Shown piece by piece: positions 1-64,000 of a DNA stretch of 64,000 bases; positions within the stretch are counted from its first letter, which is position 1; the number at the start of each line of letters is the position of its first letter. Source of the stretch: Branchiostoma floridae. Its lineage: Eukaryota > Chordata > Leptocardii > Amphioxiformes > Branchiostomatidae. The translations under genes were made by a program, and so were the position numbers. The stretch lies in NCBI RefSeq assembly GCF_000003815.2, contig NC_049989.1, positions 21,957,128-22,021,127 on the forward strand. Direction: 5' to 3'. The notes beneath the pieces are model-generated. The model saw only the letters and a program-made list of their open reading frames with translations. It ran no database searches and was not told the DNA's origin.

Positions 1-345
1 CATATAATCACCAATTGTCCTGAGTGACCACTTTTTGGTAGGCTAAAGATAATTTTTCCCTTTCTTACAAGCATGAAGAAACCTGTCTATAGTGACCACT
101 TGTCCACATAGACCAGACTTTACTGGTATTCTCAATGGTCTTCTTGGGTAGGTTTGACTGAACTATATTTATTCCAATGAACAGCCAATTGTCCGGTGTG
201 ACCACTTTTAGGAGGGCTAAAGATAGTTTTTCCCCATGGACACAAGCATCAAAAATCCTGTCTTTGGTGACCACCTGTTCCTATAGACTAGACTTTACTG
301 GTATTCTGGAATTCTTTCTCTGTAATACCTTTATTTGAAGGAACA
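1..345. repeat. Tandem duplication, about 180 bp unit, of a dispersed repeat
   Basis: Two diverged copies (about 1-183 and 184-345) share GTGACCAC, TGTCC..ATAGAC and ACTTTACTGGTATTC. Related sequence recurs at 46880-47000 (GTGACTACTTTTTGGTGG, TTGACACAAACATTAAGAATCC), so the unit belongs to a dispersed family of unknown class. No coding capacity is visible. Confidence 0.7.
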
Positions 346-420
346 GCCACATTGAAGGGAATTTTAGCTGATTCCGTATGTTGATCAAGTGTACATGCAT
401 GCCCCCTGGACGTGGCTCAG

Positions 421-765
421 TTGTACTTTTCCATCTACCTGTAATATCAGAGGAGCTTCAGATATTGGCTCTAGTTTATTGTGTGCTGACAATCAAGTAG
501 AATAATTTTAACCTATTATGGTAAGAAATTGTATTTTACTATCTATTGATTTGCTTCTAATATAACCTGTTTTTCTTTTAAGTCTGGTATCAGTGATTTG
601 GTTGTACATCTGCCTGTAATATCAGAGAAGCATCAGATATTGGCTCTACTTTATTGCATGTTGACAATGAAGCACAACACTATTATTGTACAAAATTGTA
701 TTCTATAACTAAATATTGCTTTGATTTTTCGAGATAATCTTTCCAAATCAACTAGTGTGGTATCC
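421..765. repeat. Tandem duplication, about 175 bp unit
   Basis: TTGTAC..CTGCCTGTAATATCAGA and CAGATATTGGCTCTA occur at about 421 and again at about 602, followed by similar AT-rich sequence. Two copies, diverged by substitutions and small indels. No gene seen. Confidence 0.75.
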
Positions 766-769
766 ATAA

Positions 770-960
770 TTGTGCAAGATTAATCATTCTGTACCAATCC
801 CCAGAGTGACACTACGTAACTCTGTATACTTGGCCGGGGCTGGAGGTTTGACGTGTCTGATGTCCCATTTATTTCCCATCCATCTAATCAGGAATAATGG
901 AGATGTGATGAATGTTCCCCTGGGCCCGGAGGGCGATTATTTCCTCAGGCCACGGTAAAG
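770..960 (+). other. GC-richer unique segment, candidate regulatory element or exon
   Basis: This 190-bp stretch is richer in GC than its flanks and has no detected copy elsewhere in the window. It contains homeodomain-like cores (CATCTAATCAGG, AATAATGGAG). One frame is open between an AG at 789 and a GT at 956 (starting RVTLRNSVY), but the splice signals are weak and the peptide is not recognised. A conserved non-coding element is the more likely reading. From 961 to 1490 I see nothing but AT-rich unique sequence. Confidence 0.2.
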
Positions 961-1489
961 ATATCAGTTGGTTATTAGAAAAGACTCAAGCAGCGATTTA
1001 AAAATGATATCATTATTCTTACAATTAATGCATAATGTACTGATAGAATTAGACCTTTAAATTTGGGAAGATTCGCACCCTACTAGAAAGGTTTGCAGCC
1101 CTAAGGACAGGATATTTCTTATGCTGTTGGCCCTTTGTTCATTGTACTTAGAGAAGGTAAAGTTTGAATTCCCTGTACACGGAATTCCTGCTTGTCCTAG
1201 GCCAGTACAAACCTTACTTAATATGCACCAATGCCAACTTGCGTACATGTTGGATCTATTATTATGATAATTGTGTACAATGTATGTTTAGTGTAAGATT
1301 TATTGATCTTCAAAAACTGCATGAAGAAATATTTTCCTTTTCTCTGACCTTAATTGTTTAAACTTTGTTTGGTGTCATGATTGGAGTTTGTGACACTTTT
1401 AGACTGTGTTTCTCTTCATAGAATGGTTTTGACCTGTGTTTATTGTGCCCAAAACATTTCCTCCAAACAGAACAACAAACACAAAACTG

Positions 1490-1745
1490 TGATCAGCTTG
1501 CCAGCCCGGCTCTTTTGTGGACCAATATTTTAATCTCATGTTAATCTCCTGTCCAGCCTGGGTAATGATTTGTGTTGTGTCGCTGCCTTTGTCTGGCTGT
1601 GTGCCCTCGTCAGTCAGCTGTGAGTTATCGAGCTCTCCGTTGTGCCAGGGTTATCCCAACTTCATTAATTACTGTTTATGATAAGGACAGGAACAGTTGG
1701 TGGAGAGAGGGGCTGCCTTTTGACGATTTATGATGTACTTGATTG
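1490..1745. other. Repeat-poor GC-richer island, possible regulatory element
   Basis: The sequence has no match elsewhere in the window and includes CTTCATTAATTACTG (homeodomain-type core). No open frame or splice signal stands out. It is flagged only because the balanced base composition contrasts with the surrounding AT-rich DNA. Confidence 0.2.
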
Positions 1746-1869
1746 CTGGTATTCCAGGCTAGACGTTGTGCCCTTGGGAAAACTCACTTAACAGCACTTT
1801 CCTCAGTGATCCTCCCTCCACACAGGTGTAAAAATGTGTGCCTGACTTTGGTTGAGGAGGGTGGAAGGA

Positions 1870-2340
1870 GAGAGCTGGGCTCTGCCTCTCAATGCTGTGC
1901 CCTAGACATACATACATTCAATCATATGTTATTGACCGGTTGGGACTAGGGTAGTACTAGTACATATCTCACTTCTTAAAGCCCTGTCTAACATTGCTTT
2001 TTCTAATTCTAGACATAGTACAAGTGGATACGAACCCACTGCCCCTGTAGTCTTAAGAAGGCCACGGGACTTTCTTTGTATGCATCTGTCTTTCTTATAC
2101 CAGCTTAATATCTTTAAGTTTCTGCCTCTCAATACCGTGCCCTAGACGTACATACATACATTATCGACCGGTTGGGACCAGGCTAGTACATATTTCACTC
2201 CTCAAAGCCATCTCTAACTTCCTAATTCTAGATATAGCACTAGTAATACCAACTCACAGCCTCTGTAGTCTTAAAAAGGCCACGGGACTTCCGTTGTATG
2301 CCTTTGCCTTTTTTTATAGCAGATTAATATCTTTAAGTTG
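1870..2340 (-). repeat. Dispersed repeat family A, two tandem copies
   Basis: Two copies (about 1882-2120 and 2123-2340) share TGCCTCTCAATRCYGTGCCC, GACCGGTTGGGAC and GGCCACGGGACTT. The reverse complement matches 11860-12015 and 62700-62850, where the plus strand carries ATTGCAGAAGTTTGACTT and ACTTTGACTAGAGA. On the minus strand a frame reads LEKAMLDRALRSE. The copy at 62741 reads LEKAMLDGGLWNE, so the unit may derive from a coding transposon. Class unknown. Confidence 0.7.
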
Positions 2341-5300
2341 TATCAATTCATAAAACAGACCTGTGTCTATCAAACTTGATTTAAAGACCTGATAGAATTT
2401 TAGACCCACAGCCACTGTATTAACTTCTCCTGTCTGTGGATTATGTAAATAAGTAATGACCTCTGCGTGTAAACAGAGTCGACGATCGCCGCACAACAAG
2501 CTAGGATCCATGCAAGTTTCATTACGAGGTGAACTGATGTCATTAACAGCAGAATAACCAGTTTAAAGTGACAGCCGACCCTACTGGTGATTCCTGTAAG
2601 TTATACAGGTGCATTAGTAATGATGATAGCCGTGTACTAATCATATTAAGCATCAGGCCTGAACAATGGGCTTATCGGTACATAGATTATTTTCACCAAA
2701 AAAATGCTATTTATGTAAAAACCAAAATATAATAGGAGGAGGTAACAGGTTGAATTATTTCCAGTATTCCTTGCAATTGAACCATTTCAAATGCAGGATG
2801 TCCAGAAATATTGGAATTTGAAGAATACCTGCTATGACCCACTCCCAGATGTTAACATAGCACAGTTACCCATTTTCATTCTCAAGCTGAAACATTGCAT
2901 GCAGTGCCCAAGTTAAGTCACCCTGGGGGGGGGCCAGTCTTAGAGAGAAGTGATGCTGTCCCAGTCCTACTCCTTAAGTCCGTGGTTTATTTCATCCAAG
3001 ATAACACGTAGCCTGTAACCTTGCAATTGATACTTTAGTTCAGTGCCCAAAAGTGGTCTCTTAGTCTTAGCCTTGCATTGAGCAAACTCCTCTTAGAAAA
3101 GTGGCATGGCAGGAAATGTTGACTTCTCAGAAAGCCTGGCTGAAATATGACTCTATGAGACCAAAAGGAACACCACTGGATTTACTGACATATCCCCTAA
3201 TAGTATACATGTCTGTGTTTCACATGTATCATTCGCATATCCCTTTCTACTTGTACATGTATGTGTTACACATGTGTTACTGACATCAGAGCAAGGCTTG
3301 AAGTAAAGTGCAGATATCATTATCAAACAGGTGCCCCAGGTTTGTGTACACAGTAAAAGCACGTAAGCTGAGTGGTTTTAAAGTATAGACTGGGATTTGG
3401 GGACTGTGAGTAATAGACAGATCAAATCTCCTGGTAGAATTTGGACACACTCACATCCCTTAGTATACATAGAGCAACTTAAGTTCAATAACTATTTACT
3501 TGTAGCTTTTTGGCTTCTAGACCTAAAATAAAAATGCTGAACTAGAAGATCAAAATATGCTTAAAATAGCATCTGAGGGGAAAGACTGCACCTTGGTACT
3601 TACAGTTTTTACGGAGTTTATATTAGTCAAGTTCAAGTTTTCCTCCTAGCTCTAGATCTGCTTTCATCAAGATTTCTCGCTGAATTTCTGTTTTCATAGA
3701 ACCGTGAAAATAAATTGCTTGGAAAATTGGCTTCTGATATTTACTGAGATTAGATTTGCAGCAAGTTTCTGGGTTATCTGATTTGTTACAGTGATGTGAT
3801 ATATACAGTAATTTGAATTGTGGTGCATAATGTATTTATCTGTACTGACTGTAATGCATAAATGATGATATCTTTGTAGTTACATTTATCAGTGCTTTCA
3901 TCTTGCTTTTGATGACAGCAGTAGAATTGATGTATGTTGAATGTTTTCTATTTACGCTACTCTTGTCTTGTAAATTCTAATGAATTAATGAATAAATTTG
4001 TAACGGGGGCCGCCCTAAGATGGTTCCCGTCGTAAGACGGTACGGATTTTTTGCTGATCTTATTATCCATAAGTACACCATGTTTGTTGCCACTGACTAT
4101 GCTGATTACAAAAGTAAATAAACCAAGTCTATGCACACGGCTTTAATTTGCATTCCAAGTATACTTTAACATATTTACTTGGTGTTTTTTTTTAAACAGA
4201 ATTCTAACAGTAATGTTGGCAGTGCTGAATCACTGCGGTCACCCGCCTCTGCGTATTGGCGGCTCGTGTCGCTAACTATACGAACTCTTCCAAGCAGTCA
4301 CACAAATGCCATGATACACATAAATAAAGCTCCATAAAACACTATGAATATGGGTCTTCAAATGTTTGTTGAGTAGAAAAGCAAGCAAAAGGAAGCGACA
4401 TAAACATTGCCACCATTGTACTCCCAAGGGAGTGTGGCCGTGAAGGTGGCAGACTAGAGAACGCTCCAAAGATTTATTTGACTGTAACAAATGATTCGTG
4501 CTGTCTATGAAAATAAGACTTGATAGAGAGATTTTCATATAATCAGACAGATGATGTTGGCGGTGTCGTTTTTCGTAATGGTTTTTCTAGTCGGGCATTC
4601 ACAATCAGTGCATTCAGCCCATTGCCCGTAAAAAACATCAGCTGGATTGTTCTAGGTACAGCCTTCCTCATGTGAGACAAGAAGTACATACAGTCACGAT
4701 TTTACTGTCAAAAAAAAAAGCTAAAATATCATACTATTAATTTTTTTCTGTGTACTTAAATTTACCACTTACTTCTGAAGAGAGAAAAATGTAAAAAAGC
4801 GTACCGAGTTAGGCACACTGTCCAGCGTAGCACAAAATAGGAAGGTTACATACACAAAATTGTCTCACAGTGTTTGCCGCTTGTAACACGCAGCGCGAAA
4901 GGTTCATGAACCACATGAATGCATGTCTTATTCAAGTATGTTGTTCAAATCTATGTGTAAAAAATTCAGTCATCGAAATTTGACCACTCTCAGGCAACTA
5001 GCGATGGAGCGCCATGAGTTTGAGCGCAAGACAAAGCGTACCATGTTGGGGCACCTCCCGTTATATATACATTTTATACCAATGTTAAGATCATTATCTG
5101 TATATTGCTATACTGCCATCAGTTATATATCAAGACAATGTCTTTCATATGTCACAATATCATCCATTAGTATAGTGTATTGAGTAATATTTGAAATTGT
5201 TCTGTTAGTAATATTTGTTGAGTAACATATCAGGTTCTAATACATGCACAGTTGATTATACTGTTTTGGTTGTAATATTAGATTTATAAGTGGAATTTTA

Positions 5301-5760
5301 TTGCTATGTGTACCTGCACCTGTACCTAATAATTCAGGAATACAATGTATTAATTTATACAAATAAAGAACAACAGAACTCAAACTTTCCATAAGTTATG
5401 TTCTTAAAGTTGAACTTGTTCAGGGGTGGATGTCTTCACCGAGAAGGGTCTAACATCTAAGATCTTCATTTGTTTTCTGTAGCACAACAGCTGAGTTTGC
5501 AGGTCATACAGTCGCACGATTTTCCCTTGAATGGCTTTACTTCCTGATTGTTTTTTGTGTGACATGGATTTAAGACAGCCTTTTTTTTAAAACAGGAAAG
5601 CTGAATTGTACAGTATACAACTGAATTGTATCCTAACGCGAACCTGACCAGGCCTTTCAGAATGAGAACCTGATTCAGCTTCAGGCCAGTTTGTCATCCC
5701 TTTCTTGACCTAAATCTGCCAACTCTCTGCCATGCCTGATCTTTCTTCTCCCCTCTTAAG
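2341..5760. other. Long unique AT-rich stretch, no gene seen
   Basis: About 3.4 kb without a recognisable gene or array. Local points: a perfect small hairpin CCGTCGTAAGACGG near 4029, and an AATAAA polyadenylation-type hexamer at about 5361 inside an AT-rich run that could be a 3' UTR. The region near 3590-3660 (ACCTTGGTACTTACAG, TTCAAGTTTTCCTCCTAG) resembles 32940-33000 and 34100-34170, suggesting a fourth dispersed family. Open frames here are short and unconvincing. Confidence 0.5.
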
Positions 5761-5764
5761 GGAG

Positions 5765-5885
5765 ACGGAGTCTCGAGTTCGTGCTGCAGTCTGGTGGCCA
5801 CTAATCCCACCTCTGGACCAAAGGGTCGGGGTTCAGTTCCCAGTCTGGTGGTGAATGTTTTTAAGCTCGTAGCGGGGTAGCAGTC
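5765..5885 (+). mobile_element. Possible tRNA-derived SINE fragment
   Basis: GGGTTCAGTTCCC near 5831 matches the RNA polymerase III B-box consensus GGTTCRANTCC. About 35 bp upstream TGGTGGCCAC resembles an A-box. No cloverleaf with paired acceptor stems is seen, so this is a SINE-like relic and not a tRNA gene. Confidence 0.35.
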
Positions 5886-6044
5886 ATGTCAAAGGTCATT
5901 TCATTGGCGTCATGTACATTTTTGAAGGGAGTCATAAAAAATTATGAGTCTTAGTGCGCAAGTGTGCAGATGTTGACGCACTGGCAGTGTTTTTTGGCAC
6001 CTTTAGACTGATTCGCCGTGAGGCTCGGTGGGCGTCACTCCACT

Positions 6045-6358
6045 GTCAAACACACAGACAGACACACAGACAGACAGACACACACAGACAATAAACCAAA
6101 CCAAACCAGACAGACACACGGACAGACAGACACACACAGACAGACACATAGACAGACACACACTCATGCGCACACACACTTACAGGCATACTCACAGACA
6201 GACAGACACACACACACATACACAGACACAAAGACAGACACACACAGACAGACACACAGACAGACAGACACACACAGACAGACACACACTCATGCACACA
6301 CACACTTACAGGCATACAGACACATGCACATACACAGACACAAAGACAGACACAAGTG
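6045..6358. repeat. (ACAGAC)n-type microsatellite
   Basis: About 310 bp of interrupted ACACAGACAGACAC units with internal higher-order duplication (CACTCATGCRCACACAC and ACTTACAGGCATAC recur). The open frames through it on both strands (TDRQTHTD peptides) result from a repeat without stop codons. Confidence 0.95.
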
Positions 6359-6420
6359 CAGGAAAGCCAGAAACAACATTTTTTCTTCCTCTAGGGTGAA
6401 GCATTCAATTTGCTATCATG

Positions 6421-7040
6421 AAGTAACCGGGAACGGGTTTTCTGCGCGTTAGAAATCTGCGCGCGCGTTAAAAATCTGCGCGTTAAAAAATTAAGTTGTG
6501 CAATGAGAAATTCTTAGGCAGAAAAATGTGACCCCATTATATGATTTTCCATCTGTTACCTGAATTTTTGGTTTGAAAAGCCCTTAATTTTAGGTCCCTT
6601 GGGAATAGGTTGATTTGCATATCCAGAAGATTTCAAAATCACTTGAATTTGACACAAATACATGGAAAAATTACTAATGTGAGGCTTTTTATTGTAAAAT
6701 ATAACAGCTTGAGGCTTTTCTCCATTCTACAAGCTTCATTTCAATCAGATTGTTTCACATGCAAATGTCAACCTTTGTTGCACATTAAAACTTAGAATTA
6801 AAAAATCACTTAAAAACTTCTGAAATATTTACAGAAAGGGATATTATACTCTAGAATGCAACAATATGATACTTAATTTCATTTTGTATTATCTTCTTCA
6901 AGCTTTTAAGTTTAAAACTGCAAAAAAGTTTTCAAATCCCCAGGGAATCAGCTAATTTGCATATCTTAACGCGCAGGGTTTTAATGCGCAAGTTTTAACG
7001 CGCAAATTTTAACGCGCACAAAACCCCAACCCAAGTAACC
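6421..7040. mobile_element. hAT-like non-autonomous transposon (MITE), 604 bp, with 8-bp target duplication
   Basis: AAGTAACC is repeated directly at 6421-6428 and 7033-7040, and an 8-bp duplication is the hallmark of hAT transposition. The element (6429-7032) has imperfect terminal inverted repeats: left GGGAACGGGTTTTCTGCGCG, right (reverse complement) GGGTTGGGGTTTTGTGCGCG. Both ends carry several subterminal GCGCGTTAAAA words, as expected for transposase binding sites. The interior is AT-rich, has no transposase frame, and carries two ATTTGCATATC octamers in symmetric positions (about 6614 and 6954). Confidence 0.85.
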
Positions 7041-7755
7041 CCCCTTTTCAACCTTATGTTCGCAGGTTGTTCTGAGAAGCCCCCCTGGTGCATGATGGGC
7101 CTGTACTAGTAAAGGTCGTCTCCCTGGAAACCAGGTCAAGTACCACATCCATAAAGAACACACAGGTAAGCAGATAATGTCTTAAATCTAGGCTCTAAAG
7201 CTGGAGGAGTTATAATAAGACACCACAGGTGTCAGGGCCCTTTATGGCTGGTAAGAGGCACCGTACCTGCACATTGGGGCCCTTCTGTGTCAGGAGTTAA
7301 GCCCTTAATGATAATGGCTGTGGATCCCTCTGCTGCCTCTTCACCAGGATTTATCATGGTGGGAATCTTACATCGCTCATGATTGTCTCTATGGGGTTAT
7401 TTACTGTATCAGCTTGAGTCTATTGTTACCGAGGCTTGTAATCCACATGGGCCACAGAGCTGTTCGTCACTTGTGAGTGGTAGGCTTTGTACAAGTCTGT
7501 TATTTCTCTGGAGAGATCAGAGAGTGATTAGTTTTTAATGGTTATAACTTTGGTATCATCTACCAGAAAAGGCAAATGGCGCTTTATACAATGTAAATGA
7601 AATTTGTTACAGCTACTAAGCAGAACTTAAGGCATTCACATATTTTACCTGGCACAAAATATCACAAAATATGGCAACAAATACTAGTGGTTGCACAAAT
7701 ATCAGGAAAAGGAAGAAAAGTGATCTGAATCCAGTTTAGCTCACTGAAGAGCTAG
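7041..7755. other. Unique stretch with a splice-bounded, non-coding segment
   Basis: CCTTATGTTCGCAG at 7065 looks like an acceptor and CACACAG/GTAAGC at 7164 like a donor, bounding about 99 bp. All three frames between them contain stops, so if it is an exon it is untranslated. From 7180 to 7740 the sequence is unique and moderately GC-rich (CCTTAATGATAATGGC, GGATTTATCATGG); nothing else is recognised. Confidence 0.2.
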
Positions 7756-7993
7756 TCTTCCACTGGTCGTGACAGAGAGGACAGACGCTATGTACAGTAT
7801 TTACAGGTTCATTGTACCAAGCAAATCCCCTAGCTCTTTTTCAACAAGCACAATGAACAGTGGACCACGGCTTAACGTCCTGTCCTAAGGACTGCAACCC
7901 ATTCCGGTAGCATACATGTTGGGTGAGCGACACAGCCGAACTCACGGTTTCTAGTTCCAGGGGTAGGGATGCTAGCCACTGGACTATGCAGGC
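7756..7993 (-). mobile_element. tRNA-derived SINE, uninterrupted copy
   Basis: Colinear with 47805-48280 from AAGAGCTA.TCTTCCACTGG to CCACTGGACTAYGCAGG. On the minus strand the head reads TAGTCCAGTGGCTAGC, an A-box match, with a degenerate B-box about 33 bp on, as in tRNA-derived SINEs. Length about 238 bp. This copy preserves the empty site (GTCCTGTCCTAAGGACTGC) of the insertion found in the other copy. Confidence 0.6.
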
Positions 7994-8059
7994 TACACAT
8001 CAGAAATCTCCTGGTCTATACAATACCACAGAGTTTGACAGCTCTTAGATACAAATGGT

Positions 8060-8370
8060 TGTGTTACTGTAGCGGGAACTGGAACGTGCGCCAGCAGAGA
8101 TCAGCGACCTTTCCGAGACCAATGGCGGCCCTTCGGTCCCGCGACGTGCCCTCCCCACACCTCCGGTGTCCGCGGGAATCGGCCGTGATTTATCTGGCCG
8201 CGGGCCGTAGATTGCCGATTAATTTCTCATGGGGATATCAGATTACCAGGGTGCTGACCCGGGCGATGGCTCATGTGCGGCGCTGCGTCTGTCATATAAT
8301 CAATTTGTGGAAATACCCGCGGCCTGTAGCAACGCTCGGATCTTACCCTTATAAAATCTTTCAGGAGGGT
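8060..8370. other. GC-rich unique island, candidate conserved element
   Basis: A 300-bp CpG-containing island in AT-rich DNA, with sequence such as GATTAATTTCTCATGGGG and GGGTGCTGACCCGGGC. It has no copy elsewhere in the window. An open frame spans it on the plus strand from 7969 but starts inside the SINE and resembles no family I know. I favour a cis-regulatory element. Confidence 0.3.
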
Positions 8371-8374
8371 CAAG

Positions 8375-8760
8375 GTCATGACATGACAGTGGAAGATAGT
8401 ACAAGCGGAATCTCATCATATTAAGGTGAAAAAATCTAATATATGTCCGTTTTAGAAAGCCCTGCCAATACCTTAAGGAAATATGCCAAGTAGTTCAGGC
8501 CTGACCTTGAAGTGGAAGGTTGTAAAAGTGAAATTTCATCATATTAGAGTTCTGAAAAAATCTATTTTACATTAGAAAGTGCTGCCAAATAGCAATAATG
8601 CAATTTCTACTTTCATAACACTTTCCAAGGAGGGCACATGTCTTGACATGAACATACAACTACAAGACAAATAAAGTGAAATCTCATTATAGTGAAGAAC
8701 CCTGCAAATAGCAATTCTGGCTTCTTACTTTCAAGATGTAGCCTTTACTTCAATTTTACT
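8375..8760. repeat. Three diverged tandem units, about 140 bp
   Basis: TGAAATYTCATYATA followed by GAAAAAATCTA and TTAGAAAG.CCTGCCAA recurs at about 8405, 8530 and 8668. The copies are strongly diverged and differ by indels. Confidence 0.6.
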
Positions 8761-8899
8761 TGAGATTCCTTTAGAAGGTTCTTTAAGAAATCTTATTTAC
8801 TTGAAGTGTCATTAAGAAATAAGGTTCGATTTGACCCTTTGTTGCAGAATAAGGAATTAACTACTAGTCTGTGGATATTAAGAGTATGAAAATAACATT

Positions 8900-8956
8900 C
8901 AAGAAGACTTCAAACAACTTGAAGAAGACTTGAAACAACTTGAAGAAACATGTCTG
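8900..8956. repeat. Short tandem CTTGAAGAAGA units
   Basis: GAAGACTTCAAACAACTTGAAGAAGACTT-type words repeat two to three times with a period of about 21 bp, next to the start of the large array. Confidence 0.7.
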
Positions 8957-9009
8957 CTGCTTTTTGGAACTGATGGCTATATCCAGTAGACTTAAAATTT
9001 GATAAACGA

Positions 9010-11240
9010 AATCAGAGTGCCGTCAGAAGTACTCATCTGCCATGATACATTCAAAGTGTAGTTCTTGATGAATGAGTTGATAGATAACTTCATACAAAGA
9101 AGAGCTTGGTTAGAATTAGTTCCCATCGCTAACTTTTAGGCTAGGAACCTGACTACAATCTGCAACAGCACTTAAGCAAGTCCTGAATGGAGTTTGAAAA
9201 ATCATCTAGACATCAATTTGAGAGTGAATTACTGTGGCCTTGTGGATGCACATCTGCCATCATTATAGTTGTTGATGGATGGTTTGGATTACGGAAAGCC
9301 AGATCCCAACTTTTGGGTTCAGAAAAGGGACAGGAAATAACCACAGCACAGGAGAAGTCCTGAGGAGAGATGGATAAAACTGAAATCCAGTAGCCATTCA
9401 TTTGGAACTAAATTGCTTTATTGGCCTTGGAAATACTCATCTACCATTATGATATATGTCATTCTTGATGAATGGGTTCTTACAAGGCAAAAGTTTGGAG
9501 AACCCAATTACTAACTTTTGGGCTAGCACTTAAGCAAGTCCTGAATAGAGTTTGAAAAATCACGTAGCCATCAATTTGGAAGTAAATTGCTTTGGCCTTG
9601 TAGATACACATCTGCCATCATTATAGTTCTTTCCAAAGCAAGGTAGCTTTGCTGCGATAAGAAACCCTACTTTTGGGTTCAGGAAAGGGACAAGAAATCA
9701 TAACAGCAGTCAGCACAGTAAATCATAACAGCACAGTAAAAGACAAAGTTAAAGAAAAAGTTAAATCCAGAAACCATCAATTTGATTGAAAGTAGTTCTT
9801 TCCAAAGCATTGTAGCTTTGCTGCAATTAGAACCCTTCTTTTGGGTTCAGAAAAGGGACAAGAAATCATAACAGCACAGTAGAAGACAAGTCCTAAGAAA
9901 AAGTTCCATTCAGTAGCCATCAATTTGGAAGTAAATTGCTTTGGCCTTGTAGATGCACATCTGCCATCATTATAGTTCTTTCCAAAGCAAGATAGCTTTG
10001 CTGCGATTAGAACCCTTCTTTTGGGTTCAGGAAAGGGACAAGAAATCATAACAGCACAGTGAAAGACAAGTCCTGAGAAAAAGTTGCATCCAGTAACTAT
10101 CAATTTGTAGATATGCATCTACCATCATTATAGTTCTTGATGGATGGTTTGGATTACGGAAATCCAGATCCCAACTTTTGGGTTCAGGAAAGGGACAGGA
10201 AATAATCACAGCACAGGAGAAGTCCTGAGGAGGGATTGATAGAACTGAAATCCAGTAGCCATTCATTTGGAAGTAAATTGCTTTATTGGCCTTGGAAATA
10301 CTCGTCTATGATGTATGTCATTCTTGATAAAAAGGCAAAAGTTTGGATGGGATGAGAACCCAATTACTAACTTTTAGGCTAGAAATGGGGCTACAAACTG
10401 CAACAGCACTGAAGCAAGTCCTGAATAGAGTTGGAAAAATCATGTAGCCATCAATTTGGAAGTAAATTGCTTTATTGGCCTTGGAAATACTCATCTGCCA
10501 TTATATATAGTACTAGTATGTCATTCTTGATGAATGGATTGATACAAAGGCAAAAGTTTCGATGGGATTATTAGATAGTACCCAATTACAAACTTTTGGG
10601 CTAGAAATGGGGCTACAAACTGCAACAGCACTGAAGCAAGTCCAATATAGAGTTTGAAAAATCCAGTAGCCATCAATTTGGATTAAATTGCTGTGACCTT
10701 GGAAATACTCATCTACCATGATGATATATGTCATTCTTGATGAATGGGTTCTTACAAGGCAGAAGTTTGAAGAACCCAATTACTAACTTTTGGGCTAGCA
10801 CTTAAGCAAGTCCTGAATAGAGTTTGAAAAAAAAAAATAAGCCATCAATTTGAGAGTAAATTGCTTTGGCCTTGTAGATGCACATCTGCCATCATTATAG
10901 TTCTTTCCAAAGCAAGGTAGCTTTGCTGCGATTAGAACCCAACTTCTGGGTTCAGGAAAGGGACAGCAAATCATAACAGCACAGTGAAAGACAAGTCCTG
11001 AGAAAAAGTACCATTCAGTAACTATCAATTTGGAAGTAAATTGCTTTAGCCTTGCAGATACACATCTACCATCATTATAGTTCTTGATGGATGGTTTGAA
11101 TTCCAAAGCAAGGTAGCTTTGGTGCGATTAGATGCCTTCTTTCGGGTTAAAAAAACCAACAGGAAATCGTATAGCCGCTACTAGTACTGAGGAGAATTTA
11201 AAGAAAAAGTTAAATCTGAAAGTGAATTGCTTTGGCCTTC
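9010..11240. repeat. Large tandem array, about 12 units of 165-210 bp
   Basis: Units share CATCAATTTGGAAGTAAATT, GGCCTTGKAGATRCACATCT, CTTTTGGGTTCAGGAAAGGG and AGCAAGTCCTGA. Two subfamilies alternate: one has GTCATTCTTGATGAATGG, the other TTCTTTCCAAAGCAAGGTAG. Minus-strand frames of up to 113 codons arise from the repeat and change frame between units, so they are not genes. The alternation suggests blocks of two or more units duplicated together. Confidence 0.9.
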
Positions 11241-11314
11241 GAAATACGCATTTGACAGACATTGAAACGTCAGCAGGTTTGAGACATTCTGGTTCACTCA
11301 CTCACTCACTCACT

Positions 11315-11405
11315 CTGGTTTCTTCTGGGTTACCTGATACAGGGGTAGGCAGCAGTCGGCTAGTCTTCACACCGCACTTCCATGCGGCTCTGTCCAGTGG
11401 TCGGG
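11315..11405 (+). repeat. Dispersed repeat family B
   Basis: CAGGGGTAGGCAGCAGTCGG and TAGTCTTCACAC match 40725-40830 on the same strand and 47025-47130 in the opposite orientation. Class unknown; a SINE or LINE tail is possible. It is preceded by a short CACT microsatellite at about 11294-11312. Confidence 0.75.
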
Positions 11406-11858
11406 TTGTGCAAAAGAAATATCAAATAGTGGTAAGCATTGCCACACCATCTATTGCCAGGGATAGACATACATATAGACAGGATGTGTGACAGGAATTG
11501 TTACAGCCTGCACATACATGTAAATAGCAGCCTTGAAAACAAAGCTCACTTCAGAAACCAACAACTTGAAAGTGTTTCCCATTGTAGATCTCCATCTGCA
11601 ACAGTTCCTGACGGATGGTCGGGTACCGAAGCGCTTTTAGCCCTACTTAACCCGGAACAGAGGCCGAGGCCCCCGGGCTGTCCGGTGATTACATGCCTGA
11701 GTTAATCAGATTACAGGGGGATAATGTTGTAATTAAAGCAGGAGCCTGCTGCATTATGGATGGGGAGGAGAGGAAGAACTGGGGCAGGAGGAAGATTAGA
11801 GCGGGGGGGGGGGGGGAGTAGGGCAGTTCTTCTGTTCTTCTATGGAAACCAAGAGGCC
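11406..11858. other. Unique stretch with a poly-G tract
   Basis: No gene or repeat is recognised apart from a G-only run of about 14 bases near 11803-11816, a slippage-prone tract. AGTTAATCAGATTACAGG (11699) has homeodomain-type cores. Confidence 0.4.
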
Positions 11859-11859
11859 G

Positions 11860-12015
11860 GGTACATTGCAGAAGTTTGACTTTTACGGACACTTTGACTA
11901 GAGACTCTGGTATACACTTTGATAATTTAGAGCAAGCTATGTCAGATAGGGGCCTTTGGGGTGAAATCTGTACTTGCCTGGTTCCGACCGCTGGTCGATG
12001 ATATATGTATGTATG
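11860..12015 (+). repeat. Dispersed repeat family A, single copy
   Basis: Carries CATTGCAGAAGTTTGACTTT, GACACTTTGACTAGAGA and GTGAAATCTGTACTTGCCTG, the reverse complement of the 1.9-2.3 kb copies and colinear with 62700-62850. The two plus-strand copies begin at the same word. Confidence 0.7.
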
Positions 12016-12399
12016 TAGGGCAGGAGTGATGGATGAGAGGTACTCATTTCCTTGGGACCAGTCGTTTTTAAGAAGTGTTATTTTACTTAGAACTGTGAAT
12101 ATCACCTTCTCATCTTGACAAGGTTTGTGGCATCTGTGTTTGTCCGTTTGTTTCCAATTGATTCTCGAAAAAACATGAAAACAAACAAACAGCATTGGCA
12201 TACAACCTTGGTGGTTGGGTGGATAGCCAAGAACTATCATAGATCTATTAATTTAAAATACAATTCAATCTCTACAACTGCATGAAAAATGCAGATTTAT
12301 TTCAGGACTTTTCGAGTGACATCCATCAATTTTCTTTTAAGCGTCTATGGAATGATTCACTGTCACTCACCATGATCATACCTGTAGATCCAGAATGAT

Positions 12400-12690
12400 T
12401 GTTTCTTCTTCCCAAGGGTGACTTTTGTGTGTGTCTGCGTCTTTCTCTGTTTTCCTGTTTCATGATTCTCAGTACATACAATGGAGTGTTGCAATACATC
12501 CTCAGTCCTGCTGCTTTTGCCTAGGATGGAGTATTCCAAGAACTATATTACTGCGGTTTCTTAGAATTATTGGTTCATTCCAAGGGTGTGAAAATTTGTT
12601 TTTTGCTGCTGCATTGTCTCTGCGATTCTGTTTCCATGATTCTCAATATAGACAGCAGCATTGCCCTACACTTATTTAGAGCTGCTACTG
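12400..12690. repeat. Tandem duplication, about 172 bp unit
   Basis: CCAAGGGTG, CTGTTTCCATGATTCTCA and the TGCTGCTTTTGC/TTGCTGCTGCATTG words occur twice, at about 12408-12510 and 12578-12660. Confidence 0.6.
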
Positions 12691-13187
12691 GTGTCACATG
12701 AGGTACGGGAAGGGTAGTAAGGGTAAATGGTTGAAGTCTGCCATATCTGACTACCTTCAGTTGTTGAATATAGGCGTGGGTTGTTTTTGACAACGTTTGA
12801 AGATGTAAGATATTGAGGGAAAGTAAAATCTTCCCTCCTGCAATTGGGAGCAGATTCCATTCATCCACAGCCTGTAACAGAACTGCTCTGATATAGACAC
12901 ATGTTGGGTTAACGGAGTTGCTTGGTTAGGCAAGACCAGACATTGTAAGCTGTAATGAAAAATGGCAACTTACTTGGCAACTTACATGGCAACTATGAAT
13001 GTGAGGACTAACACTTATCATGGTATTAGAGAAAGAGCTAAAATTTCCAAGTTTACACTTTTTTTTGAAAATGCAATTTCTACCTGATTTTCTGAAGAAA
13101 GAAACAAATAGTTTTAGAGGGAAACATGGTACACACTGATATACTATTACATCCATTTTTTATATTATCCTTGGGTAAAATTCTCAG

Positions 13188-13249
13188 AAAACCAATCTGA
13201 GTCCTTTGATGCAAGCTGAAGATTTGGCAAAGAACAGAGATGAATTCTG
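13188..13249 (+). CDS. Weak candidate internal exon
   Basis: A 62-nt stretch lies between AAATTCTCAG, preceded by a T-rich tract, and TTCTG/GTAAGG. One frame is open (KTNLSPLMQAEDLAKNRDEF). It has no identified neighbours and the peptide matches nothing I know. Chance open frames of 20 codons are common, so this is a pointer only. The flanks, 12691-13187 and 13250-13560, are unique AT-rich DNA. Confidence 0.2.
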
Positions 13250-13566
13250 GTAAGGTTAGATTGGATTTACGCTCTCCTATTTTGCTTAAGTCATCTTATT
13301 TTCAACAAATCACCAGTGTTTGATGCTCCCACCAGAAAGTGGAGTTAGGCCTGACTTGGATTGGACTGGTGTCGCAAGTTTTGATAGAATATGGCAATTG
13401 ACCTCTTTTCAATGTTTGTAATGCCTGTGGCACATTTTAAGTCCTAAACTGTAAGTTTTTACAACAGACAATAATGATAGAACTGGTTTGGAGCTGCTCA
13501 AGAAGTTTTCCTCAATGTATGATTAGGGTTTGATGTTCTGAAGCTGGCCTTGTAGTGACTATGGTC

Positions 13567-13837
13567 TTATTTCTTTTCTTTCACAATGCCAGAAACATTG
13601 AATATAGATAACATTATTCTTTTAGATTTTTCATCATACCATTGCTGACATATCTTAATCTTTTGAATTACAAATTCATGTTTTGTCTGTATTTGAGATA
13701 ACATCAACGCTTCATCATCATCTACATGAAACGTTGGAGGGTAACTTTTCACTGAATAACGAGTAATCAGATGCAAGTTCCTTCCCAACCCTCTGTTTTC
13801 ATCATGTTCTCTTGCCGGCTTGCCACCACGCCTTACC
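13567..13837 (-). CDS. Weak candidate terminal exon or unrecognised open frame
   Basis: On the minus strand ATCTTGATTTCAG is followed by an 89-codon open frame (starting VRRGGKPAREHDENR, ending SGIVKEKK, stop TAA). The same bases, CAGG/GTAAGG, could equally be a donor for an exon reading the other way along this strand. No family is recognised. AT-rich codons and a lysine/isoleucine-rich C-terminus are also what a chance frame would show. Confidence 0.2.
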
Positions 13838-13989
13838 CTGAAATCAAGATAACAGATTGATCTGTGTTTAACTATTGTCATGTGAACGTTCCTGAAGTAT
13901 TGAAGGAAAAACAAATATTGTTTCTCGCTGTTTCAGAAAAGATCTGGCATCTCTGAGCAGAGATATGAGCACATTGAGGATTAAAGATT

Positions 13990-14290
13990 CATGGGTATTT
14001 TGTCTCTATCATCAGATCGATCCATCACCTTCCACGCTTCATCGCCAGATAACTAATTGTCGGCACGTTATAAGGTTTGGTATCGGCCTGATTTACTGCG
14101 TGGGAGCCCGGTAATAGAAATCTGGGGAGATATTTGCGCGATCCGTATCAGCTAAATGTGCCTAATGGCATACAGGAAGCAATCTGCACTCAGGAGTTTG
14201 TTGTGAGATAACTTCTGCACAGAGGGAGGCCGAGGGAATGGTTCTGTTGGTTCTCATCACCCACCAGGTAAGATACCTGTCCACAATAGA
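13990..14290 (+). other. Repeat-poor island with a possible short first exon
   Basis: The segment is unique and of balanced composition. At its right end ATG at 14238 opens ten codons (MVLLVLITHQ) ending at CACCAG/GTAAGA (14267/14268). A hydrophobic start plus a good donor could be a signal-peptide exon, but ten codons prove little. A conserved regulatory element is equally likely. Confidence 0.2.
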
Positions 14291-14579
14291 GTATGCGAAT
14301 ATTGCCCAATGAACGTAGTGGAAAATAATATATCACATTTATCAGTCAGTGTCCTCACTATGAGACCAAAAGAAACTGATTTTTTTAAACTGGTGCCACA
14401 ATTTCACCAAGCTTTTACCATTTAGAAGATCACCCAAAGTCTCTGTTTTTTAAAAATTAGTTAGAATCACTTATTTTGCAGTACATGGGATAGTTCATTA
14501 ACCACTGCATTCAGAGAAGAAGTCAAACCCCACAGTAGTAAACGTAGTACCTTATAGGAAACTTCTGACTAAGTGTTAT

Positions 14580-14660
14580 GTTATCTGAGCTCTGTATGAC
14601 TTCAGTTCCTTTGGGACTGTACGAACAATTAGCCCTCGGGCAAGATTTTGCAAATAGAAA
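14580..14660. repeat. Dispersed fragment shared with 35395-35440
   Basis: ACAATTAGCCCTCGGGCA near 14628 is the reverse complement of TGCCCGAGGGCTAATTGC near 35415, with matching flanks (TTTTGCAAATAG versus TTATTTGCAAG). It is a short shared repeat of unknown class. Confidence 0.5.
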
Positions 14661-14818
14661 CTAAAATGCCAAGTATGAAATTAATGTGTATTTTGAAAAA
14701 AGAATTCCCCTACATATAGCACACTCGGGTTTATCAGAACACCCGGAGAAAGATCAAAGTTTTCTGTCTCTCAAATCATCGGAATGCCGTGGAATCCTCT
14801 CATCAGATCCACGTAGGT

Positions 14819-14832
14819 GTTGCCATGGTTAC
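14819..14832. promoter_or_regulatory. RFX X-box-like palindrome
   Basis: GTTGCCATGGTTAC fits the RFX consensus GTNRCC(N0-3)RGYAAC with one mismatch in the right half-site. It lies in a repeat-poor stretch (14700-14900). Confidence 0.4.
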
Positions 14833-14839
14833 GTTTCTG

Positions 14840-15660
14840 TCCAATCAGATCTGGCTACCTCTTGATTGAAGTCCAGGCTACCAGGAAATGGCACAAAATT
14901 CACCCTTGCAATAATGATGATAATTATCTTATCATATGATGCAGGTGCATAGAAAAAAATGCGGCGCAAGGATTGGAATTAAGTCGAACACCTGCAAAAC
15001 TTGCAAAGACATTTATTTTTATCATTTACATTTAAAAAAATTTATAAGAGCTTTGAAACATTTTGAAGACAGAAACTGAGAAATTGCCCATCACAGTGTC
15101 CTGCAGCATCTGCCCCAGATTCACCGCACCTCACTCATCCGTCTTGTCTGCTCAAGATAACTCAGCTTCCCTCTTCTGATCAAGACGTGATCAGTCCTGG
15201 ATTTATGGTATAAGGAGACTTGTTGAGCAGCTCTGCATGTAGTTTTCTTACATCTAAGGCAGACTGGCTATAATCTATCACAAGCTTGCGTGTCTGTGTT
15301 CGACTGGGTTCCTGGCTGATGTGTGATCCTTTCTCCATTCATCCAGGCAAAATTAGATGGATTATTCAACTTTGGCAAAGATTTGTGGTACCTTTCATGT
15401 CTCCTACTAGACATCTCTGCCTCCCATAGTGTTCTTTAACGTATACACATGCTGGGCAACCCCCACTGTCTGGTACCTCTAGATTAAAAAAAGTTTGAAA
15501 GTTACTTCTTTAATCAAGAAAATGTCTTAGAATAATGTCAATTAGTCAAACTAATGTTGATGATTTTTGTTGCGTTATGTTTTCATAAAAAGTTGACAAC
15601 TAATAATCGATAACCTGAGCAACAAATAGAGAAAATTCAAGTTGCAAGTAGTGATTGGGA
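14840..15660. other. Unique stretch, no gene seen
   Basis: No array or element is recognised. On the minus strand around 15190-15310 a frame of about 50 codons contains RKLVIDYSQSALD, faintly like the DYSQ region of Gypsy-type reverse transcriptases, but too short to call. Confidence 0.3.
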
Positions 15661-15679
15661 GACGACGTTGTGTGGTGTA

Positions 15680-16775
15680 GAGAAGACCGGTGTGGGTTGT
15701 AATCAGATCAGGACACGGCGTGATGATATTACAGCGCCCGTGATGTAGCAAGGTGCGGCCCTAACCGATGTGGGTTGTAATCGGATCAGGCGTGATGATA
15801 TTACAGGCCTGTGATGTAGCGAGGTGCCTGCCCTAACCGGTGTGGGTTGTAATCGGATCAGGCGTGATGATATTACAGCGCCCGTGATGTAGCGAGGTGC
15901 AGGCTGTAAGCAGTGTGGGTTGTAATCGGATCAGGGCACGACGTGATGATATTACAGCGCCCGTGATGTAGCGAGGTGCCGGCCCTAACCGGTGTGGGTT
16001 GTAATCGGATCAGGACATGGCATGATCATATTACAGCGCCCGTGATGTAGCGAGGTGCCGGCCCTAACCGGTGTGGGTTGTAATCGGATCAGGACACGAC
16101 GTGATCATATTACAGCGCCCGTGATGTAGCGAGGTGCCGGCCCTAACCGGTGTGGGTTGTAATCGGATCAGGACACAGCGTGATGATATTACAGGCCCGT
16201 GATGTAGCGAGGTGCGGGCCCTAACCGGTGTGGGTTGTAATCGGATCAGGACACAGCGTGATGATATTACAGGCCCGTGATGTAGCGAGGTGCGGGCCCT
16301 AACCGGTGTGGGTTGTAATCGGATCAGGACACAGCGTGATGATATTACAGGCCCGTGATGTAGCGAGGTGCGGGCCCTAACCGGTGTGGGTTGTAATCGG
16401 ATCAGGACACAGCGTGATGATATTACAGGCCCGTGATGTAGCGAGGTGCGGGCCCTAACCGGTGTGGGTTGTAATCGGATCAGGACACAGCGTGATGATA
16501 TTACAGGCCCGTGATGTAGCGAGGTGCGGGCCCTAACCGGTGTGGGTTGTAATCGGATCAGGACACAGCGTGATGATATTACAGGCCCGTGATGTAGCGA
16601 GGTGCGGGCCCTAACCGGTGTGGGTTGTAATCGGATCAGGACACAGCGTGATGATATTACAGGCCCGTGATGTAGCGAGGTGCGGGCCCTAACCGGTGTG
16701 GGTTGTAATCGGATCAGGACACAGCGTGATGATATTACAGGCCCGTGATGTAGCGAGGTGAGGGCCCTAACCAGT
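15680..16775. repeat. Homogenised 78-bp satellite, about 14 copies
   Basis: Unit landmarks are GGTGTGGGTTGTAATCGG, ATCAGGACACAGCG, TGATGATATTACAGG and CCGTGATGTAGCGAGG. The first six copies vary in length (71-83 bp) and sequence; from about 16145 the units are essentially identical at exactly 78 bp. Each unit has an imperfect dyad, TGTAATCGGATCA against TGATGATATTACA (10 of 13 positions pair, 10-base loop). No frame is continuously open. Confidence 0.97.
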
Positions 16776-16959
16776 AAGGGCCATGTTACAGCGGGGATGA
16801 TTTAATATGCTGATGAAGGTTCGGAGTGGAGATGTGTTCTGGGACTCCAGGGGAGGGAATTGGGTTTGGGCTGGTCCAACGCAGTTCTCTGGTTATCAGA
16901 TTCTTGACTAGCTCAACAAATGAAAAACGCACTAGATAAACATTTGAACTGCACTTAAC

Positions 16960-18165
16960 TTAACTTTAAGGACTCTGAGACAAATTTTCTTAAAGTAAAA
17001 AGGATGTGACAAGACTTCAACCTTGCACAGCACCTATTTGCAATTCATTATCTTGCAAGATTCCTTAAAGCAACATAGCAAGTGACAAGTCTTCAGACAT
17101 TCTGTCTGTGGCATAATCCTCATCAGCGACAAAACTTAACATAACAGCAACTATAATTTTTACCTTCATCTTGTCTCACGTCAAATTTCTTACAGTAACA
17201 CAAACATCTTTTAAGACTCCTTGAGACAGAGAGTCTGGGGCGTAACCTTTAACGTCAACAAAACTTGACATTCCATTAAATATCTGTTGGTTTAACGATT
17301 TCTTACATTAGCACAGCATCTTTCTTTGATCTCTCAAGACGTCTTAGACTAACATCAGACAGTGAGTCTAGAGCATGACCTTTGTTAGCGACAAAACTCT
17401 TATTCTATAAGACATTTCTGATGGTAAAACAATGTCTTATCTTTATTTGATCTCCCAAGACGTCTTAATAACACATCTTCAGACAGAGAGTCTAGGGCGC
17501 GACCTTAGCTAGGAACAAAACTTGACATCTTTTTATTCTGTAAGACATTTCTGATGGTAAAACAATGTCTTATCTTTATTTGGTCTCCCAAGACATCTTA
17601 ATAACACATCTTCAGACAGCCAGTCTAGGGCGCGACCTTTAAAAACTTGACATCCCATCAAGTAAATCCTGAGACATTTCCGCCAGTTATAAACAATGCC
17701 TTCACTTCCTCTCATCTTATCTCACGAGTTCATCACAGCAACATGAATCATCTTACAAGGCGTCTTTAGGCAGCCAAGGGCGTGACCTCAATTAGCAACA
17801 AAACTTGACGTCCCACCGAGGAGTTCCTTAAAGATATTGCCGCCAGTTAAAAACATTGTTTCCTCTGCAGAGCATCTTCACAGGACGTCTTGAAGTGATC
17901 GCCGTCGTCTTCCAAGGCTTTGTTCTTTAGACACTCAGTCTGGGTTTTATCCTTAAACAAAACAAATATCTTCCCATCCACTGAGACATCCCCACATGTA
18001 GTAAGTAATCCTTACCTCATATTCCAACAAACGTCTTACTGTAAGACAACATCTTCCAAGGCTCCTTGAGACGGAGAGTCTGGGGCGTAACCTTCACCTG
18101 CAACAAAACTTGACTTCTCATCAAGTAAGACATTCCCGGCGGTAAAACCGTGACTATCGGGTTAC
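16960..18165. repeat. Old diverged tandem array, about 120-160 bp unit
   Basis: GACAGAGAGTCTGGGGCGTA, CAACAAAACTTGACATCCC, AAGACATTTCTGATGGTAAA and CTCCCAAGACGTCTTA recur roughly eight times. The best pair (17400-17640) is nearly identical, while the outer copies are strongly decayed. Confidence 0.85.
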
Positions 18166-18324
18166 AGGGAATCGTTCGTCCTGCTGAAATGAGTTTGGGC
18201 CGTAAAACGCTGGTCTAACTTTATTTGTCGGATGATGGGAAAATCCCGCCAGCTGTGAAGGTCCGACATCGCCGTGTGGACCATGGAGAAAATTCTGTTG
18301 TCCTTTGACCTTTAGTCTCTCCCT

Positions 18325-18850
18325 GTGGTCGAACTTTGTAAGGCCAGGCCAAGTTAGGGCCTTGGTTGTCGTCGGAGTCAAAATTCAGCAAGAAGACAGG
18401 ATAAAAACAGACACCTTGGAGGAAACTTGTATCTGACTGCCTGAAACTGTGTGTGTACCAGTTAAGGTTGTATCTAACTCTGTAACGCCAGGTCAAGCTA
18501 GTGCGCTAGTTGTCGTCTGATATTTCTGAGTCAAAATTCAGCGAGAGGACATGAAGAAACAGACACCTTGGAGGAAACTTGTATCTGACTCCCTGAAACT
18601 GTGTGTACCAATTAAGGTTGTATCTAACTTTGTAAGGCCGGGCCAAGTTAATGCCTTGGTTGTTGTCAGATATTTCTGAGTCAAAATTCAGCGAGATGAC
18701 AGGAAGAAACAGACACCAGTTAAGGTTGGAGTCTAACTTTGCAAGGCTGGGCCAAGTTTCACTGGCTGTCAGACGTCTCTGAGTTAAAATTCAGCAAGAA
18801 GACAAAATGAAAACAGAGGGCTGGGAGAAAAACTTGACTCTGATTATCTC
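18325..18850. repeat. Tandem array, four units of about 150 bp
   Basis: GAGTCAAAATTCAGCRAGA, CAGACACCTTGGAGGAAACT, CCTGAAACTGTGTGTACCA and GTTAAGGTTGTATCTAAC recur. Isolated words of the same type (CTGAAACTGTG, AGAAAAACT) occur near 32600 and 61960. Confidence 0.9.
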
Positions 18851-19159
18851 CACTCCATGGTATATGTATGGACTCTCCTCTCAGACTTTGTTTTTATGTT
18901 GACTCAGGTTGGCATCATTTTTGTGCATTTCATTAGCAAACCATAAATAGACAAATAAACCTTAATAATGAAATTAACATGTTCTAACTAAAGGTAAAAT
19001 TCATCCTGTATTTTAAGGAAAGCTACACCTTGAGTACATCAATATGGTTCCCATTGCACATGTGTGTGTCAGACTCTGTTAAAAGAATTATAAAATCTAG
19101 AAATCCTGAAATTATCTCAGTTTAGAAATGAAACCCATTACAAGCTGTGATTGGTAAGT

Positions 19160-19345
19160 CACCGATTTGAATATCATGAAGAAACTTTTCAGAAAGGTTC
19201 CCAGTTTTGAAGACACAATTTTTCATCTTACATTAAGCCCTGTTTTAGCTCCAATTTGAATATAATTAAGAAACTTTTCATGAAGACTCCCATGCAGTTT
19301 CCAAGACACAAATTTTCCCCTCACATTAAGCCCCGTGTAACTACC
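19160..19345. repeat. Tandem duplication, about 105 bp unit
   Basis: TTTGAATAT.AT.AAGAAACTTTTCA, AAGACACAA.TTT and ACATTAAGCCC occur twice in the same order. The sequence from 18850 to 19160 is unique and AT-rich with nothing recognised. Confidence 0.65.
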
Positions 19346-19499
19346 GCACAGCTACTAGTAATGATTACTAGCTGTAATTCTCCTAAGAGGCGATGCCATA
19401 AATTCCAGTTTTGTGTATTGCATTATGAGGCATTTTTGTTGCTCCGCCGTTTCCATTCATCTACTGATTTTCTATATTTCAATTTAGTCCCATTAAGCC

Positions 19500-19645
19500 T
19501 TTCTTTGTAGAACTCGTTACTCCGAGCCTAGCTCGTTTGTTGCCGTGGCAACGCGGCGTTTATTGCGTTATTACCGGAATGGAGTGATGTGATGAATTGG
19601 CCTACATGATTTCTGTGATGATGTCGGCGGAAAATAGAATATTGG
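19500..19645. other. GC-rich island containing an X-box
   Basis: Unique CpG-containing DNA (CTCGTTACTCCGAGCC, GGCGTTTATTGCGTTATTAC) between AT-rich DNA and a minisatellite. It holds GTTGCCGTGGCAAC at 19539-19552. Candidate cis-regulatory element. Confidence 0.3.
19539..19552. promoter_or_regulatory. RFX X-box palindrome
   Basis: GTTGCCGTGGCAAC matches the RFX consensus with both half-sites intact and a two-base spacer. Confidence 0.45.
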
Positions 19646-19646
19646 G

Positions 19647-19972
19647 CAGCGTCAGTTCCTGGGGTCTGGATGGGGGTTTTGAGAGCATCAGTTCAGTTTC
19701 TGGGGTCTAGATGGGGGTTTTGAGAGCGTCAGTTCAGTTTCTGGGGTCTGGATGGGGGTTTTGAGAGCATCAGTTCAGTTTCTGGGGTCTGGATGGGGGT
19801 TTTGAGAGCATCAGTTCAGTTTCTGGGGTCTGGATGGGGGTTTTGAGAGCATCAGTTCAGTTTCTGGGGTCTTGATGGGGTTTTGAGAGCATCAGTTCAG
19901 TTTCCGGGGTCTGGATGGCTGTTTTGAGAGCATCAGTTCAGTTTCTGGGGTCTGGATGGGGCTTTTGAGTGA
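19647..19972. repeat. 41-bp minisatellite, about eight copies
   Basis: Unit landmarks are GAGAGCATCAGTTCAGTTTC and TGGGGTCTGGATGGGGGTTT. The first copy is shortened and the last diverges. A CCTTAATTATCATCATCATC tract follows at about 20036. Confidence 0.95.
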
Positions 19973-20188
19973 TTGGAAATCGTGTAATCTGTTTTTCTGT
20001 TATACTTTGTCCGACCCTTCCCTCTTCCCTCACGACCTTAATTATCATCATCATCATCCTCGCCGCATGTCAGTCAATGTTTAGTACTGAGGCGGGCCAT
20101 CATTGTTCTCCACAGCTCATAACCTAAATTGAAAAGCCTGCAGGCTGATTGAAACTTCTCACGAATAAAGGTTTAAACAAGAAATATT

Positions 20189-20645
20189 GGATCAAACTTT
20201 ATAGTCCTGTATTATACAGCTTGTTCCTGCTACAGTACAAAACTGTTGTGTTAACCTAAAGGTGGTTCGCTGGTCGTGCGAAGCAAACAAACAGTGACAA
20301 GTTCCAGTATCTACCCCGCTGCATCTGTCCTCAAACTAGAGTAGGGTTCCATCTACAGTGTGAGTGGATCAAACCTTACCTTCCTGTCATGTTCCTACTA
20401 CTATAGCAGTACAAAGCTGGGTATGTTACACCTAAGGGTAGTTTGCTGGTCGTGCAAAGCAAACAAACCATGACTTTACCCAGCTGCATCTCTCCTCAAA
20501 CTAAAGTAGGGTTCCCTTCAGATGTGAGTGGATCAAACCTTACAGTCCTGTCTTGTTCCTACTACTGTAGCAGTACAAAACTGGTGTGTTACACCTAAAG
20601 GAGGTTTGCCGGTCGTGCAAAGCAAACAAACCGTGACTTCCCCAA
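20189..20645. repeat. Tandem array, three units of 164-177 bp
   Basis: GGATCAAACCTTACAGTCCT, GCTGGTCGTGCAAAGCAAAC and CCTCAAACTARAGTAGGGTT recur at about 20189, 20366 and 20530. The third unit is truncated at its right end. Confidence 0.9.
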
Positions 20646-20659
20646 TATTTACACATCTG

Positions 20660-20850
20660 CACATCGGGGCAGGTCATCACTCTCGTAACATCCGCGCGAA
20701 CGTAAACCCGCTCGTAACCTTTCGGGAACGGAAACAGCGTGATCGCCATTGATTTATCGCTTTTCGCACCTCCGTCGCTCTGCTGAGAAATTAGCCGGCC
20801 TCGTTTGGAGGTGTTAATTATCAATTATTGATTAGTTTGGGGGGTGTGAA
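20660..20850. other. CpG-containing island with homeodomain-type cores
   Basis: Unique DNA with CCGCGCGAACGTAAACC, GCCATTGATTTATCGC and a run of overlapping homeodomain-type sites, TAATTATCAATTATTGATTA. No convincing coding frame. It looks like a developmental enhancer candidate. Confidence 0.3.
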
Positions 20851-20899
20851 CCAGAAGGGAGACCAGCGGGAGAATGCAGCAACCCTGAGGTTACATCTG

Positions 20900-22020
20900 G
20901 GACACTGCAGGCAGCAGTTTATTGATTAATGCTGTAAACTGCACTCATTAACACAATTTTCCTCAATAATTTTCCCATCATTATAGATACCTCTAAATTG
21001 AGGCAACATTGGAGATTTTACTGTATTGATAAAGACTGCAAATTATACACCTTAAAATTGTGTCTGCCAATCTTTTCTCAAAATTAAGGCATAATTGAGT
21101 TTCCCCTGTAGACAACTAATAATTGATTGTAGTTGTAAATTGCAGTCATTAAACCATCTTTTGGACCATAATAAAAAAAAGGATTCCGGATAATTAGGAA
21201 ATTTCTGTGATGTTATTGCATTAACATTGGGAATGGCAGAAGGAAATCAAATTCTAATCTCTCTTCTAAACAGTCCTTGTCAATTTTTTTCAACAGATGT
21301 GAATGAGTTAATTTTAATTTTTTTTAACAAGTTTGCTCAGTGCAAGGCCAAATGTTTATTGCTTTATGTAGATTGCAGTTATTTTAACAGTTTTTGGGTA
21401 TAATTTCCTCATATGCAGAATTTTTTTAATTATATAGAATATATTACATATGTAATTGAAGTAAGATTTGGAAAACAGCCATGTTGTGATCATGGTTGTG
21501 AAGTTTACTATCATTGCTGTAATTAGAAAATGTTGTAAAAAATCACCAGATCTTGTCATTGGTGATTATAACACTGGAGATGATAGTTAACTGTACATAG
21601 AACAGTTTTGTGGATAATTTTTTGTAATTCCAACATTTTGAGTTTACCTTAGGGACCTTGGAGACCTCGTTAAACAGTTTTTTTCAATATTTTTTCAATA
21701 ACTCTCGTGTTTTTATTCATCTTGTAAATTTAGTCATTAAGGTAGTTTTCATCAAGTTCATTAAGTTATAATTAAGCTGACGTTAATGAACATTGTGACT
21801 TCTCATTAAAGCAAGTTTTTGACAATTAGTTTTTTGCAATTCGCAAATTAATGGAAGTAAATTGAACTTAGTCTGAAATAATAATGACACCAGAGATGAC
21901 TGTGAACAGGTGATGATTGTAAATTGTAGTCATTAAAATAACTTTTGCAATTAGTTCTCTTGTAATTATTACAAGTCCACAAATTAATGTTGATGATGAT
22001 TATTAAAGTAATTAATTACA
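20900..22020. repeat. AT-rich, very old diverged tandem region
   Basis: TGTAAATTGCAGTCATTAAA-type words recur near 20932, 21130, 21360, 21725 and 21920, each followed by T-rich sequence and AATTAATG. Spacing is irregular (100-360 bp). No gene is seen. Confidence 0.5.
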
Positions 22021-22059
22021 GATTTTTAAGACCAGAGGTGGAGTTGAAGCTTTATGGTG

Positions 22060-22310
22060 GAAAAATGTCAGTGATGTCATTTTTATTAATTTACGACAAC
22101 CCCGTCTCCGGTCTTTGTCTGACCTCCCACGTGGTCCCCGCGTGTCAGTCCTTGCCTCTTCACACCTCCGCACACCACACCGGGGCTCTCATTCTGTGTT
22201 TCGTCCGCGGGAAGTGAGGCGCACGGAGACTCGCTCCCCGGTTTTCGACCCACCGCCAACCCCTTATCTCCTCCAATATCCTTATCTTAGATAAACTGTA
22301 GTATTTGCGG
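22060..22310. other. GC-rich unique segment
   Basis: CCCGTCTCCGGTCTTTGTCT and CCACACCGGGGCTCTC stand out from the AT-rich neighbourhood. Short frames are open on both strands and neither is recognised. Confidence 0.2.
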
Positions 22311-22702
22311 TTACGTAGAGTTGTATTCATGATTAGTTTGTTATCATATGTTATGATGTTCAGTGCCCGTTCCACTGACCTTTATCATGGGCGTGCTTCT
22401 GTGGAAAAGTACGAGAATAAATCTTTTCCCTTTGTTTGCCAAACGCGTTTCGACTCCAGTTGCTTTTAGTTAATTATGAGGTACTGAGAAGATGGGCCAT
22501 AACAAATTAATTGGTTGGTAACTTGTTTTTATGAAACAGAAGTCAAATTATTATAAGAAATACTGTCCCTTGGCACACACGGTTCCTGGGTGTTTATAGT
22601 CAGATTTGAGTTGTCGTCCCGGCCCTGTTTTCTACTTTACCTCTCATTGACCTGTAATTCCGTCTAAATGAAGGGGGTTTATTCCTTTCCTTCCTTTTCT
22701 CT

Positions 22703-22797
22703 ATTCATTCATTCATTCATTCATTCATTCATTCATTCATTCATTCATTCATTCATTCATTCATTCTTTCATTCATTCATTCATTTACTCAACCATC
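22703..22797. repeat. (CATT)n microsatellite
   Basis: About 22 CATT units with one CTTT interruption. Confidence 0.97.
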
Positions 22798-22829
22798 ATA
22801 CATCCATCCATTCTTCCATCCCTCCTGTC

Positions 22830-23110
22830 AGGACAGCTGCCATATCAGTACCAGGGACATCAACACATTAGACAAGCCACCATCACTTAGGGCTCAACTT
22901 TCTGTTTTTATCTGAACTGCTTGTTCAATTTTGACTAAAATTGTCTCCTAGCCAATGAAATAATTTGGAGTAGTCTAATGTGATCAAGGTTCCCTGTGGA
23001 AGGCCCACCTGACAGCTCTAAAATCAGCACCAGGGACAGGAACACATTATTTAGGCCATCATCAGTTACAGGCCATCCCTCTGGTTTCATCTTGACATCT
23101 TACTAAACTT
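22830..23110. repeat. Tandem duplication, about 190 bp unit
   Basis: GACAGCT.., ATCAG.ACCAGGGACA, AACACATTA and CATCATCAGTTA occur twice in order (about 22836 and 23015). A single ACCAGGGACAGG word at 27061, next to the first gap, may be a third fragment. Confidence 0.65.
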
Positions 23111-23369
23111 TTACTCTAAAATGCCTTGAAATGAAGTAACTGACTTGAAGTGGCCTTGGTTGGGTGCATGTAGCTGGCTGGATATCCCTCAGCATGACAC
23201 TTACTTTCACTCCTGCTGTGTAGAAAATGAAAGTCATCAGTCATTTGGGTCGTCAGCTCGTTACCGTAAAATGAATGAACTCCACTCAATTTGTTGCAAA
23301 TAGTTCTGGCTTGCATCTGGTAAGACTCAGGCCTGTCACTACCTTCTCAAGATGAAAGGAAAGTTAAAC

Positions 23370-23930
23370 TAACTTTATTTATTTATTCATAAATCTTTCA
23401 GTTGTCCACAACTGATTTCCACGGGAGCCCTACCACAAATCAATCAACATGAACATAGCAATTGTCATGTAACATAAAGTGTAAATAATAAAACATTGGG
23501 GTATTACTTTGTCTGATTGACTCAAAATAAGTTAAATTCAACCAACTCAACATTATAAATTAAAGAAATTCATCACAACAATAATCATATAAATAGAACA
23601 AAACATAAACAAACTTTGAGATCAAGCTCATCTAAAAACAGTCGGCAGCTGTAAACCACTGATGAATCACTGAGTCCTTTCTGTTCCCTGATTTGTTGTG
23701 ATTATGTAAGAGCTCCCTTGAAATCAATGGAATAACTGAAAGGACTACCCTGAAGATTCATAAGTAAGAGACTAGATAAATACCAAAGTGGAGCACTATT
23801 CAGATCTTTGTATCCTATTGTAGTAATCATCTTTAGATCTGTGGATGTTACAAAAATAATATCAGACATGGCAGACATACTATTTAGCCATAAACCATAA
23901 AATCCTGGATAGCTGATGCCGTGATCCAAG
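23370..23930 (-). mobile_element. Decayed LINE 3' region, minus strand
   Basis: Read on the minus strand, GGTAGGGCTCCCGTGGAAAT leads into CAGTTGTGGACAACTG and ends in an AATAAATAAATAAAGTTAG tail at about 23375-23390, the layout of CR1/L2-type LINE ends. Upstream (23702-23929, minus) a frame contains KDLNSAPLWYLSSLL, resembling the loop near the C-terminus of such reverse transcriptases. The assignment rests on pattern memory. Confidence 0.4.
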
Positions 23931-23984
23931 ATGTTACCTTGGTGTGGCCCTTACTTCAGCATTCTTCAGCAAACAACAGAGACA

Positions 23985-24310
23985 TGAACAGTAATTCTGA
24001 TGATAAGAAAGAAGATTATATAATTCCAGCTCCAGGCACCGATCCTAACCCCATGTCAGAAGAAGATTACATAATTACAGCCCGCGGCGCAGATTTTATC
24101 CCAAAGTCAATATAAGTCCAAGATTACACAATTGCGACCCTCGGCTGGGTTTGTATCACAACTTTTCGATAAGAATTAAGATTAGATAATCGCAACTACT
24201 GACCCCGTGTGACCTCCTGATTACAAAATTGGTGCCTGGGGCTTCAAATCCAACTCACTGTCAGATTGAGGGTAAGATTATGTAATTGTGACGGTGGGCT
24301 CGGCTTCTGG
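23985..24310. repeat. Diverged tandem units, about 57 bp, five or six copies
   Basis: AAGATTAYATAATTRC followed by GC-rich CCCGGC-type words recurs near 24010, 24064, 24120, 24178 and 24272. Confidence 0.6.
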
Positions 24311-24566
24311 CTGTGTTTGTAACCCTTAGTGTTGTCCCAATGTCCTGACCTGTGTGATAATCTCATGTCCAGTGACTGTCTGATTTCTTCTTTGCGTTTC
24401 CACTGCTGTAATATGAGATACTTGCCTTCTGTCTTCAGATAACAACTCTCGTAGCAGGCTGTAATATTTGTCTGCTTGAAAAGTCCCAAATGAGTGGTGA
24501 TAATAAAAATGTGAACAGCATCTCATGTACTTGTTAGAACAATTGAGGGAGGACCTGCCTTAACTT

Positions 24567-24602
24567 AAAGCCACACCAACTTGGTTTGTTGGTTTGTAGC
24601 TC
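24567..24602. mobile_element. Solo terminal fragment of the AGGCCACACC MITE family
   Basis: AAAGCCACACCAACTTGGTT followed by TGTTGGTTTGTAG matches the left terminus of the intact element at 38708-39059 with substitutions. No second terminus is found nearby. Confidence 0.45.
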
Positions 24603-24613
24603 TGAAGATATTA

Positions 24614-24765
24614 TGCTCAAAAATCATCATCATCATCCGGTCATGCTGGTTGCACGGATGGCCATGACTCTCTTCCTCCATCCTTCCCTATCCTCCATAG
24701 CCTTGGGCAGTTCTTCAGCTGAGCAGCCAGTATCTTCACAAAGTTGATTGATTGCTCAAAAATCA
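24614..24765 (-). mobile_element. 5'-truncated non-LTR retrotransposon insertion with 13-bp target duplication
   Basis: TGCTCAAAAATCA occurs at 24614-24626 and again at 24753-24765, a perfect target-site duplication. The 126 bp between them read on the minus strand as the uninterrupted C-terminus of a reverse-transcriptase polyprotein (INQLCEDTGCSAEELPKAME, then DREGWRKRVMAIRATSMTG and stop; 24633-24755) followed by a (ATG)n-like 3' tail. This is what target-primed reverse transcription with early termination leaves. The DR..W motif before the stop is shared with the remnants at 62966-63259 and 63577-63663. An RTE-like clade is my best guess. Confidence 0.85.
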
Positions 24766-25044
24766 ACATCAACAAATATATTCAGACTCGCCCATCACTC
24801 TCGCTGTTTCCATCTTGATATCTTGCTGATTCCGAATTTTTAAGGTCCAAGTAAATTAATTGCTGTGGGCTCAACTTTAAATCAATACAAACAAGCTTTA
24901 TGCTAATGGAGTAATTCTTCAATCAGCGACTCTTGAAAACACATAAAACACGTACCTCCAAATTTTCTATCGTATTCTCGCGAGAGACTAGGTCCTTCTG
25001 TGATCAAGATGTACTGAGCAGATGTAAAAAATTTGGAGAAATTG

Positions 25045-25250
25045 CTGTAAATGCAGAAATTTCGCGGTGGTTTAATGTTCGCGGTTTTTGCGGTGGCCGC
25101 TTCACCGTGAACTAAAAACCACGCAAACATTTTTCCATGACAGTAAGAGACTACAGTGCATGGTGCTACCACGAACTTAAAACCACCGCAAAAAGTCGTT
25201 TTTCTTGTTACCGCAAAATTAAATCTCTGCAAACTTAAATGCATTTACAG
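25045..25250. mobile_element. MITE of the TTCGCGGTG family, copy 1
   Basis: Terminal inverted repeats CTGTAAATGCAG and GCATTTACAG enclose about 206 bp of near-palindromic sequence with GCGGTGG/CCACCGC words. The family matches 60476-60684 in opposite orientation. A TA follows the right end; the left flank has lost it. No transposase. Confidence 0.8.
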
Positions 25251-26918
25251 TACTCCATTAACTTACTTATACATGACTGATGAACCTCTTAATGAAGCTT
25301 TGTGCTGTTGTATGATGTGAACCAGAGAGTCGACTTGTCCTGGCCACAAAGAGCACACCGTAGTTGGTTTGTCAGGTCAGTGGTTTTGCTGTTTTGTGAC
25401 CTGGAAACAATGAGAATGTAATGGATGTGAGGAGATATAATAACATGCCCGCCTAAGGGAGGGGGAGACTGAAGTAGAATTATGCTTATAATTTTCAATC
25501 TGTAAGGGAGCTCACAAACGTGATAATGTAAATACTATTAGGTAAAACATGACTAGTCACTATTGAGGTTAACATGTTGTTTGTATGTACATTACTTTGA
25601 GTTTGACTTCTTCTTTAGAGGAAGTTCCTTATGAATAGTCCCACAGTGAAGTCAGAAGACCTACCGGTATAGTGTACCTGAACCTGTACCCAAAAACAAA
25701 AAACAAAGGTAGTGCACACAATTTTTACACTAGAAAATGGTAAACTTTATCTCAGAGTTGACAGCTTGGACAATGTTGCACTTGTGAAATAAGATAACTC
25801 TTTTTTTCAGATTAGAATAATTTTGTAAATCCTCATACAAGCATGTCAATTTACCACTTAAAAAGATGATTAGTTACATTGAGAGCTTATAGATAAATGT
25901 TCAAACTTATCCAGGTTCAGGTCCAGTCTCAAAGTCTCAAAGTCTTGTACCTAAACAGCTGTACCTGTAAATGACCATCCTTAAGCTACACAGGCCTAGT
26001 ACTGACTGGTCTAGGTTTGATCGGCTTGTTTGCTGACCAGGAATAAACCAGACCACATAAGATTGGTTTGCTAAATGTTTTTTTGTGTCTTCCATTAGTG
26101 ACACACATGTACATTACTAGTAAGATAGATTCATGTACATGGCAAAATTTTTTACGTTTCTGAAGACCATGGCAGTCAGGTGCAAAACACAGTCGGATAT
26201 TTTACTTAAGCTGAATATACTTGGCGATTCTTGCTCTTTTATAAGGAATTAACTTGTCCTTGCTGAAGAATTCATAAATACATGTTTCAGTATTTATACT
26301 ATCTGTAATTATCTGTTCATTAATGTTATTGTATATTTCTCAGTGTCCATTATGTTGATTATCTATGATTTTGCCATTATGATTTACACTTTGTTTCATG
26401 TGTTGTTACCTGGGCCCCTTGGAAATCAGCAAAAAAATGTTAAAGATGCTACCCAGGAGTCCTAAAGATGAAATAAATAGAAAAAAAATTGGTCTCGATT
26501 TGACCAGTTTGTTCCCTGACCTGGAATGTACCAGACCAGAGAAGATGAGGAGAGATATGATAATAAGACCTCCTCCCTGGAGACCTCCCTGGAGACCAGC
26601 ATAAATGGGATGATTTGAAGGCTTAATTGCAGCTCCAGTAACCTTAATTCCTCCCAGGAGGATCATGGAGGGTTTTCAGGCTTTGTTTGCGACTTAAGAA
26701 ACCTGGGCCATCTGCACAACAGATTTAACAAGGTTTCTCCTGACTTGTTGGTGATTCTATGGAAAATTTTAGGTCTAATGATAGATGAATTTAATATGTG
26801 CAATGGATGATTTCTGTCCCATACATATGGATGATTTGTGCTCCATAGATGACTCCATGATTGTACAATGTTATGTATTGTTTTACCTGACCTGAAAAAC
26901 AGGTCCATGAGCGGTACC
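25251..26918. other. Unique AT-rich stretch with small dispersed fragments
   Basis: GTGTACCTGAACCTGTACC (25671) and CCAGGTTCAGGTCCAGTC (25914) are fragments of the family arrayed at 35920-36232. CTCCCTGGAGACCTCCCTGG near 26573 is a short tandem. Otherwise nothing is recognised. Confidence 0.4.
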
Positions 26919-27018
26919 NNNNNNNNNNNNNNNNNNNNNNNNNNNNNNNNNNNNNNNNNNNNNNNNNNNNNNNNNNNNNNNNNNNNNNNNNNNNNNNNNN
27001 NNNNNNNNNNNNNNNNNN
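26919..27018. other. Assembly gap (100 N)
   Basis: Exactly 100 N, the conventional length for a gap of unknown size. Frames reported across it are meaningless. Confidence 0.99.
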
Positions 27019-28669
27019 ATTTTTTTAAAAAATCTGTCAATCACATCTTCAGTTCCAGCACCAGGGACAGGGCCAGTAGTACTGAAGAGTTGGTAGTTCT
27101 GTAGATGGTTTCAATAAGAAAACCTGATACTCAAGTCTGGTTATGTGCTAGGAAAGTGTTGCCCTGTTCTGAGGTCTAAGGCATTAGGTATTAGAAAGGC
27201 TTGGGTAAGTGTTAATCCTGCAGTGGTTGTTGAAAATTTGATCCTTGTATACCTTTGTGTTGGAAGAAAGTTTAGCACTATGATTACTACCAACACGGAT
27301 GAGCTTCCATGGTGCTAGAAAGGCATTTGTACTGCAGGACTTTTCTTTTGTCTGATCTTTTAGCCATGTGAATTCCATGGAAACAACATTAATTCAAAGC
27401 TGCAGGCTATCTGTGTAGTTCCATGATAGACAGCCAGAAAAGAGGAGATGTATGCTTGTATGTCCCTGTGTAGAACAGTCACAACCTTCCCTACATAAAG
27501 AGTAGTCCTGGATTTATCCATTTATTTCATACCATAAGTGGATTTTCAAGAGGTATACGTAGAACAAGACATGTTACATTCAGACTGGTGTCAAAGATGA
27601 CTGGTGTCAAAAACCTTTCTTTGGAACCCAGGCTTTAGCCTTTTAAGGGTTGAGATCAAAATGGCCCTTAACATGTTGTACATTCTTGCCTTTAAGGTCT
27701 CATCATCAATAAAGTCAAAGTCAAAGGTAACAGAACCAATGTAGTACTGTACAAACTAAAGTACATGTAGTCTCTCTCAGGACCTTGTACTCTGTGTGTG
27801 TGTGTGCTTTGCTGTTTTCCATTTGGCATTCCATAGGCAAACTCCCCACATGTGGACGCCGCACGGCTGTCGGGAATATTGACTGGCTCAAACGGAACGT
27901 TGCCTTCATCGACTTTGCCTCATCAATAATGCAGTACCGCCCACAGGGGCCAGGGGGCAGGAGTAATAGAGCTGTAATACACGGCCATGCCTACGTCATT
28001 TCAATACATAAAACGGCACAGAAGTCTCAGAAATTCCAGCTTATAGATTTAAGTGTGATTGAACCATTTAAACTTGAATCTTGCGCCACTTTTGTCAAAT
28101 AGAAGGTTTGAGTTGTATGTCTGTTGTACTAAGAGTTTATGGATGGTAGATTGAACTTTTATCATGAAATATCGAAAGAAATGACATGATTTTTACAGCC
28201 GCCTTTTTCGATGTTTGTTAGGTTACAAGGCTACATATTACATGGCGTAATGGAATATGTCTTATGGTAAGTTGATACATAAAAAAGCTGAGTATCAATT
28301 TTTGCCAATAGATTTTTAGAATTGAACCATTTCATCTTGTATCTTTTTATCGTTTTTTGGCAAATTGCAATTTGATGAGTGTCTCAATATCATGTCATGT
28401 CATCATAAAGCTGAAAGCAATCAAACATGTTTTACTCAATGTCATGTTCAAGGGTTTTACAGGACTGTTCAGTTCAGTCTGAATACATGTATGCTCCCTG
28501 CATAGGACAATGTAGTGATTAGCATAATTCAACAGTCTCAAAAGTCTATGAAAACTTGAACACCTTTCAGAGTTAGACCTACAAAGTGTCTAAGACCGAT
28601 TTTCAGTAAATCTTCTTGTTTTTTTTTCATAGTCCTTATCTTTCCTTAAAGTGTCAACGTCTGGAACCA
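27019..28669. other. Unique stretch with one splice-bounded open segment
   Basis: At 27834 TTGGCATTCCATAG is a fair acceptor followed by a CpG-containing open frame on the plus strand (KLPTCGRRTAVGNIDWLKRN) running to about 28100. No good donor is visible and the peptide is not recognised. Its GC content differs sharply from its flanks, so a conserved non-coding element is as likely as an exon. The rest is AT-rich and empty. Confidence 0.2.
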
Positions 28670-29145
28670 ACCAATCACCAGGAAAATATTGAAACAAGCC
28701 TAGATTGGAAGTATGAGTAAACTTACTCGTGGGAGTGTAATATAATGTGATTACCACATGTCATATCTAGTTGCATTAAGTCTCAGTGTCAAGGTCACTT
28801 TGGAGTTCTAAACTTCCCTGTTATTTTCTGTAACCAAACAAGCCTTCACTACTGTGCATGAGTTGAAAGTATGAGTAAATGTAGGAGACTTAATATATAA
28901 TGTAATGATGATAGTATCTAGTTCCAGTAAGTTCTTTAGTGCCAAGCTTCTTCAAGTTTCTTGCCACAGTCTAAACAAACAAAGTGAGTGACTGTGGCAA
29001 TTGAAACAAGCATGAAATGGAACTATGAGTAAAGATAGGATTTTATATAATGTGATGATGATATGTATGTAGATCCAGTCAGTTTGCTTCTTAGTGTCAT
29101 GGTTACCTTGTAGCCTTAATCTTCCTCATTGCCTGTAACCAAACA
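28670..29145. repeat. Tandem array, three diverged units of about 170 bp
   Basis: GTATGAGTAAA, TATAATGTGATGATGATA, TCCAGTRAG and TCTTAGTGTCA, then CTGTAACCAAAC, recur at about 28710, 28870 and 29020. Confidence 0.8.
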
Positions 29146-29375
29146 GCTGCCTTCCCCCTGCCCGCGCCGGCCTGAAGATACTAAAACATTTATCTTCATG
29201 CTGAAGCTTCATTCCTGTTTTTATGGTGACAAATATTATTGCAGTTTCCTCCGCGATTACAGAAATTGCCGGATTACGTCGGAATCCTGCCATAATTGCG
29301 TGCTTAAATGCAGCGTCCGTGTCCGGCAATAACGCTTCCTCTGTCTCTGTCATTAATAACCCTGCCTGGTCCCAT

Positions 29376-30650
29376 CAAACTCACCAGGACAGGGATCGGT
29401 TACAGAAAACTCAACCGGTCTTCATTTATAAAACTCAACCGGTCGTCATGTATAAACACCAGGACAGGGATCTATTACAGAAAACTCAACCGGACAGGGA
29501 TCGGTTACAGAAAACTCAACCGGTCTCCATTTATAAAACTCAACCGGTCCTCATTTATAAACACCAGGACAGGGATCGGTTACAGAAAACTCAACCGGTC
29601 TCCATTTATAAACACCAGGACAGGGATCGGTTACAGAAAACTCAACCGGACAGGGATCGGTTACAGAAAACTCAACCGGTCTTCATTTATAAAACTCAAC
29701 CGATCTCCATTTATAAACACCAGGACAGGAATCGGTTACAGAAAACTCAACCGGACAGGGATCGGTTACAGAAAACTCAACCGGTCTCCATTTATAAAAC
29801 TCAACCGGTCCTCATTTATAAACACCAGGACAGGGATCGGTTACAGAAAACTCAACCGGTCTCCATTTATAAACACCAGGACAGGGATCGGTTACAGAAA
29901 ACTCACCAGGACAGGGATCGGTTACAGAAAACTCAACCGGTCTCCATTTATAAACACCAGGACAGGGATCGGTTACAGAAAACTCAACCGGTCTCCATTG
30001 ATAAACACCAGGACAGGGATCGGTTACAGAAAACTCAACCGGTCTCCATTTATAAACACCAGGACAGGGATTGGTTACAGAAAACTCAACCGGTCTCCAT
30101 TTATAAACACCAGGACAGGGATCGGTTACAGAAAACTCACCAGGACAGGGATCGGTTACAGAAAACTCAACCGGTCTCCATTTATAAACACCAGGACAGG
30201 GATCGGTTACAGAAAACTCAACTGGTCTCCATTTATAAACACCAGGACAGGGATCGGTTACAGAAAACTCAACCGGTCTCTATTTATAAACACCAGGACA
30301 GGGATCGGTTACAGAAAACTCAACCGGTCTCCATTTATAAACACCAGGACAGGGATCGGTTACAGAAAACTCAACTGGTCTCCATTTATAAACACCAGGA
30401 CAGGGATTGGTTACAGAAAACTCAACCGGTCTCCATTTATAAACACCAGGACAGGGATCGGTTACAGAAAACTCAACTGGTCTCCATTTATAAACACCAG
30501 GACAGGGATCGGTTACAGAAAACTCAACTGGTCTCCATTTATAAACACCAGGACAGGGATCGGTTACAGAAAACTCAACCAGTCTCCATTAATAAACACC
30601 AAGACGGGGATTGGTTACAGTAAACTCAACCGGTCACCGTTTATAAAACT
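29376..30650. repeat. 51-bp minisatellite with 30-bp variants
   Basis: Unit landmarks are CACCAGGACAGGGATCGG, TTACAGAAAACTCAACCGG and TCTCCATTTATAAACACC. All length variants (51, 30, about 24 bp) are multiples of three, so two plus frames and one minus frame stay open, giving 17-residue peptide repeats such as HQDRDRLQKTQPVSIYK. Most unit differences are C-to-T changes at CCGG and ATCGG, changing P to L and R to W, which looks like CpG decay and not protein selection. GTCTCTGTCATTAATAA..CCTG..TCAAACTCACCAGG flanks the array on both sides (29340-29386 and 30663-30711). Confidence 0.95.
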
Positions 30651-30879
30651 TAGTACTCTCTCTTGTCTCTGTCATTAATAAGCCTGTCTGTACTCATCAA
30701 ACTCACCAGGACTTTAGGAGTACCGGGCACCGGACAGGGATAAGTTACAGAAAAGTCAGGCAGCTCGATCTATATTAGATTTACCCTGCCATCCTTGATA
30801 GTTCACTTGGTGTGAACAATGTCATTATTAAAGCTGACAGTCTCTGATGCTCAAACTGGCTGCTGTGTGCAGAAGAAGA

Positions 30880-31150
30880 CGAAGTGAGTTGAAGTGTAAT
30901 TGCTACACTTTAGAAATTCTGTCTGCCGTCATGACTTACAGTCAGAAGCTGGAAAATGTAAATTGCTACAATTTTGGGAATTTTCTGGCACTTGGATCTG
31001 ATGTATCAGAATTATAATTCAGATCCCTGATCTTTCAGCCCTGAAAAGAGATTGCTAGACACTAGATCACACCACGACAGCAATTTTACACACAATTATG
31101 ACTTTCAGTCGAAGCTGTAATTGCTACAATTCCAGGAATTTGTTGGGACT
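30880..31150. repeat. Diverged tandem units, about 95-150 bp
   Basis: GACTTACAGTCAGAAGCTG or a variant, followed by TAATTGCTACAATT, occurs three times (about 30895, 30935-30975 and 31100-31125). Confidence 0.5.
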
Positions 31151-31240
31151 CGGGAGTCAATAAATCCGGTAAATTGTTCTCCTACTGTTACTGTGAGACT
31201 CCACTGGGATGCGTCGTTTCTGTCGTCCTTTGGGTCTCGT

Positions 31241-31254
31241 GTCACCACGGCAAC
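31241..31254. promoter_or_regulatory. RFX X-box-like site
   Basis: GTCACCACGGCAAC matches GTNRCC-N2-RGYAAC. It lies in a short GC-rich unique segment (31190-31275). Confidence 0.4.
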
Positions 31255-31379
31255 CGAAGTTCAGTGAGCGTCATCACCAAATTATGCAGAAGGTAGTGAA
31301 CTTTTAATGCTTGCTGTAAGTATTAAGGGAAAAGTTGAACTATCAGTTTGTTGTAGTAAACATATAGCAGAGGAATTGG

Positions 31380-32125
31380 AAAAAAACTTGAACCTGAGGT
31401 ATCCATGTCTGTCTGTTCCATATGGTTTGGAAAGAATTTGATGATCCGATCTTCAAAAGGAGACCCTAAGCCTATGCAGAGGTATTTGGTTAGTGGTAGA
31501 ACAGAATTGAGGTTTAATTTCATTTGAAAATGTGGCGTTCCTTTGTGATAATTTGTTCAAACTTTGAGGACTGGTACTGAACTTGTCTTTCCCNNNNNNN
31601 NNNNNNNNNNNNNNNNNNNNNNNNNNNNNNNNNNNNNNNNNNNNNNNNNNNNNNNNNNNNNNNNNNNNNNNNNNNNNNNNNNNNNNNNNNNNNNNNNNNN
31701 NNNNNNNNNNNNNNNNNNNNNNNNNNNNNNNNNNNNNNNNNNNNNNNNNNNNNNNNNNNNNNNNNNNNNNNNNNNNNNNNNNNNNNNNNNATCTGAGTGT
31801 CTGCACAAGCGACCTAACGTGCATTTTGTGCATCATCATAGGCTTGTAGGACAGAATTTTATGCTCAATCGATGAATGTGTGTATGTGCTGTTGGATAGT
31901 CGGTTCAAACTTCTTTACCATGTAGACATACCTTGTTGGCTTCCAATCTGTCTGACGTATGATATGGAATGAAGAGCTACAAAACCAAATCTCAGTTGCA
32001 TTTTGTTCGTGATAGAACAGAATTGAGGTTTACTTTGAAGTGATGAATGTAGGATTGGTTTCTTCGTGTGTATGTATGAGATAGCCGTTTCAAACTCCGA
32101 TACCGTCCCCAGCATGTCTTCCCAA
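31380..32125. repeat. Tandem array of about 200-bp units, interrupted by a gap
   Basis: GTGATAGAACAGAATTGAGGTTTA-type words and a GTTCAAACTTY..TACC.T block recur on both sides of the 197-N gap (31594-31790), which therefore lies inside a tandem array. This is a probable cause of the assembly failure. Confidence 0.65.
31594..31790. other. Assembly gap (197 N)
   Basis: 197 N, probably a size-estimated gap, within repeated DNA. Confidence 0.99.
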
Positions 32126-32130
32126 GGTGT

Positions 32131-32345
32131 ATGTAGATACTCCTTACCCGTTTTCGTGTCTGTGGGAATGATACGGACCCAGTTGTGTGTAGATACTCCT
32201 ACCCCGTTTTCATGTCTGTGGGAATGATACGGACCCAGTTGTATGTAGATACTCCTGCCCTGTTTTCGTGTCTGTGGGAATGATACGGACCCAGTTGTAT
32301 GTAGACACTCCTGCCCCGTTTTCGCGTCTGTGGGAATGATACGGA
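32131..32345. repeat. 56-bp minisatellite, four copies
   Basis: ATGTAGATACTCCTGCCC, TTTTCGTGTCTGTGGGAATG and ATACGGACCCAGTTGT repeat at 32131, 32187, 32243 and 32299. The minus-strand peptides NWVRIIPTDTKTG are repeat by-products. Confidence 0.97.
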
Positions 32346-32560
32346 GGAGGATTGATGGGCCAAACCAATCCCCAAGGAGACAGCGAAGCGAGCGGCCATC
32401 CATCAGGCTCCGCCGCCGCTTTCATGTCAGACTCGGAGTGACTGGGTGGTTATTATAACGTCAGATCGCGGAGATATCGCCCGATTTGTGAAGAGAGAGC
32501 TTTTATCTCCGGGGATGAGGCCACTCCAAGTTAAATCTGCGGTTCTTCGACAATCTTTAA
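32346..32560. other. GC-rich unique island
   Basis: AGGATTGATGGGCCAAACCA, CAGGCTCCGCCGCCGC and TTATTATAACGTCAGATCGC sit directly after a minisatellite. No recognisable coding frame; possible regulatory element. The stretch 32561-33180 is unique with no gene seen. Confidence 0.25.
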
Positions 32561-33185
32561 GTAAAAGGTCAACTTAAGGTCAAGATGGAAACAAAGGGGT
32601 GGTAGAAAAATGGCTATATTCACTTCTGAAACTGTGCGTACCAAGAGGACGTCCTCTTCGGCCACATCAAATGAACTTGTTTGTTTTTAGGTCTGAAAAA
32701 AATTATGCTGAGCAAAAGCAACAAAAAGGGGAAAGTCTTTTACAAATGGGGTAGGGAATTTCCCAAGCAGCCTGGTAGCCCCAGCTTCGCCTATTGAGTC
32801 AGTGAAGTCAAGCTTGCCTAAACTTGATGTTTCTGACTTAGGGAACAGAGATGCTGCTACAGTTATTGCTATGGGCCGCTCTTCATCTTCATGATGGTAA
32901 CATCAGGCCCTACAAACCTGATTTAGAAAAGAAAATGGGAAAAGTTGTACCTTGGCATATACACAGTTCAAATTTTCCTCCTAGCACTCAGTTTTTCTCC
33001 AAAATGAATTTACTGGCAACTATAGAACTAGTGGAGTATAAAGGTTGCTCTGTCCTTGGTGCTATTAACAGTGCTGTGAAAGCAACAGTTTGGGTTGAAA
33101 ACTGAAAACTGAGTTTTTGTAGAAAAATACAAAAAGTCCCTGTTTTCTTTCAGCCCTTCATTTACATTCTGATCTTTGGATGAAT

Positions 33186-33240
33186 TTTTGCTGGAGTGCT
33201 GAACTGGCAAGTCCTGGCCTTAATCAAGATAATAGTATTA
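33186..33240. repeat. Uninterrupted member of a duplication split elsewhere by a MITE
   Basis: GCTGGAGTGCTGAACTGGCA followed by AGTCCTGGCCTTAATCAAGATAATAG is the empty-site counterpart of 33336-33356 plus 33580-33610 (GCTGGAGTACCAAAATGGCA, then CAGGTCTTAGTCAAGGTGAT). Confidence 0.65.
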
Positions 33241-33356
33241 CAAAGAGTAAAGTGGATCAAACCATTATCACTTAATGGGGTATAGAATTTCCTGAGCAGC
33301 CCCATAAGTCCTGTTTCACCTTTTGAAAATAAGCTGGAGTACCAAAATGGCAAGTG

Positions 33357-33579
33357 ACGCTGGTTCACCTTTATCCGAGGGTAACCTATATTTGTTGTTT
33401 GTAAGAAAAAAAACGTATTCAGGGAATCCGATATGAACGTGTAAAAGGTGGTTTCAAATAGGAACATTTTGAAAATATTGGAAATTTGAAACCACTGTCT
33501 GCAGACTTAATACTCCTAAATGTGCTGTTTTTAAAGACAACAAATAAAGGTCACCCAACGGATAAAGGTGAACTAGCGT
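33357..33579. mobile_element. MITE of the GTTCACCTTTATCCG family, copy 1
   Basis: Terminal inverted repeats of about 40 bp: left ACGCTGGTTCACCTTTATCC, right (reverse complement) ACGCTAGTTCACCTTTATCC, continuing through GGGT.ACC and ATTTGTTG. It lies inside a duplicated host segment whose sister is uninterrupted. TA follows the right end. No transposase. Confidence 0.85.
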
Positions 33580-33610
33580 TACAGGTCTTAGTCAAGGTGA
33601 TAGATATTTT

Positions 33611-34260
33611 GCAAATAGCAAGGAAAGCTGCTTCAGAACAATACAACTTAAAACGTGGCTTCAAGCTGTAGAATATGATATGAATTACACCATTAGATAA
33701 AATATTTACATTATTTTGATGCTCACAAATAACGCAAACATCATTTTGCATTGATCCTGCCCATTTAAGCCTGATGAGGCCACTGTGAGGTGAGGTTATT
33801 AAAGATATGCACAATAACCCACCAGCTTATTAGTCTGATCCGTCAGATTTAATTGTCTGCATTCTGTAATTAACACCATCTATATAATTCTCTAGGCAAG
33901 AACAGTTCAATTTGGTGTTTCTTAGTCTTTGAATATAAAAATAAATACTCTGAGAAATTATTAGGAAAACTTTTTTCCCGAAAATTGAAGTGTTCTTTTC
34001 CTGTTTGTGTGTTTCCAAGGCTACAACATTCTCAATAAATGTGTAGGTTCTCAGTGCCACAAGAGATAATGCTATTGTTAAATGAAAACCATCTAAGGGC
34101 AAAGTCTTCACCTTAGTACACATCACTTCAGGTAGAAGATATAGTCAGTATCAAGTTTTCATCTCAGTCTGCAGTTTTCAACAGTCTGCTTGGAACAATG
34201 ATAAATTTTTATTTTGAAATGTCTGAAAACCATAGATACGAAGAGGTGTGGTTATGGCCC
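33611..34260. other. Unique stretch, no gene seen
   Basis: AT-rich with homeodomain-type words (GATTTAATTGTCTGC, CTGTAATTAACACC) near 33850. Part of 34100-34170 resembles the dispersed segment at 3590-3660. Confidence 0.35.
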
Positions 34261-34267
34261 TGGATGC

Positions 34268-34493
34268 TAATAAAACATGCTTATTCTTTTAATAAAAACA
34301 TGCATAAAATTATTCTTTATATTAAAATGCATATTCTTTTAATTAAACATGCATATTCTTTTAATTAAACATGTATATTCTTTTAATTAAACATGCATAT
34401 TCTTTTAATTAAACATCCATATTCTTTTAATTAAACATCCATATTCTTTTAATTAAACTTGCATATTCTTTTAATTAAACATGCATATTCTTT
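34268..34493. repeat. 22-bp minisatellite rich in TTAATTAA
   Basis: Unit ATGCATATTCTTTTAATTAA with a following AC repeats about ten times, with ATCCATATT and CTTGCATATT variants. The left end is disordered. Confidence 0.95.
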
Positions 34494-34768
34494 TGACAGT
34501 CAGTTCCATATCACTTGCTCAGGTATCCCTTGTGTCTTACAGAGCTTATTTGCATGTGATGTGATCGTCTTATCTGAAAGGTGTTAATTTTCTAATTTCA
34601 TTAATCAATCATATTAAAATTTTAAGCTAAGTCTGTAATCCAGTGCCCTTTGGCGGTGCCATGTACTCGAGATTACTCCATCAATCAATATACAACTGTT
34701 ATCATGAGTCGTTGGCATCCTTCTGTCTTATATAATAGCCTTCTAGCCAAGTACCTGTGGGCTACGCT

Positions 34769-34868
34769 NNNNNNNNNNNNNNNNNNNNNNNNNNNNNNNN
34801 NNNNNNNNNNNNNNNNNNNNNNNNNNNNNNNNNNNNNNNNNNNNNNNNNNNNNNNNNNNNNNNNNNNN
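34769..34868. other. Assembly gap (100 N)
   Basis: Gap of unknown size ending two bases before the MITE at 34871. Confidence 0.99.
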
Positions 34869-34870
34869 TA

Positions 34871-35085
34871 ACGGTAGCTCACCTTAATCCACATGGTAAC
34901 CTATTTCCGTTGTTTTTAAAAACAAGGTGTTTACGGATATCTAGTCGACAAACATTGTTTTCAAATTGCAATATTTTCATAGCATTCCAGTCTGAAACAG
35001 CCGTCAGCGACTTGACATCCCTAAATACTCCAATTTCATATACAACGGAGTAAAGGTTACCCCGCGGATAAAGGTGAACTAGGGT
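34871..35085. mobile_element. MITE of the GTTCACCTTTATCCG family, copy 2
   Basis: Left ACGGTAGCTCACCTTAATCC, right (reverse complement) ACCCTAGTTCACCTTTATCC, both continuing into GGTAACCT and CCGTTGT. TA precedes the left end (34869-34870) and follows the right end (35086-35087), consistent with a TA target duplication. It is more diverged than copy 1 in its left arm. Confidence 0.85.
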
Positions 35086-35123
35086 TAATGATTTTATTTC
35101 CAAATGTCCATTTATCCAAACCG

Positions 35124-35670
35124 AAAGAATCACTCTGTTTAGAGAAGCCACAAAGACTTATCCCAACTTCCCCACATTGACAGACGTACAGAAAACCACT
35201 TTTCTCGTGAAATCGCAGAACCTACAAATTTAAGAAAAGGTGGGGCTTTTTGTCTCCCTCTGTTTCCAAAAAAGTCAACCCACTGACACCATTTTGGGCT
35301 GGAATCTTGCATCCCCACCAGGGGAGGTCATACAGAGGCTAGAGTTGTGCGGTTTCCGATAAGAAAATGAACACACTATATATTATATACAAAGAAGTTT
35401 ATTTGCAAGTTCGTGCCCGAGGGCTAATTGCAAGTACATGGTATACACATAGTGACAATGGACAGTCATAAACAATATTCTAATCTAATACTAGTGTTGG
35501 CTATTTCTAAACTTGACTTCTTTTTTGGAAGCAGAGGGAGACGAAAAGCCCCACAATTTCTAAAATTTGTGGCTTCTGCGATTTCAAGAGAAAAGTGGCT
35601 TTCTGTTCGTCTGTCAATGTGAGGAAGTTGGGATAATACTTTGTGACTTCTCTAAACAGAGTGATTCTTT
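35124..35670. mobile_element. Fold-back element with about 157-bp inverted arms
   Basis: The left arm (35124-35280) and right arm (35511-35670) are inverted copies: AAAGAATCACTCTGTTTAGA at the left end faces TCTAAACAGAGTGATTCTTT at the right, and GTGGGGCTTTTTGTCTCCC faces GGGAGACGAAAAGCCCCAC. The spacer holds family C (35279-35365) and a segment shared with 14.6 kb, so it is itself composite. No clear target duplication; a TATATAT tract follows the right end. Confidence 0.8.
35279..35365 (+). repeat. Dispersed repeat family C
   Basis: CCCACTGACACCATTTTGGG and CCACCAGGGGAGGTCATACA match 39687-39772 on the same strand with a few substitutions. Class unknown. Confidence 0.8.
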
Positions 35671-35919
35671 ATATATTATATATTAGTGGCCATTCACATG
35701 TTTTGGAGCAATAGATTAAATTAGGGTAGAGTTTATATTTATTTCTACTTGGTAATTGAAGATTCTACACTCAAACTTAACAGAGGCTAGAAATTTGTTT
35801 AATTGATGATAGGATTTTGATATGCCAATGAGAGTCAAATACTCTACCAAACAGATTTCTTTATCTCAGAATGGACCATTTTTTTCTGTATAGCCCACTT
35901 ATAAGTTTTCACAGTCAAT

Positions 35920-36232
35920 CAGGTCCAGGATCAGGTCCGGAGCTTCACCTGATCTTCTGTACCTGAATGAACCTGTACCGAAATTTTCTGCACCGGTGCC
36001 CACCCCTAGTTGCACCCAATAATGTGACTGAACAGGACATGTACCTGAGTTTTCTGTACCGGTACCCACCGCTTAAGTCACACCCAATGATGTGACTGAA
36101 CAGAGCCTGTACCTAAATTTTCTGTACCGGTACCCACCCCTAGTTGCACCCAATAATGTGACTGAACAGGACCTGTACCTGAGTTTTCTGTACCGGTACC
36201 CAACGCTTAAGTCGCACCCAATAATGTGACTG
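35920..36232. repeat. Tandem array, about 78-bp unit, of a dispersed family
   Basis: TTTTCTGTACCGGTACCCAC, CACCCAATAATGTGACTGAA and CAGGACCTGTACCTGAG repeat four times, alternating CCCCTAGTTGC and GCTTAAGTC variants, so the true unit may be a dimer of about 155 bp. Fragments occur at 5310, 25671 and 25914. Confidence 0.9.
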
Positions 36233-36296
36233 TGCCTGACGGACAGGACTGAAGCGAAAGGCCAGTATTGACTTGTGGACCATGTTTTATTCAGGC

Positions 36297-36420
36297 GGGT
36301 GTTGTTTGACCGTTATGCGTGGCACGGTGGCGTGGGATGGGGGTGTTTGACCGTACTGCCTGGCACGGTGGTGTGGGATGAGGGTGTTTGACCGTGGCGT
36401 GGTGGCGTGAGAGGGGGGTT
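36297..36420. repeat. Short tandem, about 45-bp unit, three copies
   Basis: GGGTGTTTGACCGT, GGCACGGTGGYGTGGGATG repeat with decay in the third copy. Confidence 0.85.
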
Positions 36421-36489
36421 AGTGCCGTGCCTTGTACAGCTGGGGCAGGGAGGGGTGTCTGTTCAGATTTGGACAGCTGTCAGGATGTA

Positions 36490-37925
36490 TGGATTTTGTG
36501 ATGAACCGAGAGGAGGACAAACTGGATACATCAACATCCTTTATATATAGTGAGTATACTTAGTAATATATAGTTACTGTCACAGTGGTAGAATCCATTC
36601 ACGTCTGAGGAAGATACATAATGGTTGCCTGGTATGTTCTAGGTCTTGCTTTAAGAGCATCAAAAAATTTTTATTTCTACTTGTTTCTAATTCAAGTGAA
36701 TAACAGAGAGGAGGACAGCTTGCTACATCAACATCCAGTATATACATGTATAATAGTAAGTTGTGGTAGAATCCATTTAGGTCTGAGGTAGGTTTCTAAG
36801 GAAATACCGATCGAAATGGTGACCCAGCTTGTTCCTGGTTTTATCTTAAGAACATTATTTCTGAGTAAATAACAGTCAGCCTGTCATATTGATAATTGTT
36901 GTGCTGCAAGGCAGAATAAGGTGACTCAATGAGTCAGTAGGAAGATTTTACTTTCCAGAATATTGTAAGTTTTGTTAAATCTAACACATGACATATGTAT
37001 ACTGGGAAATGTCTACATTCATCTGATGTATGGTCCCCAGCAGTGTTTCTGCCTGCTGTATTGATTGTTTTGGGGAAACATGGCAGAGTAAAGTGAGTCG
37101 ATGAGTCAGCAGCAAGTTTTTATTATCCAGAATATCATATCATCAGTTTTGTGACATCCAACATGTATTTGTAGCCATGTCGACATTCCATCATCTGATG
37201 TATGATGCCCCTGTAAGTGTTGCTGTCTGCTTTATTGGAAGAAACGTGGGAGAGAAAAGTGAGTCAATGAGTCGGCAGGAAGATTTTGATATCCAGAATA
37301 TCATGTTTTGTGAAATCCAACACAAAGTATTTGTAGCCATGTCGACATTCTTCCGTGTATGTATGATTGTATGATGTATGGTCTCCAGCAGTGTTTCTGC
37401 CTACTATATTGATTGTTAGGGGGAAACATGACAGAGTAAACTGAGTCGATGAGTTAGCAGGAAGATTTTGTTATCCATTAAAGAGCATCGTCAGTTTTGT
37501 GAAATCCAACACATTAATTTGTCCATGCAGAAGAGGTGATATCTCCTGTGTGTATCATGCTTTTTCACTGCATCTTGCCATGTAGAAATGTCCACATCAT
37601 CTGATGTATGGTCCCCAGCAGTGTTTCTGCCTGCTGTATTGATTGTTTAGGGAAACATGTCCACATCATCTGATGTATGGTCCCCAGCAGTGTTTCTGCC
37701 TGCTGTATTGATTGTTAGGGGCAAACATGGCAGAGAAAACTGAGTGGATGAGTTGGCAGAAAGATTTTGATATCCAGATTAGATATCTCCTGTGTGTATC
37801 ATGCCTTTTGACTGCATGTAGAAATGTCCACATCACCTGATGTATGGTCCCCAGCAGTGTTTCTGCCTGCTGTATTGATTGTTTAGGGGAAACATGGCAC
37901 AGTAAAGTGAGTCGATGAGTCGGTA
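36490..37925. repeat. Compound tandem region, about 150-190 bp units
   Basis: In 36490-36850 AGAGGAGGACA and GTGGTAGAATCCATT repeat twice. In 36880-37925 GGTCCCCAGCAGTGTTTCTG, CCTGCTGTATTGATTGTT, GGAAACATGGCAGAGTAAA and GAGTCGATGAGTCGGCAG repeat six or seven times, with one very close short duplication at 37600-37700. Confidence 0.9.
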
Positions 37926-37979
37926 TGGATTTCTCCATCATCTCTCCTGAGCAGCTGCATCCTTCCTGGCCAGCCTCCG

Positions 37980-38690
37980 ACATTTGTCTTCTTCTTAAAG
38001 CAGTCTGTAAACAAGGGCTACACCGTGCTATCTGTCTTGGGTTTCTTCTGATCTTCACTACTTGTCTTTTTCATCTTTTAAAAGTCTTTATTAAAGGAGG
38101 GTCTACTTTGTACAGTCTTCTTCTTAAAGCAGTCTGTAAACAAGGGCTACATTGTGCTATCGGTCTTGTTTTTTTTCTGGTCTACTATGTTCACTACCTG
38201 TCTTTTTCATATTTCAAAATTCTTTAAGGAGGGTCTGCATTATGAAGTCTTCTTCTTAAAGCAGTCTGTAAACAAGGGTTACACCATGCTATCGGTCTTG
38301 GTTTTCTTCTGGTCTACTCTGTTCACTACTTATCTTTTTCATCTTATCATCTTTCTGATTCAGAAGTCTTTCAGGAGGGTCTGCTCTATAAAGTTTTCTT
38401 CTTAAAGCTGTCTGTTACATATGGGATACACCATGCTATCTGTCTTGGTTTTCTTCTTGTCCACTGTACACTACCTGTCTTTTCATCTTTTGAAGACTTT
38501 AAGGAGGATCTGCTCTATAAAGTCTTCTTCTTCTTAAAGCAGTCTGTAAATGGGATTCTCCGTGCAATTTGTCTTGTTCTTCTTCTTGCTGTTGTCTTAA
38601 AGAAAGATCTACCATACACTACCTGTCTTCTGTCTCTTACAAATGTTGTCAAGGAGGATCTACTCTATACAGCGTCTTCTTCTTCTTTTT
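37980..38690. repeat. Tandem array, six units of about 135 bp
   Basis: GTCTTCTTCTTAAAGCAGTC, TGTAAACAAGGGCTACACC and CTATCTGTCTTGGTTTTCTT repeat with increasing decay to the right. The pyrimidine-rich right end, to 39165, creates acceptor-like sites that need not be functional. Confidence 0.9.
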
Positions 38691-38707
38691 ACAGTTTGCT
38701 GTAAATA

Positions 38708-39059
38708 AGGCCACACCAATTTAATTTCTTGGTTCACGGATTTTTTCATAAAAAATTTGGAGCGAGAGGGCAAAATAAAAATTGTAAAATGGTTGGGGTA
38801 AAGGCTAATCCAAAACATAAAGAAGAAAAAGTTTTCAGCTTGAAAAAAGTACAAAAGCACTATTTTTGTACAGTAACAGCATCTGTACCCACACTTTAAG
38901 GAGCTTATAATATAAAGGCCAATTTGCTACACCAGAAAGTTGGTGAATGGTTTCATTAATGATGAAAATTTGCTGAGTGGTAATTTTTATTTTTATTTTT
39001 TTTTCCAAAAAATAGGAGCGAGCGAATCCGTGAACCAAGAAATTAAATCGGTGTGGCCT
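38708..39059. mobile_element. Intact MITE of the AGGCCACACC family
   Basis: Terminal inverted repeats match at about 34 of 35 positions: AGGCCACACCAATTTAATTT and CTTGGTTCACGGATT at the left, the same (with CGATTTAATTT) at the right. GAGCGAG words lie just inside both ends. Length 352 bp, no coding frame. A clear target duplication is not visible. Solo fragments of the same terminus lie at 24567 and 47727. Confidence 0.9.
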
Positions 39060-39470
39060 AAGCTTCTTTTAAAGAATTCCTTGTAGAGGCTTTACCCCAT
39101 GGCCTGCTCTATAAGTCTTCTTCTTACAGTTTCCTATCTTTTGTTAACACATTTGTCTTCTTTTGCAGAAGCCTTTGCACCCCGAGTCATTTGCTAGCAA
39201 TAGTCTCTTTGAAAGAAAACTTGAATATGACTAATATCTACGGTACTCTCTGAAGTTGACTGATTGTCAAGGTATACACTTTCCCCTCACAGTCTGTTTT
39301 GTGAAGATCTTTAAGTGCGGCACTCAATTCATTCTAAACCTGACAACCTTTAAATGAAATTGGTGTGGCAGAAGTGATTTTATCAACACAAGAAATTACC
39401 TGTACTAGGATATAGCCCTTAGGCGTCAAATCAAGGTCATGTAAGACATCACATTTCTCAAGACGTCTTG
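39060..39470. other. Unique stretch with a doubtful terminal exon
   Basis: CATTTGTCTTCTTTTGCAG at 39169 precedes 21 open codons and a stop on the plus strand (KPLHPESFASNSLFERKLEY then D-stop). The acceptor may be a by-product of the pyrimidine-rich array to the left. GAAATTGGTGTGGCAG at 39357 is another partial AGGCCACACC terminus. Confidence 0.15.
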
Positions 39471-39686
39471 AGCTGTTAAGATGATTGCTGCTCCTCCCGA
39501 GGCATGTCTTAAATCTGGAGGAGCCTCGCGATGATGACTCGATGATGAGGTCAGGAGAGACGCGAAGGTCGCGGGTAATTGATTTGCGCGTTTGTCGTCT
39601 GATCGCAGCCCGCGTCTCGCTGACATTTCAAAACTCACCCCCATCGATTTCCCCCCCTCCGTAAAGGGTAGCGCGCGCCAGCGTAA
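39471..39686. other. GC-rich unique island
   Basis: GATGATGAGGTCAGGAGAGA, GCGGGTAATTGATTTGCGC and CGCAGCCCGCGTCTCGC; no match elsewhere in the window. A possible regulatory element, ending where family C begins. Confidence 0.3.
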
Positions 39687-39775
39687 CTCGACCCACTGAC
39701 ACCATGTTGGGCTAGAATCTTACAGCCCCACCAGGGGAGGTCATACAGAGGCTAGAGTCGTGTGGTTTCCAATTT
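39687..39775 (+). repeat. Dispersed repeat family C, second copy
   Basis: CCCACTGACACCATGTTGGG, CCACCAGGGGAGGTCATACA and GAGGCTAGAGTCGTGTGGTT, colinear with 35279-35365. From 39776 to 40320 no further feature is recognised. Confidence 0.8.
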
Positions 39776-40324
39776 TCCTGCTCATTTCGTTTGTATTACT
39801 GCGACCTTATGGCCGTGGGACATCGGGAGGGGGGCGCAGGCGCCTAGACGTTTGTACTGTTTCATCATCATCATGATCGTGTAGGGAGGGTTGATGGGTT
39901 TGATGGAGATGGAGATGGCCTCTTGTTTAGGGCATAGCAATTCATTTCCTTGGTTTGTGGATTCAACATGAAAAAAAAAACACCAAGGACACAGCAAACT
40001 CTAAACTCCACTACAGTAACTGTTGCATTGCTTCATTCTGAAAAAAAAAGGAATTTGAAGTCTGATGAAAAATTGACCTTTGCCTCAGTGCCTTTTTTTA
40101 TGTTGACTTTTCAGTTTAGCAATTTTTTCAACTACCGACAGGTTAAATTGTCATTTGATATGGCCTTGAAGTGTCAAATTTTGTGGCATTATACAAGCAG
40201 CAGCAAATCAGATTTGATTCGCCACATTCCATGTAGCAAACTGCCCTGCTGTCCTCAAAATTACTGTTTATTCTGTAACAGCTCCTTCGATGCTAACTCG
40301 ATGTTGTTACTGTTTACCTTCCAG

Positions 40325-40421
40325 AAGTGAGAAAACCAGTCCTCTGCACACAAACCAGACAGCTGAGTTGAAGCTGCCCCTCAACAGACTCATCCAGCAC
40401 CTCTTCATTGTGGACATCCAT
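40325..40421 (+). CDS. Candidate internal exon, product unknown
   Basis: A pyrimidine-rich acceptor, TTACTGTTTACCTTCCAG, ends at 40324, and a strong donor, CAT/GTAAGT, follows 40421. The 97 nt between have one open frame, beginning after one base (SEKTSPLHTNQTAELKLPLN, then RLIQHLFIVDIH); the other two frames hit stops early. The exon would complete a split codon at its 5' side and end on a codon boundary. No flanking exon of the same strand was found, the peptide is not recognised, and the minus-strand candidates at 42-47 kb point the other way. So it would be a separate or nested gene, or chance. Confidence 0.35.
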
Positions 40422-40470
40422 GTAAGTTTTCACTCTTCTTTGCAGTTTTAGTAGATTGCAAAGTAGATTA

Positions 40471-40647
40471 CAGTTGTAGAAGCTGCTTAATTGCATGGCA
40501 AATCTACCAGTGAATTTGGTGCAATTATCCAGCTGGTGCAATAATGCAAAGTTATCCAGCTGGACCGCACTGATTTGGGATTTGGGGATTCCGTGCAGTT
40601 AACAGAAGTGTGCGTTAATCCGTTGTGCAGTTAACTGGCTTCTACTG
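40471..40647. mobile_element. pogo/Tigger-like MITE
   Basis: Left terminus CAGTTGTAGAAGCTGCTTAA and right terminus (reverse complement) CAGTAGAAGCCAGTTAACTG align with a two-base indel, sharing AGAAGC, TTAAYTGCA. A TA precedes the left end; the right flank is AA. Termini beginning CAGTA followed by short AAC/TGC words are typical of pogo-group elements. 177 bp, non-coding. Confidence 0.55.
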
Positions 40648-40724
40648 AATTGAATTTGTGTTCTCTCTCTCGGCTTTGTGTTCTGGAAACAACAAAAAAG
40701 CTATCTTCGTCGTATCGTCGTCGT

Positions 40725-40830
40725 ATCCATTTTTGATTATACTGCTGCTGGGATCCCTGTCACAGGGGTAGGCAGCAGTCGGAATAGTCTTCACACTGTG
40801 CTTCCAATGCTGCTGGTCCGTCCATCTTAG
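40725..40830 (+). repeat. Dispersed repeat family B
   Basis: TGATTATACTGCTGCTGGGA, CAGGGGTAGGCAGCAGTCGG and ATAGTCTTCACAC match 11315-11405 and, inverted, 47025-47130. Confidence 0.75.
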
Positions 40831-41127
40831 AAAGACAATAAGGACATGCTTTTAAAAAAGTCTGTATTTCAACACATGCCTTAAGCAATTGTCTAACTCT
40901 TGTCTCTGGTTTATGGTTTAAACCAATAAGTCTATTACTAGGCTTGTACTTGCCGAATCAGTGCTCAGGCCAGGTGAGTTGCAATAAAGTGTGAGGCAAT
41001 AAAGTGGTTCGTACAATACATGCAGATGCACCCACCCCTAGCAAATAATGCACCATCCCCGATAACCTCTACCGGATCCCCCCAATCCTAGGTGTGATTT
41101 ATACACCTGCCGGTCGACCTTCGACCC

Positions 41128-41140
41128 TGACCTGTGACCT
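41128..41140. promoter_or_regulatory. Perfect DR1 nuclear-receptor element
   Basis: TGACCTGTGACCT is the reverse complement of AGGTCACAGGTCA: two AGGTCA half-sites spaced by one base, the classic HNF4/RXR-type DR1. It is 20 bp from an X-box, in a GC-rich unique segment (41040-41280), and is intronic or 3' of the minus-strand gene candidate. Confidence 0.4.
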
Positions 41141-41159
41141 GATGCGGTGATGTCAAGCT

Positions 41160-41172
41160 GTTGCCTAGCAAC
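41160..41172. promoter_or_regulatory. RFX X-box
   Basis: GTTGCCTAGCAAC fits GTNRCC-N1-RGYAAC with both half-sites intact. Confidence 0.45.
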
Positions 41173-41286
41173 TAAGTGCTTGTACCCGGGGTAAGTGCTT
41201 GTTCCCGGGCTCTGCTCTGCGGTAGTCAGTGATGGAGTAAGCAGCAGTGCAGGAGTGGGAATGGTGTTCATGGTGTGTCAAGTAGC

Positions 41287-41386
41287 NNNNNNNNNNNNNN
41301 NNNNNNNNNNNNNNNNNNNNNNNNNNNNNNNNNNNNNNNNNNNNNNNNNNNNNNNNNNNNNNNNNNNNNNNNNNNNNNNNNNNNNN
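41287..41386. other. Assembly gap (100 N)
   Basis: Gap of unknown size between the GC-rich regulatory-type segment and a tandem region. Confidence 0.99.
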
Positions 41387-41439
41387 GCTAACAAGACTGG
41401 ATTCCAGGCTAGTGTCAAGTGGGAAGTTCTGAACACAAC

Positions 41440-41885
41440 TGTCAGCCATTTCAAGCCTTTCAGTTGGATAACAGGGCAGAAGGGTTGTCTATTATAATAT
41501 TAGGAAATGCATCACTTTCCAAAGAAATATGCCATTTTTATAGAAAATGTATATTCAAGTAGTGGCATTTTCCGAAAGAAATACAGCATTTTTTTTTCAG
41601 GAAATACACTCAGCATTTCCCCACATAATACTGCATTTTTGCCATTTCAGGCATTTCATTTGGATAACAGGGCAGTTGGGAAATGCTAGGAAATGCAGCA
41701 TTTTCCCAGGAACTATACCATTTTTCTAGAAAAAATGTATTAAATATTTTACATTATTCCAATGAAAGACAGCATTTTTTCAGGAAAAAATGCAGAATTT
41801 TACCATATAATACAGTAATTGCATTTGTTTTTCAGGAAACGTAGCATTTTTTTCTGAAAAGTGTTGTATTTTGCAGGAAATGTCG
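41440..41885. repeat. Duplication of about 200 bp built from GGAAATGC/GCATTTCC words
   Basis: CATTTCARGC.TTTCA, TTGGATAACAGGGCAG and GGAAATGCAGCATTTTCC occur at about 41449 and 41645. Within each copy, AAATGC and GCATTT words recur every 25-40 bp in both orientations, giving the region self-complementary character. Confidence 0.7.
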
Positions 41886-42320
41886 GTCCCTCTAATGTAT
41901 TCCAATATTTTATGAGAGATTATTGCAAGAATAAAGTTCTGACAGGGCTCAAAATAGATCATCCTGTTGCCTACAATAACTTCATCTTCATCTGTTACTC
42001 CTGTTGGTTAATGAAACTTTGTACAAATATGCAGGTTTCTGTACACTATTCTTATTCCAATTAAAAACTAGTTTTAATCTGTTAATCATTATGTTAACTT
42101 TGTGATTCTAAAATCACAACTATGATTTGAAACCGAAAATTTAAATTTTCCCCATTGCACATTTGCAAAAGTGTCTCCATATTTAGCAGAAAATCAGTCA
42201 GTGTGTGCAATCATCTATTAAAGTAAAAATAGCGTGGCAAACTCAGCTCTCAATCTCCGGAAGTAATTTCCCCATCATTCATACTCGCGGTACTCTTTCA
42301 AAATGACATTTAAAACTTAC

Positions 42321-42506
42321 CGGTTTATCCAGTAAAGACTTGAAACGCTGCTGCAGGGTTTCCAACACGGGGCTTTCAAACTTTGGAGAACGACTTTCCA
42401 AATGTGAAGCGACCGGCAGAGGATCATTAGTGTTCGGAGAAGGGAGCGTTGTCATGGTGATGAATGGGAGTTCACTGCCAAGTGTACGTTTTGCATTTTG
42501 TGACTC
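42321..42506 (-). CDS. Candidate coding exon, 62 codons, unknown protein
   Basis: On the minus strand TATATCCTACTTGTAG is followed by 186 nt open from the first base and ending at AAACCG/GTAAGT. The peptide begins ESQNAKRTLGSELPFITM, is Ser/Pro-rich in the middle, and ends in a helical run, VLETLQQRFKSLLDKP. Phase is 0 on both sides, matching the exons proposed at 43963 and 45802. Alternatively an internal ATG at 42455-42453 in a fair context (CACCATGA) could make this a first coding exon. I do not recognise the protein. A frame this long between strong splice signals is unlikely but not impossible by chance. Confidence 0.5.
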
Positions 42507-42599
42507 CTACAAGTAGGATATATGGATTCCCCGATGGTGGGAGCAGCGCAGTCGATCATTAGTCATCATCATGTAGCGACCTGTCAGGTCAGGAACGTC

Positions 42600-43065
42600 A
42601 TGATACTAACTGTTGATCTAGTTTACATTCATAGTATGGCATCAGACAAGTCCTCAAGTTTTCTGAAATGGAACTTTACTTTTAGCACAAAAGTTGCCTC
42701 CATGTTTTAGTCATCTGTGAAAGGCTTTCTTGCAAACCTGGGACCTAAAAGAGGATTAATGTAGACTGTTGGTGGACTTATATTATATACTAAATGCTAA
42801 CTGTTGATCCAGTTTACATTCATAGTATGGCATATTCTTGGACAAGTTCTGAAGTATTCTGAAGTGAAGTGGAACTTGTACTTCCTGCACAAAAGTTGTC
42901 TACATGTTTTACTCATCTGTGACAGGCTTCCTTGCAAACCAGGGACCTAAAAGATGATCACTGTATACCTGTTGGTGGACTTACCTTATATACTTGCTAA
43001 CTGTTGATCCAGTTTACATTCATAGTGTGGCATATTCTTGGACAAGTTCTGAAGTATCCTGAAAG
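42600..43065. repeat. Tandem array, about 200-bp unit, running into a gap
   Basis: GCTAACTGTTGATCCAGTTT, ACATTCATAGTATGGCAT, GACAAGTTCTGAAGTATTC and CAGGGACCTAAAAGATGATC repeat at about 42604, 42797 and 43000. The third unit is cut by the 100-N gap at 43066, so the array's true length is unknown. Confidence 0.9.
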
Positions 43066-43165
43066 NNNNNNNNNNNNNNNNNNNNNNNNNNNNNNNNNNN
43101 NNNNNNNNNNNNNNNNNNNNNNNNNNNNNNNNNNNNNNNNNNNNNNNNNNNNNNNNNNNNNNNNN
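43066..43165. other. Assembly gap (100 N)
   Basis: Gap of unknown size inside or at the edge of a tandem array. From 43166 to 43960 the sequence is unique with no gene seen. Confidence 0.99.
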
Positions 43166-43962
43166 TACCGTGCTTGGAATAAGTACTTAATACATAATAT
43201 ATGATGCAAAACTTCCCCTGCTCTGCTATTCCCCCCTGGTACTGTAGCATAAGCTAGTTTCTTGCTTACACTGGTTCATCTGACGCTAGAACGATGTTCT
43301 AAATCGGGAGCGCCATCGCTCATTGCCAAGTACACACTATCATTCATCTGATGACACATGGCTGCCTGCATGACATATGCACAGCAGTTGCTGTAGCTAA
43401 TATATGCAGAATGTCATATAGTCTGTGTAGCGCAAACTTTTGCTGCTCTTCCCACTTCTTTCCATGATCTTATGGTAAGATTGAGAACTTTGTCAAGATA
43501 CATGTAGTTTTAAGTCAGTCATTATGATAACGTCAAGAGGGGAAATATCCTGCATTTGCTTGCAAATACAATGTATGTCTAGTCCCAACTGCATTTGTTT
43601 TTTTGTGCAGTAGTGTATGACAAAAGTATGTATGAAAAAGCTCTTTACATTATAAGTTCCAATGCAAAAGAAATAAGACTTACAAAATTGAATGAAAGTT
43701 GATGTGGGAATTTACTGTAGATTAAAGATATATCTTTGTAATAGTTTCCACCAACATCAAGTACTTCAAGTTGATCTCATCAAATTCATCTTTAATTATC
43801 ACTTAAGCAGCTTAGTTAATTATATAGATCTAGACTCAGCAGGTAAAAAATGAAACATCTGGCTTATTGGCATGACTTCCACCTAGGGGGCCTTGTGTGA
43901 TTGACAGGTACATGGGACAGCTGAGAGGGTTGATTAATCGTTGCCTTATAAGGAGATCTTAC

Positions 43963-44034
43963 CTGATCGGAAAAGTGAAAGTTAGACGGCTTTTCTAAGG
44001 GAATCTGGGGATCTAATGTCACTTTTACTTTTAT
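43963..44034 (-). CDS. Candidate 72-nt coding exon, unknown protein
   Basis: Minus strand: acceptor GAATTTTGATTGCAG, then 24 open codons (IKVKVTLDPQIPLEKPSNFH, then FSDQ), then donor CAG/GTAAGA. The length is a multiple of three and phase is 0/0, so it joins in frame to 45802-45828 upstream and 42321-42506 downstream. The alternating hydrophobic IKVKVTL looks like a beta strand and could belong to an immunoglobulin- or fibronectin-like fold; that is inference only. Confidence 0.45.
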
Positions 44035-44099
44035 CTGCAATCAAAATTCATGGTGAATTGTTCAAGTAGTGCCAACTGACCATGCCAAATGCCTGTCAC

Positions 44100-44176
44100 A
44101 CTTTTGGCTCGATCGTTTACGCTGCTAATGTTGTGATCTGATGGCCCAGGTTCGATTCACGGGAGTCAGGATATTT
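44100..44176 (+). mobile_element. tRNA-derived SINE head
   Basis: TGGCTCGATCGTTTACG (A-box-like, about 44106) and GGTTCGATTC (B-box, about 44150) lie about 44 bp apart, followed by ACGGGAGTCAGGA. Typical of an RNA polymerase III-transcribed SINE head. Pairing of the tRNA arms is too decayed for a functional tRNA. It is a different family from the 7.8/47.8 kb SINE. Confidence 0.5.
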
Positions 44177-45800
44177 GTATATTGTTTCTTTCTGTTCAAC
44201 TCGCCTTCTTGTCGTTTCAGAATGTATACTGATGGAACTCTTTGTCTTTTTTAATTTTGCCAGTTTCGGAACTTTAATTTTGTCGGTCTCGAGTCTGCAG
44301 GGTTCAGAGTCCACGATTTATGTACCCAGACTGTTGCTATAACTTTTATTTCAAAGTTTATCAAGCAGTTGGGTGTCTGTAATTTCTATTATATATAATA
44401 GTATAGTGTCTATACAGAACATTTTTTCTCTAAGTCGAATCCTTTAACGTGTATATAATTCTGCGTTTTTTATTCAGATGGAAGAAATGAACTAGTTTTT
44501 TTAAGTAAGACAAACCACAGAAGTCAAGACCGCCTTACTCTAGCGCCTTTAAGACGTACTTCAGGCAATAAGACGGTGGGTGTAATTGGGCTCAAGTGGC
44601 TAATTCCTCACTTCAAGTCTTACTGTGCATCGTAAAGAAACTTGTCAAGACTCCCTTAAGGACTTTCACTGCAGTTTATTACGTACTTCTGATGCAAGGT
44701 CAATTAACTAGCTTAGTAGTAAAGCCTTTAGCCTTTAATAAGGTACAAGAGCATTCCACTTCTTAGAGAAAGTTGTAACAATAAGAGAGTAACATTTTTT
44801 GTAATGATCTATCACACTTCTGTTCTCTTCCACGGACCTGCTTTCCCATGGGGTACAACTGTTTAAGTCAAGGGTTATAACACACATCTTTCTTCAGTAT
44901 ACAGAATTGTAACCCAAAATGTCTAAGTGGCTCCAACAGCCTTGTTTTGCGGTGAACTTTAAGTAAATAAAAATAAAATAAAAAAGTCATGTGATTTAAG
45001 CTTTGGGTCATTCGAACTTGAGAAGGGCCAGAGGACAGATAGAGAGGTTAAGCTTGTTGGTAAGAGCTTTGCTTTATGTATGAAAATGGTGTATAAAATC
45101 TTTGTAAAGTGATACTGTTGGAGGTCAAAAATCAGACCGGAACGACATCCCTCAGCGTCCAACCCTTGCAAGATGGGAACAACCAACATGAAACCAGAGA
45201 GAGTGAGATAGATACAGTAACTGTTTTTACAGTAACAATTAATTTGTTGAGGCGTAATTGGTAATTTAGTGCCTTTGCATAAAAAAACATTGACTTCTGC
45301 GTACAATAAAAAGTTGTGACAAATCCTGGATGATCTAACAGCAATGAATGACCCAGGGCACCAACCATGTGAAAGAATTTTTTTTACTCTTATGGGAAAC
45401 TGTAAAATGGTCCAGTTTCCTGAAAGAATGTACTTAACAATCATGAAAATTCAGGAAATGAACTTTCTTGAGTTGGAGAACAGTGTAGTTTTTCAGTAAG
45501 AAGCCAACTTTCTTCATCAGATAAAACAAGAAGAAAGCAAAGGAGAAAAAACAATCCAAAAAGGGATCTTAAACGTTTTGGAGTACGAATTTGGGAGTAA
45601 CAGTAAGAAAAGCATTTATTAATGTCTTCTGCTGTTTTCTGGGCATCTTTGAAAATGTCTGTTTTATGTTATGTACCAGGAAAAGTTGTGACAAGGTCTG
45701 GAAAATTTTCCTGTAGTCAGAACACCTTGGGGAGTCTCAGTGTCAGGTGTGTGATGCTGTGCAGGGAAGATTAACGTTCTCTGGAAGCTCCAGATCCTCA
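44177..45800. other. Unique AT-rich stretch, no gene seen
   Basis: TAATTGGGCTCAAGTGGCTA near 44585 has an NK2-type core (TCAAGTGG). A 161-codon minus-strand open frame (44959-45444) shows no recognisable motif. No array or element is identified. Confidence 0.35.
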
Positions 45801-45801
45801 C

Positions 45802-45828
45802 CTGGTAATCCGACCCCTCAGGGAACAC
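45802..45828 (-). CDS. Candidate 27-nt microexon
   Basis: Minus strand: a very good acceptor, TTATCTGCATCCTCCCAG, nine codons (VFPEGSDYQ), then donor CAG/GTGAGG. It is a multiple of three with phase 0/0, compatible with both neighbouring candidates. Microexons this short are spliced in frame in many animal genes. The open frame itself carries no weight at 27 nt; the case rests on the two splice sites and the phase. Confidence 0.4.
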
Positions 45829-46488
45829 CTGGGAGGATGCAGATAAGGAGATGTGCCACGGGGAAGTAAAGAGTGAAAGTTATCTCAGACAGGAGTGAAA
45901 GGGGTTTGAAATATAGGGATTATAGAGATTAACAAAGCAGAGATGAGAACCAAGAATTCCTTGTAGGAAGCTTAGTCTCCTTGTCTGAAAGTGAAAGGAC
46001 AAGGTGATGAGAAAGACAGGAAATTCCCTCCTGAAGGGAAAACTGATTTTCCAGTTGGTTCTTATCTGTGTTAGTGAAGGTTGTGACAACAAGATGTGCC
46101 ATCAATCACTTTCAATTTCTTTCAACTTTCACTTTCAAGAATCATGTTACAGGAACAAAAATTGGTCTGAAACATTACAGTACATGTAAGACAAGTCCAA
46201 CATGCAGCCTTTTGAATTTCTTTATGATTTGATTTGATTTTTGAATTTCTTGATGGGCCACTTCTGGGACAGTAGCAAAAAGAAAGCGTTAATTTTGATG
46301 CTTGTACTTTCTTGGCAGCAAAGCAAGAAATCCCCAGTTAATAATACATAAGACTCCTCCAGACGATTCCTTAGGTCTTAAGGGGCAGCGCTGTGAAACG
46401 TGCTTCTTAAAGATTATCCCGGCAGACAATAGGAGGCTTTGTACGTCTTAAGATTGGAGTCAGGTGGGTCCGCGCTCAGGGGAAGTAC

Positions 46489-46613
46489 CTGGAAATGAAA
46501 GCACAAGTCACTCTCACTCTCCCATTGTTCTGGCGTAATCAGCTTCCATTTATATTCCGCAATTTCCTTCGGAGAGTCGTTCTTTTGTTCCCGGTTCGGA
46601 ATTCCGATGTCAG
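46489..46613 (-). CDS. Candidate coding exon of the same minus-strand gene
   Basis: Minus strand: acceptor ACTCCACCATTCAG, two bases, then 41 codons (DIGIPNREQKNDSPKEIAEY, then KWKLITPEQWESESD and LCFHFQ), ending at CAG with GTACTT following. Reading on into VFPEGSDYQ (45802) keeps the frame. The donor is weak. The same boundary TTTCATTTCCAG also looks like an acceptor, so an exon starting there (VLPLSADPPDSNLK) is a real alternative. The frame stays open for about 110 codons (46414-46742). Protein not recognised. Confidence 0.35.
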
Positions 46614-46879
46614 CTGAATGGTGGAGTGTCCTTGGTCTCATTAGCAGCTTTGTGGGCTCGAGCCTCCCGAGAGCCTTTCCTTGGAGCGGCACTTTCTTTA
46701 ATACAAAGAACCAGCCGATTTGTCTGCACTGGTGGATTTCTTAGTATTCAGGGTATTCAAGACACGTCAACTTGATTTTTGATCTGGTTTCTCCAAAGGA
46801 AACTAAACTGGTTGAGCAACATGTAAACAATATGAGTATGAGAAATAAATCTGTATTTTGGTGCACACTCTAGTATCAA

Positions 46880-47000
46880 GAGTCAAACCTGTACGAGTGA
46901 CCTCCTCTACATATTCAGGAACACCAGGCCTATGTGACTACTTTTTGGTGGTACCTTAGATAATTTCCCATTGACACAAACATTAAGAATCCTATCCAAG
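46880..47000. repeat. Copy of the window-start dispersed repeat
   Basis: GTGACTACTTTTTGGTGG and CACAAACATTAAGAATCCTATCC match the unit at 1-345. A short relative, TGATCACCTGTCCATATATAC, lies at 47200. Confidence 0.6.
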
Positions 47001-47024
47001 TGTGGCTAATAAAAAGGGTGAACC

Positions 47025-47130
47025 CATTGGACAGAACCGATTAGAAGCATGATGTAAAGACTATCTGACTGCTGCCTACCCTTTTGTCAGGGATCCCAGC
47101 AGCTGCAGTATAATCAAATACTGGATACTA
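47025..47130 (-). repeat. Dispersed repeat family B, inverted copy
   Basis: The reverse complement reads TGATTATACTGCAGCTGCTGG, AGGGTAGGCAGCAGTCAG and ATAGTCTTTACATCATGC, as at 40725 and 11315. Confidence 0.75.
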
Positions 47131-47499
47131 CTTATATATTATGACTTTACAGTAACTGTAACAGTAACTACTACTACTACCACGTAATAATTACTCTACA
47201 GTGATCACCTGTCCATATATACATTGTATGTGCCCTTAAGGAATTGTCTTGTCGGTTGTGACTGTTTATTAGTCAGGTGTGAGTTTTCCTCCAGCCTTCT
47301 GTTGTTGTGTTGACCACTTTCTGAATTTTCACGTAAAGATATCCATGAACCACAGAAATAAATCTGAGAGGCCCAACAATTAAAACGGTGCCCTTGAAAG
47401 CTGGAGAAATGACGCCCAAAACCCAAACTGATGAGCGTCCTCCCAGCCTGAACCCTGGCATTTCACCCAGCAGTCTCGAGTAAATAAAACACGACCAAT

Positions 47500-47631
47500 T
47501 TTCCGGCAGAAATCCATCCTTCGCTTCCGGGGTCAGACGACTTGACTCCGCTGGGGAGAAAGATGAGTCAAATTACTGCAAATTCGGCCCATTTTCTGAC
47601 GGATTCCTACCAGTCTGGCACGGCTGTATAG
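47500..47631 (+). other. Repeat-poor segment with donor-like end, possible exon or enhancer
   Basis: A plus-strand frame stays open (..NPSFASGVRRLDSAGEKDES and CKFGPFSDGFLPVWHGC) up to ATAG/GTAAGA at 47631, with CCGGCAG at 47512 as a poor acceptor. It also holds GATGAGTCAAATTACTGC, an AP-1/bZIP-type site. Unrecognised. Confidence 0.2.
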
Positions 47632-47726
47632 GTAAGAATGATAACTGTAAGAACAGAGTTATGGTAGTGTGGTTGGAGAATAAAGTTGTGCCGTGTTTTA
47701 TTCATTATCTTGGAGAGTTTTTCATT

Positions 47727-47764
47727 AAGGCCACACTGATTTTATTTGTTGGTTCTCGGATTTA
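47727..47764. mobile_element. Solo terminus of the AGGCCACACC MITE family
   Basis: AAGGCCACACTGATTTTATT then TGTTGGTTCTCGGATTT matches the left end of 38708-39059. No partner terminus is nearby. Confidence 0.6.
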
Positions 47765-47804
47765 AAGCTATAAAATTTAAAGTAATCTTGAACCAGTTTT
47801 AAGA

Positions 47805-48280
47805 GCTATTCTTCCACTGGTCATGACAGAGAAGACAGATGCTACTTACAATATGTACAGGTTCATTGTACCGGGAAATTCTCAAGCTGTTTTCGACAAA
47901 CACAATAAACAGTTGACCATCCTAATACCCCTGTCACATTATCCACGATCTTCTGGCGAATCGATGAAATATTAGCCATATTTAAGATCGCCTGAGAGGG
48001 CTGTGCATATTTTTCACCTGAAAACCGTCCCTGTCACATATAAGCCATACTTTGTACCTTGTACAATTGTTGTGCAATACAGTTATTATCATAAGCGAGG
48101 CCCAGCCGATTGCCGCAGAATTGTTGTCCGATCGATTTTGGCCAAATGTGACAGGTGTATAACTATAAGGACTGCAACCCTTTCCGGTAGCGTGCATGTC
48201 TGGTGACCGACACAGCAGGAATCGGATTCATGGCTTTTAGTTCCAGATGCAGAGCCACTAACCACTGGACTACGCAGGAT
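47805..48280 (-). mobile_element. tRNA-derived SINE interrupted by a nested MITE
   Basis: SINE sequence 47805-47922 plus 48163-48280 is colinear with the uninterrupted copy at 7756-7993. On the minus strand the head has an A-box, TAGTCCAGTGG (48272-48262), and a B-box-like GAATCCGATTCC (48229-48218). Confidence 0.65.
47926..48159. mobile_element. Harbinger-like MITE nested in the SINE, TAA target duplication
   Basis: Terminal inverted repeats TACCCCTGTCACATT and (right, reverse complement) TACACCTGTCACATT match at 14 of 15 positions. TAA flanks both ends (47923-47925 and 48160-48162), the TWA-type 3-bp duplication of PIF/Harbinger elements. Length 234 bp, no transposase. The empty site is preserved at 7.9 kb. 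Confidence 0.85.
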
Positions 48281-48407
48281 AACATGAATACAGAGTTTGA
48301 AGAGAATACATTGAAGTTTGTACCTTGTAGTTGATATTTCTTAAGTCAGACCCAAGTTTTCTCCCATTGAGCCATGAGACTTGATGTACCCAGGGCAGCT
48401 GAACACC

Positions 48408-48440
48408 CACACTGGGGAGCAACCCTCTCTGTGTGACCCC
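48408..48440 (+). pseudogene. Zinc-finger linker remnant, plus strand
   Basis: The plus strand reads NTHTGEQPSLCDPG: H-T-G-E-x-P followed three residues after P by a cysteine, as in the C2H2 linker and start of the next finger (TGEKP-[FY]-x-C). The second cysteine and the histidine pair are absent. It is opposite in orientation to all the remnants to the right. Confidence 0.4.
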
Positions 48441-48546
48441 GGCCTGACCCCTGTATCAGCAGCGCAGAATGAAAACATCACGACCTTATCTGACACCGAG
48501 GCCGTTGCACCCAGCGTCGGTCAATACCAGTTCTTTGTAAACTCCC

Positions 48547-48560
48547 GTTGCCATGGCAAC
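48547..48560. promoter_or_regulatory. Perfect RFX X-box palindrome
   Basis: GTTGCCATGGCAAC, an exact 14-bp palindrome matching the RFX consensus, in a GC-richer unique stretch (48390-48560). Confidence 0.5.
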
Positions 48561-48856
48561 TCAACGATTTCACAGATTATTGGGAAGCTTTCCATTTGCA
48601 CATGGTAGATAAGTAAAGAAACATACAGCCTGCCAACAAAGACTTCATTATCTAACAGGGTATCAGGGAAGCTACCGGCCTCAGGGGATCGTTCATTACG
48701 TCGTAAGGCTGGGGATTAAAGGCTTATGTTCTCATTCCACACCACAAGCTTCCCTGGTTGGTACTGGACGATCCACATGGCATACTGAACACTCGCTATG
48801 GCTGCTTGGATTGTGGGGGAATCAAGGTCTCCTGCAAATGAGAGCCAGGTAAGATG

Positions 48857-49437
48857 TGGTCTTTCTCCAGTGTGGGTTTTCATGGTTACTCTTCAGTGTG
48901 GGTTTTCATGGTTAGTCTCCAGTGTGGGTTTTCATGGTTACTCTCCAGTGTGGGTTTTCATGGTTAGTCTCCAGTGTGGGTTTTCATGGTTAGTCTCCAG
49001 TGTGGGTTTTCATGGTTAGTCTCCAGTGTGGGCTTTCATGGTTAGTCTCCAGTCTGGGCTTTTATGGTTAGTCTCCAGTGTGGGTTTTTATGGTTACTCT
49101 CCAGTGTGGGCTAACATGGTTAGTCTCCAGTGTGGGTTTTCATGGTTAGTCTCCAGTGTGGGTTTTCATGGTTACTCTCCAGTGTGGGTTTTCATGGTTA
49201 GTCTCCAGTGTGGGTTTTCATGGTTAGTCTCCAGTGTGGGTTTTCATGGTTACTCTCCAGTGTGGGTTTTCATTGTTACTCTCCAGTGTGGGCTTTCATG
49301 GTTAGTCTCCAGTGTGGGCTTTCATGGTTAGTCTCCAGTGTGGGTTTTTATGGTTACTCTCCAGTGTGGGCTAACATGGTTAGTCTCCAGTGTGGGTTTT
49401 CATGGTTACTCTCCAGTGTGGGTTTTCATGGTTCCAG
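48857..49437 (-). repeat. 27-bp minisatellite whose unit encodes a zinc-finger linker (antisense)
   Basis: About 21 copies of GTCTCCAGTGTGGGTTTTCA plus TGGTTA. The reverse complement reads T-M-K-T-H-T-G-D, a near-exact C2H2 linker start (HMKTHTGE). The outermost unit, at 48857-48883, keeps a full T-M-K-T-H-T-G-E-R-P. Variants change single bases (TTTTA, GGCTAACATGG). The unit is 27 bp, so frames stay open, but there are no metal-binding Cys or His pairs. Confidence 0.85.
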
Positions 49438-49528
49438 TGTGGTTTCTGTGCAGGAGAAAGGCAACTGCACAACTTTTATGTCAACTGAGTGAAATCAACT
49501 ATTCATCACTGAAGGGCTGGGAGTAGTT

Positions 49529-50370
49529 CAAAATGTGAAGGGTCACTCTCCAGTGTTTAAGTTTGGTAAGGTGAGGCCATTATCTTTCCAAGTTTGCCCT
49601 AAGGACAGTGTTGACATGTAGCCTAACACGACCCGTATGCCGGGCTACTCTCCAATGTGAGTTTCAGGTTCATAAGGTGAGGCTATATTAGGCCGTTAGC
49701 TTCCCAAGTTCGCACTAAGGAAAATGTTGTGTTGACATGTAGCTTAACACAACCCATTTACAGGGCTACACACCACTGTGGGTTTCGGGGATCAAAATGT
49801 GAAGTCGTTATACCTTATAAAGTCATCCCTGAGGATATTACTTAATGTTAGCATGTGGCTGTGCTTGTGTCATTATTCAGGGTTAGTCTCCACTGTGGGG
49901 TTGTAGGAAGTTCACAAGGTCAGAGTTTAATCCAGTATTTCATGTTAGCACTGTAAACAGAGCATGGTTACTCACCTGTGTGGTAGTTTTACACAAGATG
50001 AAGTTAACTGACAAACCCCCTGAGAACTCAGTTGTATTATCTCATGCATGGAAACTTTGCATAGGCAGCCTTTAGTGGTTGGTCACCTCTGTGGGTTTTT
50101 TTTACTCCATTATTGATATCAGTACCAGCCTGTAATATTGGCAGCCTGGCTTGTCACATACAGGGTTACTCACCAGTGCATGCTCACACACTCACCAGGT
50201 ATGGTCTCTCACCTCTGTAAGTTTTTATTAACAGCTTACCTGGCAGTAATGTAGTATCTTCAGGTGACCTTTATCTGGTAAAGGTGATCAGGTAGCACAT
50301 GTTGACATCAGGCCTTAAGTGCATGGCTTCTCACCTGTGTGGGGTTTTATGGTTTTCCTGGCTTACAGAT
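49529..50370 (-). pseudogene. Diverged, irregularly spaced zinc-finger-linker remnants
   Basis: Sites about every 110 bp read on the minus strand as H-x-G-[ED] variants: N-T-G-E at 49540, T-H-I-G-E at 49650, P-H-S-G-D at 49885, Y-H-T-G-E at 49972 and K-T-H-R-G-D at 50090. The last, 50324-50352, is an intact T-I-K-P-H-T-G-E-K-P. Between sites, AGGTGAGGC, CCCTAAGGA and GTTGACATGTAGC words repeat, so this is also an old tandem array. Confidence 0.5.
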
Positions 50371-50385
50371 CTGTATTTAGGTGCC

Positions 50386-51640
50386 CCACATGTGTACTGA
50401 AGGTTATCAGCTGGCACCTGTCCAGCGGTATCGGTGCTACAGTCCGGTGGTTTGTCCCCAGTGTGGAGACCTGTATATTATCAGGTAGGGTTCCTCACCT
50501 GTACATGTGTGGGTTTTTATTGTGACCTTTACCATGCTCTAGTGTTATATGACCTGTATACATGTGGCAAGGGTTATCAGCTGGCTGGCACCTGTCCAGT
50601 AGTGTTGGTGCTAGTCTGGTGGTTTGTCCCCAGTGTGGAGACACTGTTTATTGTCAGGTAGGGTTCCTCACCTGTGTAGGTTTTTACAGTGACCTTTATG
50701 TATACCTTGCTGTAGTGTTATGTGGCCTGTATACATGTGGCAAGGGTTATCAGCTGGCTGGCACCTGTCCAGCGGTATCGGTGCTACAGTCCGGTGGTTT
50801 GTCCCCACTGTGGAGACCTGTATATTGTCAGGTAGGGTTCCTCACCTGTGTAGGTTTTTGCTGTGACCTTTATGTATACCTTGCTGTAGTGTTATATGGC
50901 CTGTATACATGGCAAGGGTTATCAGCTGGCTGGCACCTGTCCAGCGGTATCGGTGCTACAGGCCTGTGGTTTGTCCCCAGTGTGGAGACCTGTATATTGT
51001 CAGGTAGGGTCCCTCACCTGTACATAAATGTGGGTTTTTATTGTGACCTTTACCATGCTCTAGTGTTATATGACCTGTATACATGTGGCAAGGGTTATCA
51101 GTTGGCTACAGTCCAGTTGCTCCTGCTGTATAGATTGGTATATTATATTGTCAGGTACCATATTGTCTCTCTGGCACCTCTCAGAGTTTTTATTGTGAAC
51201 TTGACCTTGTTGTAGTGTTATACTTCCTGTATTCATGTGGCTATCAGTTGGCGCTATTCCTGGAGATCAGCATATTGTCAGGGTTTTTCACCTGTGTGGG
51301 GTTTTCCTGTGAACTTTACCTTGCTGTAGTGTTCTATGATCTGTATACATGTGGCAAGGGTTATCTGGTGGCACATGTCCAGTTGTTTTTGCTGCAGGCC
51401 TGTGGTTTCTCACCAGTCTGTTGATTGGTATATTGTCAGGTAGGGCTCCTCCCCTGTGTGGGTTTTTATTGTGACCTTCACCTGACTGTAGTGTTATATG
51501 ACCAGTATACATGTGGCAAGGGTCATCAGTTGGTACAGGTGCAGTTTTCGCTGCTGCAGGCCTGTGGTTTCTCACCAGTGTGGAGATTGGTGTGATGTCA
51601 GGTAGAGTTCCTCACCTCTGTGGGTAACTTTTTATTGTGA
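50386..51640 (-). repeat. About 185-bp tandem array carrying half zinc fingers (antisense)
   Basis: Seven or so units share GGGTTATCAGCTGGC, GCACCTGTCCAGCGGTATCG, GGTTTGTCCCCAGTGTGGAG, GGTAGGGTTCCTCACCTGTG and TTATTGTGACCTTTACC. Each unit encodes two linkers on the minus strand: K-T-Y-T-G-E-E-P-Y-L-T and L-H-T-G-D-K-P-P-D-C. One unit (51541-51582) reads H-T-G-E-K-P-Q-A-C-S-S-E-N-C, a linker followed by the C-x4-C of a finger. The plus-strand frame of 217 codons (50562-51215) is a by-product. Confidence 0.8.
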
Positions 51641-51756
51641 TAAATGTATTTACCTGGCTGTAATGTTCATCAGCTTTGCTCATAGTCATATAGCAAGGGT
51701 TATCAGTCGTTACCAGTCCAGTTGTCCTGCTGCAGGCCTGTGGTTCCTCACCTGAG

Positions 51757-51798
51757 ATAGGGTTTCTCTCCAGTGCGGATGTCGGTGTGACTGTACAG
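51757..51798 (-). pseudogene. Best preserved zinc-finger remnant
   Basis: The minus strand reads L-Y-S-H-T-D-I-R-T-G-E-K-P-Y-L-R then a stop. This is L-x2-H-x3-[H changed to R]-T-G-E-K-P-Y, the exact spacing of a C2H2 helix end plus linker. The cysteine expected two residues after Y is missing, and a stop lies three codons downstream and another upstream. Confidence 0.65.
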
Positions 51799-51837
51799 CT
51801 CCAGCCTGATAAATCACACCCAGTCTTATCTCCTCAT

Positions 51838-52095
51838 CCATGTGTTTGTAGCACAGAAGGGAAAGTGCTCAGTGGTCTGATACAGTGCTTGTATCACGAA
51901 AGTAAGAGTGATGACAATTGATACCGGTCTCGTATCCCAAAGGGAAAATGATGACAGTTTGATATGGGTCTTGTATCCACAGAGAGAAAGTGATGACAGT
52001 TTGATACAGCGCTTGTAGTACAAAAGTGAAAGTGATGAAGATTTGATAGAGTCCTTGTAAGACAGAGGTGAAAGTGCTGACAGTATGATACAGTA
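51838..52095. repeat. 62-bp minisatellite, four copies
   Basis: GAAAGTGATGACAGTTTGAT, ACAGYGCTTGTA and TC.C.AGAG recur at about 51880, 51945, 52005 and 52065. Confidence 0.85.
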
Positions 52096-52387
52096 CTGCA
52101 GGTGTACACAGGTGGGATTAGATGCTGAGATGCTCACCTGTATTACAGATGGTCCAGCACCATTGTGTGTGTTTGAATGTTTGATGTATAATAATTGTGT
52201 GCACTTTTAACATTTATTGTTATACATGTATATTCAGTTCATGTTCAAGGCTTTATCAGTGTGGTATAATTTGAGAGGCTTTGAGAGGCTTTATCAGTTC
52301 ATTAGCTGTGATACAAAATTCTAAAAAATTGTACACTGCTAATCTTCTTGGACATATGTAAAAATACGCACATAACATAACACAATT

Positions 52388-52462
52388 TCCTGTGGTTTCT
52401 TACTAGTGTGGATTTCAATAAAAACGTGAACACTTCCAGTTGGTCTGTCTCCACTGTGGATG
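52388..52462 (-). pseudogene. Two zinc-finger-linker remnants
   Basis: The minus strand reads E-I-H-T-S-K-K-P-Q at about 52388-52413 and D-I-H-S-G-D-R-P at about 52440-52461. No cysteine or upstream histidine is in register. Confidence 0.45.
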
Positions 52463-52639
52463 TCAGTAATAACACACACAAGACTGAGCACTGCTGCTGC
52501 AGGTTAACCTCTGGGTTCAGCCCCTTTGTGAGTTCCAACATTCCCCATCTATCCCTCCTCCGGCCCCCTGTCTGGTACCCATCCATCTCCTCTACTCCAT
52601 CCCTCAGCCCTGTATAAAGCCAGTTGTTACTCCGTGATG

Positions 52640-52800
52640 CTGTAACCCCGGGTGATGAGGTACCAGTGATGATGATGGAGTACCAACGATGATGAATGAT
52701 ACGCCAAAAAGCAGTTACTCCAGACCTGCAGCTGAATATGATGTTGGAAATGGTCGGATGTTTCAGGTACCATCCACTAACTTTTGTCAGATCAGTAGAG
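52640..52800 (-). mobile_element. Retroelement-derived dispersed repeat, family E
   Basis: The minus strand reads L-T-K-V-S-G-W-Y-L-K-H-P-T-I-S, then SCRSGVTAFWRI. The same peptide skeleton appears on the plus strand at 55866-55912 and 61835-61925. This repeated translated word looks to me like a common lancelet LINE 3' region; I cannot assign a clade. Confidence 0.45.
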
Positions 52801-52831
52801 ATCAGGTGTTCAACCAAAAATTGTGCATTGG

Positions 52832-53155
52832 CAGGGATAAGCAAGTCCACTAGCCCTGTTGTCCAGGGCGAGTGAAAGTGCTGTTCGGGCAAGTGCATGT
52901 CCTACCCCACTTGTCCGATCGGGCAAGTAAGATTTTTCCATTGATTTTAGTGCAATTTTGATATACTTGTTACTTTTTACAGTCATGACATCAAGCAATT
53001 GTCTACAGAGAATTCCATTGCTGGAAGTGAAAATGCATATACTAGTAACAGTGACATTTGAATTTTGGGCAAGTGAAAAATTGGTTCGGGCAAGTACATT
53101 TTTTATGTGCTTGCCCGATAGGACAAGTGGATTTTAGAAAACTTGTTCAACCCTG
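52832..53155. mobile_element. Non-autonomous DNA transposon with 5-bp target duplication
   Basis: ATTGG flanks both ends (52827-52831 and 53156-53160). Termini CAGGGATAAGCAAGTC and (right, reverse complement) CAGGGTTGAACAAGTT match at 12 of 16 positions. Internal GGGCAAGT/ACTTGCCC words recur in both orientations. 324 bp, non-coding. CAGGG termini with a 5-bp duplication suggest a hAT5-like group, but the superfamily is uncertain. Confidence 0.75.
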
Positions 53156-53371
53156 ATTGGTATTCCAGTTGGGCTGTGAGAAAATTTTAGAGACAAATCA
53201 ATAATACAAAGACAAAGTCTTCTCTGCATCCCTATTTCACCAGTGAGGTTGGAATGATGATTGATAGTTTCTGCACCTTGCTATTGTGAGCTATCAGAGC
53301 TCATACCTGTTATTTGCTCTGTCCATCTGTCTCTGTTGAGTGTTTGTGGTCACCACTCTCTCATTTCTGCT

Positions 53372-53396
53372 TGGTTTCTCCCCACTGCGGATATGC
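53372..53396 (-). pseudogene. Zinc-finger-linker remnant
   Basis: The minus strand reads H-I-R-S-G-E-K-P. The histidine of the linker has become arginine, as at 51757, and no finger body follows. Confidence 0.4.
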
Positions 53397-53851
53397 AACT
53401 TTTTGTGGTAGAATTGTAAGGGAGGCATCTCACAGTCAAGGACGATGCACCATCAACTTTTCCCTTGTTCCTGGCAGGATCTTGAATGACAGATGCACAA
53501 CTTTCTATAATTTCTCGTTTTAATATAATCATCATATAACAAGTCTTACTGCATGGGCACCTGATCAGTTTGCCCAAAGTCATCATTTCCTGTAACATCC
53601 CACCCTAATTATAACACTGTCTCCTGACTCTGTTATTGTCTGAGTCCTCCCCAAACCATCCCCTACTATCCACCTCATCAGTCCCAGGTGTCACATTCCC
53701 CCCTTGTGTGTGGTTAACCACCAGTGTGCAGACAGAGAAATTTGATCCGCTTGCTCGGTACTCTGTCTTAACTGGCCAATCAGCAGCCACGTAATCCTGT
53801 AATGCTTCATCTGGGACCAACTTTCCTCTCCTTACCCACAAATCACCAGCG

Positions 53852-54226
53852 ATGGAGTTCTGAATTATGGTCTCACACCACTGTTGAGTTCTGAAATATG
53901 GTCTCTCACCACTGTGGAGTTCTGAATCACGGTCTCTCACCAGTGTGGAGTTCTGAAATATGGTCTCTCACCAGTGTGGAGTTCTGAATTACGGTCTCTT
54001 ACCAGTGTGGAGTTCTGTATCATGGTCTCTTACCAGCTCTGGAGTTCTGAATTACGGTCTCTCACCAGCTCTGGAGTTCTGAATTACAGTCTCTCACCAG
54101 TGTGGAGTTCTGAATTACGGTCTCACACCAGTGTGGAGTTCTGTATCACGGTCTCTCACCAGTGTGGAGTTCTGTATCACGGTCTCTCACCAGTGTGGAG
54201 TTCTGTATCACGGTCTCTCATCTTTG
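53852..54226 (-). repeat. 31-bp minisatellite whose unit encodes E-L-H-T-G-E-R-P (antisense)
   Basis: About 12 copies of GGTCTCTCACCAGTGTGGAG plus TTCTGAATTAC. The reverse complement reads [DN]-[TS]-E-L-H-[TS]-G-E-R-P, a complete C2H2 linker. Because the unit is 31 bp, each successive copy shifts frame, so it cannot encode a repeat protein. Left-end copies are decayed (NSGVRP). Confidence 0.85.
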
Positions 54227-54284
54227 TAGAGCTAAGTATCATAAGTTTAGGTAGTTTGTGTAGTTTTGTCTTGAGTCTAGTTGT

Positions 54285-54970
54285 GAGGCAGTGGTTGATC
54301 ATGAATACTTCTGTCTGGTATGCTACCCTTAGTCCCAGACATTGCTTGCCTGTTTCATGGCTTTTCAAGTCTTTGTGCCTTTGTCTTGAGATTTGGAGAG
54401 TTGCAGACAAGTATCTGTATCTTGATAAGAGACAGTTTTTGATCATGACTACTTGGTATGATGCTTTTAGTCCATGACTTTACCTGCCAACTAATTCCTG
54501 GCTTTGTGTCTTTGTCTTGAGATTTGGAGAGTTGTAGTCAAGAATCTGTGTCTGTTGCTTAGGAAATGGCTGTTTTTATCAAAAATGTTTGTTAATGTGC
54601 AGCTCTTAGTCCCAGACTTTGCTTGCCTGATTCCTGGATTTTCAAGTCTCTGTGTTTTTGTCTTGAGATTTGGAGTGTTGTTGGCAAGTATCTGTGTCTG
54701 TGTCTTGAGAGACAATTGATCATGAATGTTTGGTATGCAGCTTTTAGTCTCCAACTTTGCCTGCCAGCTGATACCTGGCTTTCCGAGTCTTTGTGCCATT
54801 GTCTTGAGTCACGGTAGATTGTAGATATAAGTAGTATCTTCAAGTTGAGAGCAGTTGTTGATCATGACAGTTTGGTATGCAGCTCTTAGTCTTCGACTTT
54901 GCCTGCCAACTGATACCCGGCTTTCCAAGTCTTTGTGCCTTTGTCTTGAGTCACGGTAGGTTGTCGATGA
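54285..54970. repeat. About 140-bp tandem array, five units
   Basis: TTGATCATGAATRCTT, GGTATGCAGCTCTTAGTCYC, TTTGCCTGCCAACTGATACC and TTTGTGCCTTTGTCTTGAGA recur at about 54295, 54438, 54575, 54717 and 54857. Continuous with the 31-bp array but unrelated in sequence. Confidence 0.9.
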
Positions 54971-55857
54971 GTAGCGTCTTGAGAGACGTAAGGAGGCAGC
55001 CGAGAATCCCTGCCTGATCCGGCCTTCTTTGTCCCGGACTCCACCGCAGCCAGTCTGTCTGCCCTCAGCTGACCTCGGCATAGCCCGGGTCGGCTGTATA
55101 CATCATCATGATGCATGGTCCTGTCCATATGGGGCCTTGGGAGCAATCTTCAGACACTTTGAACTTCAGGCACCCCTCTGTGCTCCTTCAGAAGATCCTT
55201 AAGATTTAGATAAGATACGCAGGATGTCTCAAGGCACTATAAGATTACAGCTGTTCTAATGGTATCCGGGAAGATAGCGATGCAATATTTCATTCCAACG
55301 ACAGTTTAAGCTGGTACAAGTCAACTCCACTGTTAACTTATTTCCTCTTGGTCCACCCACTGGATTTCCTTTATCTCTGCACTATTTCTTATCTCTAGAC
55401 CCTTAACCTGGGGATTTAGCTACTTGAAGACATCTTCAGCAAAGTTAGAGCAAAGATGTTGAAGGCTGTTGAGGGAGACTTACCACATTCTGTCCATCCG
55501 CAGCCCTAACATTCCTAACCTTCAAACGTTCCTCTGTAATTTCCCTGATTGATCCTGGGAATCCCCAGTGAGGAATGGTTCGGTCCGATGTACAAGCAAT
55601 TATGTTTCGATCCGGAACGTTCCAATTGATTGGAGGGTGGGTGTTGATTGGCCGGGTTAATAAGGTGACCAGAGGACTTCATTAGCTATTGATGTTCAAT
55701 AGTGCGATTTGGGTCGGCGTGGATCTATCACAAAAGATGTCAGCTGTGTTTCCCTCCGGCCAGAACAAGTTAATGTGCTGCTTCTTGGATTCAGACAGAT
55801 AATGCTAGACTGGAAGGTCCACTTAAAATAGTACTATCGTCTGAGAGGAACATCTGT
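54971..55857. other. Unique stretch including a GC-richer island
   Basis: 55500-55760 has homeodomain/PBX-type words (CCCTGATTGATCC, CCAATTGATTGGAGG, TTGATTGGCCGGGTTAAT, CTTCATTAGCTATTGATG) and no repeat match. I see no gene. Candidate enhancer. Confidence 0.3.
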
Positions 55858-55940
55858 ACCTTGGTGGAACTGACAAAAGGTAGTGGACATTATCTGAAAT
55901 GCCTGACCATTTCCAAGATGTATTGCTTATTAAGTAATTG
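55858..55940 (+). mobile_element. Family E retroelement-derived fragment
   Basis: The plus strand reads ELTKGSGHYLKCLTISKM, aligning with the 52.7 kb (minus) and 61.84 kb (plus) copies. From 55941 to 56240 nothing else is seen. Confidence 0.4.
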
Positions 55941-56248
55941 TTGTCCTAGTATGCAACTTATTACCTGCATCAATGGACCTTGTGCTTGGTACACACAGTT
56001 TTGGGGAGGGAATGGTTTTGTCTTCAGTCTCTTAATAACATATTTTCATTCAAATTGCAAGAGAACTTAGAAAATGAATTGACGATGCCTTAGTAAGACC
56101 AGATTTGAATCAAGTGGAAAAATTAGGCACCTGAATGCAGTGTTTGAAAACACTCTAAGACTTAATACATTAAAGTTACATTATACAACACAATGAAGGA
56201 AATTGCACAAGTCAATGACATCATAAACAATTCTCTTAAGAAGCTGCA

Positions 56249-56262
56249 GTTGCCATGGCAAC
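56249..56262. promoter_or_regulatory. Perfect RFX X-box palindrome
   Basis: GTTGCCATGGCAAC, identical to 48547 and 58932 but with unrelated flanks (CTGCA.../ACTAGATAG). Confidence 0.5.
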
Positions 56263-56574
56263 ACTAGATAGACCACAAACCTGTAGAGCCTATGCATTTA
56301 GACCCACCCTACGATACATAATGAACAGTCCCCTGGTGAAATAAGCCTGCTACAGAAGCTTTAAAGACTTTCACTTTCGCTTGAAACATTTCCCGACAGT
56401 TAAACAAATGCTGCCCACTTTCTCCTGCATCGACCGCGCGCGTTATATCGGGCTCGTTAAAGCCGCGGGATCACAGTATTGGTTAGCTGGGCAATCCGTA
56501 CTGATGACACCAATATGTAAACAGGGTAAACCTTCCTCGCTGTAGAATTAAGTAGAATTACACACAAGAACACT

Positions 56575-56750
56575 GGTCACTTGGTAAGTCTCCACTGTGG
56601 GTTTCACACAACATCTGGCTGAACAACTGGTCAGATGGTCAGTCTCCACTGTGAGTTTTAGATAACATCTCTTGGGGAACCGGAGAGTGAGTGTCTGAGT
56701 GAGTGAGTGAGTCTTGCTGAATAGATGGTCAGTCCCCACTGTGTGTTTCA
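56575..56750 (-). repeat. Three diverged units with H-S-G-D linker remnants
   Basis: CAGTCTCCACTGTGAGTTTY at about 56587, 56641 and 56731 reads on the minus strand as [KE]-T-H-S-G-D. GGTCAG and TGCTGAA words flank each. A short GAGT microsatellite lies between the last two. Confidence 0.55.
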
Positions 56751-56892
56751 GAATGGAGATTAAAGCATTATTGGAAAGTAAAGAATCAATTGCAGACTTG
56801 AATAGGATACAGAAAATGGATTTAAACATAAAATGTTCCTTCCTCTTGTTTGATTGAGACAATATGTCCTGATTCTTATTACCTATTGATTC

Positions 56893-57073
56893 ATCTCCAA
56901 GCAGATCCTACGGTAGCATAAGTTAGCATCAAAAACAGAAGGCAGAAGACTGAAGAGTTTAGCTTTGGAGTGTGTTTCGCTACTCGGGCAAGGCAAATGT
57001 ACACCTCTTGGCTGACTACACTCCTTGGCCAGTTTGGTACTATCTTATGCCATTGTAGGATCTGCTTGGAGAT
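56893..57073. mobile_element. MITE with ATCTCCAAGCAGATCCTAC termini
   Basis: Inverted termini ATCTCCAAGCAGATCCTACG (left) and ATCTCCAAGCAGATCCTACA (right, reverse complement) continue into RTRGCATAAG. 181 bp, non-coding. TTC precedes the left end and follows the right end, a possible 3-bp target duplication. I recall this terminus as abundant in lancelet DNA. Confidence 0.8.
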
Positions 57074-58140
57074 TTCCTAATATTGATATCCGTTGTATGA
57101 ATTGCCATGGTTGAACAGCTGTTCTCCGGGTCCCTCCCCACTGCGAGTCTTATTACATGGCGTATTGATCACCTCAGCCGGTCTCGGAATGAGCTCCTTT
57201 AAGTCGTTCATCTTCAGCTGACCCCAGTGGACCTGAGAAACGGTAAACATCTTAAGGAACAGATCCTTCCTGCTGTGTTACATCCAAGGACATGCAGGTC
57301 TTAATCTTAACCCTGTTACCTTGAGTGACTCCTTTTTAACCCTTTGGCAGCTGAGACAGGCTTTCAGCTCTAGATTGTTTTTGGACAAAGCAGAAGGAAG
57401 AGGGTTAGATGACTCCTATACCAAGCAGGATGAATGTTTTAAGCTTCTCCCTGCTGCCTTACTCAATGGATAATTGGTAGACAAACTTCTTCAGTGTTCT
57501 AAGGGATAAAGTACATGATTGTGAAGAATCACCTTAGGACAGTGTGTGTGTATCTCATCATGAGCAGAAGCAATAGAGTACCAAAACTCTTTGTACACTT
57601 TATTTACCTTCCTCAGGACGATTCTGACTGGTTCACATTGTACTGTCAGAGTTGTAACCAAAACATTTGTTTTGAATGAAGCACTTGGTTCTGAAAGAAA
57701 TTTTTTATCCACTCATCCAAAGCTCAGGTCAATAGTCGAAGGACAGGGAAAATGCAGGAGAAACGCAGCCTGCAGAAGAGGATGCATTGACTGTATGACA
57801 TAGCTTTCCGTGGGCAGTGACTAACTAAGCTTATGAAACTGTTCTAAGAGCAGAAGTGACAGTTTAAAAAGAAGAACCAGTGAATACAAAAATGTATATC
57901 TATCTCTGAGATCGGAAAAGGAACAATATTTCACATTGCAGCAAGATGACAAGACAAGGATTACAATTTCTCCCAATTCACATTTTTGTTAGAATGTCTC
58001 CCATTTCTGTTATCTGTGATATTTAAGACATGAAATGTGATACTCTACGGAGACGTTTTAAGTACAGTTCCCATACAGACCACTGACGGGGCATACATCA
58101 CAACCCTCCCCCATGCCGAGATCCTGACAGCTCATACTTT
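57074..58140. other. Unique stretch, one doubtful linker remnant
   Basis: At about 57130-57150 the minus strand reads T-R-S-G-E-G, a weak relative of the linker sites. Short frames on both strands at 57491-57803 are not recognised. Otherwise nothing is seen. Confidence 0.3.
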
Positions 58141-58400
58141 ACTACTCGTCCCCGCTGTCCTCCCTTTGTGTGTAATCTGATCCGTTGGCGGCGCGGCGGG
58201 CGTGATGAATGGTGGAGGGAGCTCGGGTTACGTCCGTGACGTATGCGCCACTTGTGCTACTCGAGTTTGGGACTGGAAGGAATCTTTTCCCCGCCAGGAC
58301 CCATCCGTCTTCCGCGCCGTCTTATTGTGGGACGGAAGACGTCTTCAATCATGTCTTAGATATAAGGAAGGCAGAGACGTCGGGTGTGGCTTGTGCAGGG
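58141..58400. other. CpG-rich island
   Basis: TGGCGGCGCGGCGGGCGTGA and GGTTACGTCCGTGACGTATG (CRE-like TGACGTA) in unique DNA. Overlapping frames are open on the plus strand, unrecognised. A promoter or enhancer is possible; no TATA box or transcript end is seen. Confidence 0.3.
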
Positions 58401-58914
58401 AATCACAAAGTCTTATTCCGTTATGTAGCAGATGCTAAGTTCAATAAACTTTGTTTTCTATCAAATTCTATCAAATAAAGTTCAATACAATTAGACAGAA
58501 TTGTTCTAGCTTTTAACGAAAAATTGACTATTCCTACATGCTCACAAAAAAGGTAAGAAGCTTTTCTTTCTGACCTGATTGTTAACAAATTTAGTGAAGT
58601 AGACAATTTTCACACAAAAAAAATGACTTTAGTGACACACTGTTTTTAATAAAATGTATCAGGCTAATTTAGGACATACAATTCCATGCATTACACCAAT
58701 TTTCACTGGTACTGGGACAAAAATTGCATCTGTTTTCTTGTATCTTATAGCCTAACTTCATCCCACAAATGAAATGCACTGCCAGAGTTCATTACTACCC
58801 AGTCCATGACTTGTACATGTTTTCCTGAAATATACCCTTTATCAAGAAGAAAGACTGCAGCACTGCAGATTTCTCCACTCTCCTCTTCAAGAGCCCTGCG
58901 GCATGATGAAGGAT

Positions 58915-59110
58915 GCTCTCAAGATGCTGCTGTTGCCATGGCAACGTCATGAGACACGGGCCGCGATGAGCGTTCCTCATCAGCGGGTACTTGTGGGATT
59001 AGCGGAGGCCGGTCGGTACGGCGCCCGCGGCGGGGAAGTGGCTCGGGTTTCAAGTTGTGCGGAGTAAAATATTCCCTGAGTTGCGGCTGAATATCAGTGA
59101 TGTTTGCTGT
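58915..59110. other. GC-rich island with X-box
   Basis: Unique DNA (GGTCGGTACGGCGCCCGCGG, GAATATCAGTGATGTTTGC) next to the perfect X-box at 58932-58945. Candidate regulatory element. The stretch 58401-58914 is AT-rich and empty, as is 59111-59635. Confidence 0.3.
58932..58945. promoter_or_regulatory. Perfect RFX X-box palindrome
   Basis: GTTGCCATGGCAAC, third exact copy, at the left edge of a GC-rich island. Confidence 0.5.
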
Positions 59111-59635
59111 ACATAAATCTCCTACCTGATCCATGGTCTGGTCTTCTGGGATGAATACAGGGCTGGAAATACTTGCAAAGCTCAGTCATACTGAACACAT
59201 ACTAGAACACTTTCCCAATGTGATTCTTATGTATGACTGAATGATATAGAAACAAAATCCAATAGAATCATACCTAATATCCATGGATAATTGATTTTTC
59301 TTATGCATAATTAGCCCCAAAGATTTTTGACTGTGCACCAGTGTATCAAGATATCTGTATAGGGTTAAAATGACTCGAATGTACATGCTATGATTGTACA
59401 CTGGTGTCAGAAAAATAATAGAATCTTTATTTGTTCTATCACTTGTTAAAAATTTTGGAGTTAGTTACAGAATTTCAGATCCATAGCTCTAGAGAGAGAC
59501 AGTGAGGTTTCTTTTGTTGACGGGTTTTACTTTATCTGTGCACTCAAAACCTTTTCAGCAGTGCATCTATTCACCGAAATTGATTCTAAGCGTCAGAACA
59601 ACTTGTTAATTCTAGTCTGTCCCTATTGAGATCTT

Positions 59636-60140
59636 CTGGAGGCAGGTGGGCACAGTGAGTTGTTTTATGGAGTCAAATACTCCCAGAGTTACAGAATATC
59701 ACATGGTGAATATCCAGCCAACTCTGTCTTCTGATAAAACATGTGCTGGTCTGTCTCCACTGTGAGTCTCAGAGCTTGTGTTGTGGGATAGTGAGGACCA
59801 GTGGGTGCAGTGAAGAGTTGCTTTATGGAGTCAAATACTCCCAGAGTTACAGAATATCACGTTTCCTGCATGCAAATCTCCTGTACCAACTTTGTGTTCC
59901 AATCTTCTGGGACGAACAACTGACGGACTGGTGTGTCCCCACTGCGAGTCTCGGAGCTTGTATTGTGGGATAGTGAGGACCAGTGGGCGCAGTGAAGAGT
60001 TACTTTATGGAGTCAAATACTCCCAGAGTTACAGAATATCACATTTCCTGCATGCAAATCTCCTACCAACTTTGTGTTCCAATCTTCTGGGATGAACAAC
60101 TGACGAGCTGGTGTATCCCCACTGCGAGTTTCCGCGCTTG
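59636..60140 (-). repeat. About 182-bp tandem array with linker remnants
   Basis: TGGAGTCAAATACTCCCAGA, GTTACAGAATATCACATTTC, CAACTTTGTGTTCCAATCTT and GTCTCGGAGCTTGTATTGTG repeat three times. At each unit start the minus strand reads E-T-H-S-G-D-R-P (59747) or T-R-S-G-D-T-P (59930, 60113), the rightmost zinc-finger-type remnants. Confidence 0.85.
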
Positions 60141-60475
60141 TAAAATCCATCAGAAACAGACTCTGAGGTGATGGAAAGGTGTTATATGGAGAAGCAGAAG
60201 ACTGGACGGGTCCCCTCGCTTCCTTGTATCATGTTCACATCCATAAATCCTCAGGAAATTTGTGCTGCCAACCTTTAGGGCCCGATAAACATGTCATCGT
60301 CTCGGTGAGTTATGCTAGCTGGAGAGTTTTTATATACGGTATCGAGGGATGGAGAACAGGAAATCATGTCCTGAGCTGCTCAGTTTCATGTTCATAGTCC
60401 ATAAACATGCTGGACTGGAGCGTAATACAGAGTAAATCAGGCAACTGGGGAAAGTCTCCAAAGATGTTTCTGATA

Positions 60476-60684
60476 CTGTAAAATGTATTTAAGTTCGCGG
60501 GGACTTAATCTCACGGTAGCCGGAAAAAGTACTTTTCGCGGTGGATTTAAGTTCGCGGTAACACCATAGACTGCAGTCCAATACCATAATAGAAAAATGT
60601 GCGCAGTGGAGTTAATTTCGCGGTGAAGTGGTCACCGCGAAAACCGCGAACATTAATCCACCGCGAACATTTCTGCATTTACAG
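60476..60684. mobile_element. MITE of the TTCGCGGTG family, copy 2, TA target duplication
   Basis: Termini CTGTAAAATGTATTTAAGTT and (right, reverse complement) CTGTAAATGCAGAAATGTT; TA on both sides (60474-60475 and 60685-60686), as for Tc1/mariner-type insertions. GCGGTGGA and ACCGCGAA words give a long near-palindrome. Opposite orientation to 25045-25250. Confidence 0.88.
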
Positions 60685-60722
60685 TATCATCCACTGTCTT
60701 TCATCAGTGATTATTCCCAGTC

Positions 60723-60792
60723 AATGGTTAAAGGCAATGGTTAAAGGCAATGGTTAAAGGCAATGGTTAAAGGCAATGGTTAAAGGCAATGG
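60723..60792. repeat. 14-bp minisatellite, five copies
   Basis: GGTTAAAGGCAATG repeats directly with almost no variation, then passes into GGATGCTATCTGAGATGC, a possible family E fragment. Confidence 0.95.
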
Positions 60793-60834
60793 ATGCTATC
60801 TGAGATGCTTGTTAGTTTACTCAGAATCTTCAAT

Positions 60835-61540
60835 GATAAAATACATTGACTATAATACTTTTCTGGATGAATTGAATTTGATATTCATTCTGGGAAATGG
60901 CATGAGAGAATGCTTGATGTAAGAATTTCTAGTGGATAATGCTGAATTGTGTGGGTGGGGGGCGGGGGGCAATAACAGTACAGCATTCCCTGATCTACAG
61001 GGTATTCTGTTTGCTGGGTGTAAACTTGTTTGTGTTCTCCCCTTTGGGAGAAATACTAGATTATTCAGAAGTCATGGCCACGGCTAAGTGATAAATTTCA
61101 AGGATAGATGTTTTAAGAACTTGCAGCAATTTTGTACAATCAGAGTGCAGGCTTGTGGTGCAGCTTTTCTAACAGCCTGCGCATGCTGTGATGGACTTTC
61201 ATGTTTCACTGTTTGTAATTTTAATGATGAAAGTTTCACCACCTCCTAAGAAGTTGTGCAAACTCTCGCCGTGTTTTTAAGAGGCCTTCCTGTCGGGGGA
61301 AGCTTTTAATTCTCCCCCGGGAGAAACCCTTATCTCTCGCAGGGAGGAAAGTAAGTACACACCCGCAGAATTAGAGAGTGAAAGTGACTTTCACTGGTTA
61401 GAGCCCCGGGGAGCATGAGAGTGAAAGTGAAAAGGAAGTGAAGTTTCCTAAGAAGTTCTGAAGGTCAAAGCTGTACATTTACAGACACGCGAGCAGTCTG
61501 TACTTAAGACTGTTTTCTTGGGTCCGGAACATGTCTTATT
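60835..61540. other. Unique stretch, no gene seen
   Basis: A G-rich tract (GTGGGGGGCGGGGGGC, about 60955) and a palindromic CTCCCCCGGGAGAAA near 61312. Otherwise nothing is recognised. Confidence 0.35.
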
Positions 61541-61548
61541 AAAAGGAG

Positions 61549-61770
61549 GTGAAGATGAAACAGCTAGGACTAGGAGAGTACGCAAAGAAGGTTTCAGACA
61601 TCAGAAAAGATTTGTATTCAGTAGATGTTTCAGACATGTTTTTGTCGGTGACAGAGGAATATCTGGTCCCACAGGCATTAACCAAAACTATAAGTTCATA
61701 TGTCAAGGATGTTCAGACATTTGTTGAATTACAGACAAAGTATACAACAATTACTCCAGGAACTAGATAA
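61549..61770 (+). CDS. Unrecognised open frame, doubtful
   Basis: Seventy-odd codons (MKQLGLGEYAKKVSDIRKDL near the start, then VPQALTKTISSYVKDVQTF) read like alternating amphipathic helices with no low complexity. There is no convincing acceptor (TATTAAAAG) and the stop follows directly, so it would be a terminal exon or single-exon remnant. TTCAGACAT recurs three or four times, so it may be a decayed tandem repeat. No family is recognised. Confidence 0.2.
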   Translation: MKMKQLGLGEYAKKVSDIRKDLYSVDVSDMFLSVTEEYLVPQALTKTISSYVKDVQTFVELQTKYTTITPGTR

Positions 61771-61834
61771 AATTTTGGAAACAGAAATTTCTCTAATATC
61801 AAATCTAGTTTTGATAAAACCTGGTAACTCCCTC

Positions 61835-61925
61835 TCCAGTGTAACAAAAGACAGCGGATGTTGTCTGAAACGTCCATTTCCCCATATTACCCAGTTGAGT
61901 TACTGCTGCCTTGTGTATGAATTGA
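61835..61925 (+). mobile_element. Family E retroelement-derived fragment
   Basis: The plus strand reads VTKDSGCCLKRPFPHI followed by SYCCLVYELI, the same skeleton as the 52.7 kb copy (VSGWYLKHPTIS, then SGVTAFWRI). Confidence 0.4.
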
Positions 61926-62149
61926 TATTCAAGTTTAGATAAATGAAGAGAAGACAAGAGCTGCGAGAAAAACTGGAATCCATCTGTATTTACTCCCTGA
62001 AGCTGTGTTACACAGTCAGGTACAAATGAAGTCTGTGAGGCTTGATATGAGGTGTTATAGAGGCCTGATGTGCTCCAGTTCTTCTGCTCAAATCAGCTGC
62101 TGATGACATTATACAAACTCTCACTCAGGTAATGAGAATCGACATGTCA

Positions 62150-62420
62150 CAAATGTCGTCTCTAACGAGATTAGCTACGTCGGCGCCCTGCTTCGCTACA
62201 TTCCTGTCGCCACAAAAGCCGAGACGGCGGCGTCTCTCTCGCTACATGTGACAGATTGTTCTTTGCTAACCAAATTGCCACATTTTGATGATGGGGCCTG
62301 ATGTGATGATTAAGTCCCAGCCTGTGGCGAGATCTCCGTACAAACCGCAACATTTGTCGGGGGCAACAATGGGGGGTCACCAGAGGTCACCGCTGGCAGG
62401 GGAGCGTACAGGTGACAAAT
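62150..62420. other. GC-rich unique island with a DR4 element
   Basis: GAGATTAGCTACGTCGGCGC, GATGTGATGATTAAGTCCCA and no repeat match. GGGTCACCAGAGGTCA at 62374-62389 is two nuclear-receptor half-sites spaced by four bases (DR4). Candidate cis-regulatory element. 61926-62149 and 62421-62700 hold nothing recognised. Confidence 0.3.
62374..62389 (+). promoter_or_regulatory. DR4 nuclear-receptor-type element
   Basis: GGGTCA-CCAG-AGGTCA. DR4 spacing is used by thyroid-hormone/LXR-type receptor heterodimers with RXR. One half-site deviates by one base. Confidence 0.3.
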
Positions 62421-62699
62421 GTGGCGCTTGAAATGAAGTTTGTGGCCAATTTGTCAGTAATGAAACAAGGACTTGGACTGCATTATTAACGAGGTAGGGC
62501 TGGCAAACTGCCTGTGGTGTAGTAATGGGGATGGGAAACAAAGTTATGCAGAGCACAGAACCAACTTTTGACTTAACATTCTACTCTAACAATAAGTTAT
62601 GGAAGTCTCCCACGGCTATCTCAGTTTACTCATTGAGTTGTAAAATTTGCAGGACATTGCTGTCAAAGCAAGCAGGAAAAAGTTTTGTCTGTTCTCCTA

Positions 62700-62850
62700 T
62701 GAAAAACAAATACATTGCAGAAGTTTGACTTACTGACACTTTGACTAGAGAATCTGGTATTGAATATAAGAACTTAGAAAAAGCAATGTTAGACGGGGGT
62801 TTATGGAATGAAGTATGTACTAAATATTGGGCATTAATGTCTGTGTATGT
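62700..62850 (+). repeat. Dispersed repeat family A
   Basis: ATTGCAGAAGTTTGACTTAC, CACTTTGACTAGAGAATCTG and TTAGAAAAAGCAATGTTAGA match 11860-12015 and, inverted, 1870-2340. It lies just upstream of a reverse-transcriptase remnant. Confidence 0.7.
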
Positions 62851-62965
62851 GATTGGAAGAGGCCGAGGACAGCATTACTTTTTTTCATTGTTGGGCCGAC
62901 TACTCTCTTCCCAGTCACAAGCTGATTGAATTATGACTAGCTTTCATACAATACAAAGAGGCTAA

Positions 62966-63259
62966 ATCACAAGAAGCGAGACAAAACTCCTTAGCACCAC
63001 TATCACAGAAAAGAGGATAAAGAACACAGGACATGTGCTTAGAATGCCTGAGGATAGACACGCTAAAACAGCACTGCACTTGCAACCTGACAAAGGAAGA
63101 AGAAAGGGAGGAAGACCGAAATTGAAAATGAGACACGTGCTACAGAGGGACCTTTACCAGCAAGGGATTAACCTGAGGGAAGCAGAAACCCGTGCCCAAA
63201 ACCGCCCTGAATGGAGACTGCTTGCTGCCCAATGTGTCACCAGACACCTGAGGAATTAA
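62966..63259 (+). pseudogene. Non-LTR retrotransposon reverse-transcriptase C-terminus, 5'-truncated
   Basis: An open frame from 62966 to a stop at 63257-63259 contains KNTGHVLRMPEDR, then a basic stretch (DKGRRKGGRPKLKMRHVLQR) and AQNRPEWRLLAAQCV. This order, GHVxRM-P-D-R, then GRPK, then DR/NR-x-W-R near the stop, is the standard C-terminal region after the reverse-transcriptase domain of RTE/jockey-like elements. Nothing of the catalytic YADD region is present upstream, where frames break at 62963. Confidence 0.8.
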
Positions 63260-63576
63260 GTTAAGTCTATGTAAATCACAAGGGCCTGTAGTGGCTGCCA
63301 TTTGGGGCTAACTCAGGTGACCTCAGTATAACAGTAACTGCCCCATGTGTAGCCATTGGACTCTAGCTTCTATAAACTTAAGGCAATGTCAGGCAATCAG
63401 CCAAGTTTGGATAGAATTTTTGACAAAATTTCTATAGAATTTCTGTTACTAAACCTGATATTCCCAGGGCAAAGATTCTTCAGACTTTTCATGGCAGTTC
63501 CCAAGTTCAGCTTTGCTCGAACCAGCAAAGACCATGACATTGAACTCGTGTGACCTGCTCTGTTCTTTGATCCTGA

Positions 63577-63700
63577 TCCGTATTGACCAACCTAAGCACA
63601 GCTGAAATGACGAATGATAGAGCGCACTGGAATCAGAACTTTGTGAATGCTTCAACTCGATAAAGAGTATGAATATGTATGTATGTATGTACTTGTATGT
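63577..63700 (+). pseudogene. Second non-LTR C-terminal remnant with (TATG)n tail
   Basis: The frame 63577-63663 reads LTNLSTAEMTNDRAHWNQNF, then VNASTR and a stop: the AE..-DR-x-W-..-F/V pattern of non-LTR polyprotein ends. It is followed after nine bases by a TATG microsatellite (63668-63692), a usual 3' tail. Not colinear with the remnant at 62966, so a separate insertion. From 63700 to 64000 nothing is recognised. Confidence 0.5.
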
Positions 63701-64000
63701 ACTAAGCACAACTAGATCGACCTAAGTGAAAAATACTATTAGGTAAAATGGGTCTAAAATTTCATTTCTATTGCACTTGCCTCCTCTCACACACATCTCA
63801 GACCAGACAGGTGATGTGAAACATGAGATGATTTGAAATGGCCTCCAGGCCTTAATAAGATTAGAGGCACACAAACCACTTACAACTTCAGAAGCTTTCA
63901 GCCCATTCAATTAAGAACTTCCAAAGAGCTCACAAGTGTCTGGTCTGGAGTCTTCAAGGATTCTCTGGCACGCTGCCCCACTTAGCCCACGCTAATCTGA

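Follow-up and report, generated by a model that had tools for sequence, protein, structure and literature searches.

Words coding for the C2H2 zinc-finger linker recur on one strand, across otherwise unrelated tandem arrays, in a 12-kb region of the lancelet Branchiostoma floridae

Why does the minus strand of some 12 kb of lancelet DNA read the zinc-finger linker over and over again? C2H2 zinc-finger genes encode zf-C2H2 domains with a TGEKP linker, and an initial annotation of the DNA analysed here (the window, a 64-kb stretch of contig NC_049989.1) had reported dozens of antisense linker sites. The counts bear this out. Fifteen strict H[ST]G[ED][KR]P sites, all that the window holds, lie on the minus strand between about 48.4 and 60.2 kb, versus 0 anywhere on the plus strand. 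The looser pattern H-x-G-x-x-P occurs 57 times on the minus strand (47 within the region) versus 5 times on the plus strand (1 within the region). At the DNA level the 17-base core CACASWGGNGANNNACC is found on the minus strand 38 times exactly and 58 times with at most one mismatch, and once on the plus strand, every site being inside the region; the two strands are thus far from equally dense in the motif. Adjacent flanks of 100 kb, which served as background and include 8,910 N bases, hold no exact core on either strand and a single one-mismatch core, on the plus strand.

Reducing the 26- and 31-bp arrays described below to one unit each leaves 15 exact and 29 near-core sites (at most one mismatch) on the minus strand and 1 and 1 on the plus strand, and in 60 order-3 Markov simulations of the minus strand exact sites averaged 0 and one-mismatch sites 0.07, with maxima of 0 and 1. 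Strand asymmetry and simulations together rule out a chance origin. The position-weight search on both strands that the initial annotation had proposed agrees: a matrix (PWM) trained on the words of the region scores 66 minus-strand sites at 14 or above, as compared to 1 on the plus strand, 0 in the reversed window and 1 in the complemented window. When each group of words is left out of training in turn, 19 of the 20 groups still reach at least 18.8 and the remaining one 9.2. The flanks contain nine plus-strand sites scoring at least 14, confined to two arrays (L009 and L014). The words and arrays of the region are the following.

48402..48426, plus strand: the sole strong word facing the opposite way, reading QLNTHTGEQPSLC, PWM score 32.6, with a good site at 48408.
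48864..49433, minus strand: 26-bp tandem array of 22 words, the final one, at 48874, a canonical HTGERP.
49539..49903, minus strand: degenerate 102-121-bp units with words at 49557, 49659, 49780 and 49897, from spacing and PWM.
49964..50347, minus strand: words at 49982, 50093, 50180, 50219 and 50341, spaced mostly 111-126 bp, with weakly related spacers.
50410..51107, minus strand: 172-174-bp array, each unit with two words about 40 bp apart.
51280..51783, minus strand: degenerate array continuing the 172-174-bp array, words at 51298, 51420, 51460, 51582, 51622 and 51777.
52392..52464, minus strand: words at 52410 and 52458, from the PWM.
53371..53395, minus strand: lone word reading RSGEKP, from core match and PWM.
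53710..53734, minus strand: lone degenerate word, the one scoring 9.2 once left out of the PWM.
53843..54242, minus strand: 31-bp array of about 12 copies, a single word per unit, some degenerate.
56568..56749, minus strand: 54-bp duplication plus an additional copy, words at 56599, 56653 and 56743.
57127..57151, minus strand: lone word reading RSGEGP, from core match and PWM.
59646..60142, minus strand: units of about 180 bp, words at 59764, 59946 and 60126.

Among the array periods given initially, 31 bp stands (53843-54220), 27 bp becomes 26 bp (48864-49433) and about 185 bp becomes 172-174 bp (50410-51107). A spacing near 185 bp, of about 180 bp, is seen at 59.65-60.14 kb.

What do these arrays have in common? 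It is a 25-bp DNA word with sharp limits, positions -6 to +18. BLAST matches between arrays span 24-32 bp and are limited to the word, and the 31-bp array, which has no cross-array BLAST match, is tied to the others through the PWM. No single unit family defines the locus; the arrays share the embedded word and their units are otherwise unrelated. That such arrays would not share a linker core by chance, as the initial annotation had argued, is upheld by the 29 sites left after collapsing versus a simulated mean of 0.07. The arrays resemble minisatellites in that their units, 26 to about 180 bp in length, are arranged head to tail, and in the higher-order pattern of the 26-bp array; they differ from minisatellites in that one embedded word is common to several arrays with unrelated units.

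The consensus of the word, drawn from 20 hand-made groups, translates to KTHTGEKP, so that the word is coding DNA for the helix end of a zinc finger plus the inter-finger linker (K/R-T-H-T-G-E-K-P). When compared with a profile built from 95 two-finger segments of lancelet, the consensus gives 12.0 bits, a score reached by 0 of 3000 shuffles (best reported, 7.0). At the Lys codon, however, 27 of the 58 words carry a stop, and this codon varies in its first two bases and mostly ends in A, a pattern that coding constraint does not produce; because the Lys codon runs counter to it, a codon-position signature is not taken to prove that the word was once coding. HTG[DE]-stop-P is what 18 of the 22 words in the 26-bp array spell, and the strict protein motif is therefore fitted by 15 sites only. 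At positions -6 and -5 the word has RA, versus mostly CG in the sampled coding fingers, all of them from contig C1. Genome-wide, TTNTCNCCNGTRTG has 9512 exact sites versus 400 for the reversed pattern, with a spacing of mostly 84 bp or double that among the first 100 matches listed; possible sources of linker words abound in this genome.

Is there a zinc finger around the linker? The Cys columns beside the word (+24, +25, +33 and +34) hold 0.02-0.11 bits only, the first His is matched in 11-32% of 28 words as compared to 84-100% of 97 coding fingers, and the Leu is at background level, so that neither C-x2-C nor H-x3-H emerges around the linker. The 84-bp finger period is not found: spacings at 49.5-51.8 kb are 40-41, 102-134, 155 and 314 bp, with a single one of 85 bp. 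The relaxed Pfam search for C2H2 fingers suggested in the initial annotation turned out negative, as zf-C2H2 is matched at E up to 10 in 0 of the 11 stop-to-stop frames of at least 100 aa in the region, and the Pfam matches that these frames do give all lie far below cut-off, with no zinc fingers among them. Profile and Pfam searches rule out an intact or just frameshifted finger gene, and the region from about 48.4 to 60.2 kb looks non-coding. Finger-like sequence extends beyond the word at two sites, namely 48396-48436 on the plus strand (columns 73-113, 14.6 bits, E 0.0013), the top-scoring nhmmer match to the profile of lancelet fingers, and 51806-51727 (columns 53-125, 14.2 bits), the longest finger-like match, a partial one, around the word at 51777. 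The reversed window reaches 3.8 bits at most. Since the profile also finds single matches in the flanks, at 12.3 bits in L014 and at 10.0 bits in the splice-like array L015, such single extended matches are taken as weak.

The near absence of finger structure would suit a minisatellite mosaic, in which a seed word resembled the linker by accident and spread via tandem duplication where a zinc-finger gene never was. Many unrelated minisatellites lie elsewhere in the window (40 tandem-repeat rows, several per array), word-less arrays occur inside the region at 51846-52093 and 54276-54968, and the words may form a single lineage, so that their number is not independent evidence. Against this speak the consensus, which encodes all eight residues and whose profile match no shuffle equals, and the finger-like sequence at the two sites. 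We consider such a mosaic possible but rather unlikely.

The reading that we prefer, at a probability of roughly one in two, is that the words remain from a C2H2 array and that unequal exchange, occurring repeatedly, then used these linker words as homology. The words would derive from a finger array formerly on the minus strand, most finger DNA having vanished through indels and decay, and the surviving words, as short direct repeats, would have provided homology for unequal exchange or slippage. The period of each new array would be whatever distance parted two neighbouring words. Words probably came earlier and arrays afterwards, since the 26-bp array starts and stops at words; the 3' edge of the 31-bp array, read by eye, falls within a word as well, and no clean edges at words were seen in the longer arrays. 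Of the two origins offered initially, decay of a finger cluster with amplification of its linkers and slippage promoted by the linker word, array edges and BLAST matches fit a combination, linker words first and then homology for tandem duplication. Plain decay of whole fingers finds no support, because the adjoining finger columns carry no signal and the spacing is not 84 bp, the one of 85 bp apart. Compared with C2H2 genes and pseudogenes, the locus is alike in that the word comprises linker and helix end in one orientation save for one strong site, and unlike in that C-x-x-C and the first His are at background, the 84-bp period is missing, open frames of at least 100 aa contain no finger and nearly half of the words have the Lys-codon stop.

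Words that stay alike while spacers diverge may reflect either selection acting on the word as DNA or homogenisation among the words. The human KRAB/SCAN protein ZNF274 is described as binding a 29-mer that encodes linker and H2 helix in the 3' exons of ZNF genes, and also SNORD116 sites (Frietze 2010, PMC2999557), of which the SNORD116 cluster is reported to have six (PMC7536080). By analogy, the lancelet words could have been retained as a homotypic cluster of putative sites for a zinc-finger protein that reads linker-coding DNA, the finger gene having died or never existed and the linker DNA persisting as a landing array. The sharp limits of the word and the non-coding behaviour of its Lys codon are consistent with this. 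In 7 of 7 compared site sets, two of which overlap in one array and one of which, the 26-bp set, has just 2 flank columns, the word is more alike than its flanks (for example 0.98 versus 0.87, 0.71 versus 0.53 and 0.85 versus 0.40). Yet sites were picked for matching the word, which inflates its conservation, and among sliding 25-bp windows, after removal of a single site from two of the sets, the word ranks 26/145 and 36/160 in two sets and 2/95, 1/145 and 4/50 in the other three. Nine successive units at 49.56-50.47 kb were compared in 36 pairs. The best-matching 25-mer is the in-register word in 21 of these and joins one word to another in a further 7 (offsets read by eye), with spacers exceeding z 3 in 3 of 21 pairs; it nevertheless lies outside the words in 7 of the 36, and in one further pair it consists of the same letters overlapping. 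The positions at which words vary within arrays tend to be those at which the groups differ from one another (pooled rho 0.46, p 0.02), but taken singly just 1 of 6 arrays has p below 0.05, and the 31-bp array has a negative value. Protein binding would not require the sites to face one way, and we know of no lancelet protein that reads linker DNA. Such retention as DNA appears unlikely to us.

The strand bias of 58 to 1 would also fit a transcript, that is, repeats acting in a non-coding RNA, the word binding a protein or serving splicing, and the splice-donor consensus CAG/GTGAGT can be read within some words. GGT, which a donor needs, is present in 19 of the 58 words and missing from 39, however, which rules out a splice-donor array as common denominator. 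Folding gives z below -2 in 1 of 8 stretches (the 26-bp array, z -2.45) and is otherwise unremarkable, and Rfam at gathering score yields no family across 48000-60500, so that a known structured RNA is ruled out. An action in RNA seems highly improbable.

Returning to the relic reading, what would it mean? Linker-only non-coding repeats were not found described in the titles and abstract openings listed by searches of an open-access library, which is no proof of novelty; the locus would represent a class of repeats whose defining feature is one word coding for a protein motif, and not the unit. The array edges suggest a way in which minisatellites of any period can grow from words embedded in other sequence. 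It is conceivable, though quite doubtful, that linker-coding DNA outlived its gene as a candidate non-coding cis-element, the word being kept, multiplied and made to face one way so as to form a landing array for a protein that reads linker DNA, an independently arisen invertebrate counterpart of the ZNF274 system. As far as the ZNF274 targets are described, both would be DNA words encoding linker and helix with several sites per cluster; there the reader is a human KRAB/SCAN protein, whereas a lancelet reader is hypothetical, and the 25-bp word over helix end and linker is likened to the 29-mer by description. To our knowledge, lancelets are without KRAB-type silencers of the ZNF274 kind. If the word is under selection, recognition of linker DNA, described for human ZNF274, would extend to the lancelet.

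The 25-bp word encoding the C2H2 zinc-finger linker and the end of the helix is strongly biased in strand and position. Across the whole window the minus strand has 15 copies of the strict pattern H[ST]G[ED][KR]P, all within 48.4-60.14 kb, and the plus strand has none; the looser H[STI]G[ED][KRQ]P is absent from both strands of the adjoining 100 kb, in which 8,910 bases are N. At the DNA level the core CACASWGGNGANNNACC matches the minus strand exactly at 38 sites and with at most one mismatch at 58, and the plus strand at one; once the 26- and 31-bp arrays are each reduced to a single unit, 15 and 29 remain, respectively, where 60 order-3 Markov simulations gave means of 0 and 0.07. A position-weight matrix (PWM) trained on these words found 66 minus and 1 plus sites scoring at least 14 in the window; the reversed window has none and the complemented window one. 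When each of 20 hand-made groups was left out in turn, 19 groups still reached at least 18.8 and the remaining one (53728) just 9.2. The flanks hold 9 plus and 0 minus sites at this threshold, confined to two plus-strand arrays of partial likeness in the flanking stretches L009 (4160-4772) and L014 (3724-4186), with scores up to 20.6.

Information is limited to positions -6 to +18 relative to the CAC codon in 28 representatives, whose choice by hand inflates the signal of the word but leaves the silence around it unaffected. Translated, the 20-group consensus AAAACCCACACTGGTGAGAAACCAT reads KTHTGEKP; its score is 12.0 bits with a profile built on 95 two-finger segments from stretches L019-L023 of the same genome, a value reached by 0 of 3000 shuffles. 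At 58 sites the Lys codon appears as AAA, AAG, TAA, TGA, TTA, GAA, GAG, GGA, AGA, ACA or CAA, its third base mostly A and its first two variable, and is a stop in 27, of which 21 lie within the 26-bp array. Around the words the Cys, first-His and Leu finger columns are at background level only, and the 11 stop-to-stop frames of at least 100 aa in the region are all without a zf-C2H2 match. Finger-like extensions at E < 0.01 number just two in the window (51806-51727, minus, 14.2 bits; 48396-48436, plus, 14.6 bits), with one more such match in the flanking stretch L014 (12.3 bits); the reversed control gave 3.8 bits at most. Exact TTNTCNCCNGTRTG sites number 5075 + 4437 in the 513-Mb assembly (431 contigs; window at C11:21957128-22021127), whereas its reversed pattern has 212 + 188, and among the first 100 sites listed spacing is mostly 84 bp or double that, indicating a genome rich in ordinary C2H2 genes.

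Words recur at periods of 26, 31, 54, 172-174 and ~180 bp and in degenerate 102-121-bp units, including these arrays:

48864-49433, minus-strand words, 26-bp array
50410-51107, minus-strand words, 172-174-bp array
53843-54242, minus-strand words, 31-bp array
59646-60142, minus-strand words, ~180-bp array

Comparison of the region with itself by BLAST gave 49 direct and 2 inverted matches. Among the 37 of these 51 that were listed, which leave aside pairs within the 26- and 31-bp arrays, cross-array matches span 24-32 bp, covering the word; no word lies in a match of 44 bp (56219-56262 with 58902-58945), in the two inverted matches or in a spacer belonging to the ~180-bp array (59061-59155). 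At E 0.01 no cross-array match involves the 31-bp array, which is linked to the others by the word pattern alone. The 26-bp array begins directly after a half-word and terminates at word position +11, its outermost word running on as canonical HTGERP and not as the stop-bearing version, and the 31-bp array, whose phase consensus drifted through indels, ends near position +10 of a word as judged by eye. Exchange between neighbouring words would leave edges of this kind; in the 172-bp and ~180-bp arrays the edges are less clean. The 26-bp array also has a higher-order pattern, in which a run of variant units starting TGTTAG, TAAAAA repeats ten units apart (49368, 49108). Between 49.56 and 51.8 kb words are spaced by 85-134 or 40-41 bp, with two longer gaps of 155 and 314 bp. 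The seven spacers between 49.66 and 50.34 kb resemble each other with a mean z of 1.85, owed in good part to a single pair at 16.6 (3 of 21 pairs exceed 3), and spacers 50341 and 50219 are still like those of the 172-bp array (z 3.8-6.6).

Other repeats occur in and near the window. L015, a flanking stretch, on reading holds a large inverted repeat at 5000-8200 (C11 about 22,036,100-22,039,300), the inner parts of which contain 51-bp tandem units at 5968-6412 and 6667-7103, inverted at 7134-7428, built of splice-site-like pieces (TTTCCTTT..ACAG, CAGGTAAG, CAGGTGAGT); the whole resembles a foldback element that carries splice-like repeats. The 182 bp at 56893-57074, with terminal inverted repeats of 41 bp and an 84% copy in L023 (C1), are likely a MITE. 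A dispersed repeat at 52698-52793 has matches in L009, L012, L016, L018, L019 and L020 and a partial inverted copy at 55867-55919. Tandem arrays of 51-bp units at 29377-30647 leave long stop-free plus frames (472 and 456 aa), and a minus frame at 10798-11127 matches Pfam Defensin-like weakly, below the cutoff (E 0.00025).

How might such words have been retained and multiplied? The word is more alike than its flanks in 7 of 7 site sets compared, two of which overlap in one array while the 26-bp set has 2 flank columns only, and ranks 2/95, 1/145, 26/145, 36/160 and 4/50 among sliding windows in five sets. Among nine consecutive units the best 25-mer is the in-register word in 21 of 36 pairs, the other 15 being word with second word (7, by reading offsets), elsewhere (7) or same-letter overlap (1). 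Within-array and between-group variation correlate when pooled (rho 0.46, p 0.02; per array, 1/6 below 0.05 and one negative). This pattern is suggestive of constraint or homogenisation and falls short of proof. The main rival reading, a role of the word as DNA, would be unlikely and draws on human ZNF274 as a precedent: a 29-mer motif of ZNF274 encodes the linker and the H2 helix (PMC2999557), SNORD116 is reported to have six ZNF274 sites (PMC7536080) and tandem gene clusters are anchored by ZNF274 (PMC11397430). The 29-mer and the lancelet word are likened by what each encodes. The account we favour, at a probability of about one half, is that a C2H2 array would have left linker words behind, which may then have served as homology in repeated tandem duplication. 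The initial annotation had offered a decayed finger cluster or word-driven slippage as separate origins; neither alone, but a combination of both, would best explain how the words of this lancelet region arose.
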